Positions 1-45,745 of a DNA stretch of 45,745 nt are shown here, piece after piece; the stretch's first letter is position 1; each line of letters starts with the position of its first letter. The notes beneath the pieces were generated by a model that was not told the DNA's origin, did no database searches, and saw only the letters and a program-made list of their open reading frames with translations. The translations under genes were made by a program, and so were the position numbers. The stretch covers positions 1 through 45,745 of IMG/VR virus record IMGVR_UViG_3300028840_001551; one strand, given 5' to 3'. Origin of the DNA: a virus.

Positions 1-144
1 ATGGCAAAATCTTTTGCACCCATGTCAGCCATGTCGTAAATGTAGATCGTCTTGTTGCGGCAAGGGTTATTGCACTCGCGTTCATCCTTCACCCATCCGG
101 TTGCATGTATGCCAAGATCATCAGGTCTCTTGATGATGATCGCG
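1..144. repeat. Terminal direct repeat, left copy (circular closure)
   Basis: These 144 bases are identical to the last 144 bases of the window (45602-45745). An open reading frame continues cleanly across the join, so this is best read as assembly overlap of a circular or circularly permuted genome of 45,601 bp. A genuine short terminal repeat of a linear virion DNA is the alternative, but the repeat lies inside a coding gene and shows no end-specific structure. Confidence 0.95.
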
Positions 145-236
145 ATCATCCCGGCATAACCCTCAGGAGTGAATTCAAGCGTCCCTACTCGGGGAACTTC
201 GATCTTGACGCAGTCTTGTTGCTGAGGTTTGTCCAT
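1..236 (-). CDS. TPEEYAK-family small protein A (spans the circular join; N-terminal part)
   Basis: The start is ATG at 236 and the frame leaves the window at base 1. On the circle it continues from 45601 down to a stop at 45508, giving 109 residues. Residues 19-36 carry TLEFTPEGYAGMIAIII, the core motif of a paralogous family found about ten times in this genome. After it come two Cys pairs in the stretch DERECNNPCRN, which could bind a metal. The start overlaps the end of family member C by 52 nt, and the end overlaps member B by 40 nt. Function is unknown. Confidence 0.8.
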   Translation of the reverse strand, partial: MDKPQQQDCVKIEVPRVGTLEFTPEGYAGMIAIIIKRPDDLGIHATGWVKDERECNNPCRNKTIYIYDMADMGAKDFA

Positions 237-640
237 AGGTTTGGGCTCACTGATCTGATGTGAAGTTTGGTCGCGATTGATTCTAGCGCAGTGCGGACGT
301 TGTCCTCATACTCTCGATACGATTCGGTGTGGCGGAAGTCGTATGAGTGTGTCCCTGGCGGCAATCTAAACGCTGTCCTACATCCTGTCATCCGAGAGAC
401 AGGCTGATCTGACGCAATGAATCCATCCAGTACAACAAACTCATTCCATCGCCGACCAGAATACGTTAGATACATCCTCTTGCCCTCTATCCCCGCGGCA
501 ATCAACTTGGCGTACTCCTCCGGCTCTATCTCGACTGAGACGGATACTCCTTGATAGGATGCTGAGACTGTGACGGGATCTGTTTCACACTGGCTGCAAA
601 GTGCGTCGCTCCCAGGGGCTGTAGAAGTTTGGTTATGCAT
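185..640 (-). CDS. TPEEYAK-family small protein C
   Basis: The protein has 151 residues from ATG 640; a TTG nine bases upstream is less likely. The core SVEIEPEEYAKLIAAGI matches the family, preceded by an alternating hydrophobic strand and followed by a beta-rich middle and a C-terminal helix (VRTALESIATKLHI) seen in other members. The N-terminal segment contains a CSQC pair. Its first 115 nt overlap the end of member D in another frame, and its end overlaps member A. Nothing indicates an enzyme. Function is unknown; being in the early leftward arm suggests a host-takeover or regulatory role (inference). Confidence 0.8.
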   Translation of the reverse strand: MHNQTSTAPGSDALCSQCETDPVTVSASYQGVSVSVEIEPEEYAKLIAAGIEGKRMYLTYSGRRWNEFVVLDGFIASDQPVSRMTGCRTAFRLPPGTHSYDFRHTESYREYEDNVRTALESIATKLHIRSVSPNLWTNLSNKTASRSKFPE

Positions 641-894
641 TCGATCCAATCTCCGTTGCGGTAGATGTGATATTTGTATGTTTTGCGGATAGTAAACTCG
701 AACTCAATCCTGCAGCCGTACTGAATGATGGGGTTGCCGTTTGGGAGGAGCCATAGCGTGCCATGGACACACCTCGCCAACACGTCACCACTGCCGATCT
801 TCATGCTCATAGCCTTCGCATAGGCTTCTGGCGTCATGGTGATGCGAATATGAACGCAGCCATGATGCGCTTCGAATGTTATGGGGTCGTTCAT
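526..894 (-). CDS. TPEEYAK-family small protein D
   Basis: The protein has 122 residues from ATG 894, with a GAGGTAG ribosome-binding sequence just upstream. The core RITMTPEAYAKAMSMKI follows a short strand (CVHIRITM). The middle is beta-rich, and a terminal helix includes WIECITKLLQPLG. It overlaps member C by 115 nt in another frame, long for a phage operon, so one end may be wrong or both frames may really be used. It is the first gene after a hairpin that may end transcription from the genes to its right. Confidence 0.8.
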   Translation of the reverse strand: MNDPITFEAHHGCVHIRITMTPEAYAKAMSMKIGSGDVLARCVHGTLWLLPNGNPIIQYGCRIEFEFTIRKTYKYHIYRNGDWIECITKLLQPLGATHFAASVKQIPSQSQHPIKEYPSQSR

Positions 895-921
895 GAAGCT
901 ACCTCGAAAGTGAAAGGAAAA

Positions 922-946
922 GCCGACAGACTAAATGACTGCCGGC
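922..946 (-). terminator. Hairpin with T-rich tail, leftward
   Basis: An eight-base inverted repeat with one mismatch (arms 922-929 and 939-946) surrounds a nine-base loop. Reading leftward it is followed by TTTTCCTTTC. It sits between gene 983-1174 and the family cluster D-C-A-B. It may be a weak intrinsic terminator or attenuator. Confidence 0.4.
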
Positions 947-982
947 CCTGTGGGATGGATGGGGATGTGGGAATTACTTACC

Positions 983-1174
983 TTACTTCCATTCCGTGCT
1001 GGATGCAATAAGGCGCACGATAGCTTGTTCGCTCAAGGCGATGAGGCTTTGCAGATTCGCCTCTGGGATATCCTCCCCCGTCTTGATGAAGTCGACCAGC
1101 GTAGCGATCGGCATGAGCTCTTTTCTGACGCGTTGCTCAGGGGTGTCCTTGATGATGATCTCGTTCATGTTCAT
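983..1174 (-). CDS. Small hypothetical protein
   Basis: The protein has 63 residues, starting with tandem ATGs (1174 and 1168) after GGGAG. It is predicted to be mostly helical (RVRKELMPIATLVDFIKTG, then LQSLIALSEQAIVRLIA), with no Cys and no membrane segment. It lies 21 bp after the 92-residue gene in the same leftward run. I do not recognise it. Confidence 0.6.
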   Translation of the reverse strand: MNMNEIIIKDTPEQRVRKELMPIATLVDFIKTGEDIPEANLQSLIALSEQAIVRLIASSTEWK

Positions 1175-1195
1175 TCACTCCCATAGTTAGGTTCG

Positions 1196-1474
1196 TTATG
1201 CCCCGATTTCGAGGCAGGCTTTCATCAGGTGATCGATGATGACTTTCTCTTGCTGTTCGTCAAGGCCTGTGCAAATCACCATGTCAGGCTTCAGTGCCTT
1301 TGTAAGTAGCTTGATGCGGGTGTCAGGGGGCATCGCGGAGATGCAGTTCATGACCTTCATAAGGGCTTCGTAAAGCTCCATACCGACGATCATCTCGCCG
1401 ACAACACCGCTCTCCTTCATTGAAGCCTGCACTTCGTGCCGGGCCTCGGTTGACTTGCGTTCGGGTTTCTTCAT
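1196..1474 (-). CDS. Small hypothetical helical protein
   Basis: The protein has 92 residues from ATG 1474, chosen because ACGAGAGGTA, the shared ribosome-binding leader of this arm, lies immediately upstream. The first 20 residues are strongly basic (KKPERKSTEARHE), followed by hydrophobic helices. It follows the VWA-metallopeptidase gene after a hairpin and may belong to the same cassette. Function is unknown. Confidence 0.65.
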   Translation of the reverse strand: MKKPERKSTEARHEVQASMKESGVVGEMIVGMELYEALMKVMNCISAMPPDTRIKLLTKALKPDMVICTGLDEQQEKVIIDHLMKACLEIGA

Positions 1475-1540
1475 TTTCTCTACCTCTCGTTGTGTGTTGG
1501 GGATCTGCCTCATCAGCGCCAGGCGATCAGTCCTGAGCGG

Positions 1541-1559
1541 ACGCCTCGCGGGGAGGCGT
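1541..1559 (-). terminator. Perfect hairpin after the VWA-metallopeptidase gene
   Basis: Seven-base perfect arms (ACGCCTC at 1541-1547, GAGGCGT at 1553-1559) enclose a five-base loop, eight bases past the VWA gene stop in the leftward direction. There is no T-tract. It is therefore more likely an mRNA-stabilising or processing hairpin than a complete terminator. A CACACAACGAGAGG leader for the next gene follows about 50 bases on. Confidence 0.45.
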
Positions 1560-1566
1560 TTCGGCG

Positions 1567-2700
1567 TTATACTTCGATCTTGATCACATCCCCGAAGGAT
1601 GCGAAGTCCTCGTTCTGAGTTGTGACGAATATGGTCGGTACACCAGGATCCTCAGGGGTGTCGCACGGGAACCCGTCCGTCGCGTAGATCAAGGCCGCGG
1701 GAGCTTCGTCCATATCCTGAACATAGTCCGTGACAGGCTTGAACCATGTTCCGCCCCTGCCCTTGCATTCCACCCCGTCGAGGGGCAGGTCGTAGGGGGT
1801 GTATTCCTTGACCGATTGAATCTCAGAGTCGCACATGATCTGCGTCAACCTTGTAGGTGATTCGTCAAGGATGCTGTTCAGCTCTGAGACGAACGCTTGC
1901 AGTTCCTTGTCGCTGACACTTCCAGACGTATCGAAAGCGACCACAAGGTGTGGTAGCTTCGTGCTGCGATGACTCGGTAGGTATAACCCGCGATGGGCGA
2001 ACCGCCGATTAGGCGGGCACCATGTAGAGTCGTTATTGTCGGTCGTGATCTGGATGAACATGCGCAATGCCGCTTTCCAGTCGATCTTGGGGGACAACAG
2101 TCCCTCGACAAGGTGATCCAAACTACCAGGAAGCTTCCCGGCTTTGCGTGCTTGCTGAGCAGCTTGAGCCGTTGCAGCTTTCCAGTTGTTCTCCAGTTGC
2201 TTAGCCTCGGCAGGGGAAGCAGTGCTTTGCCCGTCCTCGCCCTTGGCCTTGACGAACTCACCGCAACCGCCGAAGTTATTCCCGCCGCCTTGCTGCTCGT
2301 CGGGGAGTAGCGTGTAGATCTCATCGGCCGACTTACCTGCGTACTGAGGGTCGATCAACCCATCCTTGGGCATGGTCAACCCTGCATCCTTCAGAATCGG
2401 GTTGATGGCGTAGTCACCGGCACGATTGAACTTGCCGTGATCCCGGCCGTTCGTCCTTGTCACGTGCTGCAATGCGCAGTGCATGACCTCGTGAGCGACA
2501 ACAAATTGAAGCTCATCACCGCGCAACTTGTGCACGAATTCGGGGTCGTAATAGATCTTCCTACCATCGACACCCATAGTGCCGAGTCCCGCAGCCTCTT
2601 CAAGCTGCAGGCGAAGCGCAAGGCCGCCGAAAAACGGTTGATTGATCAGCAGTTGAGCTCTTGCCTTGCCGATCTTTTGACGTGCTGAGTGATCAGTCAT
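1567..2700 (-). CDS. Metallopeptidase-like plus von Willebrand A protein (CobT/ViaA-like partner of MoxR ATPase)
   Basis: The protein has 377 residues. The N-terminal part has a zinc-peptidase motif HEVMH at residues 70-74, as in DUF2201 (putative metallopeptidase domain). The C-terminal part is a VWA fold with an intact metal-ion-dependent adhesion site: DTSGS at 257-261, Thr near 318 in GRGGTW, and Asp near 342 in ATDG. A Gln/Ala-rich linker (about 135-190) joins them. In bacteria such proteins work with MoxR-type AAA+ ATPases, one of which is encoded 2.3 kb upstream at 5004-6053. ATG 2700 has GAGAGAGGTAG upstream. Likely role: substrate adaptor or protease arm of a chaperone-like machine; the target is unknown. 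Confidence 0.88.
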   Translation of the reverse strand: MTDHSARQKIGKARAQLLINQPFFGGLALRLQLEEAAGLGTMGVDGRKIYYDPEFVHKLRGDELQFVVAHEVMHCALQHVTRTNGRDHGKFNRAGDYAINPILKDAGLTMPKDGLIDPQYAGKSADEIYTLLPDEQQGGGNNFGGCGEFVKAKGEDGQSTASPAEAKQLENNWKAATAQAAQQARKAGKLPGSLDHLVEGLLSPKIDWKAALRMFIQITTDNNDSTWCPPNRRFAHRGLYLPSHRSTKLPHLVVAFDTSGSVSDKELQAFVSELNSILDESPTRLTQIMCDSEIQSVKEYTPYDLPLDGVECKGRGGTWFKPVTDYVQDMDEAPAALIYATDGFPCDTPEDPGVPTIFVTTQNEDFASFGDVIKIEV

Positions 2701-2702
2701 GA

Positions 2703-2765
2703 TACTACCTCTCTCGTTTGTGTGTGTGAATCAAGCGAATACGTGCCACCCCCTTGAGATGGCAC
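2703..2765 (-). promoter_or_regulatory. Hairpin plus ACACACAAAC leader of the VWA gene
   Basis: Reading leftward: a hairpin (GTGCCA/TGGCAC, 2743-2765, 11-base loop), then ATTCGC-N2-GATT, then a C/A-rich run with CACACACAAAC, then CGAGAGAGG and ATG 2700. The same order recurs before other early genes (3508, 39938, 40444, 40983). It is probably a common 5' leader for translation or RNA processing (inference). Confidence 0.5.
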
Positions 2766-2778
2766 GGGGTTCGGTTGA

Positions 2779-2952
2779 CTACGTGGTTAGGAGCTTGGCG
2801 ATCTCCTCATGGCATTTCTTGATCTTCGCCTCGGATTCCTCGATGCGCTCAAGGTTCCATTTCACGGCCTCAATAATGATCCGTTCTTTTTCCGTGAAGA
2901 TAAGCTTCTCTGCCTCCTGGTAGAGACGGTGATCTTCTGGCTTGTTTCCCAT
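2779..2952 (-). CDS. Small coiled-coil protein
   Basis: The protein has 57 residues from ATG 2952 with GAGGTAATC upstream. It is a highly charged continuous helix (EAEKLIFTEKERIIIEAVKW, then ERIEESEAKIKKCHEEI), typical of a short coiled coil. It lies inside the MoxR-VWA cassette between the VWA gene and the 176-residue gene. It could be a small adaptor of that complex (inference). I do not recognise the family. Confidence 0.65.
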   Translation of the reverse strand: MGNKPEDHRLYQEAEKLIFTEKERIIIEAVKWNLERIEESEAKIKKCHEEIAKLLTT

Positions 2953-2977
2953 GATTACCTCATGTCTTGGGTTTATG

Positions 2978-3508
2978 TTAACCGTCGCCTCGTTTGCTCC
3001 TCCATAGCGTTGCAGAGGGGCAACCGTAGCGACCTTCGGGAACTTCGTCCTTCACCCATGTACGATCACCTGCAGGGTTGTGCCTGGCGTCGTAGTTCTC
3101 GGGGAGCGTCGTTTCAACGCTGTACGTTTTGATTCCGCAATAGAACCTGCCGAAAAGGCTGATGAACACTGATGGTATTCTGATGCGCGTATCGAACACG
3201 AACCAGAACTTGCCCTTCCAAGGGTTGTTCTTGGCGTACTTATAGTCGTAGACCTCGGCACGCGGCAACCCTGCGGGGTTCTTGCTGTTAAGACGTCGAA
3301 TGAGCTCCGAGTCGAACTCTTTATCCCAGTTTGCATCACGGATCGGTGTCTTGCTCGGGAACGGACTACCGCATGGCCGCATCCATCGCGACAGGAAAAT
3401 GTCGAGCTTGAACCACCTGGCCCATAAGCCCTTTTCGAACTTGCCGACGCTGAACCCGTCCTTGCCAAATTTGATGGTGACGCCTACGGGCGGTTTATAC
3501 TGCTGCAC
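2978..3508 (-). CDS. Hypothetical protein in the MoxR-VWA cassette
   Basis: The protein has 176 residues. GTG 3508 is preferred because AAGGAGG lies six bases upstream; an in-frame TTG at 3514 would touch that site. It is rich in aromatic and basic residues (GLWARWFKLDIFLSRWMRP; NPWKGKFWFVFDTRIRIP), with hydrophobic patches near residues 105-125 that fall short of a clear membrane helix. No motif is recognised. It lies between the VWA and DUF3150-like genes with its own hairpin leader. Confidence 0.65.
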   Translation of the reverse strand: MQQYKPPVGVTIKFGKDGFSVGKFEKGLWARWFKLDIFLSRWMRPCGSPFPSKTPIRDANWDKEFDSELIRRLNSKNPAGLPRAEVYDYKYAKNNPWKGKFWFVFDTRIRIPSVFISLFGRFYCGIKTYSVETTLPENYDARHNPAGDRTWVKDEVPEGRYGCPSATLWRSKRGDG

Positions 3509-3553
3509 GTGCAACCTCCTTCGTTTTGAGTTGTTGCGTTAATCCTGCGAATG

Positions 3554-3581
3554 TGTGCCCCTACTATACAGCAAGGGCACA
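3554..3581 (-). promoter_or_regulatory. Hairpin leader of gene 2978-3508
   Basis: Arms TGTGCCC (3554-3560) and GGGCACA (3575-3581) enclose a 14-base loop. The leftward flanks CGAACC before and ATTCGC-N2-GATT-N-AC after match the leader of the VWA gene, so this is a duplicated intergenic element. Within the loop, TATAGT could serve as a -10 element, but no good -35 is seen. Confidence 0.45.
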
Positions 3582-3594
3582 AGGTTCGGGGGAT

Positions 3595-4491
3595 CTACGC
3601 GTAGGCGCTCATCCGTTCAATCAGTTCCTGAGCAGCCTTGGCCGTCTCATTACGTGCGGTCTCACTACTCCTAAGCCCTTCGGCTGTGTAGCGTGTGAGC
3701 TGTTCAACGGCTTCCTGCCTGAGTTGTTCAAGCCCCGCGTCACCCGACAGGTTCAAGGCCGGGAGGATGTCGCAGAGTTCGGTGAGGTTCGTCACGAGTG
3801 AATCGCGGAACGTCCCACGTTTTGCCCCCTTTTCGTCGGGGTTGAATGCGGGGAGCTTTACCGCCATGGCCTCGATACAGTCGTAAAGCCGTTTCCAGAC
3901 GGTATTCATACCGCTTTCAAGCTTGCGCTGCACACTGTCCTCGATGGACTTCGCCACGGTATCAACCGCGTCATGATTCAGCTCGACCATGAAGTGCCCG
4001 GCAGTCGGGATCGGTTCGATTTCAGTTTCAAACCTGAACTTGCTTTCGACCTCTTCAGGTGAGGGGTAGTCGTCGGGGTTGAAACCGCCGTTCAGCATTA
4101 CCTTGGCTTCGTTCACGATATCGGGATAGGCCGCGATAAAGTCGGCAACAAGCTTGTCGTGCGTCGCCTTGAACTTGTTAAGCTCAGACGAATACTCAAG
4201 GAAGATAGCGGAGCTCAGCACACGCCGACCCTTATCGTCAAAGGGGACGGTGCGGTCATTGTGCCAAGCACGAGCTGCATTCTGATTCTTGGTGATCGCC
4301 TCAAGGGCTGACTTATCAACCAGCGTCTTATAGGTGCGAAACGCGTCTGAACGCGTCTTACTGCGCACGGCTTCGGTCTCTTTCTTGTCGAGCTTAGATG
4401 CCCGCCAGGATCCGAACGACAGATTCACGAGCATAGCCCGCGATGTGATGTCGAGGCGCTTGTGCACCTTGTCTGTTGTGTTTTCGGTCAT
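3595..4491 (-). CDS. DUF3150-like protein of the MoxR-VWA cassette
   Basis: The protein has 298 residues from ATG 4491, chosen for CGAGAGGTAACATC just upstream; the frame stays open further upstream without a site. It is largely helical, with a conserved-looking centre (GRRVLSSAIFLEYSSELNKF) and a C-terminal helical repeat (LNLSGDAGLEQLRQEAVEQL). In size, composition and position beside a MoxR ATPase and a VWA protein it resembles DUF3150 proteins of other phages; this rests on recall, not a search. It is probably a structural or adaptor subunit of the complex. Confidence 0.6.
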   Translation of the reverse strand: MTENTTDKVHKRLDITSRAMLVNLSFGSWRASKLDKKETEAVRSKTRSDAFRTYKTLVDKSALEAITKNQNAARAWHNDRTVPFDDKGRRVLSSAIFLEYSSELNKFKATHDKLVADFIAAYPDIVNEAKVMLNGGFNPDDYPSPEEVESKFRFETEIEPIPTAGHFMVELNHDAVDTVAKSIEDSVQRKLESGMNTVWKRLYDCIEAMAVKLPAFNPDEKGAKRGTFRDSLVTNLTELCDILPALNLSGDAGLEQLRQEAVEQLTRYTAEGLRSSETARNETAKAAQELIERMSAYA

Positions 4492-4592
4492 GATGTTACC
4501 TCTCGTGTTATGGGTTGCTAATCGGGTGAAATTGAGAACCGCTACAGGGTGTTCCACCTGCAACGGCTCGGGGTTTTTCTGGCGGGGAAAGG

Positions 4593-4769
4593 TTATCCGG
4601 TAAACTCCATCTCCTTGAGCAACTTCTTTTCGCGTTCCAATTCCTCGGAGATAGCGGCGATAGAACTCATTCGACGCTTCACTTTCGCAACGAACTCGTC
4701 ATAGCGTTCTTGCTGGAGATCGGCGGCGGCTTGTTCCTTGGCGGCTTCGGTTGTCATGTTGTCGTTCAT
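4593..4769 (-). CDS. Small charged helical protein
   Basis: The protein has 58 residues from ATG 4769, two bases after the stop of the 71-residue gene, which suggests translational coupling because no strong ribosome site is present. It is an almost continuous charged helix (AAADLQQERYDEFVAKVKRR; ISEELEREKKLLKEMEF), probably a coiled coil. Function is unknown. Confidence 0.6.
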   Translation of the reverse strand: MNDNMTTEAAKEQAAADLQQERYDEFVAKVKRRMSSIAAISEELEREKKLLKEMEFTG

Positions 4770-4771
4770 GG

Positions 4772-4987
4772 TTAGAATGAATCCTTGATTGACTTGTTGA
4801 TTTCATCCGTTAGAGCCCGCACCTTGTCGGTTAGCTCACGGGGAAACGTGATAGGGGTTGTGCTATACCCCTCATTGAACCGTTGCGTTGCTACCTCCTT
4901 ATCGTTTAGCATTACGGCATACTCGCCTTGAATCGTGGGAACTCCTTCGTTCTCGCCCATCTTCCAGCTTTTAAGCTTGAGGTCCAT
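4772..4987 (-). CDS. Small hypothetical protein
   Basis: The protein has 71 residues from ATG 4987 with a strong AAGGAGGTAGAA site. A predicted beta-rich N-terminal half (LKLKSWKMGENEGVPTIQGE) is followed by a C-terminal helix (ELTDKVRALTDEINKSI). It lies directly after the MoxR ATPase gene in transcription order. I do not recognise it. Confidence 0.65.
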   Translation of the reverse strand: MDLKLKSWKMGENEGVPTIQGEYAVMLNDKEVATQRFNEGYSTTPITFPRELTDKVRALTDEINKSIKDSF

Positions 4988-5003
4988 TTCTACCTCCTTC
5001 TTG

Positions 5004-6053
5004 TTAGGTTAACACGTCTTTATTCTCGATAGACCAGAGGGTGAACGCTTGAGTCGTGCAAAGCTCCGGCCATTCCTTACGGGCTGACATACTGCACACG
5101 GTCAATACGCTGAACTCATCTCCTAACCGCGTGACATACTGCAAAACGGCTTGGAAGTTGTCAACCGTCGCACGCATTGCAAGCGTAGTAGCGATAGCCC
5201 ACTTTGCCCCGGGGGACTCGGGAAGCTGAGCATTCATCGGGTCAAGCAATACCGCGTCTGGATTCGGCAACTCACGTGCAAGCTGCAGATACGCCATGAA
5301 ATCGGCCGCAGTACCATCTCCTACGGTGCCCGCGATCAACTCATGTTCGATATTACCCGAAATAAGGCCTTTTAAGCGCTTCTGAGCGACGTTCGGCATA
5401 TTTTCGGGTGTAGACTCACCCCCGTTCGTTTTGACGCTTAGAAGCTCTGAAACGGCTTGCCATGCCCTGGGACAGGGGTAGGCTCGTTCGTTCTTGCTCG
5501 GATCAAAGCTTGCAAGGGCATCGGACTTGAAACGGATAAACCCGATCACCTCGGGTTTGATGTTGTTTGCGATAGCCCATTGGCACCATGCGTTGACATC
5601 AACGTCAAGCGCGACGTGAATCATCCTCGACTTGATATGCTCAAGCATACGGTGAGTCCCGCATTTGTCGGTTTGACGATTGCCTGCAGCTACAATACTC
5701 CAACCGTCACCAAGCTTGTGCGATCCACAGCGGCGGTCAAGGATCAACTGCGACAGTGCAGCCTGCATAGCCGGCGAGGCTTGCGGTAGTTCGTCGATGA
5801 ACAGGATGCCCTCACCATCGGTAGGGATGAAGTCGGGACGATTCCAGACGGTACGACCGTTCTCAGTGCTAGGCAGTCCCATCATATCAACCGTATCGTG
5901 CATAGGGGCTCTGAAATCGATGCAACGGCCATGCTCTTGGGCAACCTCCTGCACAACCATGCTCTTACCGATGCCGGGTTGACCCCAAATCATAAGGGGT
6001 CGTTTCATTGCGACCGCCGCACGTATGGCGGTCTTGAGTTCGTTTGTGTTCAT
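5004..6053 (-). CDS. MoxR/CobS-like AAA+ ATPase
   Basis: The protein has 349 residues from ATG 6053, chosen for the CGAGAGGTAAGACAC leader; an extension to 6107 lacks a ribosome site. Walker A GQPGIGKS is at 24-31, Walker B ILFIDE at 83-88 and the sensor-1 Asn at about 125 in AAGNR. This is the MoxR branch of AAA+ ATPases, whose members remodel proteins together with VWA-domain partners. The VWA-metallopeptidase encoded further along the same transcript is the obvious partner, with the DUF3150-like protein between. Residues 200-349 form the helical lid region and carry no other domain I can name. Confidence 0.9.
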   Translation of the reverse strand: MNTNELKTAIRAAVAMKRPLMIWGQPGIGKSMVVQEVAQEHGRCIDFRAPMHDTVDMMGLPSTENGRTVWNRPDFIPTDGEGILFIDELPQASPAMQAALSQLILDRRCGSHKLGDGWSIVAAGNRQTDKCGTHRMLEHIKSRMIHVALDVDVNAWCQWAIANNIKPEVIGFIRFKSDALASFDPSKNERAYPCPRAWQAVSELLSVKTNGGESTPENMPNVAQKRLKGLISGNIEHELIAGTVGDGTAADFMAYLQLARELPNPDAVLLDPMNAQLPESPGAKWAIATTLAMRATVDNFQAVLQYVTRLGDEFSVLTVCSMSARKEWPELCTTQAFTLWSIENKDVLT

Positions 6054-6076
6054 GTGTCTTACCTCTCGTTTGTGTG

Positions 6077-6475
6077 TTAGCGGGAAAGGGAGGCTTTCTG
6101 CAACCAACCCTTACGGTCGTAGTCGTACATAGGCAAAGCCTTGTCAGTGCTCAAGTGATCGACCAATTCGCGCAGGTCATTGGCAACGCTTTTGCGGTAA
6201 GCGTCCCAATTACCAGTGAACTCGCCGCCTAGCTCGGCTTTCAATGCCTCACTCACAGCGTCAAGCCGCTTTGCCATCTCATACAGTAGACGGTCGCGGG
6301 GGGACAGGTCATCATCGAGCTTGCGACACGTGATCTTCAGGCACTTGTAACCGTCGCCCCTCAAGCTGTCGCGTTCAATATCAAGTTCATAGGTGCAATC
6401 GCTCTTATCGAACGACCCAAAAAGCACCTCAGTTTCACCGTTAATCTTCCCGGTGATTTCGTAATAATTGCTCAT
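6077..6475 (-). CDS. Hypothetical protein
   Basis: The protein has 132 residues from ATG 6475 after an ACGAGAAATAACACA leader. The N-terminal half is beta-rich (YYEITGKINGETEVLFGSF; SDCTYELDIERD). The C-terminal half is helical and charged (RLLYEMAKRLDAVSEALKAE). It lies just upstream of the MoxR ATPase on the same transcript. No family is recognised. The 163 bases to its right hold no gene I can support. Confidence 0.65.
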   Translation of the reverse strand: MSNYYEITGKINGETEVLFGSFDKSDCTYELDIERDSLRGDGYKCLKITCRKLDDDLSPRDRLLYEMAKRLDAVSEALKAELGGEFTGNWDAYRKSVANDLRELVDHLSTDKALPMYDYDRKGWLQKASLSR

Positions 6476-6638
6476 TGTGTTATTTCTCGTTATGCCCTAC
6501 CCTGAATTCAGCCTACCACGCCACACACGAGAGGCACCCACTTGGGCACCGACACAAAAAGGGGTAAAAGCGTGATAGACTGAGGTCAAGGCAAGGCGGT
6601 TTGTGTTGTGATTGCGACGCTTGAGCAAGGGGTTGGAG

Positions 6639-6830
6639 TTAGCGTTGGAATGGTGCCGGTGATTTGCCCTTGGCAATCCACCACTCATGGCAACCGCAAG
6701 ACCAGCACTTGTCGCCCGTTGTTGGGCACTTGGTGCAGATAGCAAGGCGCTTGCGTTCCTCTGTTTTGAACTTCTCATCGACTCCAGGGTCGTTTATCAC
6801 TGAGGTTATCAGGTCGAATTCAGACGCCAT
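6639..6830 (-). CDS. Small zinc-finger protein
   Basis: The protein has 63 residues from ATG 6830 with GAGGTAGTTAT upstream. Four cysteines in CTKCPTTGDKCWSCGCHEWW form a CxxC-x6-CxxC zinc site after a helical N-terminus. It overlaps no neighbour and starts five bases before the stop of the next gene. It resembles the many small zinc-ribbon proteins of phage early regions. Its partner is unknown. Confidence 0.65.
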   Translation of the reverse strand: MASEFDLITSVINDPGVDEKFKTEERKRLAICTKCPTTGDKCWSCGCHEWWIAKGKSPAPFQR

Positions 6831-6834
6831 ATAA

Positions 6835-7077
6835 CTACCTCAAAGGTTCAAAAACAAAGCTCATAAGGTCGCACGGTGCCTGAGGTTTCAACTCAGTCCG
6901 CATACGTCCGATTTGCTTCGCGGTGTTGACGTTGGATTTGACGATAGAGCGCTCGGCATCAGCTAAGCGGATATCAAGCGACTCGATACGGCTCAGGCAG
7001 TAGCCCAAACCTACCGATTTGATGATTACAAGGGTGATTGCACACCCCAAAATTATCTGCGTTCGAATGTCTCTCAT
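6835..7077 (-). CDS. Small membrane-anchored coiled-coil protein
   Basis: The protein has 80 residues from ATG 7077, preceded by CACACGAGAG. One membrane helix lies near residues 7-24 (IILGCAITLVIIKSVGLGYC), followed by a coiled coil (IESLDIRLADAERSIVKSNV). This is a single-pass topology with a cytoplasmic or periplasmic coil. It could be a superinfection or envelope-modifying factor (inference). Confidence 0.6.
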   Translation of the reverse strand: MRDIRTQIILGCAITLVIIKSVGLGYCLSRIESLDIRLADAERSIVKSNVNTAKQIGRMRTELKPQAPCDLMSFVFEPLR

Positions 7078-7091
7078 AATGCTCTCGTGTG

Positions 7092-7110
7092 TTGCGCTCA
7101 AACGGCGCAA
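7092..7110 (-). promoter_or_regulatory. Perfect hairpin in the leader of gene 6835-7077
   Basis: TTGCGC (7092-7097) and GCGCAA (7105-7110) pair perfectly around a seven-base loop. Reading leftward the hairpin runs straight into CACACGAGAG and ATG 7077. This is the same hairpin-then-CACAC-then-GAGAG order as in other early leaders. Confidence 0.5.
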
Positions 7111-7285
7111 TCAAAACACAAAAAGGTAATGCGTCCCGCCTCGGGGTCATTGACTGCCAGCGGCTATCTATCCTGCGTCGATACTTGCGGTTTTGCTCCT
7201 GATGTCGGTTACAGGCAGCTCAGCAAGTCACGACTGCATTCCCGGTGAAGGGGTGCAAAGGGGACGCTCAATTGTCAAAGATCGT

Positions 7286-7332
7286 TGGTAGCCATGGCGG
7301 GAATTGCACCCGCCACAAAGTCTACTTGGCTA
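7286..7332 (-). ncRNA. tRNA acceptor/T-arm-like minihelix ending in CCA
   Basis: Reading leftward: TAGCCA (7332-7327), an 11-base spacer, then a seven-base stem (TGGCGGG/CCCGCCA, 7315-7309 and 7301-7295) with the seven-base loop TGCAATT, then TGGCTA (7294-7289) pairing with the first arm, then CCA. The two stems abut without a gap, giving a 13-bp coaxial helix with a 3' CCA, like the top half of a tRNA. The loop differs from the usual TTCRA pattern. No D or anticodon arm is present. The first arm overlaps the stop of the 40-residue gene. Confidence 0.35.
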
Positions 7333-7452
7333 GGGGTTGACCATGACGACGCCACCGCCATAGGCCAGGTTGTATTCGCGCATCATTTCGAGCGCTTCAC
7401 TACGGGTTTCGAATTCGTCGATGAGTTCGCCTTTCCAATAAAGCTTGTACAT
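7330..7452 (-). CDS. Very small hypothetical protein
   Basis: The protein has 40 residues from ATG 7452: a strand (YKLYWKGELIDEF), a helix (TRSEALEMMREYNLAY), and a Gly-rich end with VVMVNP. It looks like a real folded mini-protein because the opening strand resembles that of the next gene's VYLDGKHLETV. It is too short for common ORF cut-offs. It is one of three tiny first genes behind the leftward promoter, a usual place for phage host-inhibitor peptides (inference). Confidence 0.6.
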   Translation of the reverse strand: MYKLYWKGELIDEFETRSEALEMMREYNLAYGGGVVMVNP

Positions 7453-7457
7453 GATTA

Positions 7458-7658
7458 TTACCCTTTCTTGACGTTGATTGCAGGATGAAACCCGTCGTGC
7501 ATGACAAGGCTGTCTTTCACTTCGTCATGACGCATAGACGACACGTAGGACACCGTTTCAAGGTGTTTGCCGTCCAGGTACACCCGCCAGGACTGCATGG
7601 GCTTAGGAGCGCTTACAAGGCGATGTTGACGGATTGCGCGGGTTGAGGTGTTGCCCAT
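7458..7658 (-). CDS. Small hypothetical early protein
   Basis: The protein has 66 residues from ATG 7658, two bases after the previous stop. After a basic tail the core reads SWRVYLDGKHLETVSYVSSM, then HDEVKDSLVMHDGFHP. This strand-helix pattern (WRVYLDGK...SMxxxEVKxSLVxHDGF) is one I recall from small proteins of unknown function in many phages. It is encoded early behind the leftward promoter. Confidence 0.65.
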   Translation of the reverse strand: MGNTSTRAIRQHRLVSAPKPMQSWRVYLDGKHLETVSYVSSMRHDEVKDSLVMHDGFHPAINVKKG

Positions 7659-7660
7659 GA

Positions 7661-7816
7661 TTAGTACCCCAACCAGTCAAGGATATCGCTACCCTTGTAA
7701 GTCTGATGATTACCGACCTCGCTCAAGAAGTCGTCCCAATCAAGGTTGTGATTACGGACAATCGCCAATGCCTCGCGACGGGTAAAGGTCTCTTCGCGTG
7801 CTTCATCTGCTGTCAT
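7661..7816 (-). CDS. First early-arm gene, small hypothetical protein
   Basis: The protein has 51 residues from ATG 7816, chosen for AGAGAGGT seven bases upstream; a further in-frame start at 7846 would fall inside the leader. It is acidic and helical (DEAREETFTRREALAIVRNH), then WDDFLSEVG and ILDWLGY. It is the first gene of the leftward transcript and should be made immediately on infection. Function is unknown. Confidence 0.65.
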   Translation of the reverse strand: MTADEAREETFTRREALAIVRNHNLDWDDFLSEVGNHQTYKGSDILDWLGY

Positions 7817-7866
7817 AGTGTACCTCTCTGTTTGCGATGCATGCACCGCGGTTTGTGTGTAGAGGT

Positions 7867-7895
7867 ATTATACTCACCGTCTAGACGCCTTTCAA
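7867..7895 (-). promoter_or_regulatory. Leftward early promoter (sigma-70 type)
   Basis: On the minus strand TTGAAA (7890-7895), exactly 17 bases, then TATAAT (7867-7872). The expected start is near 7860, so the RNA would begin close to ACACACAAACC, the C/A-rich motif that recurs before many genes of this arm. No other site in this arm matches the consensus as well. Confidence 0.85.
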
Positions 7896-8054
7896 GACCC
7901 TTGTACAACTTTTTTCAAACTTTTGTCTCAATACGCAGTAAGATAGGCAACGCGTGCACATACGTTATGCGAGGAGTTCAAGGGTATCAAATCGGCATCA
8001 GAGGGCAACGGTGACAGCATGCTGACAAGGGGCTGAGGATACCCTGATTCGTGA

Positions 8055-8090
8055 GGGGAGAGGGGAGAGACTATAGAGAGGGGTGTGGGG
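8055..8090 (+). other. Potential G-quadruplex
   Basis: Four GGGG runs at 8055-8058, 8062-8065, 8080-8083 and 8087-8090 have loops of 3, 14 and 3 bases. The surrounding strand is almost pure purine from about 8050 to 8095. It could fold as a quadruplex or triplex and act in origin or promoter control. Confidence 0.45.
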
Positions 8091-8266
8091 AGAGCGGTTA
8101 CGAGTGGAACGAGTAACAAGAGGTATTGAGGGATTGGGAAGGGGTGGAGTTGCTTAACATCTAAGACCCATCGGCCCGCGCGGATATCGCCATATCAAAA
8201 GAGGGGTGAATCGGTGGCCCAATAGTCCCGATCTCCTCCCTGGTATGTGGTTTGAGGCTGAACTAT

Positions 8267-8288
8267 CGCACATAATCGTTATTATGCG
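8267..8288. promoter_or_regulatory. AT-rich inverted repeat, operator or origin candidate
   Basis: CATAAT (8271-8276) and ATTATG (8281-8286) form a perfect six-base repeat around CGTT, with CG flanks partly extending it (one mismatch). Its position midway between the divergent promoters suits a protein-binding site. Confidence 0.4.
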
Positions 8289-8532
8289 ACGCTATGAATG
8301 CCATCCTGAGGCTAAAAAGGGATTCCTTGGGTATCATTAGAATCTTTACCAGACCCCCCTACCCAGGTGGGTCCCATCCCATATAGGTAGCCCCTCCCCC
8401 TCGAAACAAAAAAATTATATAATATTTTCAAAAATAAATACCCGTACAGCGATTTTATCGTCAGCTACGCTGATCACCCTACCTCTTGCGTCAAAGTGTC
8501 TCAGAATGGCTTAAAACGGTTTTTAGGGGCAC

Positions 8533-8561
8533 TTGCAAAGTTGCTGAACAGTGTGTATGAA
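8533..8561 (+). promoter_or_regulatory. Rightward late promoter (sigma-70-like)
   Basis: TTGCAA (8533-8538), 17 bases, TATGAA (8556-8561). The first late gene begins at 8593, after AGGAGA at 8575-8580. The hexamers are weaker than those of the leftward promoter, which would suit later or activated expression. No phage RNA polymerase is encoded, so host polymerase must read it. Confidence 0.55.
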
Positions 8562-8592
8562 AAGTAAACACGACAGGAGATTTGTTTGAGTC

Positions 8593-9150
8593 ATGGGTAA
8601 ATGGAGCAAGCGTTGGTCTGAAGAGGAGAATGCCGGAGAGCGTGCTAAGCGTTTGAAGGATGAGGGCCGCTGGGATTTGTTCAAGGCTGAGTCGAACAGG
8701 TTGAAGGCTTTGGGTACGAATGAGGAGGATCGTTGCAGGTTGCTTTATCCGCGGTTTGGTCCTGGTAGCTTTGGTGTCGATATCAGCGAGGACGAGTTCA
8801 TTGTCGGTGTTGACAAGCTTCCTTCGGGCGTACCGTTTGAGGATCCGAAGTACTGGGAGGAGAGAGGGAATCCTAAGACGACGTTGGTTCAGGACGTTGA
8901 ATGGGTTGAGAGCGTTCTTTTGCTGAGAGGTATTACGAGAGACGATGCTCCGAGTGTGACTGCATGGGGGCATTATCAGCGTAGTATTCGTACGAAGCAC
9001 GGTGAGGAGCGGCATCACGATATGGTACGGGATATCTTCGTCCCGAACAAGAGAGATTTACAGAAGCAGGCTGCTATCGAGGGTGATGGTACGCTTGACA
9101 AGTTGTTTGCTGACGCGTTGAGGCAGGTCATGAAGGAGGGTTCTGAGTGA
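8593..9150 (+). CDS. terS: Probable terminase small subunit
   Basis: The protein has 185 residues. The call rests on position (first gene of the packaging-head operon, overlapping the large subunit start by four bases), size and charged helical ends. N-terminal residues 1-45 are Arg/Lys/Glu-rich helices that could recognise DNA. The C-terminus (LDKLFADALRQVMKEG) is a helix suited to contact the large subunit. No clear helix-turn-helix can be named. Third-base usage is more T-ending than in the following genes. Confidence 0.6.
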   Translation: MGKWSKRWSEEENAGERAKRLKDEGRWDLFKAESNRLKALGTNEEDRCRLLYPRFGPGSFGVDISEDEFIVGVDKLPSGVPFEDPKYWEERGNPKTTLVQDVEWVESVLLLRGITRDDAPSVTAWGHYQRSIRTKHGEERHHDMVRDIFVPNKRDLQKQAAIEGDGTLDKLFADALRQVMKEGSE

Positions 9151-11087
9151 GCTTCAATCGTTCAGACTGCATGTTCTACAACGACGTCCCGAAGGATCGG
9201 GCAGAGAACATCAAGTATCGTCAGCGACTGCATCAGATGCTGACCACAGGAGGGGGCAGAGGTAGCCTCGATCAGATCAAGGAAGCTTGCCGCAGGGATC
9301 CGCTGTTCTTCATCAACACGTTTTGCTGGACGTACGACCCTCGTGAGGAGGACAAGGGCGGGAACCCCGTGATCCCGTTCATCACTTTCGATCTTCAGGA
9401 CGAGATGATCCATGAGATCTTCGAATCCCTAGGGAAGAGGGACATGCTCATCGAGAAGAGCAGGGACGCCGGGGCTTCATGGTGTTGCCTGATGACGATG
9501 GCTCATCAGTTCATGTTCGAGCACAATCAGCAGTTCGGTGTGGTGAGCAGCAAGAGAGATTTGGTTGATAAGACCGGGAGCAAGGACTGCTTGTTCTGGA
9601 AGGTCGAGTTCATGTTCAAGTATCTGCCATGGTACTTGAAGCCGAAGTACACTCACAATGAGTGCATGCTGATGAACGACATCACGGAGAGCGCGATTCT
9701 TGGCGAGGCTGCTACTGGTGACGCGTTCCGTGGTGGTAGAAGCCGGGCCATGTTCCTTGACGAATTCGCTACGTTCTCCCGTGACGACGGGTACAAGGTG
9801 CTTGCGGCTACTGCCGACGTGACGAACTGCCGTATCTTCAACAGCACGCCGAAGGGCACGGGCAATGCGTTCTTCGATGTGAGAGAGAACATCAAGTCAG
9901 GGCACAACTCGGACGGGAAGATCCTGCGGTTTCACTGGAGTGATGACGAGCGGAAGAACAAGGGGCTTTACACGAACGGTAAGGGCTACAAGCAGCTCTA
10001 CCCGGGTGCGGCCGATCACGATCAGTATGGCGATCAGGACGTCGTGTTCCTGAAGTTCTCGCCGACAGGCAGAGAAGTTGACGAGATGAAGTTCGACTCT
10101 GACTATTCCTTCATCCTCGACGGTAAGATCCGCTCGCCCTGGTATGACAGAGAGTGCCGGCGCAGAGCACACCCGATGCTCGTGGCACAGGAACTGGATA
10201 TCGACTATCACAACTCCTCATTCCGGTTCTTTGACGAGGCAGCGATTCAGAAGGTCATGGAGTCGCAGGTAAGGGATCCTGACTTCGTCGGTGAGTTCGT
10301 GTTCGACAACGACGACAATCATATCGAGTTCGAGAAGAACGAGGACGGGCTCTGGAAGCTTTGGTATCTCCCGGCCGACAAGAAGATGACCCCGCTCGAA
10401 TACAGCAAGTTCGTCATCGCCGCTGATATCTCGGCCGGTACAGGCGCATCGAACTCATGCCTGACTGTCTGCGACAAGATCACCGGTGAGAAGGTTGCGG
10501 AATACGCGAACCCTCGGATCTCCCCCGAGGACTTCGGCAGGTATGCAGTCAAGATCGCGAAGATCTTCAATGAAGCTTTCCTTATCTGGGAGAACAATGG
10601 GCCTGGCCGGAACTTTGGTCAGAAGGTTCTCGATGCGCAGTACATGTACATCTATCGCCGCAAGGACGATGTGAGCATCACCTACAAAGTGACTGACATC
10701 CCCGGTTGGGCGAGTTCCCCGGAGAAGAAGCACTCGCTACTGAGTGAATACCGCGATGCCCTGAACCAGGGCAAGTTCTCGAATCCGAGTTATGATGCGA
10801 TGAACGAATGCCGCGAATACGTGAACCTCCCTGGTGACAAGGTCGAGCACTCGGCCACCAAGGGGGCTATCGACCCGACAGGTGCCGGCAAGTCGCATGG
10901 TGACAGGGTCATTGCTGATGCCCTTGCATGGAAGGCCGTGAAGGACTCTCAGACGGTGATCAAAGGCGAAGACGATGAGGAATCGCTCAAAGCCCGCTAC
11001 ATACCCCCAAACAGCATGAAGGCGCGTCTGCTCAAGCATGAAGAGCAAGAGCGCAGAGATCGCGAAGAATTTCAGATGTGGAGCTAA
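9147..11087 (+). CDS. terL: Terminase large subunit
   Basis: The protein has 646 residues from GTG 9147 with AAGGAGG upstream. This is the packaging ATPase-nuclease. Walker A-like KSRDAGAS is at 104-111, Walker B AMFLDE at 201-206 and the coupling motif STPKGTGN at 233-240. The C-terminal RNase H-like nuclease shows its three acidic positions in FVIAADIS, AFLIWENN and HGDRVIADAL. It cuts concatemers and pumps DNA into the prohead through the portal encoded next. A charged tail (last 25 residues) probably contacts the portal. Confidence 0.95.
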   Translation: MSFNRSDCMFYNDVPKDRAENIKYRQRLHQMLTTGGGRGSLDQIKEACRRDPLFFINTFCWTYDPREEDKGGNPVIPFITFDLQDEMIHEIFESLGKRDMLIEKSRDAGASWCCLMTMAHQFMFEHNQQFGVVSSKRDLVDKTGSKDCLFWKVEFMFKYLPWYLKPKYTHNECMLMNDITESAILGEAATGDAFRGGRSRAMFLDEFATFSRDDGYKVLAATADVTNCRIFNSTPKGTGNAFFDVRENIKSGHNSDGKILRFHWSDDERKNKGLYTNGKGYKQLYPGAADHDQYGDQDVVFLKFSPTGREVDEMKFDSDYSFILDGKIRSPWYDRECRRRAHPMLVAQELDIDYHNSSFRFFDEAAIQKVMESQVRDPDFVGEFVFDNDDNHIEFEKNEDGLWKLWYLPADKKMTPLEYSKFVIAADISAGTGASNSCLTVCDKITGEKVAEYANPRISPEDFGRYAVKIAKIFNEAFLIWENNGPGRNFGQKVLDAQYMYIYRRKDDVSITYKVTDIPGWASSPEKKHSLLSEYRDALNQGKFSNPSYDAMNECREYVNLPGDKVEHSATKGAIDPTGAGKSHGDRVIADALAWKAVKDSQTVIKGEDDEESLKARYIPPNSMKARLLKHEEQERRDREEFQMWS

Positions 11088-11090
11088 CTG

Positions 11091-12857
11091 ATGCCCTTTA
11101 ACCCGCTAGCAGAGAAGAGCCTTCAGAATCTGAAGACCGCTATCGATCAGTCGTATCGCGAACTGCGGCCGTTCCGCCGGCACTCCTACGACGCAATGCA
11201 GATGTACGCCGGTCGATACTACGGCGGGGATACTACGTATGCGAACTCGCATCGACGCAAGCAGACCCCTCTCAACCTCCTGCAGCTCACCGTCGATATC
11301 TACGTTCAGAGCATCGCCCCGGTCATCCCGAGGTTCCTGGCACGCAGCAAGGTCGCAGGGCTCAAGCGTCAGTCGTCGCTTCTCGATATGGCACTGAATC
11401 ATGTGGCCGACGAGATCAACCTGCAGAAAGAGTTTCAAAATGTCGTCATGAACGCCATGTTCTCGCAGGGAATCATGAAGGTCGGCACGGCCGCGGTCGA
11501 CAAAGGCACGATCATCGACGCTACTCAGCCGTTCGCAGTCAACGTCAGCCTTGACGATTGGGTTGTCGACTTCTCAGCACGAAACTACGAAGAGGCTCGG
11601 TTCGCCGGGAATCAGTACCGCATGAGCTGGGATATCTTCCATGAGTCCGGGCTCTACAAGAACACCGACAAGGTGAAGGCGTACGAGGAGTATGACGACG
11701 ATGAATATGCTCTCAAGAACCTGAGCGGGTACCGGCAATACTCCGAGACCTATCGCCGCTCGGTAGAGCTGATCGACGTCTGGTTGCCAGAGGACAATCT
11801 TGTAGTCACCATCCCTGCCAAGGAATCCCCGGTGCCCCTACGCGTTGTCGAATGGGAAGGAGTCGAGCAAGGCCCCTACCATCTCCTGTCCTTCGCTCCT
11901 CTTCCCGACAACATTATGCCTGTAGCCCCTGCACAGAGCTGGAGGGATATCAGCGAACTCGCAAACGACCTGATGATCAAGGTAGCGAATCAGTCGCGCC
12001 GGCAAAAGAACGTCACTGCCTACGGTGTAGGTGCAAGTGAGGACGCGAAGCGCATCAAGAACGCGAACGACGGTGATATGATTGGAGTGACGGATCCGAG
12101 CAAGGTTGCCGAGATGCGCATGGGCGGGGCGGATCCTGCAACACAGGCCGCATTACTGCAGCTGCGTGACTGGAACAGCTATCAGGCCGGGAACATCGAC
12201 CTGATCGGCGGGTTGGCCGCACAGTCGCAGACGCTCGGCCAGGACCAACTGCTCGGTCAGAGCGCATCGAAGCGCCTTGAGATCATGCGTCAACGGTTCT
12301 GGACGTTTGCAGAGGGCGTAGGCAAGGCCATCGCCAATGAACTTTGGTATGACCCCCTGATCGACTTGCCGCTCGTCAAGAGGACGAAGAACATCGGCAT
12401 CGAGATCCCTGTTCGTTTCAACGAGGACGCCAAGGAGGGTGACTTCCTCGATTACAATATCGCCATTGACCCGTACTCAACCACGCATATGTCGCCGCCT
12501 GAACGGATGAATATGCTCATGACCATGTTGAGCCAGGTCATCTTCCCATCCCTACCGTTCCTGCAGCAGCAGGGCGGACAACTCCATATGCCGGAACTCC
12601 TCGACATCCTCTCACGTTACTCCGACATGCCGGAGATCGAGAAGCTTGTGCAGTTCCAAGATCCCGAAGCAGACTTGCAGCAAGAACCCGTAGACCCACC
12701 GCCTACGTCGAATACCTCAACACGTGAGTACATTCGTCGTAACGTCCCTACCGGGGGGACTCAGGCGTTCCGCGACCAGCAGATGAGCCAAGCTCTTCTC
12801 GGTCAGAACACTCAGCCTAAAGAGCGGGCGGCCGCAGCTCGCTTTGGGGTAGCATGA
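11091..12857 (+). CDS. Portal protein
   Basis: The protein has 588 residues starting four bases after the terminase. Size, position between terminase and scaffold, and composition identify the dodecameric portal of short-tailed phages. The N-terminus is helical and basic. The central part is mixed (wing and stem), with LPEDNLVVTIP, then DMIGVTDPSKVAEMR and a long helix region (LGQSASKRLEIMRQRFWTFA). The C-terminal 100 residues are Gln/Pro-rich and could form the barrel or a disordered tail. Its stop overlaps the start of the next small gene (ATGA). Confidence 0.9.
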   Translation: MPFNPLAEKSLQNLKTAIDQSYRELRPFRRHSYDAMQMYAGRYYGGDTTYANSHRRKQTPLNLLQLTVDIYVQSIAPVIPRFLARSKVAGLKRQSSLLDMALNHVADEINLQKEFQNVVMNAMFSQGIMKVGTAAVDKGTIIDATQPFAVNVSLDDWVVDFSARNYEEARFAGNQYRMSWDIFHESGLYKNTDKVKAYEEYDDDEYALKNLSGYRQYSETYRRSVELIDVWLPEDNLVVTIPAKESPVPLRVVEWEGVEQGPYHLLSFAPLPDNIMPVAPAQSWRDISELANDLMIKVANQSRRQKNVTAYGVGASEDAKRIKNANDGDMIGVTDPSKVAEMRMGGADPATQAALLQLRDWNSYQAGNIDLIGGLAAQSQTLGQDQLLGQSASKRLEIMRQRFWTFAEGVGKAIANELWYDPLIDLPLVKRTKNIGIEIPVRFNEDAKEGDFLDYNIAIDPYSTTHMSPPERMNMLMTMLSQVIFPSLPFLQQQGGQLHMPELLDILSRYSDMPEIEKLVQFQDPEADLQQEPVDPPPTSNTSTREYIRRNVPTGGTQAFRDQQMSQALLGQNTQPKERAAAARFGVA

Positions 12858-13051
12858 TGGATAAAGCAATCGAGAAGATCGTACAGCTTGTAGGCGACCC
12901 GCTAGGGGTTGTCGCAATCATTCTGATCTTCTATGTAGCAAAGAGGCTGTTCAGCCTTGAGGATTGGGTTCGCTCAGTCCTTACGGAAAGTCTCAAGAGT
13001 AACACAGAGGCAATCACCCGAATGGTTGACCACTGTCACAAAAGGAACTAA
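12854..13051 (+). CDS. Small single-pass membrane protein
   Basis: The protein has 65 residues, translationally coupled to the portal through ATGA. One membrane helix (VVAIILIFYVAKRLF, about 19-33) is followed by an amphipathic helix ending in HCHKRN. Its place among head genes is odd. It could be a minor virion membrane-active protein or a holin-like factor (inference). Confidence 0.65.
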   Translation: MMDKAIEKIVQLVGDPLGVVAIILIFYVAKRLFSLEDWVRSVLTESLKSNTEAITRMVDHCHKRN

Positions 13052-13056
13052 TAACC

Positions 13057-13425
13057 GTGCCAGCCTACACTTACCGCAAAACCGAATCGGGCGAAGAGGT
13101 AACACTCTGCATGTCCGTAGCTGATCTTGAGAAGCGTCAGTTCGTCGATCCGACGGACAACAAGACGTACATCAAACTTGACGACGGGGCTATCGCCAGA
13201 CGCGTCTTCTTCCCGGCAGGGGGGCAGAGCAGCGCAGTGTGGCCGAAACCGTCTCAGGCAGCCGGTGTTGCACCGAATCAAGTGCAGGAGGCAATGAAAG
13301 CGGATCGCGAGCTCGGCGTACCTACCGAGTACAACAGCCGAGGCGACGCGATATTCACTTCCCCCGGACATCAACGAAAATACCTGAAGGCTCATGGTCT
13401 TGTCGACCGTGACGCCTACTGCTAA
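13057..13425 (+). CDS. Hypothetical head-operon protein (FmdB-like N-terminus)
   Basis: The protein has 122 residues from GTG 13057 with AAAGGAAC upstream. The opening PAYTYRKTESGEEVTLCMSV echoes FmdB-type zinc proteins (MPxYxYxC...), but the Cys pairs are missing, so no zinc site is expected. The C-terminus (HQRKYLKAHGLVDRDAYC) is basic. Similar short genes sit between portal and scaffold in other podovirus-like genomes. The role is unknown, perhaps in assembly. Confidence 0.6.
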   Translation: MPAYTYRKTESGEEVTLCMSVADLEKRQFVDPTDNKTYIKLDDGAIARRVFFPAGGQSSAVWPKPSQAAGVAPNQVQEAMKADRELGVPTEYNSRGDAIFTSPGHQRKYLKAHGLVDRDAYC

Positions 13426-13439
13426 GGAGCCCGAAGATC

Positions 13440-14492
13440 ATGGCAAACGCAAGCGACTACGACTACAGCGTCGAGACCGACGAAATCCCTGAAGTTCAGA
13501 CTGACGACAGCAACAGCTCTGTGAGTCAGGCCGAAGGCAATACCGCCGTCGACACTGAACAGATCAACACTGAAGATCACCCGAACGCCAACCTGTTCGA
13601 CTACAGCGAGGACACGGACGATGATCTTACTCTCGACACTGAAGAGGATGGTGAAACAACTTCAAATACCGGCGACGACTCTTCCGCCGGCAGTGAGGAC
13701 AGCGATGCCGATGACAATCCCGGCAACGCAGATACAGGCAGCCCGATCGATCAACTGTCGAACGACATGATCTTCCGTGCTGCGAGTGCAGGATTAACAG
13801 CAGACGACGTGAAGTCTTTCACATCGCCGGCCGCGCTGGAAGCTGCGGTTGTCCTGATGGAACGTAACGCCTTGACCGGGGGCACTGCAGCAAACAGTCA
13901 ATCCGGGCAAGCTGAAGAGGCGGAAAAGGCCGAGGAGTTCAAGCCGTTCGAACTCGAACTGCCTGAGGACATGGACGACGAGTCCGCGAAACTCCTCAAG
14001 CAGATGAACGAACACATGAACACCATCGGCAAAGCGAAGCATGAGGAGACTGCAGCCCTCAAGAAGGAGCTCGCTGAACTGCGCAGTGGTACCGAAAGCT
14101 ACCAGGAGCAGATGCAGCAGACGAAGCAGCAGGAAACTCAAAAGTGGTTGAACGAGACTGTCGAGAAAGCGAATCTCGAATATGACGGTCTCTTCAAAGA
14201 TCAGAAGAACCTGCAGGCGCTCGTCGTTGAGATGGACGCCCAGGATCGTGCGCATCCTGATTGGAGCAACCAGAAAATTTTCGACGCCGCCATGAGCATT
14301 ACGTTCCCCGATAAACGTGCAAACCGCGCAGTTACTCAGGCCAAGACGAAGGCGACGAATCATCGCCAGAACCGAGCTATTGCCAAGCCATCGAATCAGA
14401 AACCTCGCAATATCGATGATATGCCGAAGGGCAAGAAGCGGGCGAAGGCGAGAGTTGCAGAGGCGTGGAGCGCTGTCTTCGGCGGCAAGTAA
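13440..14492 (+). CDS. Scaffolding protein
   Basis: The protein has 350 residues with AAGGAG upstream. It is the expected head scaffold, placed immediately before the major capsid gene. It is very acidic and low-complexity in residues 1-110 (Asp/Ser/Thr/Glu). A coiled-coil helix runs from about 190 to 245 (KKELAELRSGTESYQEQMQQ). The C-terminus is basic (PKGKKRAKARVAEAWSAVF), as in scaffolds that dock on capsid through a basic end. Confidence 0.85.
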   Translation: MANASDYDYSVETDEIPEVQTDDSNSSVSQAEGNTAVDTEQINTEDHPNANLFDYSEDTDDDLTLDTEEDGETTSNTGDDSSAGSEDSDADDNPGNADTGSPIDQLSNDMIFRAASAGLTADDVKSFTSPAALEAAVVLMERNALTGGTAANSQSGQAEEAEKAEEFKPFELELPEDMDDESAKLLKQMNEHMNTIGKAKHEETAALKKELAELRSGTESYQEQMQQTKQQETQKWLNETVEKANLEYDGLFKDQKNLQALVVEMDAQDRAHPDWSNQKIFDAAMSITFPDKRANRAVTQAKTKATNHRQNRAIAKPSNQKPRNIDDMPKGKKRAKARVAEAWSAVFGGK

Positions 14493-14516
14493 GCGAAACA
14501 ATAAAGGACACATCAA

Positions 14517-15566
14517 ATGGCTATCGCAGCAGAAACCATCGACGATCTCGTCAAATCAACACTCGAAGACTTCCCGGATCCGAATTTCGGGATGATCGCC
14601 CAGGACCTGGTTCAGTACATCGTAATGAATCAGATGCTCCGCCGTGACGCTGTAAAGTTCAACGGCACCGAGCAGATGAAGCACAACCTCATGGTTGATC
14701 AGTCTCGGACTGCTGAGCACGTCGGCCTCTATGCCGATGACGCTCTGTCCGTGCAGGACAACCTGCAGCGGATCGCTGTGCCGTGGCGCAACACCACGAA
14801 CAACTTCATCTATGACGTGACTGAAGAGGCCATGAACCGTGGCCCTCAGCAGCTCGTCGACCTCATCGCCACCCGCCGCATCGACATGATGCTCGGTCTG
14901 GCCGAGAAGCTGGAGCAATCCTTCTGGCAGGCACCGGATGACAGTACCGATGACATCACCCCTTGGGGCGTCAAGTACTGGATGAAGCCGGCCACCTCCG
15001 GCCGTGGTTTCAACGGTGGCGACATCACTGGATTCAGCTCCGGCCCCGGCGGCCTGTCCTCGAACACCTACGAGAAGTGGAAGCACTACAATGCCGTCTA
15101 CGACTCGTTCACGGACGAAGACCTCGCTTCCGAACTCCGTCGTGCATTCCGTGCATGTTCCTTCCAGAGCCCGGTTAAGACCGTCAGCAACGACGGCGCA
15201 CAGGGTTTCCGGTACAAGCTGTTCTGCGGCGAAGAGGTCATCGAAGGCCTGATCGCCATGGCTCGCGCCCAGAACGACAACATCGGTCGTGACATCGCCG
15301 CCTTCGACGGTACTGTCGTGTTCAAGCGTCTGCCGTTCCAGTACGTGCCTCAGCTCGACGTTGAGTTCACCACTGCAACGAACGACATCTTCATGCTCGA
15401 CACGAAGCACTTCAAGGTGAACATCCACACCAAGAACAACTTCCGCCAGACTGGTCCCGAGATGGTCAGCGGTAAGCACAACGTACGTGCGGTCTACACT
15501 GACCTCACTTGGAACCTGATGATGACTGATCGTCGGCGTCAGGCATGGATCAACCGCGTACCCTAG
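14517..15566 (+). CDS. Major capsid protein
   Basis: The protein has 349 residues with AAAGGACAC upstream. The identity rests on order (scaffold before, decoration-like protein after), size and evenly distributed composition typical of HK97-fold coat proteins. An N-terminal helical arm (DDLVKSTLEDFPDPNFG) leads into the main domain. Codon choice is strongly C-ending and uniform, a sign of high expression, which also creates a long spurious frame on the opposite strand. Confidence 0.88.
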   Translation: MAIAAETIDDLVKSTLEDFPDPNFGMIAQDLVQYIVMNQMLRRDAVKFNGTEQMKHNLMVDQSRTAEHVGLYADDALSVQDNLQRIAVPWRNTTNNFIYDVTEEAMNRGPQQLVDLIATRRIDMMLGLAEKLEQSFWQAPDDSTDDITPWGVKYWMKPATSGRGFNGGDITGFSSGPGGLSSNTYEKWKHYNAVYDSFTDEDLASELRRAFRACSFQSPVKTVSNDGAQGFRYKLFCGEEVIEGLIAMARAQNDNIGRDIAAFDGTVVFKRLPFQYVPQLDVEFTTATNDIFMLDTKHFKVNIHTKNNFRQTGPEMVSGKHNVRAVYTDLTWNLMMTDRRRQAWINRVP

Positions 15567-15635
15567 GTCCGCGTGATTTCGTGAGGGGTCACATTCGTGG
15601 CCCCGCAACCAAACCAAACAGAAGGACAATTCATC

Positions 15636-16397
15636 ATGGCAGGAATGGAAGCCAACAGAAAAGACCAATTCCGTCGCAATCCGCGGCGTGTCTACAGCAG
15701 TGACTCTTCGGCAACGAAGGGTAAGGCTGCGTTCTACGACCTCACCAACACCACCATCGCACTTCGTCATAAGAATGTGATCGGTGCAGCTCCGAACTCC
15801 GAATCGTTCGCAGGCGTCTTCACCGACGACCTGACCCGTGCACAGATGACCACCATTCAGGAACCAGGTAAGTCCGGTACTGTTGCCAAGTGCCTCATCG
15901 GTGAAGCTGTTGCAACCGCTCCGGCTCGCGTATGGGCTGATCAGGCTGACGGCAAGTTCTACACCGGCGGTATCGACGTCGGCCGTGGTAGCGGCCTGCT
16001 TCTCGAAACTGTCTCCGCGGACGAGCTCGGCGAAGTATGGCTTGATGATGGCAATCTCGACGCTGTCGTTCAGAACCTGGCGACTCCGGCATCCGGTGCC
16101 CTGTCTCCGGCGCCGACCGCAGTCGGCATGACCATCCTCGATGGTACGGCCGCAACCGGCGGACTGACCTACACTCTGGCTGACGGTACGATCATCGGCC
16201 AGACCAAAGGGTTCATTGTCGGCACGGCTATCGGCGCTTCGCAGGATCTCGTCATCACTGTAACGAACGGTGTTCAGATTGACGGTGCTACGGCACTCGC
16301 CACGATCACCATGAATGCAGCCGATGAACAGGCCATCCTTCAGTGGAACGGCGCTGCATGGCAGCTTCAGTCGTACAGCGGTGCGACCCTCGCCTAA
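15636..16397 (+). CDS. Capsid decoration or head-associated protein
   Basis: The protein has 253 residues from ATG 15636, chosen for AGAAGGACAATTC upstream; the frame is open 39 bases earlier but without a site. It directly follows the major capsid gene. It is Ala/Gly/Thr-rich and predicted beta (DGTAATGGLTYTLADGTIIG). The last 90 residues resemble an immunoglobulin-like or jelly-roll surface domain. Probably a cement or surface protein (inference). Confidence 0.65.
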   Translation: MAGMEANRKDQFRRNPRRVYSSDSSATKGKAAFYDLTNTTIALRHKNVIGAAPNSESFAGVFTDDLTRAQMTTIQEPGKSGTVAKCLIGEAVATAPARVWADQADGKFYTGGIDVGRGSGLLLETVSADELGEVWLDDGNLDAVVQNLATPASGALSPAPTAVGMTILDGTAATGGLTYTLADGTIIGQTKGFIVGTAIGASQDLVITVTNGVQIDGATALATITMNAADEQAILQWNGAAWQLQSYSGATLA

Positions 16398-16408
16398 ACC
16401 TTCGGGTT

Positions 16409-16443
16409 GCGTTAGTCCCTGGTGCGGTACCGGGGGCTAGCGC
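16409..16443 (+). terminator. 15-bp G.U-containing hairpin after the capsid genes
   Basis: Arms 16409-16423 and 16429-16443 pair over all 15 positions if three G.U pairs are allowed, with a five-base loop. The G.U pairs form only in rightward RNA (A.C mismatches the other way), so the structure acts in the late transcript. No T-tract follows, so it is more likely a partial terminator or RNase-processing and stability element that sets capsid above tail expression. Confidence 0.6.
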
Positions 16444-16461
16444 TTAACATAAGGTATCACT

Positions 16462-17499
16462 ATGTCCGAACCGAATCTGATCAACGTCTACAATGACCTC
16501 CGAGGCGACATCGCCTACGAGTTGGGGTATACCCGGACGGAGAGCAAATGGAACGCCGAACGCAATGCGCACATCACACGGATGTTGAAGCAGGGCTATT
16601 CGCGGTTCCTGTTCCCCGAGGTTCTTCCAGGTGATACCGTGCCGCACAAATGGAGCTTCCTCGAACCGCAGGCCGAGCTTGTGGTCTGGGGCGATGTGAC
16701 TGAAGTCAGGCCACCGTCCCTTCCGGTGTACGACGGCAGTGCGCTTTCTACGATCACCGTCAGCTCTACCACTTTCTACCCGTCCATGACAGACCGCACA
16801 CTGACCTTCGACACGTCAGGCAACTCCTACGTCATCGACAGCTACGTCAGCGGAACGCAGGTCAAGGTTGTCGGCGATGCCTCAGGAGAAGAGGTGTTCA
16901 TTCCCGGCGGCGGTACGCAGCCTGACAGCTTCTCGATCACCGCTACGGGCGACTACGCGCTTCCTGACGATTACGGCGGTATCACCGGCGACTTCCATAT
17001 CATCGATCAACAGAACGTCTACATCCGTGTCAGGCGGATCGGTATCGGCCAGATCCAGAACCTCAGGGCGAACCAAGTCTATTCAAGTACCCCGACTCAC
17101 TTCGCAGTCATCCCTCGTTCGATGACAGGTGCAGAGGGGCAACGTCAGGACGTCATGCTATACCCGACCCCTGACGCGACTATCACCCTGACGTATCGTT
17201 ACTCGATCCTGCCCGATGCAGTCACCTCATCGCTTCCGTATCCCCGCGGAATCGAGGTCCATGCTCAAACACTGCGGGCTGCATGCCTGGCAGAGGTCGA
17301 GATGGACAAGGGCATGTCGACAGGGTACGAACAGAAATACCTCAATCTCCTACAAGCAAGCGTTCAGCGTGATCGCCGTGATCACATGCCCGATAACCTC
17401 GGCGAGAATCTTGATCGCTCAACAACGTACGGCGGGACGGAGTTCTACTTCGACCGCACTCTTGGTGCAAGCATCACTCGAAATGGAGTACCCATCTAA
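16462..17499 (+). CDS. Head-tail adaptor (tail tubular A-like)
   Basis: The protein has 345 residues. The helical N- and C-terminal parts (NAERNAHITRMLKQGYSRFL; GIEVHAQTLRAACLAEVEMD) resemble the helical bundle of adaptors that plug the portal of short-tailed phages. Residues about 95-160 form a Gly/Ser/Thr-rich beta insertion. The position between capsid and tail genes agrees. It is inferred to bridge portal and tail nozzle. Confidence 0.65.
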   Translation: MSEPNLINVYNDLRGDIAYELGYTRTESKWNAERNAHITRMLKQGYSRFLFPEVLPGDTVPHKWSFLEPQAELVVWGDVTEVRPPSLPVYDGSALSTITVSSTTFYPSMTDRTLTFDTSGNSYVIDSYVSGTQVKVVGDASGEEVFIPGGGTQPDSFSITATGDYALPDDYGGITGDFHIIDQQNVYIRVRRIGIGQIQNLRANQVYSSTPTHFAVIPRSMTGAEGQRQDVMLYPTPDATITLTYRYSILPDAVTSSLPYPRGIEVHAQTLRAACLAEVEMDKGMSTGYEQKYLNLLQASVQRDRRDHMPDNLGENLDRSTTYGGTEFYFDRTLGASITRNGVPI

Positions 17500-17783
17500 T
17501 GCCACAGCTTCCTGGTAAACTCAGTGTAACCGACAGCGCTCAGTCATTCGGCCCGACCGGGACGGACGGCACGAAGGTCAAGTCGTTCATCATCCAGAAC
17601 CGCGGATCCAATACCGTGTTTTTCCAATTCAACGGTCGCGACGCTGTCGCAGACGAAGGGTTCAACCTGATCGAGAATGAGTCGGTCAGCAGCAAAGAGA
17701 TCCCTGACGCATGGAGACAGGGCCGCTGGAGCGCTGTTTGCGCGTCTGGTGAGACCGCTACCGTCTACTATCACTTCAGCTAA
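17499..17783 (+). CDS. Small beta-rich virion protein
   Basis: The protein has 94 residues, coupled to the adaptor by TAATG. It has a beta pattern throughout (VKSFIIQNRGSNTVFFQFNG). Proteins of this size after the adaptor are often head-tail joining or minor surface proteins. I cannot name the family. Confidence 0.65.
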   Translation: MPQLPGKLSVTDSAQSFGPTGTDGTKVKSFIIQNRGSNTVFFQFNGRDAVADEGFNLIENESVSSKEIPDAWRQGRWSAVCASGETATVYYHFS

Positions 17784-17794
17784 GAGGGGGCGCT

Positions 17795-19036
17795 ATGAGC
17801 GGTCCTAACCTATACAAGCAGTTCCGGTTTAAGTTCGGCAACGGGAATGGCGTTCCTGAACCTCCTCAGGCGAACCTGGTGCAGTGGTTGACTCCTGACA
17901 GCATCGATGTCCCGCTTGTAGCGAATGACGGTTTTAGCAGTTCAGGTGAAGACAGTGGTGTAGGCGGGATCGGCGCACTGCCGAACGAACGGTGGCCTAC
18001 AGTTACCGGGACTACGCCGGTTGTCGAGAATGAAAAGCTTCGCATTGAAGGGATCAGCGTCAACTACAGCACAGCGAAAATGCTCCTGCCGTCACTCGAC
18101 GGATTCAGCATTAAGTGCGACTTTGAGCAGATCACCCCATTCCCTGGTGGAGCTGGAACGCAGATCATACAGATTCTCCTTCTGAGCGTCAATGCATGGT
18201 GGCAGATCGCAGAGGAACCGAGTTCAGGGTATGTCGACAAGCAGTCGTATTTCGACGGAAGCCTTCTTCGCGACATCACGTTCCAGTCATCCGGTACGTG
18301 GGAGATGCGTAGGGAAGCCGGTTCGAGCACAATCGAATACTACGTTGATGATGCGCTTCAGGCGTTCACGAACAGCACTGGTGTGGCCCTGACCGACTGC
18401 ATCCTTAGGTGCTACAATACTGGGGCAAAGGCGTACTTCGATAACATCGAGGTCAACGACAATGCCAACAATGACGGCACAGGCAATCAGGTTCACATCC
18501 CGACGGAAACATGGTCAGACGCTACGGTCAACGGCAACGACGTAACACAGGCGACGATTGCGGATCAGCCGACATACATTCCGAGCATGCTGAACGGTTA
18601 TGCAGGTCTGAGGTTTGATGCGTCTGACTTCATGGGCAAGACCGGCCTGAATGTGAATCAGGGGTACACGTTCCACATCGTCACCAAACCCGCAAGCAAC
18701 GGCTTGCTGATGTCCAGCGGTGCAAACGGTGTTGGCGTTGCGGCAACAACTGGTTATGCTACGGCATTCGCAGGGTCAACAATCACCGGTACTGTAGACC
18801 GTCGCAACACATGGAATGTGTGGACGTTTGTGGCCAATGGCGCAAGCAGTGAGATCAGGATCAACGACGTGCAAGAGGTTGCAGGCGATATCGGAGCAGC
18901 CGGTTTGGTTGACCAGTTGATTGCAAGCGCAACCACGCAGGCTGACATTGTCGAGACATTGCTCTATGACGCTGTCCAATCTTCAGGCGACATCACATCT
19001 GCGGTCAGTGCATTGCAGACGAAGTACGCTCTTTAA
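17795..19036 (+). CDS. Surface protein with lectin-like (LamG/concanavalin) domain
   Basis: The protein has 413 residues with AAGAGGGGGC upstream. The C-terminal half ends with ETLLYDAVQSSGDITSAVSA and then LQTKYAL, the typical last strand and helix of LamG/concanavalin-like domains in phage surface proteins. The middle (residues 90-210) is a second beta-sandwich. Probably a carbohydrate-binding head or tail decoration that aids attachment (inference). Confidence 0.65.
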   Translation: MSGPNLYKQFRFKFGNGNGVPEPPQANLVQWLTPDSIDVPLVANDGFSSSGEDSGVGGIGALPNERWPTVTGTTPVVENEKLRIEGISVNYSTAKMLLPSLDGFSIKCDFEQITPFPGGAGTQIIQILLLSVNAWWQIAEEPSSGYVDKQSYFDGSLLRDITFQSSGTWEMRREAGSSTIEYYVDDALQAFTNSTGVALTDCILRCYNTGAKAYFDNIEVNDNANNDGTGNQVHIPTETWSDATVNGNDVTQATIADQPTYIPSMLNGYAGLRFDASDFMGKTGLNVNQGYTFHIVTKPASNGLLMSSGANGVGVAATTGYATAFAGSTITGTVDRRNTWNVWTFVANGASSEIRINDVQEVAGDIGAAGLVDQLIASATTQADIVETLLYDAVQSSGDITSAVSALQTKYAL

Positions 19037-19072
19037 TCTCCCAAACGACAACAGAACAGAAGGAACAACATC

Positions 19073-19321
19073 ATGAACGAAGCAGCAGCTGGCAGATTCA
19101 TGGACATTGCCGTCATCCCTGAGACCGGGACTGATGGTGCCGTTGAGAACGGCAAGATCCTCACCCGTGGCGCAACTGTCCCGACCGACGGCGACAAGGG
19201 CTACGCCAAGGGGTGTCTTTTCATCAACACCGCAGCAACCGATGAGTCGGACCTGCTCTATGCCAACATCGGCACAGCAGCATCCGCCAACTTCAACCTC
19301 GTTACGGTGGCCTCTGACTAA
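19073..19321 (+). CDS. Small virion-associated protein
   Basis: The protein has 82 residues with AGAAGGAACAAC upstream. The pattern DGDKGYAKGCLFINTAATDE, then LLYANIGTAASANFNLV, is the short beta motif found in many phage head-fibre or capsid-associated proteins. Its stop overlaps the next start (TAATG). Confidence 0.6.
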   Translation: MNEAAAGRFMDIAVIPETGTDGAVENGKILTRGATVPTDGDKGYAKGCLFINTAATDESDLLYANIGTAASANFNLVTVASD

Positions 19322-21699
19322 TGCCGCAACGAAAGCTCAATCTACGGTTCCCTGCGCTCGGACTTGAACGGAAGGTTGGTTATGAAAACCAGGCCCCGTT
19401 CTCTTCGCCGAGCCTTGAGAATGTCCGCATTCAGGAGATCTATCAGGATCGTGAACGCGGTGGGTCTCGCCCTGGTTCGGGCAAGGCTTTCGTAGAGGAG
19501 CTTGGCGGCGGAAGTAAAGTCAACCTCCTTGAGGAAGTGACTGTCACCGACGACTCCGGCTTCCGCGTCTTCGCAGAGAACTTCAATGTCACTGCGCTTG
19601 ATGACAATGGCTGGAGTGCGGTCCCGTCCTACTCCTCGAATCTCCCGGCCATCTACAATGATTCGGCCGCAACGATCTCGTACGACGTCTTGAAGGGCGG
19701 TGCTATTCGCGATGCCCTCGACCCGGAGCTTGACTCGACGCAGATCTACACGGTTGAGATGGAGGTTGCACCTTTTGAAGGGAGCTTTGCCGGCAAGTAT
19801 CAATTGTGGGCAGCCGCAAACGATACGACCCCTGACCCGTTCAACGAGGGTCTTGTCGCAGAGCTCGTCATGACTGACGCTACCGACGCGTATGCGGGCA
19901 CCCTGTACCACTATAAAGGCGGGGTGCTCGACGCGTCTTTCACGTTCACCGCAGGCGGTGGCAGTGGCAATGCGAAGCGGCAGAAATTCTGGTTCCTGAT
20001 CAACGGTTCGAGCGTCAAGGTCTATTGGGGTAATGCCCTGCTGACATCACAGACGCTGACTCTCACGTCCCCCACGACTCATCGCAGAGTAGGGTTCGGC
20101 ATCGAAGCTACAGTCCCCGGCACGGCACGTGTCGACCTGTTTCAGGTGCAGTATCAGGCGGATACCCTCGAAGAGTCACGCAGGGATATCGTAGTCGCAG
20201 GAAGCAACGGCAATCTCTACCGCGAAACGCGTGATGGGAACATGGAGCTTGTCGTATCGAATCTGTCGATCAACTCCGATCTGCGCATCCGTGGGCAATC
20301 CTATCAGAGCAAGCTTTACATTGCCGACCGCGGCGATACCCGTGCATCAGGAGATGACGGCGTACTGAGCGGCGGTGTTCTTTCAGCAGCAAGTATCGCT
20401 GACTGGTCGGCGATCGGTCTTGATACCTACAACTACGTCGTGGTGTTCCCTGAGGTTGCAGGGGCGACGGTTGCCGGCACGTATGAGATCGCATCGATTG
20501 CGGCCGGAGGAATCACTCTCGGTGTTAATCCTGGTGACGGAACCGCAGTCTACCGCATCGAACGCGGCCCGAAGATCTACGACCCCGTCCTGAACACGCT
20601 TGAGCTATGGGTTGCGACAACTGACCTTGGCCAAGTACCTACGGGAAGCGACAATATCGCCCGCTACCGTGGACGGCTTGTGCTGTCACGTCAGAACCTC
20701 TGGAGCATGTCGAGGCAGTACGACCCTCTCGATTGGGACTTCGGCGCATCTGACATCGACTATGGTCGGGCAGTGGCCGGGATTAATGCAGCGGCCGGTG
20801 ATGTAGGTGAGGATATCAAAGCTCTCATGCCGCACAACGACGACTATATCATGTTCGGATGTCAGTCCTCAATCTGGATCCTGCGCGGTGACGCGGCGTT
20901 CCCGGGGGCTACCCTCGGACCTGTCACGCAGAATGCAGGTGTAGTAGGCGGTGACGCATGGACTTCAACGGATCGCAGTGAGATCATCATCCTTGCCGAC
21001 TCCGGTGTGCACGTCATCCCGCCAGGCGCTGAAGGGTTCCCGGTCATGATGTCGACACAACTTCCGAAGGAATTGAAGAACCTTACCGACGACCGCTATC
21101 AGGTCTCGCTTGAATACGATCGCAGAGAGAGAGGGCTTCACATCTTCGTCTACCAGGAAGGCGTTACCCAAGGCCATTGGTGGATGGAATGGAAGTCCGA
21201 TCAACCACGCGGATTCTTCCCCGTCTCCCTCCCCACCACACAGACACCATTCTGCACCATCTCGCATAGCAAGCCGGTGCAAGATTCAACGCACGTTATG
21301 ACCGGGTGCAAAGACGGGTATATCCGTTTCTTCGACGACGCATTCAACACCGACGACGGTGAAGAGATCGAATCTCACATAGAGCTTGGTCCATTCCGTA
21401 TCGGCAACGGTTTTGATATGGAAGGTTTCCTGCGTGACATGACCGGAGTCCTCGGCAGTCTGTCCGGCAGTGTGGATTGGAGTATTCGCACCGGTAAGAG
21501 TGCAGAGGAGGCCTACAGAGGCACAACGCTTGATTCCGGCACTTGGGATAACCCTGAAGGTGTTCAGCTCTCAGATCGGCTTAATCTGCGCGGTATGGCC
21601 GCAATCCTTCGTCTTGAGAACAGCGGGCTTGATCCTTGGGGCATGGAGTACGTAACGCTGAGGGTCGAAGCCCTCACGAACCGCAGGATGCTTGGATGA
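19321..21699 (+). CDS. Large tail nozzle or stabilisation protein
   Basis: The protein has 792 residues and is coupled to the previous gene. It is all-beta in character, with repeats of short strands and many Asp/Gly turns. The segment near 420-520 (ARYRGRLVLSRQNLWSMSRQ; DPLDWDFGASDIDYGRAV) and near 530-570 (PHNDDYIMFGCQSSIWILRG) resembles the beta-propeller-like nozzle or stabilisation proteins of P22- and T7-type phages. An inserted lectin-like domain is likely at about 60-270. Confidence 0.75.
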   Translation: MPQRKLNLRFPALGLERKVGYENQAPFSSPSLENVRIQEIYQDRERGGSRPGSGKAFVEELGGGSKVNLLEEVTVTDDSGFRVFAENFNVTALDDNGWSAVPSYSSNLPAIYNDSAATISYDVLKGGAIRDALDPELDSTQIYTVEMEVAPFEGSFAGKYQLWAAANDTTPDPFNEGLVAELVMTDATDAYAGTLYHYKGGVLDASFTFTAGGGSGNAKRQKFWFLINGSSVKVYWGNALLTSQTLTLTSPTTHRRVGFGIEATVPGTARVDLFQVQYQADTLEESRRDIVVAGSNGNLYRETRDGNMELVVSNLSINSDLRIRGQSYQSKLYIADRGDTRASGDDGVLSGGVLSAASIADWSAIGLDTYNYVVVFPEVAGATVAGTYEIASIAAGGITLGVNPGDGTAVYRIERGPKIYDPVLNTLELWVATTDLGQVPTGSDNIARYRGRLVLSRQNLWSMSRQYDPLDWDFGASDIDYGRAVAGINAAAGDVGEDIKALMPHNDDYIMFGCQSSIWILRGDAAFPGATLGPVTQNAGVVGGDAWTSTDRSEIIILADSGVHVIPPGAEGFPVMMSTQLPKELKNLTDDRYQVSLEYDRRERGLHIFVYQEGVTQGHWWMEWKSDQPRGFFPVSLPTTQTPFCTISHSKPVQDSTHVMTGCKDGYIRFFDDAFNTDDGEEIESHIELGPFRIGNGFDMEGFLRDMTGVLGSLSGSVDWSIRTGKSAEEAYRGTTLDSGTWDNPEGVQLSDRLNLRGMAAILRLENSGLDPWGMEYVTLRVEALTNRRMLG

Positions 21700-22223
21700 G
21701 CCAACGATATGCATACTTCCCAAAAACCCTCAGCCTGGCGGAGATCGGAATCGCTCTGCGTGCGATCTATCAGCTGATCACGAACAACAACACCGAGATC
21801 GAGGGCAAGGTCGAAGAGGCCCCTGAGGACGGTGTTGTTTATGGTCGGCAGGATGCGGCATGGGTTCCTGTAACTGAAGAGGCCCCGGCCGACGGGAATC
21901 GTTATGTCCGCAAAGACGAAGCTTGGTTCATCCTCCCCGAGACAGTATCGGCACCCGTGACAACAGTGACGAACGACTATTCGGTTGTGGCCGCTGACGA
22001 CTACACGATCATCATCGACGCGAGCAGTAACACAGTAACCGTCACGATGCCGGCCGCACCGCCGACCGACCAGGTATGGAATATCGCATGCCTAGACTCG
22101 ACGTTCACCGCTGACATCGATTGGAACGGCAAGAGTTTTTACGACGACACGTCAAACCAAGTCCTGTTTAAGGGTGAGAATCTTACCGTGCAGTATGACG
22201 GCACGCAGTACGTAGGAGCGTAG
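21696..22223 (+). CDS. Short tail-fibre-like protein
   Basis: The protein has 175 residues from ATG 21696, overlapping the nozzle stop (ATGA). The N-terminus is helical and could bind the tail (LSLAEIGIALRAIYQLITNN). Then come two copies of a short beta segment (EEAPEDGVVYGRQDAAWVPV; EEAPADGNRYVRKDEAWFIL). The C-terminal beta domain (PAAPPTDQVWNIACLDSTF) is common in fibre proteins. It probably connects or forms fibres. Confidence 0.7.
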   Translation: MSQRYAYFPKTLSLAEIGIALRAIYQLITNNNTEIEGKVEEAPEDGVVYGRQDAAWVPVTEEAPADGNRYVRKDEAWFILPETVSAPVTTVTNDYSVVAADDYTIIIDASSNTVTVTMPAAPPTDQVWNIACLDSTFTADIDWNGKSFYDDTSNQVLFKGENLTVQYDGTQYVGA

Positions 22224-22226
22224 CGA

Positions 22227-23423
22227 ATGAGTTTATTCGGAGTAATCAGAGACCCTGTAACGGGCGACCCGGCACGAGTTAATGACGACGGTCAACTGCA
22301 CATTGTTGCAGAGGGGCACTTATGTGAAAGCTGCTCAACAACCACGCCGCTTGGCAGTGGTGCTACGTTCACCGGAACAGCAGTCAACATCCTTGCATAC
22401 AACGCCATCTCAGTGTTCGCTACAGCAGATCAGGACAGCGCAACGGATGGGCTTGAGATTCAGTATTCTCGGGATGGGTTGACGGATTGGCGGACTGCTG
22501 AGAGTTACACGATCCTCGCCGGGGCTGAGAAGTTCTTTTCACCGCCTGCCTTTGGGGTATATCTACGTGTCGTCTACACTAACGGTGCAGTTGCACAGAC
22601 CGATTTTGAATTGACAACGGTCCTGCGCAAAGTCCCGTTCAAGTGGTCGAGCCACAATATCGAAACGCCGATTACCGATCAGGACGATGCCACACTGACA
22701 AAAGCCGTGATCACCGGCAAGAAAGCAAATGGCGACTACGATAACGTTTCTCTGACCAACAGCGGCAACGCAAAGGTAAGCTTGGAAGAACTCGAATCGC
22801 AGGTAAGCGAAGACAGTAACACATCCCTGCGGACAGCGTCTTTTTTGATTGACGAATACGGGAACATAGGGCGGATGTTGTCAGACAATATCTTTCTTGG
22901 CTCTCCGGTCGTCATATCCTCAGAGCACCACGAAATCCACTGCGGCGATTCGTACGAAGCTACGCACAACGTCACGCTCGCAAATGGCGCGTCATTGGAT
23001 TTCCTGATTACGGTTCCGAATTGGGGCACAGTGTCAAGCACGAACCCCGGTGAAGACCAAGGAATAAAGCTTGCGCACTTGGTCGGCATTGTCGAGGCTG
23101 AGAGCGAACTTCAGGTGCAATTCTGGGAAGGTCCGACGGTGAGCACGGCCGGAACCGCCATCACATCCGTGAACCGAAATTTCAATAGCTCTTTCACTGA
23201 CTTCCTAGGCATCACACAGGGAGGATCAGTCAGTGCAACTGGAACCAATAAGTGGGGGCCATGGAGAGTTGGGAGTGGGAGGACAGATGCAGGTTCAGCC
23301 CGCAGAACTCGTGAGTTTGTATTGAAGAACAATACCGTCTATCTCCTGCGAATCACCAATCAAACCACCTCAAACAATAACGTCAACGTTGAGTTCGATT
23401 ATTACATTCACCCTGGCGTATAA
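22227..23423 (+). CDS. Probable tail fibre or receptor-associated protein
   Basis: The protein has 398 residues, three bases after the previous gene. The opening LFGVIRDPVTGDPARVNDDG is typical of phage tip proteins that begin with a short peptide and proceed to a beta-sandwich. The rest is beta-rich, with a C-terminal jelly-roll-like part (VYLLRITNQTTSNNNVNVEF). Likely surface-exposed. Confidence 0.6.
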   Translation: MSLFGVIRDPVTGDPARVNDDGQLHIVAEGHLCESCSTTTPLGSGATFTGTAVNILAYNAISVFATADQDSATDGLEIQYSRDGLTDWRTAESYTILAGAEKFFSPPAFGVYLRVVYTNGAVAQTDFELTTVLRKVPFKWSSHNIETPITDQDDATLTKAVITGKKANGDYDNVSLTNSGNAKVSLEELESQVSEDSNTSLRTASFLIDEYGNIGRMLSDNIFLGSPVVISSEHHEIHCGDSYEATHNVTLANGASLDFLITVPNWGTVSSTNPGEDQGIKLAHLVGIVEAESELQVQFWEGPTVSTAGTAITSVNRNFNSSFTDFLGITQGGSVSATGTNKWGPWRVGSGRTDAGSARRTREFVLKNNTVYLLRITNQTTSNNNVNVEFDYYIHPGV

Positions 23424-23437
23424 AAAAGGAGCATAAC

Positions 23438-23569
23438 ATGAAACGCGACATGCTGATAATGTGGGCCATCTTGGTAGTAGTCGTTGCCGCACTCGCAGCA
23501 TGCGGAGTGATCAAGCGCGACAACAAGGACAAGAGCCCTTCACCCCCGAACGTCATCAAGCAGAAGTAA
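23438..23569 (+). CDS. Small lipoprotein
   Basis: The protein has 43 residues with AAAGGAGC upstream. The N-terminus MKRDMLIMWAILVVVVAALA is followed by a lipobox with Cys at residue 22 (LAAC). The remaining 21 residues are Lys/Asp/Pro-rich. This looks like an outer-spanin-type or superinfection-exclusion lipoprotein lying in the late operon. A paired inner spanin is not obvious nearby. Confidence 0.75.
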   Translation: MKRDMLIMWAILVVVVAALAACGVIKRDNKDKSPSPPNVIKQK

Positions 23570-23581
23570 GGAGCGAGGCAC

Positions 23582-25522
23582 ATGGCATTCGCATATACCG
23601 CAATCGAGGACGCACCGATCACAGTGCCCCCGGCATATCCCCCGCCAACGCCTGTGCCTCCGCCCCCTGTAATCCCTCCTGACCCACCTGATGCACCACC
23701 GGTGTACACGTCCGTCTATGTCGGCCGGACGTACCGCACAAGCTCTTATACGATCAATGTGAGCACGTCAACTGCAGTAGGCGTGATCGTCGGCACCGAT
23801 GCGAACGACTCGCAAATCTCTGAGCCGAGCACTTCGCACAGTCTGAGCATCAACGGTGGTTGGTCCGGTATCTGGCTGTATGCACTGAACAACAACCCGA
23901 TCGCTACTCAGTCCCTGACAATCTCCGGGTCGTACCTTGAGAGCTTCGGTAGCCTTGATGACATCGCCGGCCTGACTACGGTCGACTTCTCGCAGAACAC
24001 TCCGCTTGTGTTCGGGGTGATCGATAGTACCGACATCGAGACGCTTGACCTGTCCGACAATCCAAGTTTGCAGGAGGTGTCGGCTACGGGCGCTTACGAG
24101 CTGACCAGCATCGACCTCACGAACTGCACACAACTGACTGAGCTGATCCTCGACAACAACCCTGAGCTCGCTACTGTGACGCTTACAGGTAGCGGTGTTA
24201 CGACCGTCGATCTGTCGAACTCGGCAATCACGACATTCAGCTATCCGAACGACAACTTTATCGACGTCACACTCGACGACTGCGACTCGTTGACGACCGT
24301 CACGATGTCGAACAATACCGCACTGACCGACCTTATCGTGAGTAACAGTTCTACTCTCAGTACCCTGAACTTCAGCGGGTGCACGAGTATCAACGTCTAC
24401 GACTTCAGCGGCAGCACGAAGATCCTGAGCTTCGACGCTTCAGGTTGTGGGCTGAGTCAATCGGAGTGTGACGACATCCTCAAGGATCTTGACACGTTCA
24501 ACACTGACAACGGCTATGTCGACGTATCAAGCAACTCTGTGCTCGGAGCGCAGGGACTGACTGCGAAGTCAAGCCTTGAAGGTAGAGGCTGGACCGTCCT
24601 GGCGGATGTCGCAAGGGTCTTCACGATCACCCCGGCTGAGTTTGCTCCTGTCCGTGGGGTTGCATTCAACGTTACATTGCAGGCGTTGACGACGAACAAC
24701 GAGCCTGACACGACATACGTTCCGTCCGGTGATACCGACCTCATCATCACAGGCGATCCGAGCGACGTGATCAGCCCGACGTCAACCGACAATACAGGAT
24801 GGGTTGACGGTGAGAAGACAGTCTCTGTCACGATCAACGGCGGGACCGGTGCCGATTCTACTATCTTCACTGCACAGCAGGCAGCCGACGGAGTCGCCGG
24901 AACCATCACCTTGGTTGTTGGCGGTGTCGAAACCGGCCTGTCACTTGCCGGGTTCTCTGACGATGTTGTCGGTGGTGGCAATGAAGCTACCCTGTCGGCA
25001 GCGCTCTTGGCTTGCAACGCCAATACGCTGACCACGACAGCAAGCACGTCACCGTTCGACCCGAAGGCGGCATGGTACTCAAACACTGCCTTGACGGATC
25101 CATGGGTTGCGAACGCTTGGACGTATTGGCAGGCCTTCACGATCCCGGCAGCACTGCTTGGGACGGTAACGAAAGCATACTTGAAGGTTCGTCTGCAGTC
25201 AGGGCTGTACACCGCTCGGTCGCCGATGGGTGAAGTCAGCATCTCTGCTCGTGTCGGCGGTACGCGCTATGCAGCAGCGCCTTCAACATCAACAGGGCAA
25301 GATATTGTCGATCTTGCCGCTACAAGCTCGTCAATCAACATTAAGGGTACGTATGAGTCGGACTCGTACTACATCTATATTGACATTACCGATGACCTTC
25401 TGTCTGGTACAGGAGAGGTGTTCGTCCTGCGCTCATGGCTCGTCATCAATAGCGGAGCAGGCGTCGACAACGGTAGTGCTGGAGTTGATTTCCAGTTCGC
25501 CGGCGTTTTAGTAGTCTCATAA
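23582..25522 (+). CDS. Leucine-rich-repeat tail adhesin
   Basis: The protein has 646 residues. A proline-rich hinge (ITVPPAYPPPTPVPPPPVIP) lies near residues 14-40. At about 135-310 there is a run of degenerate 20-24-residue repeats such as LDLSDNPSLQEVS, IDLTNCTQLTELIL and LNFSGCTSINVYDFSG, the pattern of BspA/TpLRR leucine-rich repeats. An Ig-like domain follows (about 340-450), then a beta C-terminus. LRR surface proteins bind protein or glycan ligands, so this is a good receptor-binding candidate. Confidence 0.75.
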   Translation: MAFAYTAIEDAPITVPPAYPPPTPVPPPPVIPPDPPDAPPVYTSVYVGRTYRTSSYTINVSTSTAVGVIVGTDANDSQISEPSTSHSLSINGGWSGIWLYALNNNPIATQSLTISGSYLESFGSLDDIAGLTTVDFSQNTPLVFGVIDSTDIETLDLSDNPSLQEVSATGAYELTSIDLTNCTQLTELILDNNPELATVTLTGSGVTTVDLSNSAITTFSYPNDNFIDVTLDDCDSLTTVTMSNNTALTDLIVSNSSTLSTLNFSGCTSINVYDFSGSTKILSFDASGCGLSQSECDDILKDLDTFNTDNGYVDVSSNSVLGAQGLTAKSSLEGRGWTVLADVARVFTITPAEFAPVRGVAFNVTLQALTTNNEPDTTYVPSGDTDLIITGDPSDVISPTSTDNTGWVDGEKTVSVTINGGTGADSTIFTAQQAADGVAGTITLVVGGVETGLSLAGFSDDVVGGGNEATLSAALLACNANTLTTTASTSPFDPKAAWYSNTALTDPWVANAWTYWQAFTIPAALLGTVTKAYLKVRLQSGLYTARSPMGEVSISARVGGTRYAAAPSTSTGQDIVDLAATSSSINIKGTYESDSYYIYIDITDDLLSGTGEVFVLRSWLVINSGAGVDNGSAGVDFQFAGVLVVS

Positions 25523-25539
25523 CCAAAGGAGTAAGACAT

Positions 25540-26169
25540 ATGCCATCACCAATCTTTAGCGGTCGTGCAGGCAGCACCGGCAGCCCGACGTTTGTGCCGA
25601 ATACTGGACAGCGTTGGATGTTTCGCCCAGGAACGTCACTCGCAGGCCAGACGCGTATCGGCCGGACATTCGGCTTTCAAGGCGGTCGCTTCGGAGCATG
25701 GGATCAACGGGCACCAGGCCAGAGCCGACGGTTCACAGAGCTTCCGAACATGGTTCAGCGATCACCATTGCAGTACTCGAATCCAGCAGCTTATGCCAGG
25801 CAACAGTTGATCGAGCAGCAACAGGAAGCAATGGACGAAGCGAAGCGTCAGACCGAAGAACGCTTTCAGCAGGCCATGGGCAACCTTGAGAACGTCGGTG
25901 TTCAGGAGCGTGCTGATATCGGGACTCGGTTCGATGCAAGCAGGGCTGCTGTCAATCAGTCTCTTGTATCCTCCGGTCTGGCCGGGACGACCGTACTCCC
26001 CTCGATGCAACGCGGGGTAGAGCGTGAGCGAACCGCTGCAAGACGTAGGCTTGAGACCGACCTTGCACGGGAACGCAATCAGCTTCTCGCAGCACGCAAC
26101 GACATCCCCCCGGACATCGGTCGCTTCGCAGAACTTCTCAGACTCCAAGGCGCAGGAGGCATCGGTTAA
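25540..26169 (+). CDS. Internal virion / ejection protein (small)
   Basis: The protein has 209 residues with AAAGGAGTAAG upstream. After an extended Gly/Arg-rich start, a long helix (residues 85-190; EQQQEAMDEAKRQTEERFQQ, RRLETDLARERNQLLAARND) forms a coiled coil. It is the first of three consecutive ejection-type proteins, as in T7 gp14-15-16 order. Probably ejected with the DNA into the envelope. Confidence 0.65.
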   Translation: MPSPIFSGRAGSTGSPTFVPNTGQRWMFRPGTSLAGQTRIGRTFGFQGGRFGAWDQRAPGQSRRFTELPNMVQRSPLQYSNPAAYARQQLIEQQQEAMDEAKRQTEERFQQAMGNLENVGVQERADIGTRFDASRAAVNQSLVSSGLAGTTVLPSMQRGVERERTAARRRLETDLARERNQLLAARNDIPPDIGRFAELLRLQGAGGIG

Positions 26170-26170
26170 A

Positions 26171-27649
26171 ATGGGTTTCGACGTATACCACAATCCTACC
26201 GCCGCGGCTATTGGTAACGTCGCATTCACCGCCGGCACCGGGCAGTTCGCTCAGGCGCTGGCAGCTCGTAACATTCAGAACAGGCAACTTGATCTTCAAG
26301 AGGCAAACCTGAACTTTCGGGCGCGTGAAGCCGTCGCTGCCCGTCAGTTCCAAGCACAGCGCGATCAGGACTATCAGAAGTTTCAGCTCGACATGCAACG
26401 CGAACAGCAGCGCATCAGGCATGAAGACTTCGAGCATCGTTACACATCGCAGCAGCGTCTGCGCATCAAGCAGATCAACGAGGACATCGAGGCGCTTGAT
26501 CAGGACGAGACGCTTACTGAAGAGCAGAAGACTGTAGCACGCAGTCAGCTCAACGCACTTCGTTACGGTATCAAGAAGATGCCGATCCCGAAGGCTCAGT
26601 CACCGTATCCTCCAGGGCAGAACGTTGGCGAGAATTGGGTTGATAAATCGGGTGGAGTTATGACCAGGGATCGCAACGGCAACGCAAAGATGCTTGTCAA
26701 ACCCCCGGACATCACGAAGCTCTACGATACGATCATGAAGAACATGACGATCAAGCCTGACTCCTTAACGGGCGAGAAGGGATTCACTCCGACACATGCA
26801 CAAGTAACGGCGCGTGTGAACGAGATCATGCAGCTCCATAGGCAGAACATGGGGCTACAGTTCGATGCCCCTCAGCGTGCCGCAGAAGGCGCTCAGGAAG
26901 GGCGCACGATCACAGGTCAGGACATCACGGGTGAGCAAGCGATGCAGATGATCCGTGAGGATGATCCGTTTGCGGCATCACGTCGCAGGGAGGCGGCCAG
27001 GGCTGAGATTGAAGACCCACTGTCATCACGCCCTAAGATGGTTCAGACGGGCACAGAGTCCGGGCCTAGCGGTGTGCGTCAGGAGATGCCGCAGGAAGTT
27101 CGAACTCGAATTGAGTCGGCATTGCGCGAAGATCAACCAGAATTCGAAGCCGAGGCAACGCCTGAGGAACAGCAGGCAGCACGTCAGCAGATGTTCGAAC
27201 GCCTCGTGCAGGAGATCGATCTGAGTGAGCCTGAACAGAAGCAACTCAAGAAGAACGAAAGCCTGATCGAACGTGCATTGCAGACCGGCAAGAAGATTAC
27301 GTCAGGGTTCAAGCCGGTTGAAGGCGGAACATGGATCGGCAAGTTCAACTCGGCAGCCGAGAAGGAACGGAAGGTCGCATTCCGAGATCAGAACGCACTC
27401 GTCATCTCAAGGGCGATGAGCATCATGAACAGTCCCGAGATGCCGCCGGCTGTTCGTAAGGATATGCGTGATGTAGCGCAGGAACTCATGTCAGTGCTCA
27501 AGGATGCCGACTATACCGTACCTGATCGCGAAACCTCTCGTATCGTACCGGAGACCAAGAAGAGCCTTGAGAATCGCACACGAGCACAGAGGCTTGCCGC
27601 TGTCCTGGTCGACTTCATCAACAACCCCGCACGCTTCACGCAGAGGTAG
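26171..27649 (+). CDS. Internal virion / ejection protein (medium)
   Basis: The protein has 492 residues from ATG 26171, one base after the previous stop, with AGGAGG upstream; the frame is open further left but only inside the preceding gene. The N-terminus (NPTAAAIGNVAFTAGTGQFA) is small-residue-rich. It then becomes a long coiled coil (LDLQEANLNFRAREAVAARQ; RHEDFEHRYTSQQRLRIKQI), Gln/Glu-rich throughout. It resembles the middle ejection protein of podovirus-type phages. Confidence 0.65.
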   Translation: MGFDVYHNPTAAAIGNVAFTAGTGQFAQALAARNIQNRQLDLQEANLNFRAREAVAARQFQAQRDQDYQKFQLDMQREQQRIRHEDFEHRYTSQQRLRIKQINEDIEALDQDETLTEEQKTVARSQLNALRYGIKKMPIPKAQSPYPPGQNVGENWVDKSGGVMTRDRNGNAKMLVKPPDITKLYDTIMKNMTIKPDSLTGEKGFTPTHAQVTARVNEIMQLHRQNMGLQFDAPQRAAEGAQEGRTITGQDITGEQAMQMIREDDPFAASRRREAARAEIEDPLSSRPKMVQTGTESGPSGVRQEMPQEVRTRIESALREDQPEFEAEATPEEQQAARQQMFERLVQEIDLSEPEQKQLKKNESLIERALQTGKKITSGFKPVEGGTWIGKFNSAAEKERKVAFRDQNALVISRAMSIMNSPEMPPAVRKDMRDVAQELMSVLKDADYTVPDRETSRIVPETKKSLENRTRAQRLAAVLVDFINNPARFTQR

Positions 27650-27654
27650 TCAGC

Positions 27655-30600
27655 ATGCCCGAAGATATCCTCGACAGAATCGCCGAACGCTATGGTCCTA
27701 TCGAAGCACGCATCGCCCCACCGCAGGAAGGAGAAGACGATCTATTCCGCATCAGACTTGCAGGTATCGACGCAAGATTGACGTCTGATGCTGAACTAGA
27801 TGTTAGTCTCACACCATTCTCCCTTCCTGGCAGCAGCAGGGATTTGCTCATGGAGCAACGGGAACGCAACCGCAGGCTGCTTCGCCCTGATGACAGGGGC
27901 ACCGATGAACCGATCGGGTTCTTGGAGAATATCGAGAGAGGTCTCGTTGACATCGAAAGCAAAGCCCCCGTACTCGGGACAGCCGTCACGATTGCCGAGA
28001 ACGCCAGGCACCTTGAGAGGCTTAACCGTCTTGAGCGTTTCGCCAAGGAGGGCTTTGAGAGCGCAGAGGATATCGCACAGCAGCAAGCAGACATGCAGGC
28101 GATTGAGGACTTCGTCGCCCCACAGCAGGAGGAAGCACGTAGGGGTGAGACGTTCGCCGCCAAGGTAGGCAGCATTGCCGGTGGGCTTCCTAAGACAGTA
28201 GGCGAGTTCGCCCTTGCAGGTGGTAGCATTGGTGGTCTTGGCGCATTGACGCAGAGCATGGCAGCCGAGAATATGACTGAGCGACTTCTGCAGAACAAGC
28301 TTACCGGGAAAGAGGAGGATCCTCTCAAGACACTGATGAAGGCTGAGGCCGGTGCAGCAATCGAGGTTGCAACAGAGAAGTTCGTCGGTGAACTGTTCGG
28401 CAAAGTTACCGGTGCCGCAGGTAGAAAGATCGCAGCTACTGCAGTCGGCCGGGCAGCAGGTAGAGCGCGGCCGGTCAAGGCTGTTGCTGAGTTCCTTGAT
28501 ACTCCTGCAGCCAAGGCATTGAAGTCACTCGAAAAGAAAGGGGCGTTCAGTGGACCGATTGAAGAATGGGGAGAGGAACGTGTCGGTGACGTCCTCAGAG
28601 CTGGACTCAACCTTGACGGTTCAGAGGAAGATCTTATCGAAAGAATCAAAGGAGCGTTCCCCGGAGCGACTGATCAGGCGGCTGAGCTTGTGGCATTCTC
28701 GTTGTTCCCCGGCGCACGGATCGGAGCAGGTGCGATTCAAAGCATCCACTCGAAGTGGACCAACCCTAAACGGGTAGCTGCGTGGCAGGAGGAGAACCCC
28801 GCAGCAGCAGAGATCATCAAGACACAACCTCCTACCCGCAAGACATTCGAGGCGGCGTTCCCCGGGCAGAAGTTCAGTGCAGCAGAACGAGCTCAGGTCA
28901 AGGAAGCGTTGATGACGCAACCTGAATCCCCGGCCGGCACTGTTGAGACGATTGCGCAAACAGCGGCTGAAGTCACTGACTCAGGTGCGGCCGAACAGGT
29001 GGCAGAGGAGGCAGCAGAAGCGAAAGCACAGGAGCCCGTCGAGCTGCAGGAACTGAACGAAGAGCAACCGAAGCAGTCCCCTGAGATCCCGATGAAGCCG
29101 GATGAGTCAGCGCAGATGTTCTTCGGTGCCCCGCTCACCCCGTTGAAGGAAGGGATTCAGAAGTGGTTCACATCCCGAGGCAACATCCCCGAACCGGTGT
29201 TTCAGCGCATGATCCAGCGTGACGGTAAGATCAACGCAACGGGCAAGCAGATCCAGCAGACCCTGCGTCGCTACGACAGGGCGATCAAGTTGAACTACAA
29301 GAAGGGCGTACCGTCAGAGGTTGTCATCCTTCAGGATCGTGCGATGCGCGGTGACAATCAGGCTATGAATCAATTGCCACAAGATCTCCAGGACGTCATT
29401 GTCGAGATGCGTGATGAGGTTGACCGCATGAGCGACCAGCTACTTGAGCTTGGCATGATCGAGGGCGACTTGGCCAATACGATCGAAGAGAACAAGGGTG
29501 TCTACCTACACCGGTCTTACCGCACGTTCGACGACCCCGTTGCATGGGCACGTCAGATCCCTGAGAACATTCGCAATCAAGGCAAGTCATGGATCCGGCA
29601 GGAGTTCCCCGAACTGAACGACGCTCAGGTTGAGAACAAGATGAACCAGTATATCTGGGCCGGCCAGAAGAACGAGAACATGCTCGGTCTTGCGGCGAAG
29701 CTTGGTGCCAAGGATCTCTCGATCTTCAAGAAGCGCAAGGACATTCCCAAGGCTCTGCGCGATCTCATGGGTGAGTACATCGAACCCGACATCAACTATG
29801 CGAAGTCAGTGCAGAAGATGGCGAACGTCATCGAGAACCACAAGTTCCTGACCGACGTACGTGAAGCAGGCATGGGCACGATCTTCTTTACGCCTGATGC
29901 CGAGAACATCCCTCCTCATACCGTTCCCGTGGCCGCTGAGGGCAATCCGTCCATGGAACCGCTGTCAGGGTTGCACACATACCCCGAAGTCGCACAGGCG
30001 CTTAATGAGGCGTATTCAAGCGAAGCTGTGAATAACGCTACAATCCGGTCTCTCTTGTACCTCAACGGTATTGCAAAGCTGAGCAAGACCGTAGGCAGCG
30101 TTCAGACGCACGTCAGGAACCTCCTGTCGAATACCGAGTTCGCCATGCGCAACGGGTACCTGCTTCCTAGCAGTATCGGCAGCATGGCCAAGGGCGCGAA
30201 CACGGCACTCAAGGCAGCGCTTGCCGACATTGGCGTTGACATCAACAACAAGCGCCAGTGGGAAGATTACACCCGGCGTGCTATCGAGCTTGGAGTTACA
30301 CTTGAATCCGTGAAGTCCGGGGAACTGCGCGATACGATCAAGGATGTGAAAGGTCGTGGCATGACATCCTTCTCGCAGGAGATCGATCGAACTGAAAAGA
30401 AAAGCCTGTTCAAGAAGACTCTTGGCGCATTCGCAACAGCATATCAGATTGAGGATGATGTCTGGAAGTTGCTGTCATGGGAAGTTGAGAAGGACCGCTA
30501 TCGGAAGGCTCACCCTGAATGGAGTGAAGATCAGGTAGAGCGACACACCGCAGGGCTTGTCCGCAACCTCTTCCCTACCTACTCACTTGTACCGCGTGCC

Positions 30601-31731
30601 GTCAAAGAAACCCGCAAGATCCCATTCATCGCCCCGTTCATTAGCTTCCCTGCTGAGGTGCTTCGCACAGGTTACAATACCGCTGCACTTGCAGCACGTG
30701 AACTTCAGGATCCTCGTACTCGAAACATCGGTGCACAGCGTATGGCCGGTATGCTCATGGCCTCAACGTTTTGGACTGGGCTTGCACTCGGTTCTAGGTT
30801 CCTCTTCGGGATCAGCAAGAAGGAGGATGAAGACCTCCGGCAACTGGTCATGCCTGAATGGAGCAAGAACGGAACGATCATGCACCTCGGCAAGAATGAT
30901 GACGGAACGTTCAGTTACGTTGACCTGTCCTACGTCGACGCTGACGATTATATCCGCACCCCGCTCAAGCTCCTGATGCAGGGCGAGTTCACGAAGGCAG
31001 GTAAAGAGTTTGCTGATCCGTTCATCGGTGAGGAACTATTCCTCGGCAAGCTGATCGATCTAGCAAGGAACACTAAGGCGACCGGTGCCCCTGTCTGGAA
31101 CAAGGCCGACACTGTTGATGACAAGCTGACGAAGGCAGCGCTGCATCTCGGTGAATCGTTAGAGCCTGGCACTGCCCGAAGCCTTCGCAGGATTGCACAG
31201 GGCTACGCCGGCAAGGTAAACCGCTACGGTCAGACCCTTGAGGGGAATAAAGAGTTCGTGGCCATGGCCGCAGGTCAGCGCATTGAGACCCGTGATCCTC
31301 AGCAGGCATTGACCTTCAAGATCAGACAGTTCAAACGTGAGTTCAGTGAAGCTGCATCAATGCTGTCACGGGTTGCGACGAATCGCGGCACCGTAACCGA
31401 TCAGGAGTTGACGGAGGCATATGAAGTTTCCGAACGGTCACGGATGCAGGCATATACCGAAATGGCAAGGAGCGTGCAGTCTGCCAAGGATCTCGGGGTT
31501 GACCGCAAGTCTATCATCCGCATTCTTCGTGCGCAAGGTGTATCGAAGCCTGACACCCGCATGCTGATCATGGGCAAGTACATGCCCCGCATCCCGTCCG
31601 AGCAATGGCTGAGGACTATCGAGAAGCAGATCAGCGTGCTCCCGGGCGAAGGTGTAGGTGTCGACGAGATCCGCAGACGCCGGCAGCTCATCAGGTCTAC
31701 CGCTATTCAGAGTAGACGTCAAGCTCAGTAA
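27655..31731 (+). CDS. Giant internal virion / ejection protein
   Basis: The protein has 1358 residues with GAGGTAG upstream. It is the largest protein and the last of the late operon. Features: a hydrophobic glycine-rich segment at about 170-205 (IAGGLPKTVGEFALAGGSIG), GPIEEWGEERVGDVL near 301-315 as in other large phage ejection proteins, and an acidic Ala/Glu linker around 420-480. Hydrophobic stretches near 985-1050 (KIPFIAPFISFPAEVLRTGY; GMLMASTFWTGLALGSRFLF) could insert in the membrane. No lysozyme or transglycosylase motif is visible. It probably forms the channel for DNA entry. Confidence 0.75.
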   Translation: MPEDILDRIAERYGPIEARIAPPQEGEDDLFRIRLAGIDARLTSDAELDVSLTPFSLPGSSRDLLMEQRERNRRLLRPDDRGTDEPIGFLENIERGLVDIESKAPVLGTAVTIAENARHLERLNRLERFAKEGFESAEDIAQQQADMQAIEDFVAPQQEEARRGETFAAKVGSIAGGLPKTVGEFALAGGSIGGLGALTQSMAAENMTERLLQNKLTGKEEDPLKTLMKAEAGAAIEVATEKFVGELFGKVTGAAGRKIAATAVGRAAGRARPVKAVAEFLDTPAAKALKSLEKKGAFSGPIEEWGEERVGDVLRAGLNLDGSEEDLIERIKGAFPGATDQAAELVAFSLFPGARIGAGAIQSIHSKWTNPKRVAAWQEENPAAAEIIKTQPPTRKTFEAAFPGQKFSAAERAQVKEALMTQPESPAGTVETIAQTAAEVTDSGAAEQVAEEAAEAKAQEPVELQELNEEQPKQSPEIPMKPDESAQMFFGAPLTPLKEGIQKWFTSRGNIPEPVFQRMIQRDGKINATGKQIQQTLRRYDRAIKLNYKKGVPSEVVILQDRAMRGDNQAMNQLPQDLQDVIVEMRDEVDRMSDQLLELGMIEGDLANTIEENKGVYLHRSYRTFDDPVAWARQIPENIRNQGKSWIRQEFPELNDAQVENKMNQYIWAGQKNENMLGLAAKLGAKDLSIFKKRKDIPKALRDLMGEYIEPDINYAKSVQKMANVIENHKFLTDVREAGMGTIFFTPDAENIPPHTVPVAAEGNPSMEPLSGLHTYPEVAQALNEAYSSEAVNNATIRSLLYLNGIAKLSKTVGSVQTHVRNLLSNTEFAMRNGYLLPSSIGSMAKGANTALKAALADIGVDINNKRQWEDYTRRAIELGVTLESVKSGELRDTIKDVKGRGMTSFSQEIDRTEKKSLFKKTLGAFATAYQIEDDVWKLLSWEVEKDRYRKAHPEWSEDQVERHTAGLVRNLFPTYSLVPRAVKETRKIPFIAPFISFPAEVLRTGYNTAALAARELQDPRTRNIGAQRMAGMLMASTFWTGLALGSRFLFGISKKEDEDLRQLVMPEWSKNGTIMHLGKNDDGTFSYVDLSYVDADDYIRTPLKLLMQGEFTKAGKEFADPFIGEELFLGKLIDLARNTKATGAPVWNKADTVDDKLTKAALHLGESLEPGTARSLRRIAQGYAGKVNRYGQTLEGNKEFVAMAAGQRIETRDPQQALTFKIRQFKREFSEAASMLSRVATNRGTVTDQELTEAYEVSERSRMQAYTEMARSVQSAKDLGVDRKSIIRILRAQGVSKPDTRMLIMGKYMPRIPSEQWLRTIEKQISVLPGEGVGVDEIRRRRQLIRSTAIQSRRQAQ

Positions 31732-31738
31732 CCGAGCA

Positions 31739-31772
31739 CAAAAAAAGCCCCGCACCATCTCTGGCCGGGGCT
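31739..31772 (-). terminator. Terminator at the meeting point of both arms
   Basis: AGCCCCG (31746-31752) and CGGGGCT (31766-31772) enclose 13 bases. Reading leftward an eight-base T-tract follows, making a good intrinsic terminator for the early arm. It lies just past the late operon's last stop, so the stem may also slow rightward polymerase. Confidence 0.85.
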
Positions 31773-31804
31773 CTTCGACTTCGCCTCGCGTCTCTGTTAC
31801 CAGT

Positions 31805-32098
31805 TTATTCCAGTTCATGATTCACCATCTCCTTGCAGTCCGTACACATTACGTCGGACATGTTCACGAGTTCTTTGTTCAGGTGTTGGCATGGTTGTTG
31901 GTGGATCTCCTCTTTTGCAGCCACAATTCCGGCAGTGTTACGCTTCTGCGCTGCCTTGCTAAACGCGTCTTTCTTGTCATACGCCTCAACGCGATAGACG
32001 AATGGGTCATTGCGAAATTGAACGTCCCACCATGAGGCGATCACTCGTCTTGCTCGTGGTGTTGACGGCCCGTGTACTGCGTCGTAGTTACTCGTCAT
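31805..32098 (-). CDS. Hypothetical protein with C-terminal Cys/His cluster
   Basis: The protein has 97 residues from ATG 32098, chosen for AGGAGCCAAGGA upstream and an 11-base overlap with the preceding gene. The centre (SWWDVQFRNDPFVYRVEAYD) is beta-like, followed by a helix (KDAFSKAAQKRN). The end carries C...H and CTDC, possibly a small zinc site. It is the last gene of the leftward arm. Function is unknown. Confidence 0.65.
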   Translation of the reverse strand: MTSNYDAVHGPSTPRARRVIASWWDVQFRNDPFVYRVEAYDKKDAFSKAAQKRNTAGIVAAKEEIHQQPCQHLNKELVNMSDVMCTDCKEMVNHELE

Positions 32099-32393
32099 TC
32101 CTTGGCTCCTCAGGGTTGATCTCAAGCGCCTCTCTCAACCGTGGCACGATCGAGTGTCCTGGCGCTGTCAGGTAGATGGTTCGAAGTGATTCATGCATCA
32201 GATCTTTCCATTCCTGCATGGTTCGATGCATCTCGACAATAGAACTCCCGATCTTGAGCACGACGTGAATAGCGGAGATCAGCAGTCCTGCTATAAGGCC
32301 GATCATATAATCGACCCCCTTGATGTCGCAGTTGAGTGTTACGACGATGCCGATGCTGAGTGCGAGTGTGAGTAGTGACAGGATCCATCTCAT
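32088..32393 (-). CDS. Two-helix membrane protein, holin candidate
   Basis: The protein has 101 residues with two membrane segments: residues 4-21 (ILSLLTLALSIGIVVTLN) and about 29-50 (YMIGLIAGLLISAIHVVLKI). A cytoplasmic helical tail follows (EMHRTMQEWKDLMHESLRTI). Size and topology suit a class II holin. The start overlaps the lipoprotein stop (ATGA). No endolysin is seen beside it, so the lysis role is tentative. Confidence 0.6.
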   Translation of the reverse strand: MRWILSLLTLALSIGIVVTLNCDIKGVDYMIGLIAGLLISAIHVVLKIGSSIVEMHRTMQEWKDLMHESLRTIYLTAPGHSIVPRLREALEINPEEPRNDE

Positions 32394-32950
32394 GATTCTT
32401 CTTGCTCCTCTTCTTTCTTGCGTTTGAGTAAATGACTGACAGACCAGTTCCTAGCCTTATAGAGAGCGAACCCGCCAAGGGGTACTATGATGACCAGGGT
32501 GAGTATCGTTTCGTGCTCTACGGTCTTCTGAATGCCTAAACCTGCGACGATAGCAACCACCCCTAACGTCATGACCGATGACGATGCAGACTTGACCGGT
32601 CCGAAGCTTGAACAGAAGTGCCCGGCAAACCCTAGTGCTAGAAGCAACCATCCGATACGCTTGCACCATGATCCGAAGTTGTGCTCTCGCTCCTTGTGTT
32701 CACGCTCCTTTTCCTTGATCGCCTGCTTGTGCCGAAGGTCTTGCATCTCAAGCTCTTCTTTGAGCTCTGCGATTGTCTTAGGGTCGGGCATGCGAACTTT
32801 CTTCACACCGCCTATAGGGAAGATCGCAGGGAAGCCTAAGCCCCATCGCTTCTGATATAGCGGCTTAGTCTTGTCGAGTTCGGGTAGTTGTTCTGCTGCG
32901 CAACCTATCGTTGCCGTCATTATCATCAGTGCGAGTAGTGCTCTTCTCAT
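32390..32950 (-). CDS. Membrane lipoprotein, lysis/envelope candidate
   Basis: The protein has 186 residues from ATG 32950, chosen for AGGAGG upstream and the resulting signal peptide: MRRALLALMIMTATIG then a lipobox Cys at 17. After it come a coiled coil (about 58-93, IAELKEELEMQDLRHKQAIK) and three hydrophobic segments (about 98-115, 120-140 and 146-163), ending in a Lys/Glu tail. A lipid-anchored protein with membrane helices is unusual; it may span both membranes. Its N-terminal coding part overlaps gene 32865-33038 in another frame. Confidence 0.65.
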   Translation of the reverse strand: MRRALLALMIMTATIGCAAEQLPELDKTKPLYQKRWGLGFPAIFPIGGVKKVRMPDPKTIAELKEELEMQDLRHKQAIKEKEREHKEREHNFGSWCKRIGWLLLALGFAGHFCSSFGPVKSASSSVMTLGVVAIVAGLGIQKTVEHETILTLVIIVPLGGFALYKARNWSVSHLLKRKKEEEQEES

Positions 32951-33038
32951 TCGTCTTGTTCCTCCTGAATATCCTGTTGTATTCCTTTCGGTATCGCTCC
33001 TCATCGACAGGTCGATAAGTGTCACCCTTGCCTGACAT
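32865..33038 (-). CDS. Small phage protein of the MSGKGDxxRP type
   Basis: The protein has 57 residues from ATG 33038 with TTTAGGAGGACAGA upstream. The first 26 residues (MSGKGDTYRPVDEERYRKEY, then NRIFRR) match a tiny protein I recall as widespread in phages, starting MSGKGxxxRP and ending with an IF element. The last 29 residues are low-complexity (Thr/Arg/Asp) and are read through the start of the lipoprotein gene in another frame. Its function is unknown across phages. Confidence 0.65.
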   Translation of the reverse strand: MSGKGDTYRPVDEERYRKEYNRIFRRNKTNEKSTTRTDDNDGNDRLRSRTTTRTRQD

Positions 33039-33057
33039 TCTGTCCTCCTAAAGAGAT

Positions 33058-33082
33058 GCCCCGGCTCACCTGAGCACGGGGC
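33058..33082 (-). terminator. Strong GC hairpin, leftward
   Basis: GCCCCG (33058-33063) pairs with CGGGGC (33077-33082), and inner GCTC/GAGC extends the stem. It is followed leftward by ATCTCTTT. It lies between gene 33097-33546 and the small 33038 gene, and is one of several CCCCG/CGGGG stems that divide this arm. Confidence 0.55.
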
Positions 33083-33096
33083 GGGGTAGAGAAATG

Positions 33097-33546
33097 TTAC
33101 TTCTTCTTGCGGGGTGTCCGAGTCGTACGCCTACGCGGAGCACGCTTCTTTTTGACAGGTGGCGTTTCCTGCTCCTCTGCGGGTTCTTCGGCTTCAGGTG
33201 CAGCCGATACCGCCTCGACATGCGTTTCGCTCTCAGAAGAGCTTACAGCTGTACTGACGGGCTCGATAGTCCCGAAGGCGCTGAGCTTCTTGAGTAGGTC
33301 ATCCTTCACTTCGTACAGCGTCGGATCGCCATCTTCCAGGTCGGCTTCACTCTTGACCTGGTAGATGCTGATCGTGCGGCCGCCTACCGTCTCGGCCTTG
33401 AGTGTTCTTCCGTCGACTGCGAAGTTGATCACGAGTTCCGGGTTGAGGTGTCCGGTGTACCCGCCTCGGTCGTTGGGCTTCTGCGGGGGCTTACCGTGTC
33501 CGCCGGCCGGGTTGTAGGGGATGTATCCGTATTGCAGTTCGATCAT
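33097..33546 (-). CDS. Hypothetical protein with basic C-terminal tail
   Basis: The protein has 149 residues with AAGGAGACC upstream. The first 85 residues appear folded (HLNPELVINFAVDGRTLKAE; GGRTISIYQVKSEADLEDGD). Then comes an acidic Ala/Glu linker and a tail of KKKRAPRRRTTRTPRKKK, a strong nucleic-acid-binding signature. Probably a DNA- or RNA-binding early protein (inference). Confidence 0.65.
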   Translation of the reverse strand: MIELQYGYIPYNPAGGHGKPPQKPNDRGGYTGHLNPELVINFAVDGRTLKAETVGGRTISIYQVKSEADLEDGDPTLYEVKDDLLKKLSAFGTIEPVSTAVSSSESETHVEAVSAAPEAEEPAEEQETPPVKKKRAPRRRTTRTPRKKK

Positions 33547-33559
33547 TGATGTGGTCTCC

Positions 33560-34333
33560 TTAGAAAGGCAAGTCGTCTGTTTCTACTACATGAGTCTCCG
33601 CCACGATATCCTCTTCCTGGCGGCGTTCATACTTCGGTGGGCCAAGGGGGATCACCCCGGCGGCCGCAGCCTGCATGAGTCTCATGAACTGATTGCGTAA
33701 CTCGATGTCGGGTTGTTGTTCCTCCATTGTCATGTTGTGATATTTGACGTTGCGATGTTTGATGTATTCGTCCATGAGCTTCTGAGCGTCGGTGAACGTG
33801 TGAGACTGTGTCGATACGACGTGATGCCAGCGATGCGGGTCCATCTGCTTTTTCTTCTGCACACTCGCACCATGTCTCATCAAGATCCTGCCGCCTGAAC
33901 ATGTGCAAGGTATCGTGCCGAGGTAGACGTAAGCTTTGATCTCCTCCATCGGGGGGAGTGCTGTGATCAGGCTCTCGTTCATCTTCCCGCCGTCAGCGTG
34001 AATGACAAGGTACCGCCGGCCTCTGCTCTGACAGAACTCACACTCTGTTGTAAGGGCTTCCTCCTCCTCTTCCTGTTCACGCTCCTTCATGACCTTGCGA
34101 TAGTGATACTTCCATTCAAGCAGCGACGGTTGATCGAGGTTGCTGAACTTCTTTTTCTCCATGCGATCCTTCTCGATACGCCGGAGGGATTCGAACACTG
34201 CACTCTCATCCGTGTTGTGCTCTCCGAACCATTGAAGATATCCTTGGAACTTGTCGCCTGAATTCTGGAGGAACATCTTCCAGTTCGACCGGCACCACGC
34301 CATCAGCTTTGTTTGTCCTGAGTCTGTTACCAT
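33560..34333 (-). CDS. Zinc-binding protein, replication-associated by context
   Basis: The protein has 257 residues from ATG 34333, overlapping the preceding stop by one base (TAATG). The helical N-terminal half (KLMAWCRSNWKMFLQNSGDK; EWKYHYRKVMKEREQEEEEE) leads to a CEFC pair, then CTCSGG 45 residues later, likely one zinc site. The C-terminus is acidic and ends DDLPF, like tails that bind replication proteins. Next to the replisome-organiser-like gene, it may be a helicase loader or primosome factor (inference). Confidence 0.6.
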   Translation of the reverse strand: MVTDSGQTKLMAWCRSNWKMFLQNSGDKFQGYLQWFGEHNTDESAVFESLRRIEKDRMEKKKFSNLDQPSLLEWKYHYRKVMKEREQEEEEEALTTECEFCQSRGRRYLVIHADGGKMNESLITALPPMEEIKAYVYLGTIPCTCSGGRILMRHGASVQKKKQMDPHRWHHVVSTQSHTFTDAQKLMDEYIKHRNVKYHNMTMEEQQPDIELRNQFMRLMQAAAAGVIPLGPPKYERRQEEDIVAETHVVETDDLPF

Positions 34334-34644
34334 TAGAAGGGCGGTCCTTGCATTATGCGTTGTCCGAACATATAGCACGGCTCGTACCCCCTTTGTGGAC
34401 GATAGCGTATCTCTACAATGCGATCGATGTACACGCCGCCCTTGTGGGCCGAGAACGTCATGTCGCCGCACCAGTCTTGCCACAATATCTCAAGCTCTCC
34501 CTCTACGCGCAATGCCTGAACAGCAGCAAACGCCTCATCCTCTATGTTGATGACCGCGTCGATGATCGTGTCCTCAGGGGCTACATCAATGGTGAGTAGG
34601 GCAGTATGAAACACGGGCTTCAGCTTTATCGGAACCTCAACCAT
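34333..34644 (-). CDS. TPEEYAK-family small protein K (divergent)
   Basis: The protein has 103 residues from ATG 34644 with GAGGTGCGAT upstream. VINIEDEAFAAVQALRV aligns well with IAEIEDVAFARLQAEKI of member I, placing it in the paralogous family although the TPEEYAK form is lost. It is a beta-rich protein with a central strand pair (ELEILWQDWCGDMTF). It lies between the replisome-organiser-like and zinc genes. Confidence 0.65.
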   Translation of the reverse strand: MVEVPIKLKPVFHTALLTIDVAPEDTIIDAVINIEDEAFAAVQALRVEGELEILWQDWCGDMTFSAHKGGVYIDRIVEIRYRPQRGYEPCYMFGQRIMQGPPF

Positions 34645-34652
34645 ATCGCACC

Positions 34653-35084
34653 TCAATATTGAAGGTTGTCCCGCTCCGCCGCCTCACGGGCTTTACGGAT
34701 CATCTCAAGGTCGTGATTGACCTCGACGGGTTCGACTGCGTACTGCACCTCGTCGTCCCAACGTTCTTGATTGATATATGTAGACGGGTGAGGGATGAAC
34801 CCTTCCTTCCATTTCTCGTCGTGCTCAATCTGTTCGAGGAGTGCGCCGATCAGCATCTCTGCACGGGCATCAAGCTTCTTTGCTTTCCACTTCTTGCGGC
34901 ATGCAACCTTAGCGATCTTCCTTGGGTAATGGCTCCACCACTCTTCAAAGCGATCAGGAAGCCTTGTAGTGGACGCTGAGGGCTTTTGTGTTGACGTAGG
35001 GACTCCGAACAGGTCAACGTCCTGAATGACGGCAGGGCGCAGTTCTAGGGCTTGTCCGCAGTGTGGGCAGTTACATGTGTGCAT
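34653..35084 (-). CDS. Replisome-organiser-like protein
   Basis: The protein has 143 residues with GGAGGAGAGGG upstream. An N-terminal CNCPHC zinc knuckle is followed by RFEEWWSHYPRKIAKVACRK, then KKWKAKKL, and further on FIPHPSTYINQERWDDE. The FxxWWxxYPRKxxKxxxxKxW...PxPxTYLNxxRWxD pattern is the conserved C-terminal part of many phage replication-initiation and DnaT-like proteins. Probably recruits the host helicase. Its start overlaps the end of family member E by 40 nt. Confidence 0.75.
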   Translation of the reverse strand: MHTCNCPHCGQALELRPAVIQDVDLFGVPTSTQKPSASTTRLPDRFEEWWSHYPRKIAKVACRKKWKAKKLDARAEMLIGALLEQIEHDEKWKEGFIPHPSTYINQERWDDEVQYAVEPVEVNHDLEMIRKAREAAERDNLQY

Positions 35085-35362
35085 GTTCCCTCTCCTCCTT
35101 GTCCGTTAAGTAGTTTTGTGTACACCTCATCGAGATGCATCATGTTCCTTCTACCGTCCGTGAACTCCGCCCAGTCTACCGTAATAATGGGCTCGTCAGG
35201 TAATGAACCGAATTCATCATCATATGGCTCAGAGGTGATGTAGACATGGTCGCTACGGCAATCCGTGAAGACCTGACCGTGCTCTATGCGATACGCTATC
35301 ACCTTGGCGTACTGTTCATCGGTCAGCTCGATAGCCGTGTCTTCATATTCGAAGCGGACCAT
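35045..35362 (-). CDS. TPEEYAK-family small protein E
   Basis: The protein has 105 residues with GAGGACGAT upstream. The core AIELTDEQYAKVIAYRI matches the family. A beta-rich middle follows (HVYITSEPYDDEFG; IITVDWAEFTDGRR), with a short helix containing LDEVYTKLL. The C-terminal Gly/Thr/His stretch lies in the overlap with the replisome gene. Function is unknown. Confidence 0.75.
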   Translation of the reverse strand: MVRFEYEDTAIELTDEQYAKVIAYRIEHGQVFTDCRSDHVYITSEPYDDEFGSLPDEPIITVDWAEFTDGRRNMMHLDEVYTKLLNGQGGEGTCTHVTAHTADKP

Positions 35363-35369
35363 ATCGTCC

Positions 35370-35963
35370 TCACAAGTTAAGTTGTTGCTGTATCATCTCC
35401 GGTGGGCGCACAAGTGATTCGATCGAGATCTTGTCGAAAACGTCAAGCATCTCAAGGGTCATCTCGGCGACTTCGATCATGACACCGGGGTTCTTGCCGT
35501 AGCGTTTCGTAGGGATGATCGCCACGATCTGACAGTCATCCGTGTACACGACCCCTGTCATGGCGTCGTTCGTTGAGCGGATGAGCTTGTCAAGGTCAGG
35601 GGTCTTTGTCGGGAGCAGGCGTTCAGCCCACTCCTTGAGTACTCCCTCGTTGCGGCCGGAGCCGGTGTGGTTCTGAGGACGCTTAAGGAAGAACTGCATC
35701 TTCACAATGACGGGGTTCTCGATAGGTCCAGGGTCGGCAAGCATGGCGGTGCGGGCTTTGTCGTTGACTGCCTTTTCCCATTTCTTCATCCCTTTGCTAG
35801 CCGGTACTACCTGCGTCATGGGGAAGAACTTCCTGCCGCCGAGTATGGACCTGCAGAGGGACATCACCTTGTCTTTTGTCCTTGGCCAGTTCACGACGTA
35901 TGCGTTGTAGGATCCCTTTGGGCGCGGCTCCATCCCTCCGACGAAGAACTTAACCTTCCGCAT
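35370..35963 (-). CDS. rusA: RusA-like Holliday junction resolvase
   Basis: The protein has 197 residues from ATG 35963 (GAGG upstream); an ATG 18 bases further up has no site. The diagnostic stretch TPDLDKLIRSTNDAMTGVVY then TDDCQI lies at 121-146, holding the RusA acidic residues Asp123, Asp125 and Asp142/143. An N-terminal strand GGMEPRPKGSYN is also typical. It cuts four-way junctions made by the RecT/exonuclease pathway before packaging. Confidence 0.9.
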   Translation of the reverse strand: MRKVKFFVGGMEPRPKGSYNAYVVNWPRTKDKVMSLCRSILGGRKFFPMTQVVPASKGMKKWEKAVNDKARTAMLADPGPIENPVIVKMQFFLKRPQNHTGSGRNEGVLKEWAERLLPTKTPDLDKLIRSTNDAMTGVVYTDDCQIVAIIPTKRYGKNPGVMIEVAEMTLEMLDVFDKISIESLVRPPEMIQQQLNL

Positions 35964-36192
35964 CGAACAGAGCCTCGTCATCAGGGAGTTGAGCGATGTC
36001 GTAGAAGTCCGACTCTGTCATGAGCTCACCGCACCTAGGGCAGGCAACGTCGAACTTCTCACTGCCGCAGTCGCACATGGCCGGGGCACCGTGATCACCT
36101 TGATCGGGGAAGTCGCCCAAGCATGTTTCGCAGATCTTGTCACCGGGCTCATCACCGTTGTAGTTGCAAATATGGCATTTGTATCCAGACAT
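35950..36192 (-). CDS. Small double zinc-ribbon protein
   Basis: The protein has 80 residues. Four Cys pairs, CHIC and CETC, then CDC and CPRC, form two zinc ribbons, with an acidic C-terminus (DIAQLPDDEALFDAEG). It overlaps the resolvase start by 14 bases and is probably coupled to it. Likely binds nucleic acid or protein. Confidence 0.7.
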   Translation of the reverse strand: MSGYKCHICNYNGDEPGDKICETCLGDFPDQGDHGAPAMCDCGSEKFDVACPRCGELMTESDFYDIAQLPDDEALFDAEG

Positions 36193-36226
36193 TATTCGAC
36201 CTTTTGCTTTGAGAGTTGAGAGAAGT

Positions 36227-36270
36227 GCCCCGACTCAGCAGGATAGGGCGTAACAGAGCTGAGCCGGGGC
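36227..36270 (-). terminator. 12-of-13 bp hairpin, leftward
   Basis: Arms 36227-36239 and 36258-36270 (GCCCCG-A-CTCAGC with GCTGAG-C-CGGGGC) pair except at one position, around an 18-base loop. The leftward tail is TC-rich without a long T run. It separates the anti-defence gene from the zinc and resolvase genes and shares the CCCCG stem core of the other dividers. Confidence 0.5.
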
Positions 36271-36283
36271 GTGTGGTAGGATG

Positions 36284-36799
36284 TTATTCGACGATCATCC
36301 AATCGTCAGCGAATGTGTCAGATGAGGAAGCAACCCACGAATCGACAGATCCGTCCTGCTTGACGATTGCCATCTGGTTGCAATAGTTCGGACCTTGCCC
36401 ACGATTGATGAACTCATCCTTGACTGACTGCGGAAGCGAAGTCATCTTCGGCACAATGTCTGGTCCGATGGGCGATGGAACCTGCTTGAAGACAAACAGT
36501 CCCTTCCCGTTCCAACCGCTCCTGGCCACCTTCTTACCTTTCTTCATAGCTTCAAGGGCAAGGCCGAAGTTCATACCGCTAGTTTCGCGGTAAGCGGCGT
36601 CGAACTGTTCTTTTGGACTCCACGAGATGTAGCCAGCATGTTTGGCGTGATTGGCATTGGGGGAATCGGGATACTCAACTAAGTATCCCTCATCCGTACC
36701 ATCTTCGTCGCTCGGAAGTTCCCAACCACGATAGACATTGTAGTCCTCCCGGTTCATAGGGAGTGCCAAGATTACCTTGGTGCCGATGTACTGTTTCAT
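36284..36799 (-). CDS. DUF2829 (Tad2-like) anti-defence protein with extra N-terminal domain
   Basis: The protein has 171 residues with AAGGAGTACTGA upstream. Residues 76-171 form a DUF2829 domain: MNFGLALEAMKKGKKVARSG, WNGKGLFVF, then DSWVASSSDTFADDWMIVE at the end. Phage Tad2 proteins of this family sequester the cyclic ADP-ribose-type signal of Thoeris defence. Residues 1-70 (QYIGTKVILALPMNREDYNV; GYLVEYPD; GYISWSPKEQFDAAY) are a second conserved phage domain often beside it. The gene lies right before RecT. Inferred: a cytoplasmic sponge for immune signalling nucleotides. Confidence 0.8.
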   Translation of the reverse strand: MKQYIGTKVILALPMNREDYNVYRGWELPSDEDGTDEGYLVEYPDSPNANHAKHAGYISWSPKEQFDAAYRETSGMNFGLALEAMKKGKKVARSGWNGKGLFVFKQVPSPIGPDIVPKMTSLPQSVKDEFINRGQGPNYCNQMAIVKQDGSVDSWVASSSDTFADDWMIVE

Positions 36800-36825
36800 T
36801 CAGTACTCCTTTTGTTGTTTGTTGT

Positions 36826-37797
36826 TTACGCTTCTTCAGCCCATGCCTTGACAGCATCGGCAACGCCCTTCGGATTGTCAACGATACGACGCAGGAGATC
36901 GGGGGAGGCGTCGATGTAGCCTTGGCCTTCCTTGATCTTGCCCTTGTCGAGGAGGTAGTCGTTCAGGATCTGATCGCTCAACCCTGCCTTGCCCACGGCT
37001 GCGATGACCGCAGACTTGGTCGGCTTCTTGGGCTTCGGATCTTCCGTCGGTTCAGGGGCCGGCGGGATCGATTCCGGCTCTACCGTGACTTCGGGCTTGT
37101 CGCAGATCAGAGACTCAAGCGCATCGGTGCGAGACGATGCCTCGTTGATCTCAGTGATCTGAATCCGGCCGGATGCCTGCGGGTCGAGTTCGTCGTTGCT
37201 GTAGACGCCAAGGATAACGTCAGGAGTATGCAACCTGGCGAACTCCTTGATGGCCTGATAGGAGCACTGTACCTTGGGCTTCGTCGTCCAGTTCGGCGAG
37301 TTGCGAACCTTGCATGTAGACAGAAAGCAAGTGTGCTCGCAGGTCGTGCCGTCGCTGAGTGTTGCGATAACCTTGATGCCGAGCCCTTTCTCAGCAGCAT
37401 CACCGTACTTGGTCTGCTTGCCCTCGATCGACTCCCAGTTGCCGACATCGACGAAGTGCGGACGACCCTGAAACACTCCGCTCTTGAGGATCACAGCGTG
37501 AATCAACTGAGCCTCATAGCCAAGTGTGCCGTTCACAAGGTGCGTTTTCTGAGCTACCGCATACGGGCTCATATCCCATGACCGTGCCTGAATGATGATG
37601 GCGGCGCAGTCAGAGGGGTTGCCCTGCAGGTGCTTCGGGATAGTGCTGACACCCTTGGCCATAACGTCGGCCATACGCATGACCTGATTGAATCCCGTGT
37701 CTGTCAGCATCATGCTGTCGATGTCGGTCGACACTGCTTCGGTCAGCGGTGCATCCTCCACGACTGCGAGTTCGGTTGATGTTTGTTTCTCTGCCAT
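36826..37797 (-). CDS. recT: RecT-like single-strand annealing protein
   Basis: The protein has 323 residues. The conserved centre (AAIIIQARSWDMSPYAVAQK; LGYEAQLIHAVILKSGVFQG; CSYQAIKEFARLHTPDVILG) is that of RecT/RedB annealing proteins. A Pro/Glu/Lys linker near 240-265 separates a helical C-terminal domain (about 266-323). It works with the YqaJ-like exonuclease encoded just upstream, four bases away, and the RusA resolvase downstream: digestion, annealing, resolution. Confidence 0.9.
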   Translation of the reverse strand: MAEKQTSTELAVVEDAPLTEAVSTDIDSMMLTDTGFNQVMRMADVMAKGVSTIPKHLQGNPSDCAAIIIQARSWDMSPYAVAQKTHLVNGTLGYEAQLIHAVILKSGVFQGRPHFVDVGNWESIEGKQTKYGDAAEKGLGIKVIATLSDGTTCEHTCFLSTCKVRNSPNWTTKPKVQCSYQAIKEFARLHTPDVILGVYSNDELDPQASGRIQITEINEASSRTDALESLICDKPEVTVEPESIPPAPEPTEDPKPKKPTKSAVIAAVGKAGLSDQILNDYLLDKGKIKEGQGYIDASPDLLRRIVDNPKGVADAVKAWAEEA

Positions 37798-37800
37798 GCT

Positions 37801-38721
37801 CTACTTTTCCTTTGGGGTTTTGACCAAGAAGGTCCGTGATTCAGAAGTCTTGCAGAATTCCGAGTGAAGTGCGGGGTTGAGTTTCTTGAGTGCCGTCCCG
37901 TCGAGGCGGTTGCTCTTGACGTTTTTCCATGTCGCCAAGATCTGCCCGTCAGGATGCAGCAGGGCGCTGTGATCACCCATGAACGCCTTGATCTCTGTCT
38001 TGATCTCCTTGACGTTGTCCATGGCATCCTTGACGCCTTTCTGTGCAGCGATAAGCTGACTGTGCAGGGTGATGATGTCTGGCACTGCCGTGATCGCATC
38101 GAGGTCGCCCTTCGAATACATGATCTTCAGATCCTCCTCGGACACGGGCGGCGGGGGGATCCGCTTGAGCACGTTCTCATTCCAGAACGCAAGGGATTTT
38201 TCCTGCAGCGCCAGTGCCAAGCGTTCGTTGTACTCGATCCTGTACCAGTGGAACTTATTCCCGCCGATCAAGACTGCGAGGTACGCCAGACGATACCCGG
38301 TGACGTGAAGGTAGTGCTGCACCTGTGCAAGGTACTGAAGGGGGACGTGGTCGCTGCCGTCCGGTCCCCATTCATCCTTCATGAACTCGGAGCTTGTCTT
38401 GCACTCAAGCACCGCACGTTCACCCGTGATGTAGCGGTCGATGTTCGCGATCAGCTCCGGGTGCTCCGGGTGTCGGAACATGGTGTTGCGACGTTGAACC
38501 TTCAACCCTGATCGATGTGCGAACTCCTTGGCGATGACGTCCTCCAAGACGTTACCCCAGTGCAGATGCTCCTTCTCTTCCTCGTCGTCGCTGACGTCCT
38601 CTACCTTGCTCCTGTAGACGTCGTAGGGCGTACCCCATGGTGAGATGCCGGCGATGCTTGCTACATCTGACCCGCCAATCCCTTCCTTCCTTCGTTGCAG
38701 GAACTCTGATCTATTCAGCAT
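37801..38721 (-). CDS. YqaJ/lambda-exo-like recombination exonuclease
   Basis: The protein has 306 residues with GGGAGAAC upstream. The opening LNRSEFLQRRKEGIGGSDVA is the YqaJ signature. Catalytic residues are visible as Glu60 in WGNVLED, Asp95 in ANIDRY and the ECK triad at 106-108. It resects DNA ends 5' to 3' to load RecT. The C-terminal 70 residues are helical. The start overlaps the stop of gene 38711-39028 by 11 bases. Confidence 0.92.
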   Translation of the reverse strand: MLNRSEFLQRRKEGIGGSDVASIAGISPWGTPYDVYRSKVEDVSDDEEEKEHLHWGNVLEDVIAKEFAHRSGLKVQRRNTMFRHPEHPELIANIDRYITGERAVLECKTSSEFMKDEWGPDGSDHVPLQYLAQVQHYLHVTGYRLAYLAVLIGGNKFHWYRIEYNERLALALQEKSLAFWNENVLKRIPPPPVSEEDLKIMYSKGDLDAITAVPDIITLHSQLIAAQKGVKDAMDNVKEIKTEIKAFMGDHSALLHPDGQILATWKNVKSNRLDGTALKKLNPALHSEFCKTSESRTFLVKTPKEK

Positions 38722-39028
38722 TCTCTTGTTCTCCCAGTTTGATTAGCGTTGGTTCATACGAGCGACAGACGAACACCTCCATGTTGCAGAAGGCATCTGC
38801 CTCGGTGTCGAATCCTTCCGTGCTGTCGCACTTCCAGTCGACTTCGTCCAAAGTTCCTTGGACTTCGAAGCCTACCTTCCAGCGATACTCCCCGGCCTTA
38901 TCCTTCCAGATGTTGGCGATGATAGGCGGGGCGTAGGGCTTGATCGGTGCGGGGTCTTGTTTGTGTTTGAGAATGGTGACGAGGGTGAAGAATAGCATCA
39001 TACCAAATACGGATCCAGCTATGAACAT
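38711..39028 (-). CDS. Membrane-anchored small protein (YegP/DUF1508-like tail possible)
   Basis: The protein has 105 residues. An N-terminal membrane helix (IAGSVFGMMLFFTLVTILKH, 3-22) is followed by a Pro-rich linker. The domain has WKDKAGEYRWKVGFEVQGTL, then STEGFDTEADAFCNMEVFV. The WxxKDKxGxYRW...SxEGFxTxxDAxxN pattern recalls DUF1508 (YegP) domains, with low certainty. It lies between the two nuclease genes. Confidence 0.6.
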   Translation of the reverse strand: MFIAGSVFGMMLFFTLVTILKHKQDPAPIKPYAPPIIANIWKDKAGEYRWKVGFEVQGTLDEVDWKCDSTEGFDTEADAFCNMEVFVCRSYEPTLIKLGEQENAE

Positions 39029-39597
39029 GGTGCAGACTCCTTGTAGTTGATTCGTGTTTCGAGTGTCTGAGTGACGTCGCAGAGCATGAACACGTCGATC
39101 ATGGCATCGTGTGCACCGTCACGGAAGCAGCCGAGTTCTTTTGCTACAACCTCAAGCTTATGTGATTCGAGGTGTGGCAACATGAACTCTGCCAGGGCGA
39201 GAGTGTCGAGGATCTTGTAATCAGCGGCAAGGAAAGCGTTCTGCTTCCTGAACCATGCCTGAAGGAATGGCCCGTCAAACTTCTTGCCGTTGTAGGCGCA
39301 GAGCTGAGCGACCTGATAAGGCTTGCCCGTCTTCTTGCTGATCTTCTCAACGCAGGCATGACGGCGCAGGTAGTCGCTGATCCTCTCAACCGCTGCGTGT
39401 ACCATGACTGCTTCGCGTTGCCATACGTCACGGTTGTAGTGATTGATCTCAAGGGCCTTCGGGTCAGCCTCGTTCTCATCGAACTGAATCTTCAGCTCAA
39501 GTTGTTCTTGTGTGTGCGGACAGAAGAATGCAGCCTGAGTGATGGAGTGCTTCCATTCGTTTAGGCCTGAAGTCTCCAAGTCGAAGTAAACGCGCAT
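39019..39597 (-). CDS. DEDDh 3'-5' exonuclease (DnaQ/RNase T-like)
   Basis: The protein has 192 residues from ATG 39597 with GAGGAGATACAA upstream; the frame is open to 39684, where an ATG overlaps the preceding stop, so a 221-residue form is possible. DEDDh residues are Asp6 and Glu8 (FDLETSG), Asp108 (KFDGPFL), and His163 and Asp168 (HDAMID). It probably trims single-stranded DNA or RNA ends during recombination. Confidence 0.88.
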   Translation of the reverse strand: MRVYFDLETSGLNEWKHSITQAAFFCPHTQEQLELKIQFDENEADPKALEINHYNRDVWQREAVMVHAAVERISDYLRRHACVEKISKKTGKPYQVAQLCAYNGKKFDGPFLQAWFRKQNAFLAADYKILDTLALAEFMLPHLESHKLEVVAKELGCFRDGAHDAMIDVFMLCDVTQTLETRINYKESAPCS

Positions 39598-39683
39598 TTG
39601 TATCTCCTCGGGGTTGTCGTTGTGGTTGATATCGAAGTCGTCAGGTATGGCCTGATATCGCGGGTCTTGATGCTGCTCAATCA

Positions 39684-39938
39684 TCAGTCGTCAAGGTGCT
39701 TCGCTTCAACGTCATTGTCGAAAACGTGCGTCATGAAATGGCAGGTGTAGCAATAGTACTCATCGCCTACTGACACTTCCGCCGGCATCATCTCGCACAC
39801 GCTACAGATTCTGTCGGGGATGAACTTGGTGCAGATCATGGAGACGACACGAGCGATGCAGTAGACCACGATAGCGACGAGCAGTACCACTCCTACCGGT
39901 GTGACGATGAACAGCATGAAGAGTTGTTCGAGATTCAT
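39684..39938 (-). CDS. Membrane protein with C-terminal zinc site
   Basis: The protein has 84 residues from ATG 39938, chosen for ACGAGGAGGATAGGGGA upstream. One membrane helix (LFMLFIVTPVGVVLLVAIVV, 6-25, extending to 35) precedes CSVC and CYTCH, probably one zinc site, and an acidic tail. It is similar in layout to small early membrane proteins of unknown role. Confidence 0.65.
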   Translation of the reverse strand: MNLEQLFMLFIVTPVGVVLLVAIVVYCIARVVSMICTKFIPDRICSVCEMMPAEVSVGDEYYCYTCHFMTHVFDNDVEAKHLDD

Positions 39939-39999
39939 TCCCCTATCCTCCTCGTTGTGGTTTGTGTGTGTGAAATAGGTGCCGCCTTTTTCTTGCACC
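39939..39999 (-). promoter_or_regulatory. Hairpin plus ACACACAAAC leader of gene 39684-39938
   Basis: Reading leftward: GGTGC/GCACC arms (39995-39999 and 39978-39982, 12-base loop), TATTT, then CACACACAAAC, then CGAGGAGG and ATG. The layout is the same as in the VWA-gene leader 37 kb away on the map. Confidence 0.5.
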
Positions 40000-40117
40000 G
40001 GCAGACGGCAGCCGGGGAGGGATCTCGACTCATCCTGCGTTGTTGGAGGCAACCCCGTAGGCATTATGGAGAAACGGGGTGCAAGGAGATGCAGGGGGTT
40101 GAGTCAAGCGGCAAGTC

Positions 40118-40444
40118 TTAGTCACCAGGCTGCTCCTCTTCTGTATCCTCTTCGAAGGGTAGCTTTTGCTGGTTAGGATCCGGGTCGCCGACGGTCTTGG
40201 TTTCGGATGCGAACTTGCAACGGGCTTCGACGAAGCTGCCTTTGACATCGACGTCAATGGTTTGCTTGCCTTGCTCTGCCTGCAGGTTGATCTTCGTCCC
40301 TACCGACACCGTGCCTGAGTCGCCGTCGTTCTCACCGAGAGTGTTCTGCAGGGCGATGAGCAGCCCTTCGGTCTCCTTCGTCAGCTGATCGTTCAGCTCT
40401 TTGCATGCGAGGTCAATCGCATCCTTGATGGTTTGTTCGTCCAT
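40118..40444 (-). CDS. Hypothetical recombination-module protein
   Basis: The protein has 108 residues with GAAGGAAC upstream. Residues 1-35 are a charged helix (IKDAIDLACKELNDQLTKET). A beta core follows (GTKINLQAEQGKQTIDVDVK; SFVEARCKFASETKT), and an acidic tail (KLPFEEDTEEEQPGD). The acidic end resembles the protein-interaction tails of single-strand-binding and replication proteins, but the fold is not clearly OB. Function is unknown. Confidence 0.65.
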   Translation of the reverse strand: MDEQTIKDAIDLACKELNDQLTKETEGLLIALQNTLGENDGDSGTVSVGTKINLQAEQGKQTIDVDVKGSFVEARCKFASETKTVGDPDPNQQKLPFEEDTEEEQPGD

Positions 40445-40505
40445 GGGTTTGTTCCTTCGGGTTTGTGTTGTTGTGAATGAGTCACTACCCGTGACACACG
40501 AGTAG
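40445..40505 (-). promoter_or_regulatory. Hairpin plus C/A-rich leader of gene 40118-40444
   Basis: GTCAC/GTGAC (40481-40485, 40491-40495, five-base loop), then ATTCACAACAACACAAAC, then CGAAGGAAC. Just before the hairpin, AAGGAGG is followed by a seven-codon frame starting with TTG, a possible leader peptide. This is the same module layout as in other early leaders. Confidence 0.45.
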
Positions 40506-40593
40506 CAACTCGACCTCCTTGCGCGATGCGGTTACTCCCGATAACCCTGTGTGTGCACCGCGAAGATTGTTTACTGACGATAGCTACGCTACT

Positions 40594-40983
40594 TCAGATT
40601 GCAAGCTCTGGATCGTTCGGGTCGAGTTCTTCACGCTCGATCAGATCTTCGAGCATCTGCTGTGCGATCATATCGCTGAGGATCAATACCTCCATGTCAT
40701 GCAGCAGTTCGATGCGCTTTGCGAGCTCTTCGCTCACCTCCTCAGCAGCCGCACTGATCAGGCGCTTACGACTACCCGACATGATCGGCAGGTTGTTAAG
40801 CTCAATCAGCTGTGCTTCCGTGAAGAACTTCTTGAACTGCTTAACGGCAAGCTCCCTCAGTGCAGGGTACAAGAGGATTGCGGTCTTGGCACCATGCCCC
40901 TGTGACCGGTGCCCGTGCTTGATCCGCTCGGACTGCTCCGGCGTGATCTTGCACCCGATACCGACTACGTTTTCATTTGACAT
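40594..40983 (-). CDS. Hypothetical helical protein
   Basis: The protein has 129 residues with AAGGAGAAC upstream. It is mainly helical (YPALRELAVKQFKKFFTEAQ; AAAEEVSEELAKRIELLHDM; ILSDMIAQQMLEDLIEREEL), with a basic N-terminal patch (KHGHRSQGHGAKT). It ends in Asp/Glu-rich residues. No family is recognised. A hairpin leader lies upstream. Confidence 0.65.
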   Translation of the reverse strand: MSNENVVGIGCKITPEQSERIKHGHRSQGHGAKTAILLYPALRELAVKQFKKFFTEAQLIELNNLPIMSGSRKRLISAAAEEVSEELAKRIELLHDMEVLILSDMIAQQMLEDLIEREELDPNDPELAI

Positions 40984-40985
40984 GC

Positions 40986-41014
40986 TTGTTCTCCTTATGG
41001 GTTGGGGTTATAAT
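40986..41014 (+). promoter_or_regulatory. Possible rightward promoter of a small RNA
   Basis: TTGTTC (40986-40991), 17 bases, TATAAT (41009-41014). The -10 is perfect and the -35 weak. It points away from all genes of this arm and toward a hairpin with a T-tract 45 bases on. Confidence 0.35.
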
Positions 41015-41020
41015 AGAAAA

Positions 41021-41096
41021 TCTTGCGGGGAATTACCTCTCCCGTTAGGTTTGTGTGAACCCTGATCATCCCGGCTCGCGGTGGTCGGGGTTTTTT
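41021..41096 (+). ncRNA. Candidate 76-nt antisense small RNA
   Basis: From the expected start of the rightward promoter to a typical intrinsic terminator (stem 41058-41092, then six T). The RNA would contain ACCTCTC, complementary to the GAGAGGT ribosome sites used before many early genes, and AGGTTTGTGTG, complementary to the CACACAAAC leaders. The same stem read leftward is the leader hairpin of gene 40594-40983, so the sequence may have only that role. Confidence 0.3.
41058..41096 (+). terminator. Intrinsic terminator reading rightward
   Basis: A GC-rich stem of about 14 pairs with some G.U and a bulge (41058-41092), then TTTTTT (41091-41096). The T-tract overlaps the stop of family member F on the other strand. 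A rightward terminator in a purely leftward arm implies either antisense transcription or a shared role as leader hairpin. Confidence 0.55.
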
Positions 41097-41373
41097 AGTG
41101 ATTGAAGTGTCGGCGGATTTTCTCGATTTCTCTCATCCTATGGAGCCTGTATTCGAAACCGCATGGCCGTGCAAGGACGCGATACCCTTGCGACGTGTCC
41201 GTGAAGGCAAACGCGAAAGGCGATCCAACCCACCCACAATGCAGATCCCTCGTAATCATTGCCCCGACAACCTTCGCATACTCCTCGGGCGTAAACTCAA
41301 GGACGATGTCGGTGTCAGGAATAGCTATACGAACGGGTTCGTGTGCTGTAGTTACCTCCGTTTCCGTATTCAT
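41095..41373 (-). CDS. TPEEYAK-family small protein F
   Basis: The protein has 92 residues with AGGAGATACCTG upstream. It is the clearest member: VRIAIPDTD then IVLEFTPEEYAKVVGAMI. A beta pair follows (SPFAFAFTDTSQGYRVLARP) and a short basic helix (LHRMREIEKIRRHFNH). Its start lies 59 bases inside the end of member G in another frame. Function is unknown. Confidence 0.8.
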   Translation of the reverse strand: MNTETEVTTAHEPVRIAIPDTDIVLEFTPEEYAKVVGAMITRDLHCGWVGSPFAFAFTDTSQGYRVLARPCGFEYRLHRMREIEKIRRHFNH

Positions 41374-41665
41374 CAGGTATCTCCTGTACTTGTGCGCTGA
41401 CCTTCAGTATCTCAGCGAGTTTCTTGGTGCATTGATTTGTCAGGCCGAACAGATGGATGCCTGCAGCGTGAAAGTAGATGATGTGCTTACATCGACCGTT
41501 GATGATCAGCTTGCACTGATTCAGGGTTGTCGACGTATCCTTGAGGACAACCGTATCCCCTGCTATCCTGCCTGCTTGAGTCATGGCGTAGACATGATCA
41601 GGGAGGTTGCAGTGCACCGCCACTTCCCCGAGATGCGTGTCGTTGATAATGAAGGAGAGATTCAT
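41315..41665 (-). CDS. TPEEYAK-family small protein G (divergent)
   Basis: The protein has 116 residues from the ATG following AGAGGCATCT; a longer frame to 41728 lacks a site. GEVAVHCNLPDHVYAMTQAG then RIAGDTVVLKD aligns with the core of member H. The C-terminal helix (CTKKLAEILKVSAQV) is typical of the family. It overlaps member F at its end. Confidence 0.7.
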   Translation of the reverse strand: MNLSFIINDTHLGEVAVHCNLPDHVYAMTQAGRIAGDTVVLKDTSTTLNQCKLIINGRCKHIIYFHAAGIHLFGLTNQCTKKLAEILKVSAQVQEIPDEYGNGGNYSTRTRSYSYS

Positions 41666-41705
41666 AGATGCCTCTATTTCGCGTTTTAAGCGACGCTGAG
41701 CGACT

Positions 41706-42155
41706 TTACGGCCTAACCCTAGGGTCATACACGGAATCCAAGTTTGCGAAGCTCTGCGTTTGATTAAACACTCCTAGCGTGCCGCGAAGCATGTTCTCGA
41801 CGTTGCGCATTGTTGTGACGTCGAAGCGTGCGTTGAACTTCTTGGCGATGTCGTGCATGCATTGTTCAAGCATTTCGTGAGGGGATCTGTAGCGTAGGGC
41901 TGCAAAGTCGCCGGTGCTTGCAGGTCGTCTCACGATCTCGCATTGCATGACGGCACCATTTGACTTGAGGTACTTGTCGATGTCGTCGGGGAGGAGAACA
42001 AGGCTTTCAAACCCGGCCAGGAGGATCAGCCTGTCATGCTTGATCTTGAGTGCAACAGCCTGTCCATAGTGCTCAGGGTCGATCGTGACGTAGACGGCGA
42101 GGTCGCCGCATTCAGTGTTCAGGCGGACTTGGCCTGGCTTTGATATTCTTGACAT
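41706..42155 (-). CDS. TPEEYAK-family small protein H
   Basis: The protein has 149 residues with CAGGAGTCG upstream. DLAVYVTIDPEHYGQAVALK is followed by a beta pair (DRLILLAGFESLVLLPDDID), another strand (AVMQCEIVRRPA) and the terminal helix (MLEQCMHDIAKKFNARFDV). A 30-residue extension follows. Its start overlaps the stop of member I (TGATG), and both are likely translated together. Confidence 0.75.
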   Translation of the reverse strand: MSRISKPGQVRLNTECGDLAVYVTIDPEHYGQAVALKIKHDRLILLAGFESLVLLPDDIDKYLKSNGAVMQCEIVRRPASTGDFAALRYRSPHEMLEQCMHDIAKKFNARFDVTTMRNVENMLRGTLGVFNQTQSFANLDSVYDPRVRP

Positions 42156-42469
42156 CAGTAACGACTCCTGTCGAGGTTGACGGGGATCCCGAGTTTCTCA
42201 CCAAGCTTGTGAATGACGTACGTCTGCATCCCGGGGAATGTGACTCGGTGCCCTTGCTTGTTGATGTGGTAGATGTCGATGTCGTGAGCGGTTTGACTGC
42301 TCAGCATCCCACACCACAAGGTGTTGCCTTGAATGCTTGCGTACCTACCGTCACCGTTGCATGAGATCTTCTCGGCCTGCAGTCGTGCGAAAGCTACATC
42401 TTCGATCTCCGCGATGTACTCCATGGTCACTCCGCCGTGGCCGATGACTTGCTCGAACTTGAATTGCAT
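42155..42469 (-). CDS. TPEEYAK-family small protein I
   Basis: The protein has 104 residues from ATG 42469 with CAGGAGCACG upstream. IAEIEDVAFARLQAEKI is the core. A beta middle follows (YASIQGNTLWCGMLSSQTAH) and a terminal helix (YVIHKLGEKLGIPVNLDRS). Its start overlaps the upstream gene by 43 nt. Unknown function; similar to member K. Confidence 0.75.
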   Translation of the reverse strand: MQFKFEQVIGHGGVTMEYIAEIEDVAFARLQAEKISCNGDGRYASIQGNTLWCGMLSSQTAHDIDIYHINKQGHRVTFPGMQTYVIHKLGEKLGIPVNLDRSRY

Positions 42470-42699
42470 CGTTCGTGCTCCTGTATTTTGATTGCGTACC
42501 AATGCGTGAGGAGGTCGGCGCATGCCTGCTCGGCTTTTGTTTGAGCCTTGGCCGAATCGTCTATCACCTCCATACTGAAGTCGCGCTGATAGTCGCTTCC
42601 TCCAAACCTGCAGAAGACAATGCTGAATTCGCACGACACAGACACGAGCTTGCTCAGGTCGATAACGATCTCACCGAACTGATATAGGGGGCAGATCAT
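42427..42699 (-). CDS. Hypothetical protein
   Basis: The protein has 90 residues with GAGGAGTGACAC upstream. The N-terminal half is beta (FGEIVIDLSKLVSVSCEFSI; VFCRFGGSDYQRDFSMEVID) and the C-terminal half is a helix (AKAQTKAEQACADLLTHWYA). The order of strands then helix resembles the paralog family, but the core motif is not found, so I leave it outside. Confidence 0.65.
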   Translation of the reverse strand: MICPLYQFGEIVIDLSKLVSVSCEFSIVFCRFGGSDYQRDFSMEVIDDSAKAQTKAEQACADLLTHWYAIKIQEHERCNSSSSKSSATAE

Positions 42700-42702
42700 G
42701 TG

Positions 42703-42999
42703 TCACTCCTCGTATCTTGACAGTTCCTGTTTAAGCTCGGCTATCTCATCACGAAGTTCGTCGCGGCAGTATGTTGCCTGCTGCGCTAACTCCTCAACCT
42801 CCTTGCGGACCTTGCTGAAGAGTTCTTCGATCTCCTCGGTCAGAGCAGTGCCATATTCACCGGCAAGCTCATCGCGATTGCCTTCAGTAAGCAGCGGGCA
42901 TGCGTCAGACAGTATGCCGTCTATCGTGGTGCTTGACGCGGCAAGGACGCCTCGGATGAATGTATCCATCTCCCAATCAGGAACGGTGAAGTCGTGCAT
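42703..42999 (-). CDS. Small acidic coiled-coil protein
   Basis: The protein has 98 residues. It is acidic, with a C-terminal coiled coil (EEIEELFSKVRKEVEELAQQ; YCRDELRDEIAELKQELSRY). Its stop lies three bases before the next gene's start. No family is recognised. Confidence 0.65.
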   Translation of the reverse strand: MHDFTVPDWEMDTFIRGVLAASSTTIDGILSDACPLLTEGNRDELAGEYGTALTEEIEELFSKVRKEVEELAQQATYCRDELRDEIAELKQELSRYEE

Positions 43000-43025
43000 G
43001 TCAGTACCTCATGTTGAAATAGAAA

Positions 43026-43094
43026 TCCCCGGCACCTGACATTTCGAACTGAACCGTTTAACGGGTGAGGCAACGTGCCTCGTGGTGCCGGGGA
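43026..43094 (-). terminator. Branched hairpin element
   Basis: An outer 11-bp perfect stem (43026-43036 with 43084-43094) encloses two inner hairpins: the near-palindrome ACCGTTTAACGGGT and GAGGCA-ACG-TGCCTC (perfect six pairs). Leftward it is followed by TTTCTATTTC. It works as a possible terminator after the Lar-like gene, but a multi-branch shape is unusual for one. Confidence 0.5.
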
Positions 43095-43100
43095 AGGGGG

Positions 43101-43340
43101 TTACTCAATGCCAGTACCTTGGCAGTGAAGGCATGTTTGCTGATACGCATGCGGCCTGCCTCCACAGCATTTGCATGGCGTTGTGCGTATGTTCCAGGCT
43201 TTCGCCACTTCCTCGGGAGTGCTGTCGGTTTCACCTCGCATCATGCAGAAACACGTTGTGCATGAAACTCCAGATCGGCCAAACACGTAGAGGCTGAAGG
43301 CTGCATTCCCACAGAATGGGCATGGTAGTAGGTCGGGCAT
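43101..43340 (-). CDS. Lar-like restriction alleviation protein
   Basis: The protein has 79 residues. LLPCPFCGNAAF (Cys7, Cys10), CTTC (27-30) and STPEEVAKAWNIR (40-52) give the Lar family pattern LxPCPFCG...C..C...EAxxxWNxR. After it a second zinc knuckle (CKCC; CLHCQGTG) is added at the C-terminus. Lar proteins modify type I restriction-modification to protect incoming DNA. This small version may do the same or be a general zinc protein. Confidence 0.75.
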   Translation of the reverse strand: MPDLLPCPFCGNAAFSLYVFGRSGVSCTTCFCMMRGETDSTPEEVAKAWNIRTTPCKCCGGRPHAYQQTCLHCQGTGIE

Positions 43341-43354
43341 GATAGGGGCTCCTG

Positions 43355-43501
43355 TTATCGTTTGCGCTCAAGCTCTCTGAGGCGATCATCAAAGTGGCGC
43401 ATGTTGTCGGCGTTGGCGGCAACGTTCAGCTTGATAATCCATACGATCACCATGATCGCTATGAAGTTGAACGCGGCTATGAAGGCGATTAGGTAGATCA
43501 T
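43355..43501 (-). CDS. Small membrane protein
   Basis: The protein has 48 residues from ATG 43501, overlapping the YopX-like stop (ATGA). One long membrane helix (YLIAFIAAFNFIAIMVIVWI, 3-22) is followed by a charged tail (NMRHFDDRLRELERKR). Possibly a superinfection-exclusion or membrane-stress factor (inference). Confidence 0.65.
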   Translation of the reverse strand: MIYLIAFIAAFNFIAIMVIVWIIKLNVAANADNMRHFDDRLRELERKR

Positions 43502-43959
43502 GTGAGCAGTTCCGGGTTTTCGTGGATGTTGCCGAGCAAGTAAGTCTCGTGGGTGCTGTAGAGCTTGCAATACTTTTTGCGCTTGGCTACAAATTCGCCT
43601 TCGTCGTCAATGAAATGATTGTTTTTCAGGACATATCCCTCTGATGGCAGCAGTGCCACTACTCCAACCGTATCGCCTTTGATTGGCTGACATTCGCAAC
43701 ACATACCGCTACAGTAGCATTCATGGTACATATGGGACATGCGAACAATATCGCCCTCATAGATCAGCTTGCCGTTGCTGTCCTTGAGTCCGGTGCATTG
43801 CTCGATTATGACGTCGTTTAGATCTTCTACTTTGACCTCGCTAAGCCAGCCGCCGATTGTCATCGTTTCCCCGGAGATACTGCAGCCTCCAAGCTTTTCG
43901 TAGGAATGCAGCCAACGGTCACGAAACCATGCTCTGAATTTGAATCTGTCGTTGCTCAT
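43498..43959 (-). CDS. YopX-like protein
   Basis: The protein has 153 residues. The opening FKFRAWFRDRWLHSYEKLGG, the middle IEQCTGLKDSNGKLIYEGDI and the end LLGNIHENPELL are the three conserved blocks of YopX family proteins, which are common in phages of many hosts. A CYCSGMCCEC cluster in the middle is unusual for the family. Its molecular function is not known. Confidence 0.9.
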   Translation of the reverse strand: MSNDRFKFRAWFRDRWLHSYEKLGGCSISGETMTIGGWLSEVKVEDLNDVIIEQCTGLKDSNGKLIYEGDIVRMSHMYHECYCSGMCCECQPIKGDTVGVVALLPSEGYVLKNNHFIDDEGEFVAKRKKYCKLYSTHETYLLGNIHENPELLT

Positions 43960-43979
43960 GATGAAGGGCTCCGGTTAGG

Positions 43980-44129
43980 TTAGTCGTGAAAAATGTATTC
44001 GATCAGCCCAGCATGAGGATGAGCGCGTTTGAATATCGTCCATCTGAACCAAGTGATGCTGACAAACATGAGGATCAAGAGAGTGAATGTGATGATGCTC
44101 GTTGCGGTACCGCTAGATGATTTGTTCAT
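43980..44129 (-). CDS. Very small membrane protein
   Basis: The protein has 49 residues from ATG 44129 with ACAGGACAC upstream. One membrane helix (SIITFTLLILMFVSITWF, 11-28) is followed by a basic segment with RWTIFKRAHPHAGLIEYIF. It is the second tiny membrane protein next to the YopX-like gene. Function is unknown. Confidence 0.6.
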   Translation of the reverse strand: MNKSSSGTATSIITFTLLILMFVSITWFRWTIFKRAHPHAGLIEYIFHD

Positions 44130-44521
44130 GGGTACAAGTGTCCTGTGTTGAGTTAGTGATAAGGGGTATTTGAAAGACTACCTATCAGAGGCGGCTAGAC
44201 ACACCGGTTCCAAAGGAATACCGATGCATCTTGTAGACTACCTTCCGTCGGCAGGCTGAGACAACACGCAAAACATATCACTCGGTGCAAACGTGCGGGA
44301 AAAAACCTATGCGTACGTGATATGCGGTCCCTCTCTTGCGAGAGCGCACTCTGAGAGTTACGGCGAACCGGTGAGAAGTCCGTAACTGTTTGCTTGCTTC
44401 GTCCATCGCGGTGTGCACGTCACGGGCCGCGACACAGCCAGTACCTATATCAGGCGGCTCGTAAGCGCGGCACACGTTTTAACGAGGGGTGTGCAAACCT
44501 TGTTGTGGGGAGAAAGAGAAA

Positions 44522-44547
44522 TGCCCCAAACCTTCGGGTGAGGGGCA
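44522..44547 (-). terminator. GC hairpin with TTCG/CGAA loop
   Basis: TGCCCC (44522-44527) with GGGGCA (44542-44547); inside, two mismatched pairs, then ACC-TTCG-GGT. Reading leftward it is followed by TTTCTCTTTCT, a moderate terminator tail. It ends the structured stretch after the SANT-protein gene. Confidence 0.55.
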
Positions 44548-44551
44548 AGAA

Positions 44552-44651
44552 AAAGGATTCGAGCTGATGACCCCGAATGGGACTCGAATCCTTTGAAATC
44601 TATTCTGTTGTGCGTCGGGGTCATCATGTGACTATGAATACAGAACAGATT
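44552..44651. ncRNA. Three interlocking 12-bp inverted repeats (kissing-hairpin element)
   Basis: Stem 1: 44552-44563 with 44583-44594, 12 perfect pairs, 19-base loop. Stem 3: 44597-44608 with 44640-44651, 11 of 12 pairs, 31-base loop. Stem 2: 44565-44576 (inside loop 1) with 44615-44626 (inside loop 3), 12 perfect pairs. Two adjacent hairpins therefore have fully complementary loops, a kissing or pseudoknot arrangement. Which strand is used is unknown; the leftward arm would transcribe it just before the GC hairpin terminator. Confidence 0.55.
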
Positions 44652-44676
44652 CGACTTTTTCAAGTGCAACCAGGAA

Positions 44677-45192
44677 TTATTTCAGTCGCCCTTCCTTCCT
44701 GAGTTTCACTTTGCGTGAGTAGATCGCGGCCAATGTCCTGCCTGTCTGCCTCGCTACTTCGTGGATGCCGAAGTGAATGATCATCTCATCCTCTTCATCT
44801 GTCCATCGCCGGCGTGTGGTGCCCGACGTGCCCGGGGCAGCGTTACCCTTTGCCGTGTCGTTGACGAGCATCACAAAGCCGTTGTGCAGGTCGTCGCAGA
44901 GCTTGTCAGGGTCGAACCCTGTCGGCAGCTTGCAGAGCATTGATACGCTGACTTCGCAGTCGACCTTCCCGTCGACTAGCCCGTTGATATCAAGGGTGAC
45001 ATCGGCTATGCCCTTGAATTCGTGACGCGTGTCGAAGTCGAACCCTCGATCCCTCATGGCCAGGGTGAATTCGATCGGGTTAATATCGATCCCCATCATG
45101 GCGTTGAAGTTGTTCAACCATGACAAGGCCTCGTGCAGTGTCGTGTCGTTGCAGAGCGCTGCAACCTGTTGCGGTGTCGGGTTCGTGTTCAT
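44677..45192 (-). CDS. Myb/SANT-like DNA-binding protein
   Basis: The protein has 171 residues with CGGAGGAG upstream. The C-terminal domain (127-171) has RRRWTDEEDEMIIHFG then VARQTGRTLAAIYSRKVKLR, the Trp-rich tri-helical layout of Myb/SANT-type domains. The N-terminal 115 residues form a separate alpha-beta part (IADVTLDINGLVDGKVDCEV). A Gly/Ser/Thr linker joins them. It may bind the structured stretch that follows its gene or act as an early regulator (inference). Confidence 0.75.
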   Translation of the reverse strand: MNTNPTPQQVAALCNDTTLHEALSWLNNFNAMMGIDINPIEFTLAMRDRGFDFDTRHEFKGIADVTLDINGLVDGKVDCEVSVSMLCKLPTGFDPDKLCDDLHNGFVMLVNDTAKGNAAPGTSGTTRRRWTDEEDEMIIHFGIHEVARQTGRTLAAIYSRKVKLRKEGRLK

Positions 45193-45217
45193 GTACTCCT
45201 CCGTGTTCTGGTTTGTG

Positions 45218-45547
45218 TTAGATGTAGAATCTCTCAGGCCCTATACCGAGTGCTCTATTAACGGCCATTGATGCCCCGCTATAAAACGACTGCTTCACGT
45301 GACCGTCAACCTTGATCTCTTCCGCATGAGGTAGAGCTCTCGTAATGATAAGTCTGTTGTGTGAGCAGTAGATATTGATGTGGGTTCGCAGTGCAGAGCG
45401 TGACGGAAGTACCGTGGTATAACACGGCTTCACCCCCGCAATCCTCTCAGCTTGCAGCTTCGCCCATTCCTCCGGGGTAAACTCAAGGATCAGGGGCTCG
45501 CCCTTGATCAGGATCTCGGGGACGGGGATCTTGACGGCAGTAGACAT
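45218..45547 (-). CDS. TPEEYAK-family small protein B
   Basis: The protein has 109 residues from ATG 45547, with GGGTAGCATC upstream as in related starts; an ATG 12 bases earlier is possible. The core ILEFTPEEWAKLQAERI is followed by a beta middle (ALRTHINIYCSHNRLIITRA), another strand (EIKVDGHVKQSFYSG) and a terminal helix (ASMAVNRALGIGPERF). Last of the D-C-A-B cluster in transcription order. Confidence 0.8.
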   Translation of the reverse strand: MSTAVKIPVPEILIKGEPLILEFTPEEWAKLQAERIAGVKPCYTTVLPSRSALRTHINIYCSHNRLIITRALPHAEEIKVDGHVKQSFYSGASMAVNRALGIGPERFYI

Positions 45548-45745
45548 GATGCTACCCATTGTTCGATTTCGAATGATTGATATGGAGTGGTTATATTCAT
45601 AATGGCAAAATCTTTTGCACCCATGTCAGCCATGTCGTAAATGTAGATCGTCTTGTTGCGGCAAGGGTTATTGCACTCGCGTTCATCCTTCACCCATCCG
45701 GTTGCATGTATGCCAAGATCATCAGGTCTCTTGATGATGATCGCG
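45508..45745 (-). CDS. TPEEYAK-family small protein A, C-terminal part at the right window end
   Basis: This is the same gene as 1-236, read through the repeated 144 bases. On the circle the complete gene is 236 to 1, then 45601 to 45508. The part unique to this end encodes NITTPYQSFEIEQWVASCLL then PSRSPSPRS and a stop. The last 40 bases overlap the start of member B. Confidence 0.8.
   Translation of the reverse strand, partial: AIIIKRPDDLGIHATGWVKDERECNNPCRNKTIYIYDMADMGAKDFAIMNITTPYQSFEIEQWVASCLLPSRSPSPRS
45602..45745. repeat. Terminal direct repeat, right copy
   Basis: Identical to 1-144. See the left copy for interpretation. Confidence 0.95.

Follow-up and report, generated by a model that had tools for sequence, protein, structure and literature searches.

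Ten small genes in the leftward early arm of a virus genome appear, from sequence comparison, to form one paralogous family, with their mutual similarity shown at a short core. The window analysed here is the whole of IMG/VR record IMGVR_UViG_3300028840_001551 (45,745 nucleotides, G+C content of 54%). Our preferred interpretation is that the family may be a bank of inhibitors built on a common scaffold, with one target per copy, which we hold tentatively, at slightly under an even chance.

A 144-bp exact terminal direct repeat (1–144 identical to 45602–45745) indicates a circle of 45,601 bp. The frame of one family member, A, continues through the repeat, making the contig either circular or redundant at its ends. 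A second record, IMGVR_UViG_3300017991_001435, represents the same phage: it aligns to positions 6469–18390 of the window with 5 mismatches in 11,922 bp (99.96% identity), indicating that the virus is real, and this fragment ends short of the ten family genes. A search of 50,697 phage records with the 30.0–45.7 kb region yielded no near relative of the window, and the terminase matched known phages at 23–37% identity over partial stretches only. Rightward structural genes span 8.6–31.7 kb, and leftward genes occupy 32.1–45.7 kb and 0–8.1 kb. This early arm encodes RecE, RecT, an exonuclease, RusA and a replication initiator. Among the genomes scanned, RecE is closest to that of Oceanobacillus (~41%), a likeness that does not establish the host. 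One candidate promoter lies near the head of the arm, in a genome whose overall count of sigma-70-like sites in the same consensus scan is not above that of shuffled sequences:

7867–7895, minus strand: sigma-70-like promoter, TTGAAA-17-TATAAT, 11/12 in the consensus scan

The same arm carries a MoxR-like AAA ATPase (5004–6107, minus strand) and a putative DUF2201 metallopeptidase with a VWA-like domain (1567–2700, minus strand); many phages, N4-like and others, encode relatives of the two. PHROGs labels the latter gene ‘HNH endonuclease’, a label without Pfam support. The gene at 44677–45192 (minus strand) encodes a 171-aa protein whose C-terminus, RRWTDEEDEMIIHFG..., resembles a Myb/SANT DNA-binding segment, with no Pfam match.

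The family was first proposed from ten cores in three places of the early arm, in proteins of about 90–150 residues that were said to take up about one gene in seven. These particulars proved accurate: all ten cores lie in open minus-strand frames at the three places, the proteins measure 92–151 aa, and they account for 10 of about 64 genes, or one in six to seven. The members are as follows.

526–894, minus strand: member D, 122 aa, core RITMTPEAYAKAMSMKI
185–640, minus strand: member C, 151 aa, core SVEIEPEEYAKLIAAGI
1–236, minus strand: 5′ part of member A, which crosses the circular join; 109 aa in all, core TLEFTPEGYAGMIAIII
45508–45745, minus strand: 3′ part of member A, to the stop codon
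45218–45547, minus strand: member B, 109 aa (113 if the start is the ATG at 45559), core ILEFTPEEWAKLQAERI
42155–42469, minus strand: member I, 104 aa, AGGAG upstream of the ATG, core IAEIEDVAFARLQAEKI; a weaker member
41706–42155, minus strand: member H, 149 aa, AGGAG upstream of the ATG, core YVTIDPEHYGQAVALKI
41315–41665, minus strand: member G, 116 aa, core HCNLPDHVYAMTQAGRI; the weakest sequence support
41095–41373, minus strand: member F, 92 aa, AGGAG upstream of the ATG, core VLEFTPEEYAKVVGAMI
35045–35362, minus strand: member E, 105 aa, core AIELTDEQYAKVIAYRI
34333–34644, minus strand: member K, 103 aa, core VINIEDEAFAAVQALRV

Transcription runs through D, C, A and B, then other genes, then I, H, G and F, and later E and K. 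For every member the frame in use has the top codon score among the six, and a Shine-Dalgarno-like stretch precedes the ATG in most members, being not obvious for A and B. The family genes are closely spaced or overlap with their neighbours. D and C, read in different frames, have 115 nt in common (526–640), where the sequence for the last helix region of D also encodes the N-terminus of C; G and F overlap by 59 nt, and A and B by about 40 nt. A plus-strand ORF opposite F and G (41102–41689) was rejected as coding, its own-frame codon score being below zero.

To relate the members to one another, we searched all 64 genes by phmmer, all against all. At E < 0.03, 22 of the 26 directional pairs fell inside the family; shuffled gene sets (n = 20) gave a mean of 1.4 pairs. 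The best pairs, at ~1e-4 among the 64 genes, were B–F (E = 1.3e-4) and A–F, with F against A and B spanning 1e-4 to 3e-4. C found partners in D, F, H, B and E, H in D and C, and F in A and B, with pairwise identities among members of about 18–34% in alignments. Each of seven core members (A–F and H), when left out, was the first match of the profile built from the remaining six. The full seven-member profile ranked K (2.6e-4), I (2.1e-3) and G (0.065) as the top three of the 57 other genes, and G reached E = 0.0046 against a nine-member profile. Across the leave-one-out profiles, every member ranked at the top of the 64 genes or just below other members. These unbiased searches link the members as the original prediction had claimed, most weakly for G and I.

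We then scored the members against decoys, using nine-member training sets and 7,461–8,283 viral ORFs from which those with TPEEYA had been left out. The profiles connected the members to each other, and nine of the ten scored above all decoys. Leave-one-out scores in bits, against the best decoy, were 29.7 versus 8.9 (D), 26.8 versus 10.2 (C), 23.6 versus 11.3 (E), 21.3 versus 11.3 (F), 20.4 versus 12.3 (B), 16.2 versus 11.1 (K), 14.2 versus 12.5 (H), 13.0 versus 8.1 (A) and 9.5 versus 9.4 (G); I, at 8.1 bits, was surpassed by two of 7461 decoys.

The TPEEYAK motif by itself is not diagnostic. Many unrelated viral proteins carry it, and exact-motif scans (TPEEYAK; E[x]TPEEYA) retrieved unrelated proteins only. 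Since the members were originally picked by this motif, a strand with a helix N-cap (TPEE...) might have arisen independently in ten small genes that form no family. Outside ORFs selected for the motif reached at best 16.5 bits against the ten-member profile, a bar cleared by B, C, D, E and F (20–30 bits in leave-one-out) and missed by A, G, H, I and K. As a motif-carrying outsider scores this high, we regard homology as firm for about half of the family only (B–F), as likely for A, H and K with the rest, and as provisional for G and I. Independent origin is nevertheless disfavoured, and we give it the lowest probability of all the explanations: the 64-gene searches recover the same set without choosing by motif, B–F outscore even the motif-selected decoys, and structural models of D and I agree.

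The duplications that gave rise to the family are old. Where core residues are identical between members, the codon is also identical in 114 of 286 cases, versus 131 expected from codon usage. Codon sharing no higher than this prediction indicates that silent positions have been randomised and that selection on the protein maintains the core; the same counts led us to reject recent gene conversion or copying of a DNA cassette as the source of core similarity. The core is thus conserved at the protein level, and the description of the family as ‘rapidly’ diversifying is not supported, given that core synonymous positions are already randomised. Only one pair, B–F, has a stretch of 57 nt in common, at 70%, and this pair may be the youngest.

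The detectable similarity comprises one β-strand and the N-capped TPEEYAK helix, roughly 20 residues in all. Sequences stripped of the core gave no pair within the family at E < 0.2 and the tails could not be aligned, and a gapless hairpin profile downstream of the core gave no signal. This restriction could mean that the strand–helix unit serves as a signal for docking or targeting and was grafted onto small proteins with no other relationship, comparable to the capsid-targeting signal of the phage T4 internal proteins (Ips), which share a short segment of this kind (PMC12373910). We consider such grafting quite unlikely. The core is internal, starting after roughly 10 to 35 residues, has the amphipathic character of a buried helix and is placed within the sheet by the models of both D and I; the genes, moreover, belong to the early arm and not to the late one. 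A faint trace of similarity also seems to remain in the tails, where profiles of the tails averaged 0.17 bits for the family and at best −0.09 in 40 control sets; by rank sum, 1 of the 40 did better than the family. By eye, alternating hydrophobic segments follow the core in all members, and a clear end helix is visible in C, D, G, H and I.

AlphaFold runs used nine paralogs, and the alignments for D and I had members in common. The AF2 model of D (pLDDT 64.7, pTM 0.55) has the order β-β-α-β-β-β-α-β, and that of I (pLDDT 55.5) β-β-β-α-β-β-β-β-α. Both models, of low-to-moderate confidence, show the same order of strand, helix, three or four strands and helix. The architecture originally proposed for each member, a strand, the core helix, a β middle and a terminal helix, is supported by these two weak models only.

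We take the β-α-β4-α order of the I model to be that of TBP-like folds. The members might accordingly bind nucleic acids or mimic DNA by way of a TBP-like sheet, and a viral TATA-binding protein was among the weak structural matches. We judge this very unlikely. That match has an E-value of 0.28, which is not significant, and the likeness to TBP-like or helix-grip α+β folds lies in the β-helix-β(3–4)-helix order of two weak models. At a threshold of E ≤ 0.001, Foldseek matched the D model to nothing in the PDB and neither the D nor the I model to anything in a viral library, a negative that models this weak do not make firm. Net charge across the members ranges from −14 to +4, a spread that fits a shared role neither in DNA binding nor in DNA mimicry; a uniformly acidic family of DNA mimics was rejected on the same range.

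Within the collections searched, the family seems to be without known relatives. Pfam, PHROGs, NCBIfam and PADLOC gave a convincing match for none of the ten members, the best Pfam match being MoaE with member H (16.1 bits versus a cut-off of 23.4), and no PDB sequence matched any member. Searches with tblastn of F, D, H, C and I against the 50,697 phage records returned nothing significant, and a sample of IMG/VR queried with F, D, C and the A2 alignment contained no true relatives. The sole match of F in the relative search (L011) was rejected as a chance match. Likewise, no relative turned up when 398 genomes from Bacillota, the phylum of Oceanobacillus, were searched with a profile.

Two genes of the same early arm carry domains known from anti-defence proteins:

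36284–36799, minus strand: Tad2-like (Thoeris anti-defence 2) domain protein, Pfam PF11195, E = 3.1e-21, residues 76–170
43101–43340, minus strand: Lar-type restriction alleviation protein, Pfam PF14354, E = 7.6e-9

The first of these proteins has 171 aa, with the Tad2-like domain in its C-terminal half and an additional N-terminal region. The presence of both genes in the arm supports a possible anti-defence or host-takeover role for the family. Gene neighbourhood is weak functional evidence here, because replication and recombination genes also adjoin. Although they lie in the same arm, none of the ten members shows sequence similarity to the PF11195 or PF14354 profile.

Sponges such as Tad2 are oligomers (PMC12043709), and a Tad2-like gene in the same arm raises the prospect that the ten proteins share one job. 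They might assemble into a mixed oligomer or simply add to the dosage, for instance of a nucleotide-signal sponge with differing pockets. The single conserved core could then serve as the subunit interface. Against such a shared job, which we consider unlikely, the tails, charges and lengths differ so much that a common ligand pocket is improbable, and no sponge family matches any member.

On the inhibitor-bank reading, one small early gene would have given rise to ten copies through old tandem and dispersed duplication, all ten encoding a common small α/β scaffold that is weakly modelled so far. In this scaffold, a β-strand would lead into a proline/glutamate-capped amphipathic helix, the TPEEYAK core, as the conserved fold nucleus. 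The nucleus would pack on a three-to-four-stranded sheet, with a C-terminal helix closing the domain. The remainder of each protein would have been re-surfaced, yielding diversified binding surfaces. The phage would produce the whole set early, every copy would bind and block a separate host or defence protein, and the bank would be retained because hosts differ in what needs blocking. The spread of net charge fits differing partners. Small size, early position, a conserved nucleus with replaced surfaces, and Tad2-like and Lar neighbours together fit such a bank. The original suggestion of binders, such as anti-defence inhibitors, host-protein modulators or nucleotide sponges, is likewise plausible. 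Against the bank, none of the ten members matches a known inhibitor, fold or family, sequence does not demonstrate homology beyond the core, and the two models reach a pLDDT of just 65 and 55. The more specific proposal, that this is an undescribed phage family in which each of the ten copies is a dedicated inhibitor of a different defence or housekeeping protein on a reusable scaffold, is possible but doubtful.

Two systems in phage T4 offer partial parallels. Each of Ip1, Ip2 and Ip3 blocks a different GmrSD nuclease, with no cross-protection, and the three have in common a short N-terminal signal that targets them to the capsid (PMC12373910). Like our ten members, they are several small, strongly diverged accessory proteins of one phage with a short conserved segment. 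The T4 proteins, however, carry their packaging signal at the N-terminus and are injected from the virion, whereas the ten members have an internal segment, show no visible shared N-terminus and are encoded by early-arm genes; the likeness is probably one of manner only. T4 also increases the copy number of its counter-defence gene tifA when under selection (PMC9391042), which resembles the present case in that a small host-countering gene is multiplied within one phage genome. The tifA copies are recent tandem repeats, whereas the ten members are ancient and diverged.

Phages are known to carry a few paralogous counter-defence proteins. If the inhibitor-bank reading is true, ten copies on a single scaffold, occupying about one in six of the genes in 45 kb and without relatives in the collections searched, would form a set of unusual size and provide a ready panel for finding new inhibitors. 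The family is also a case in which a short fold nucleus alone keeps paralogy visible, and comparable families elsewhere may pass as unrelated orphans.
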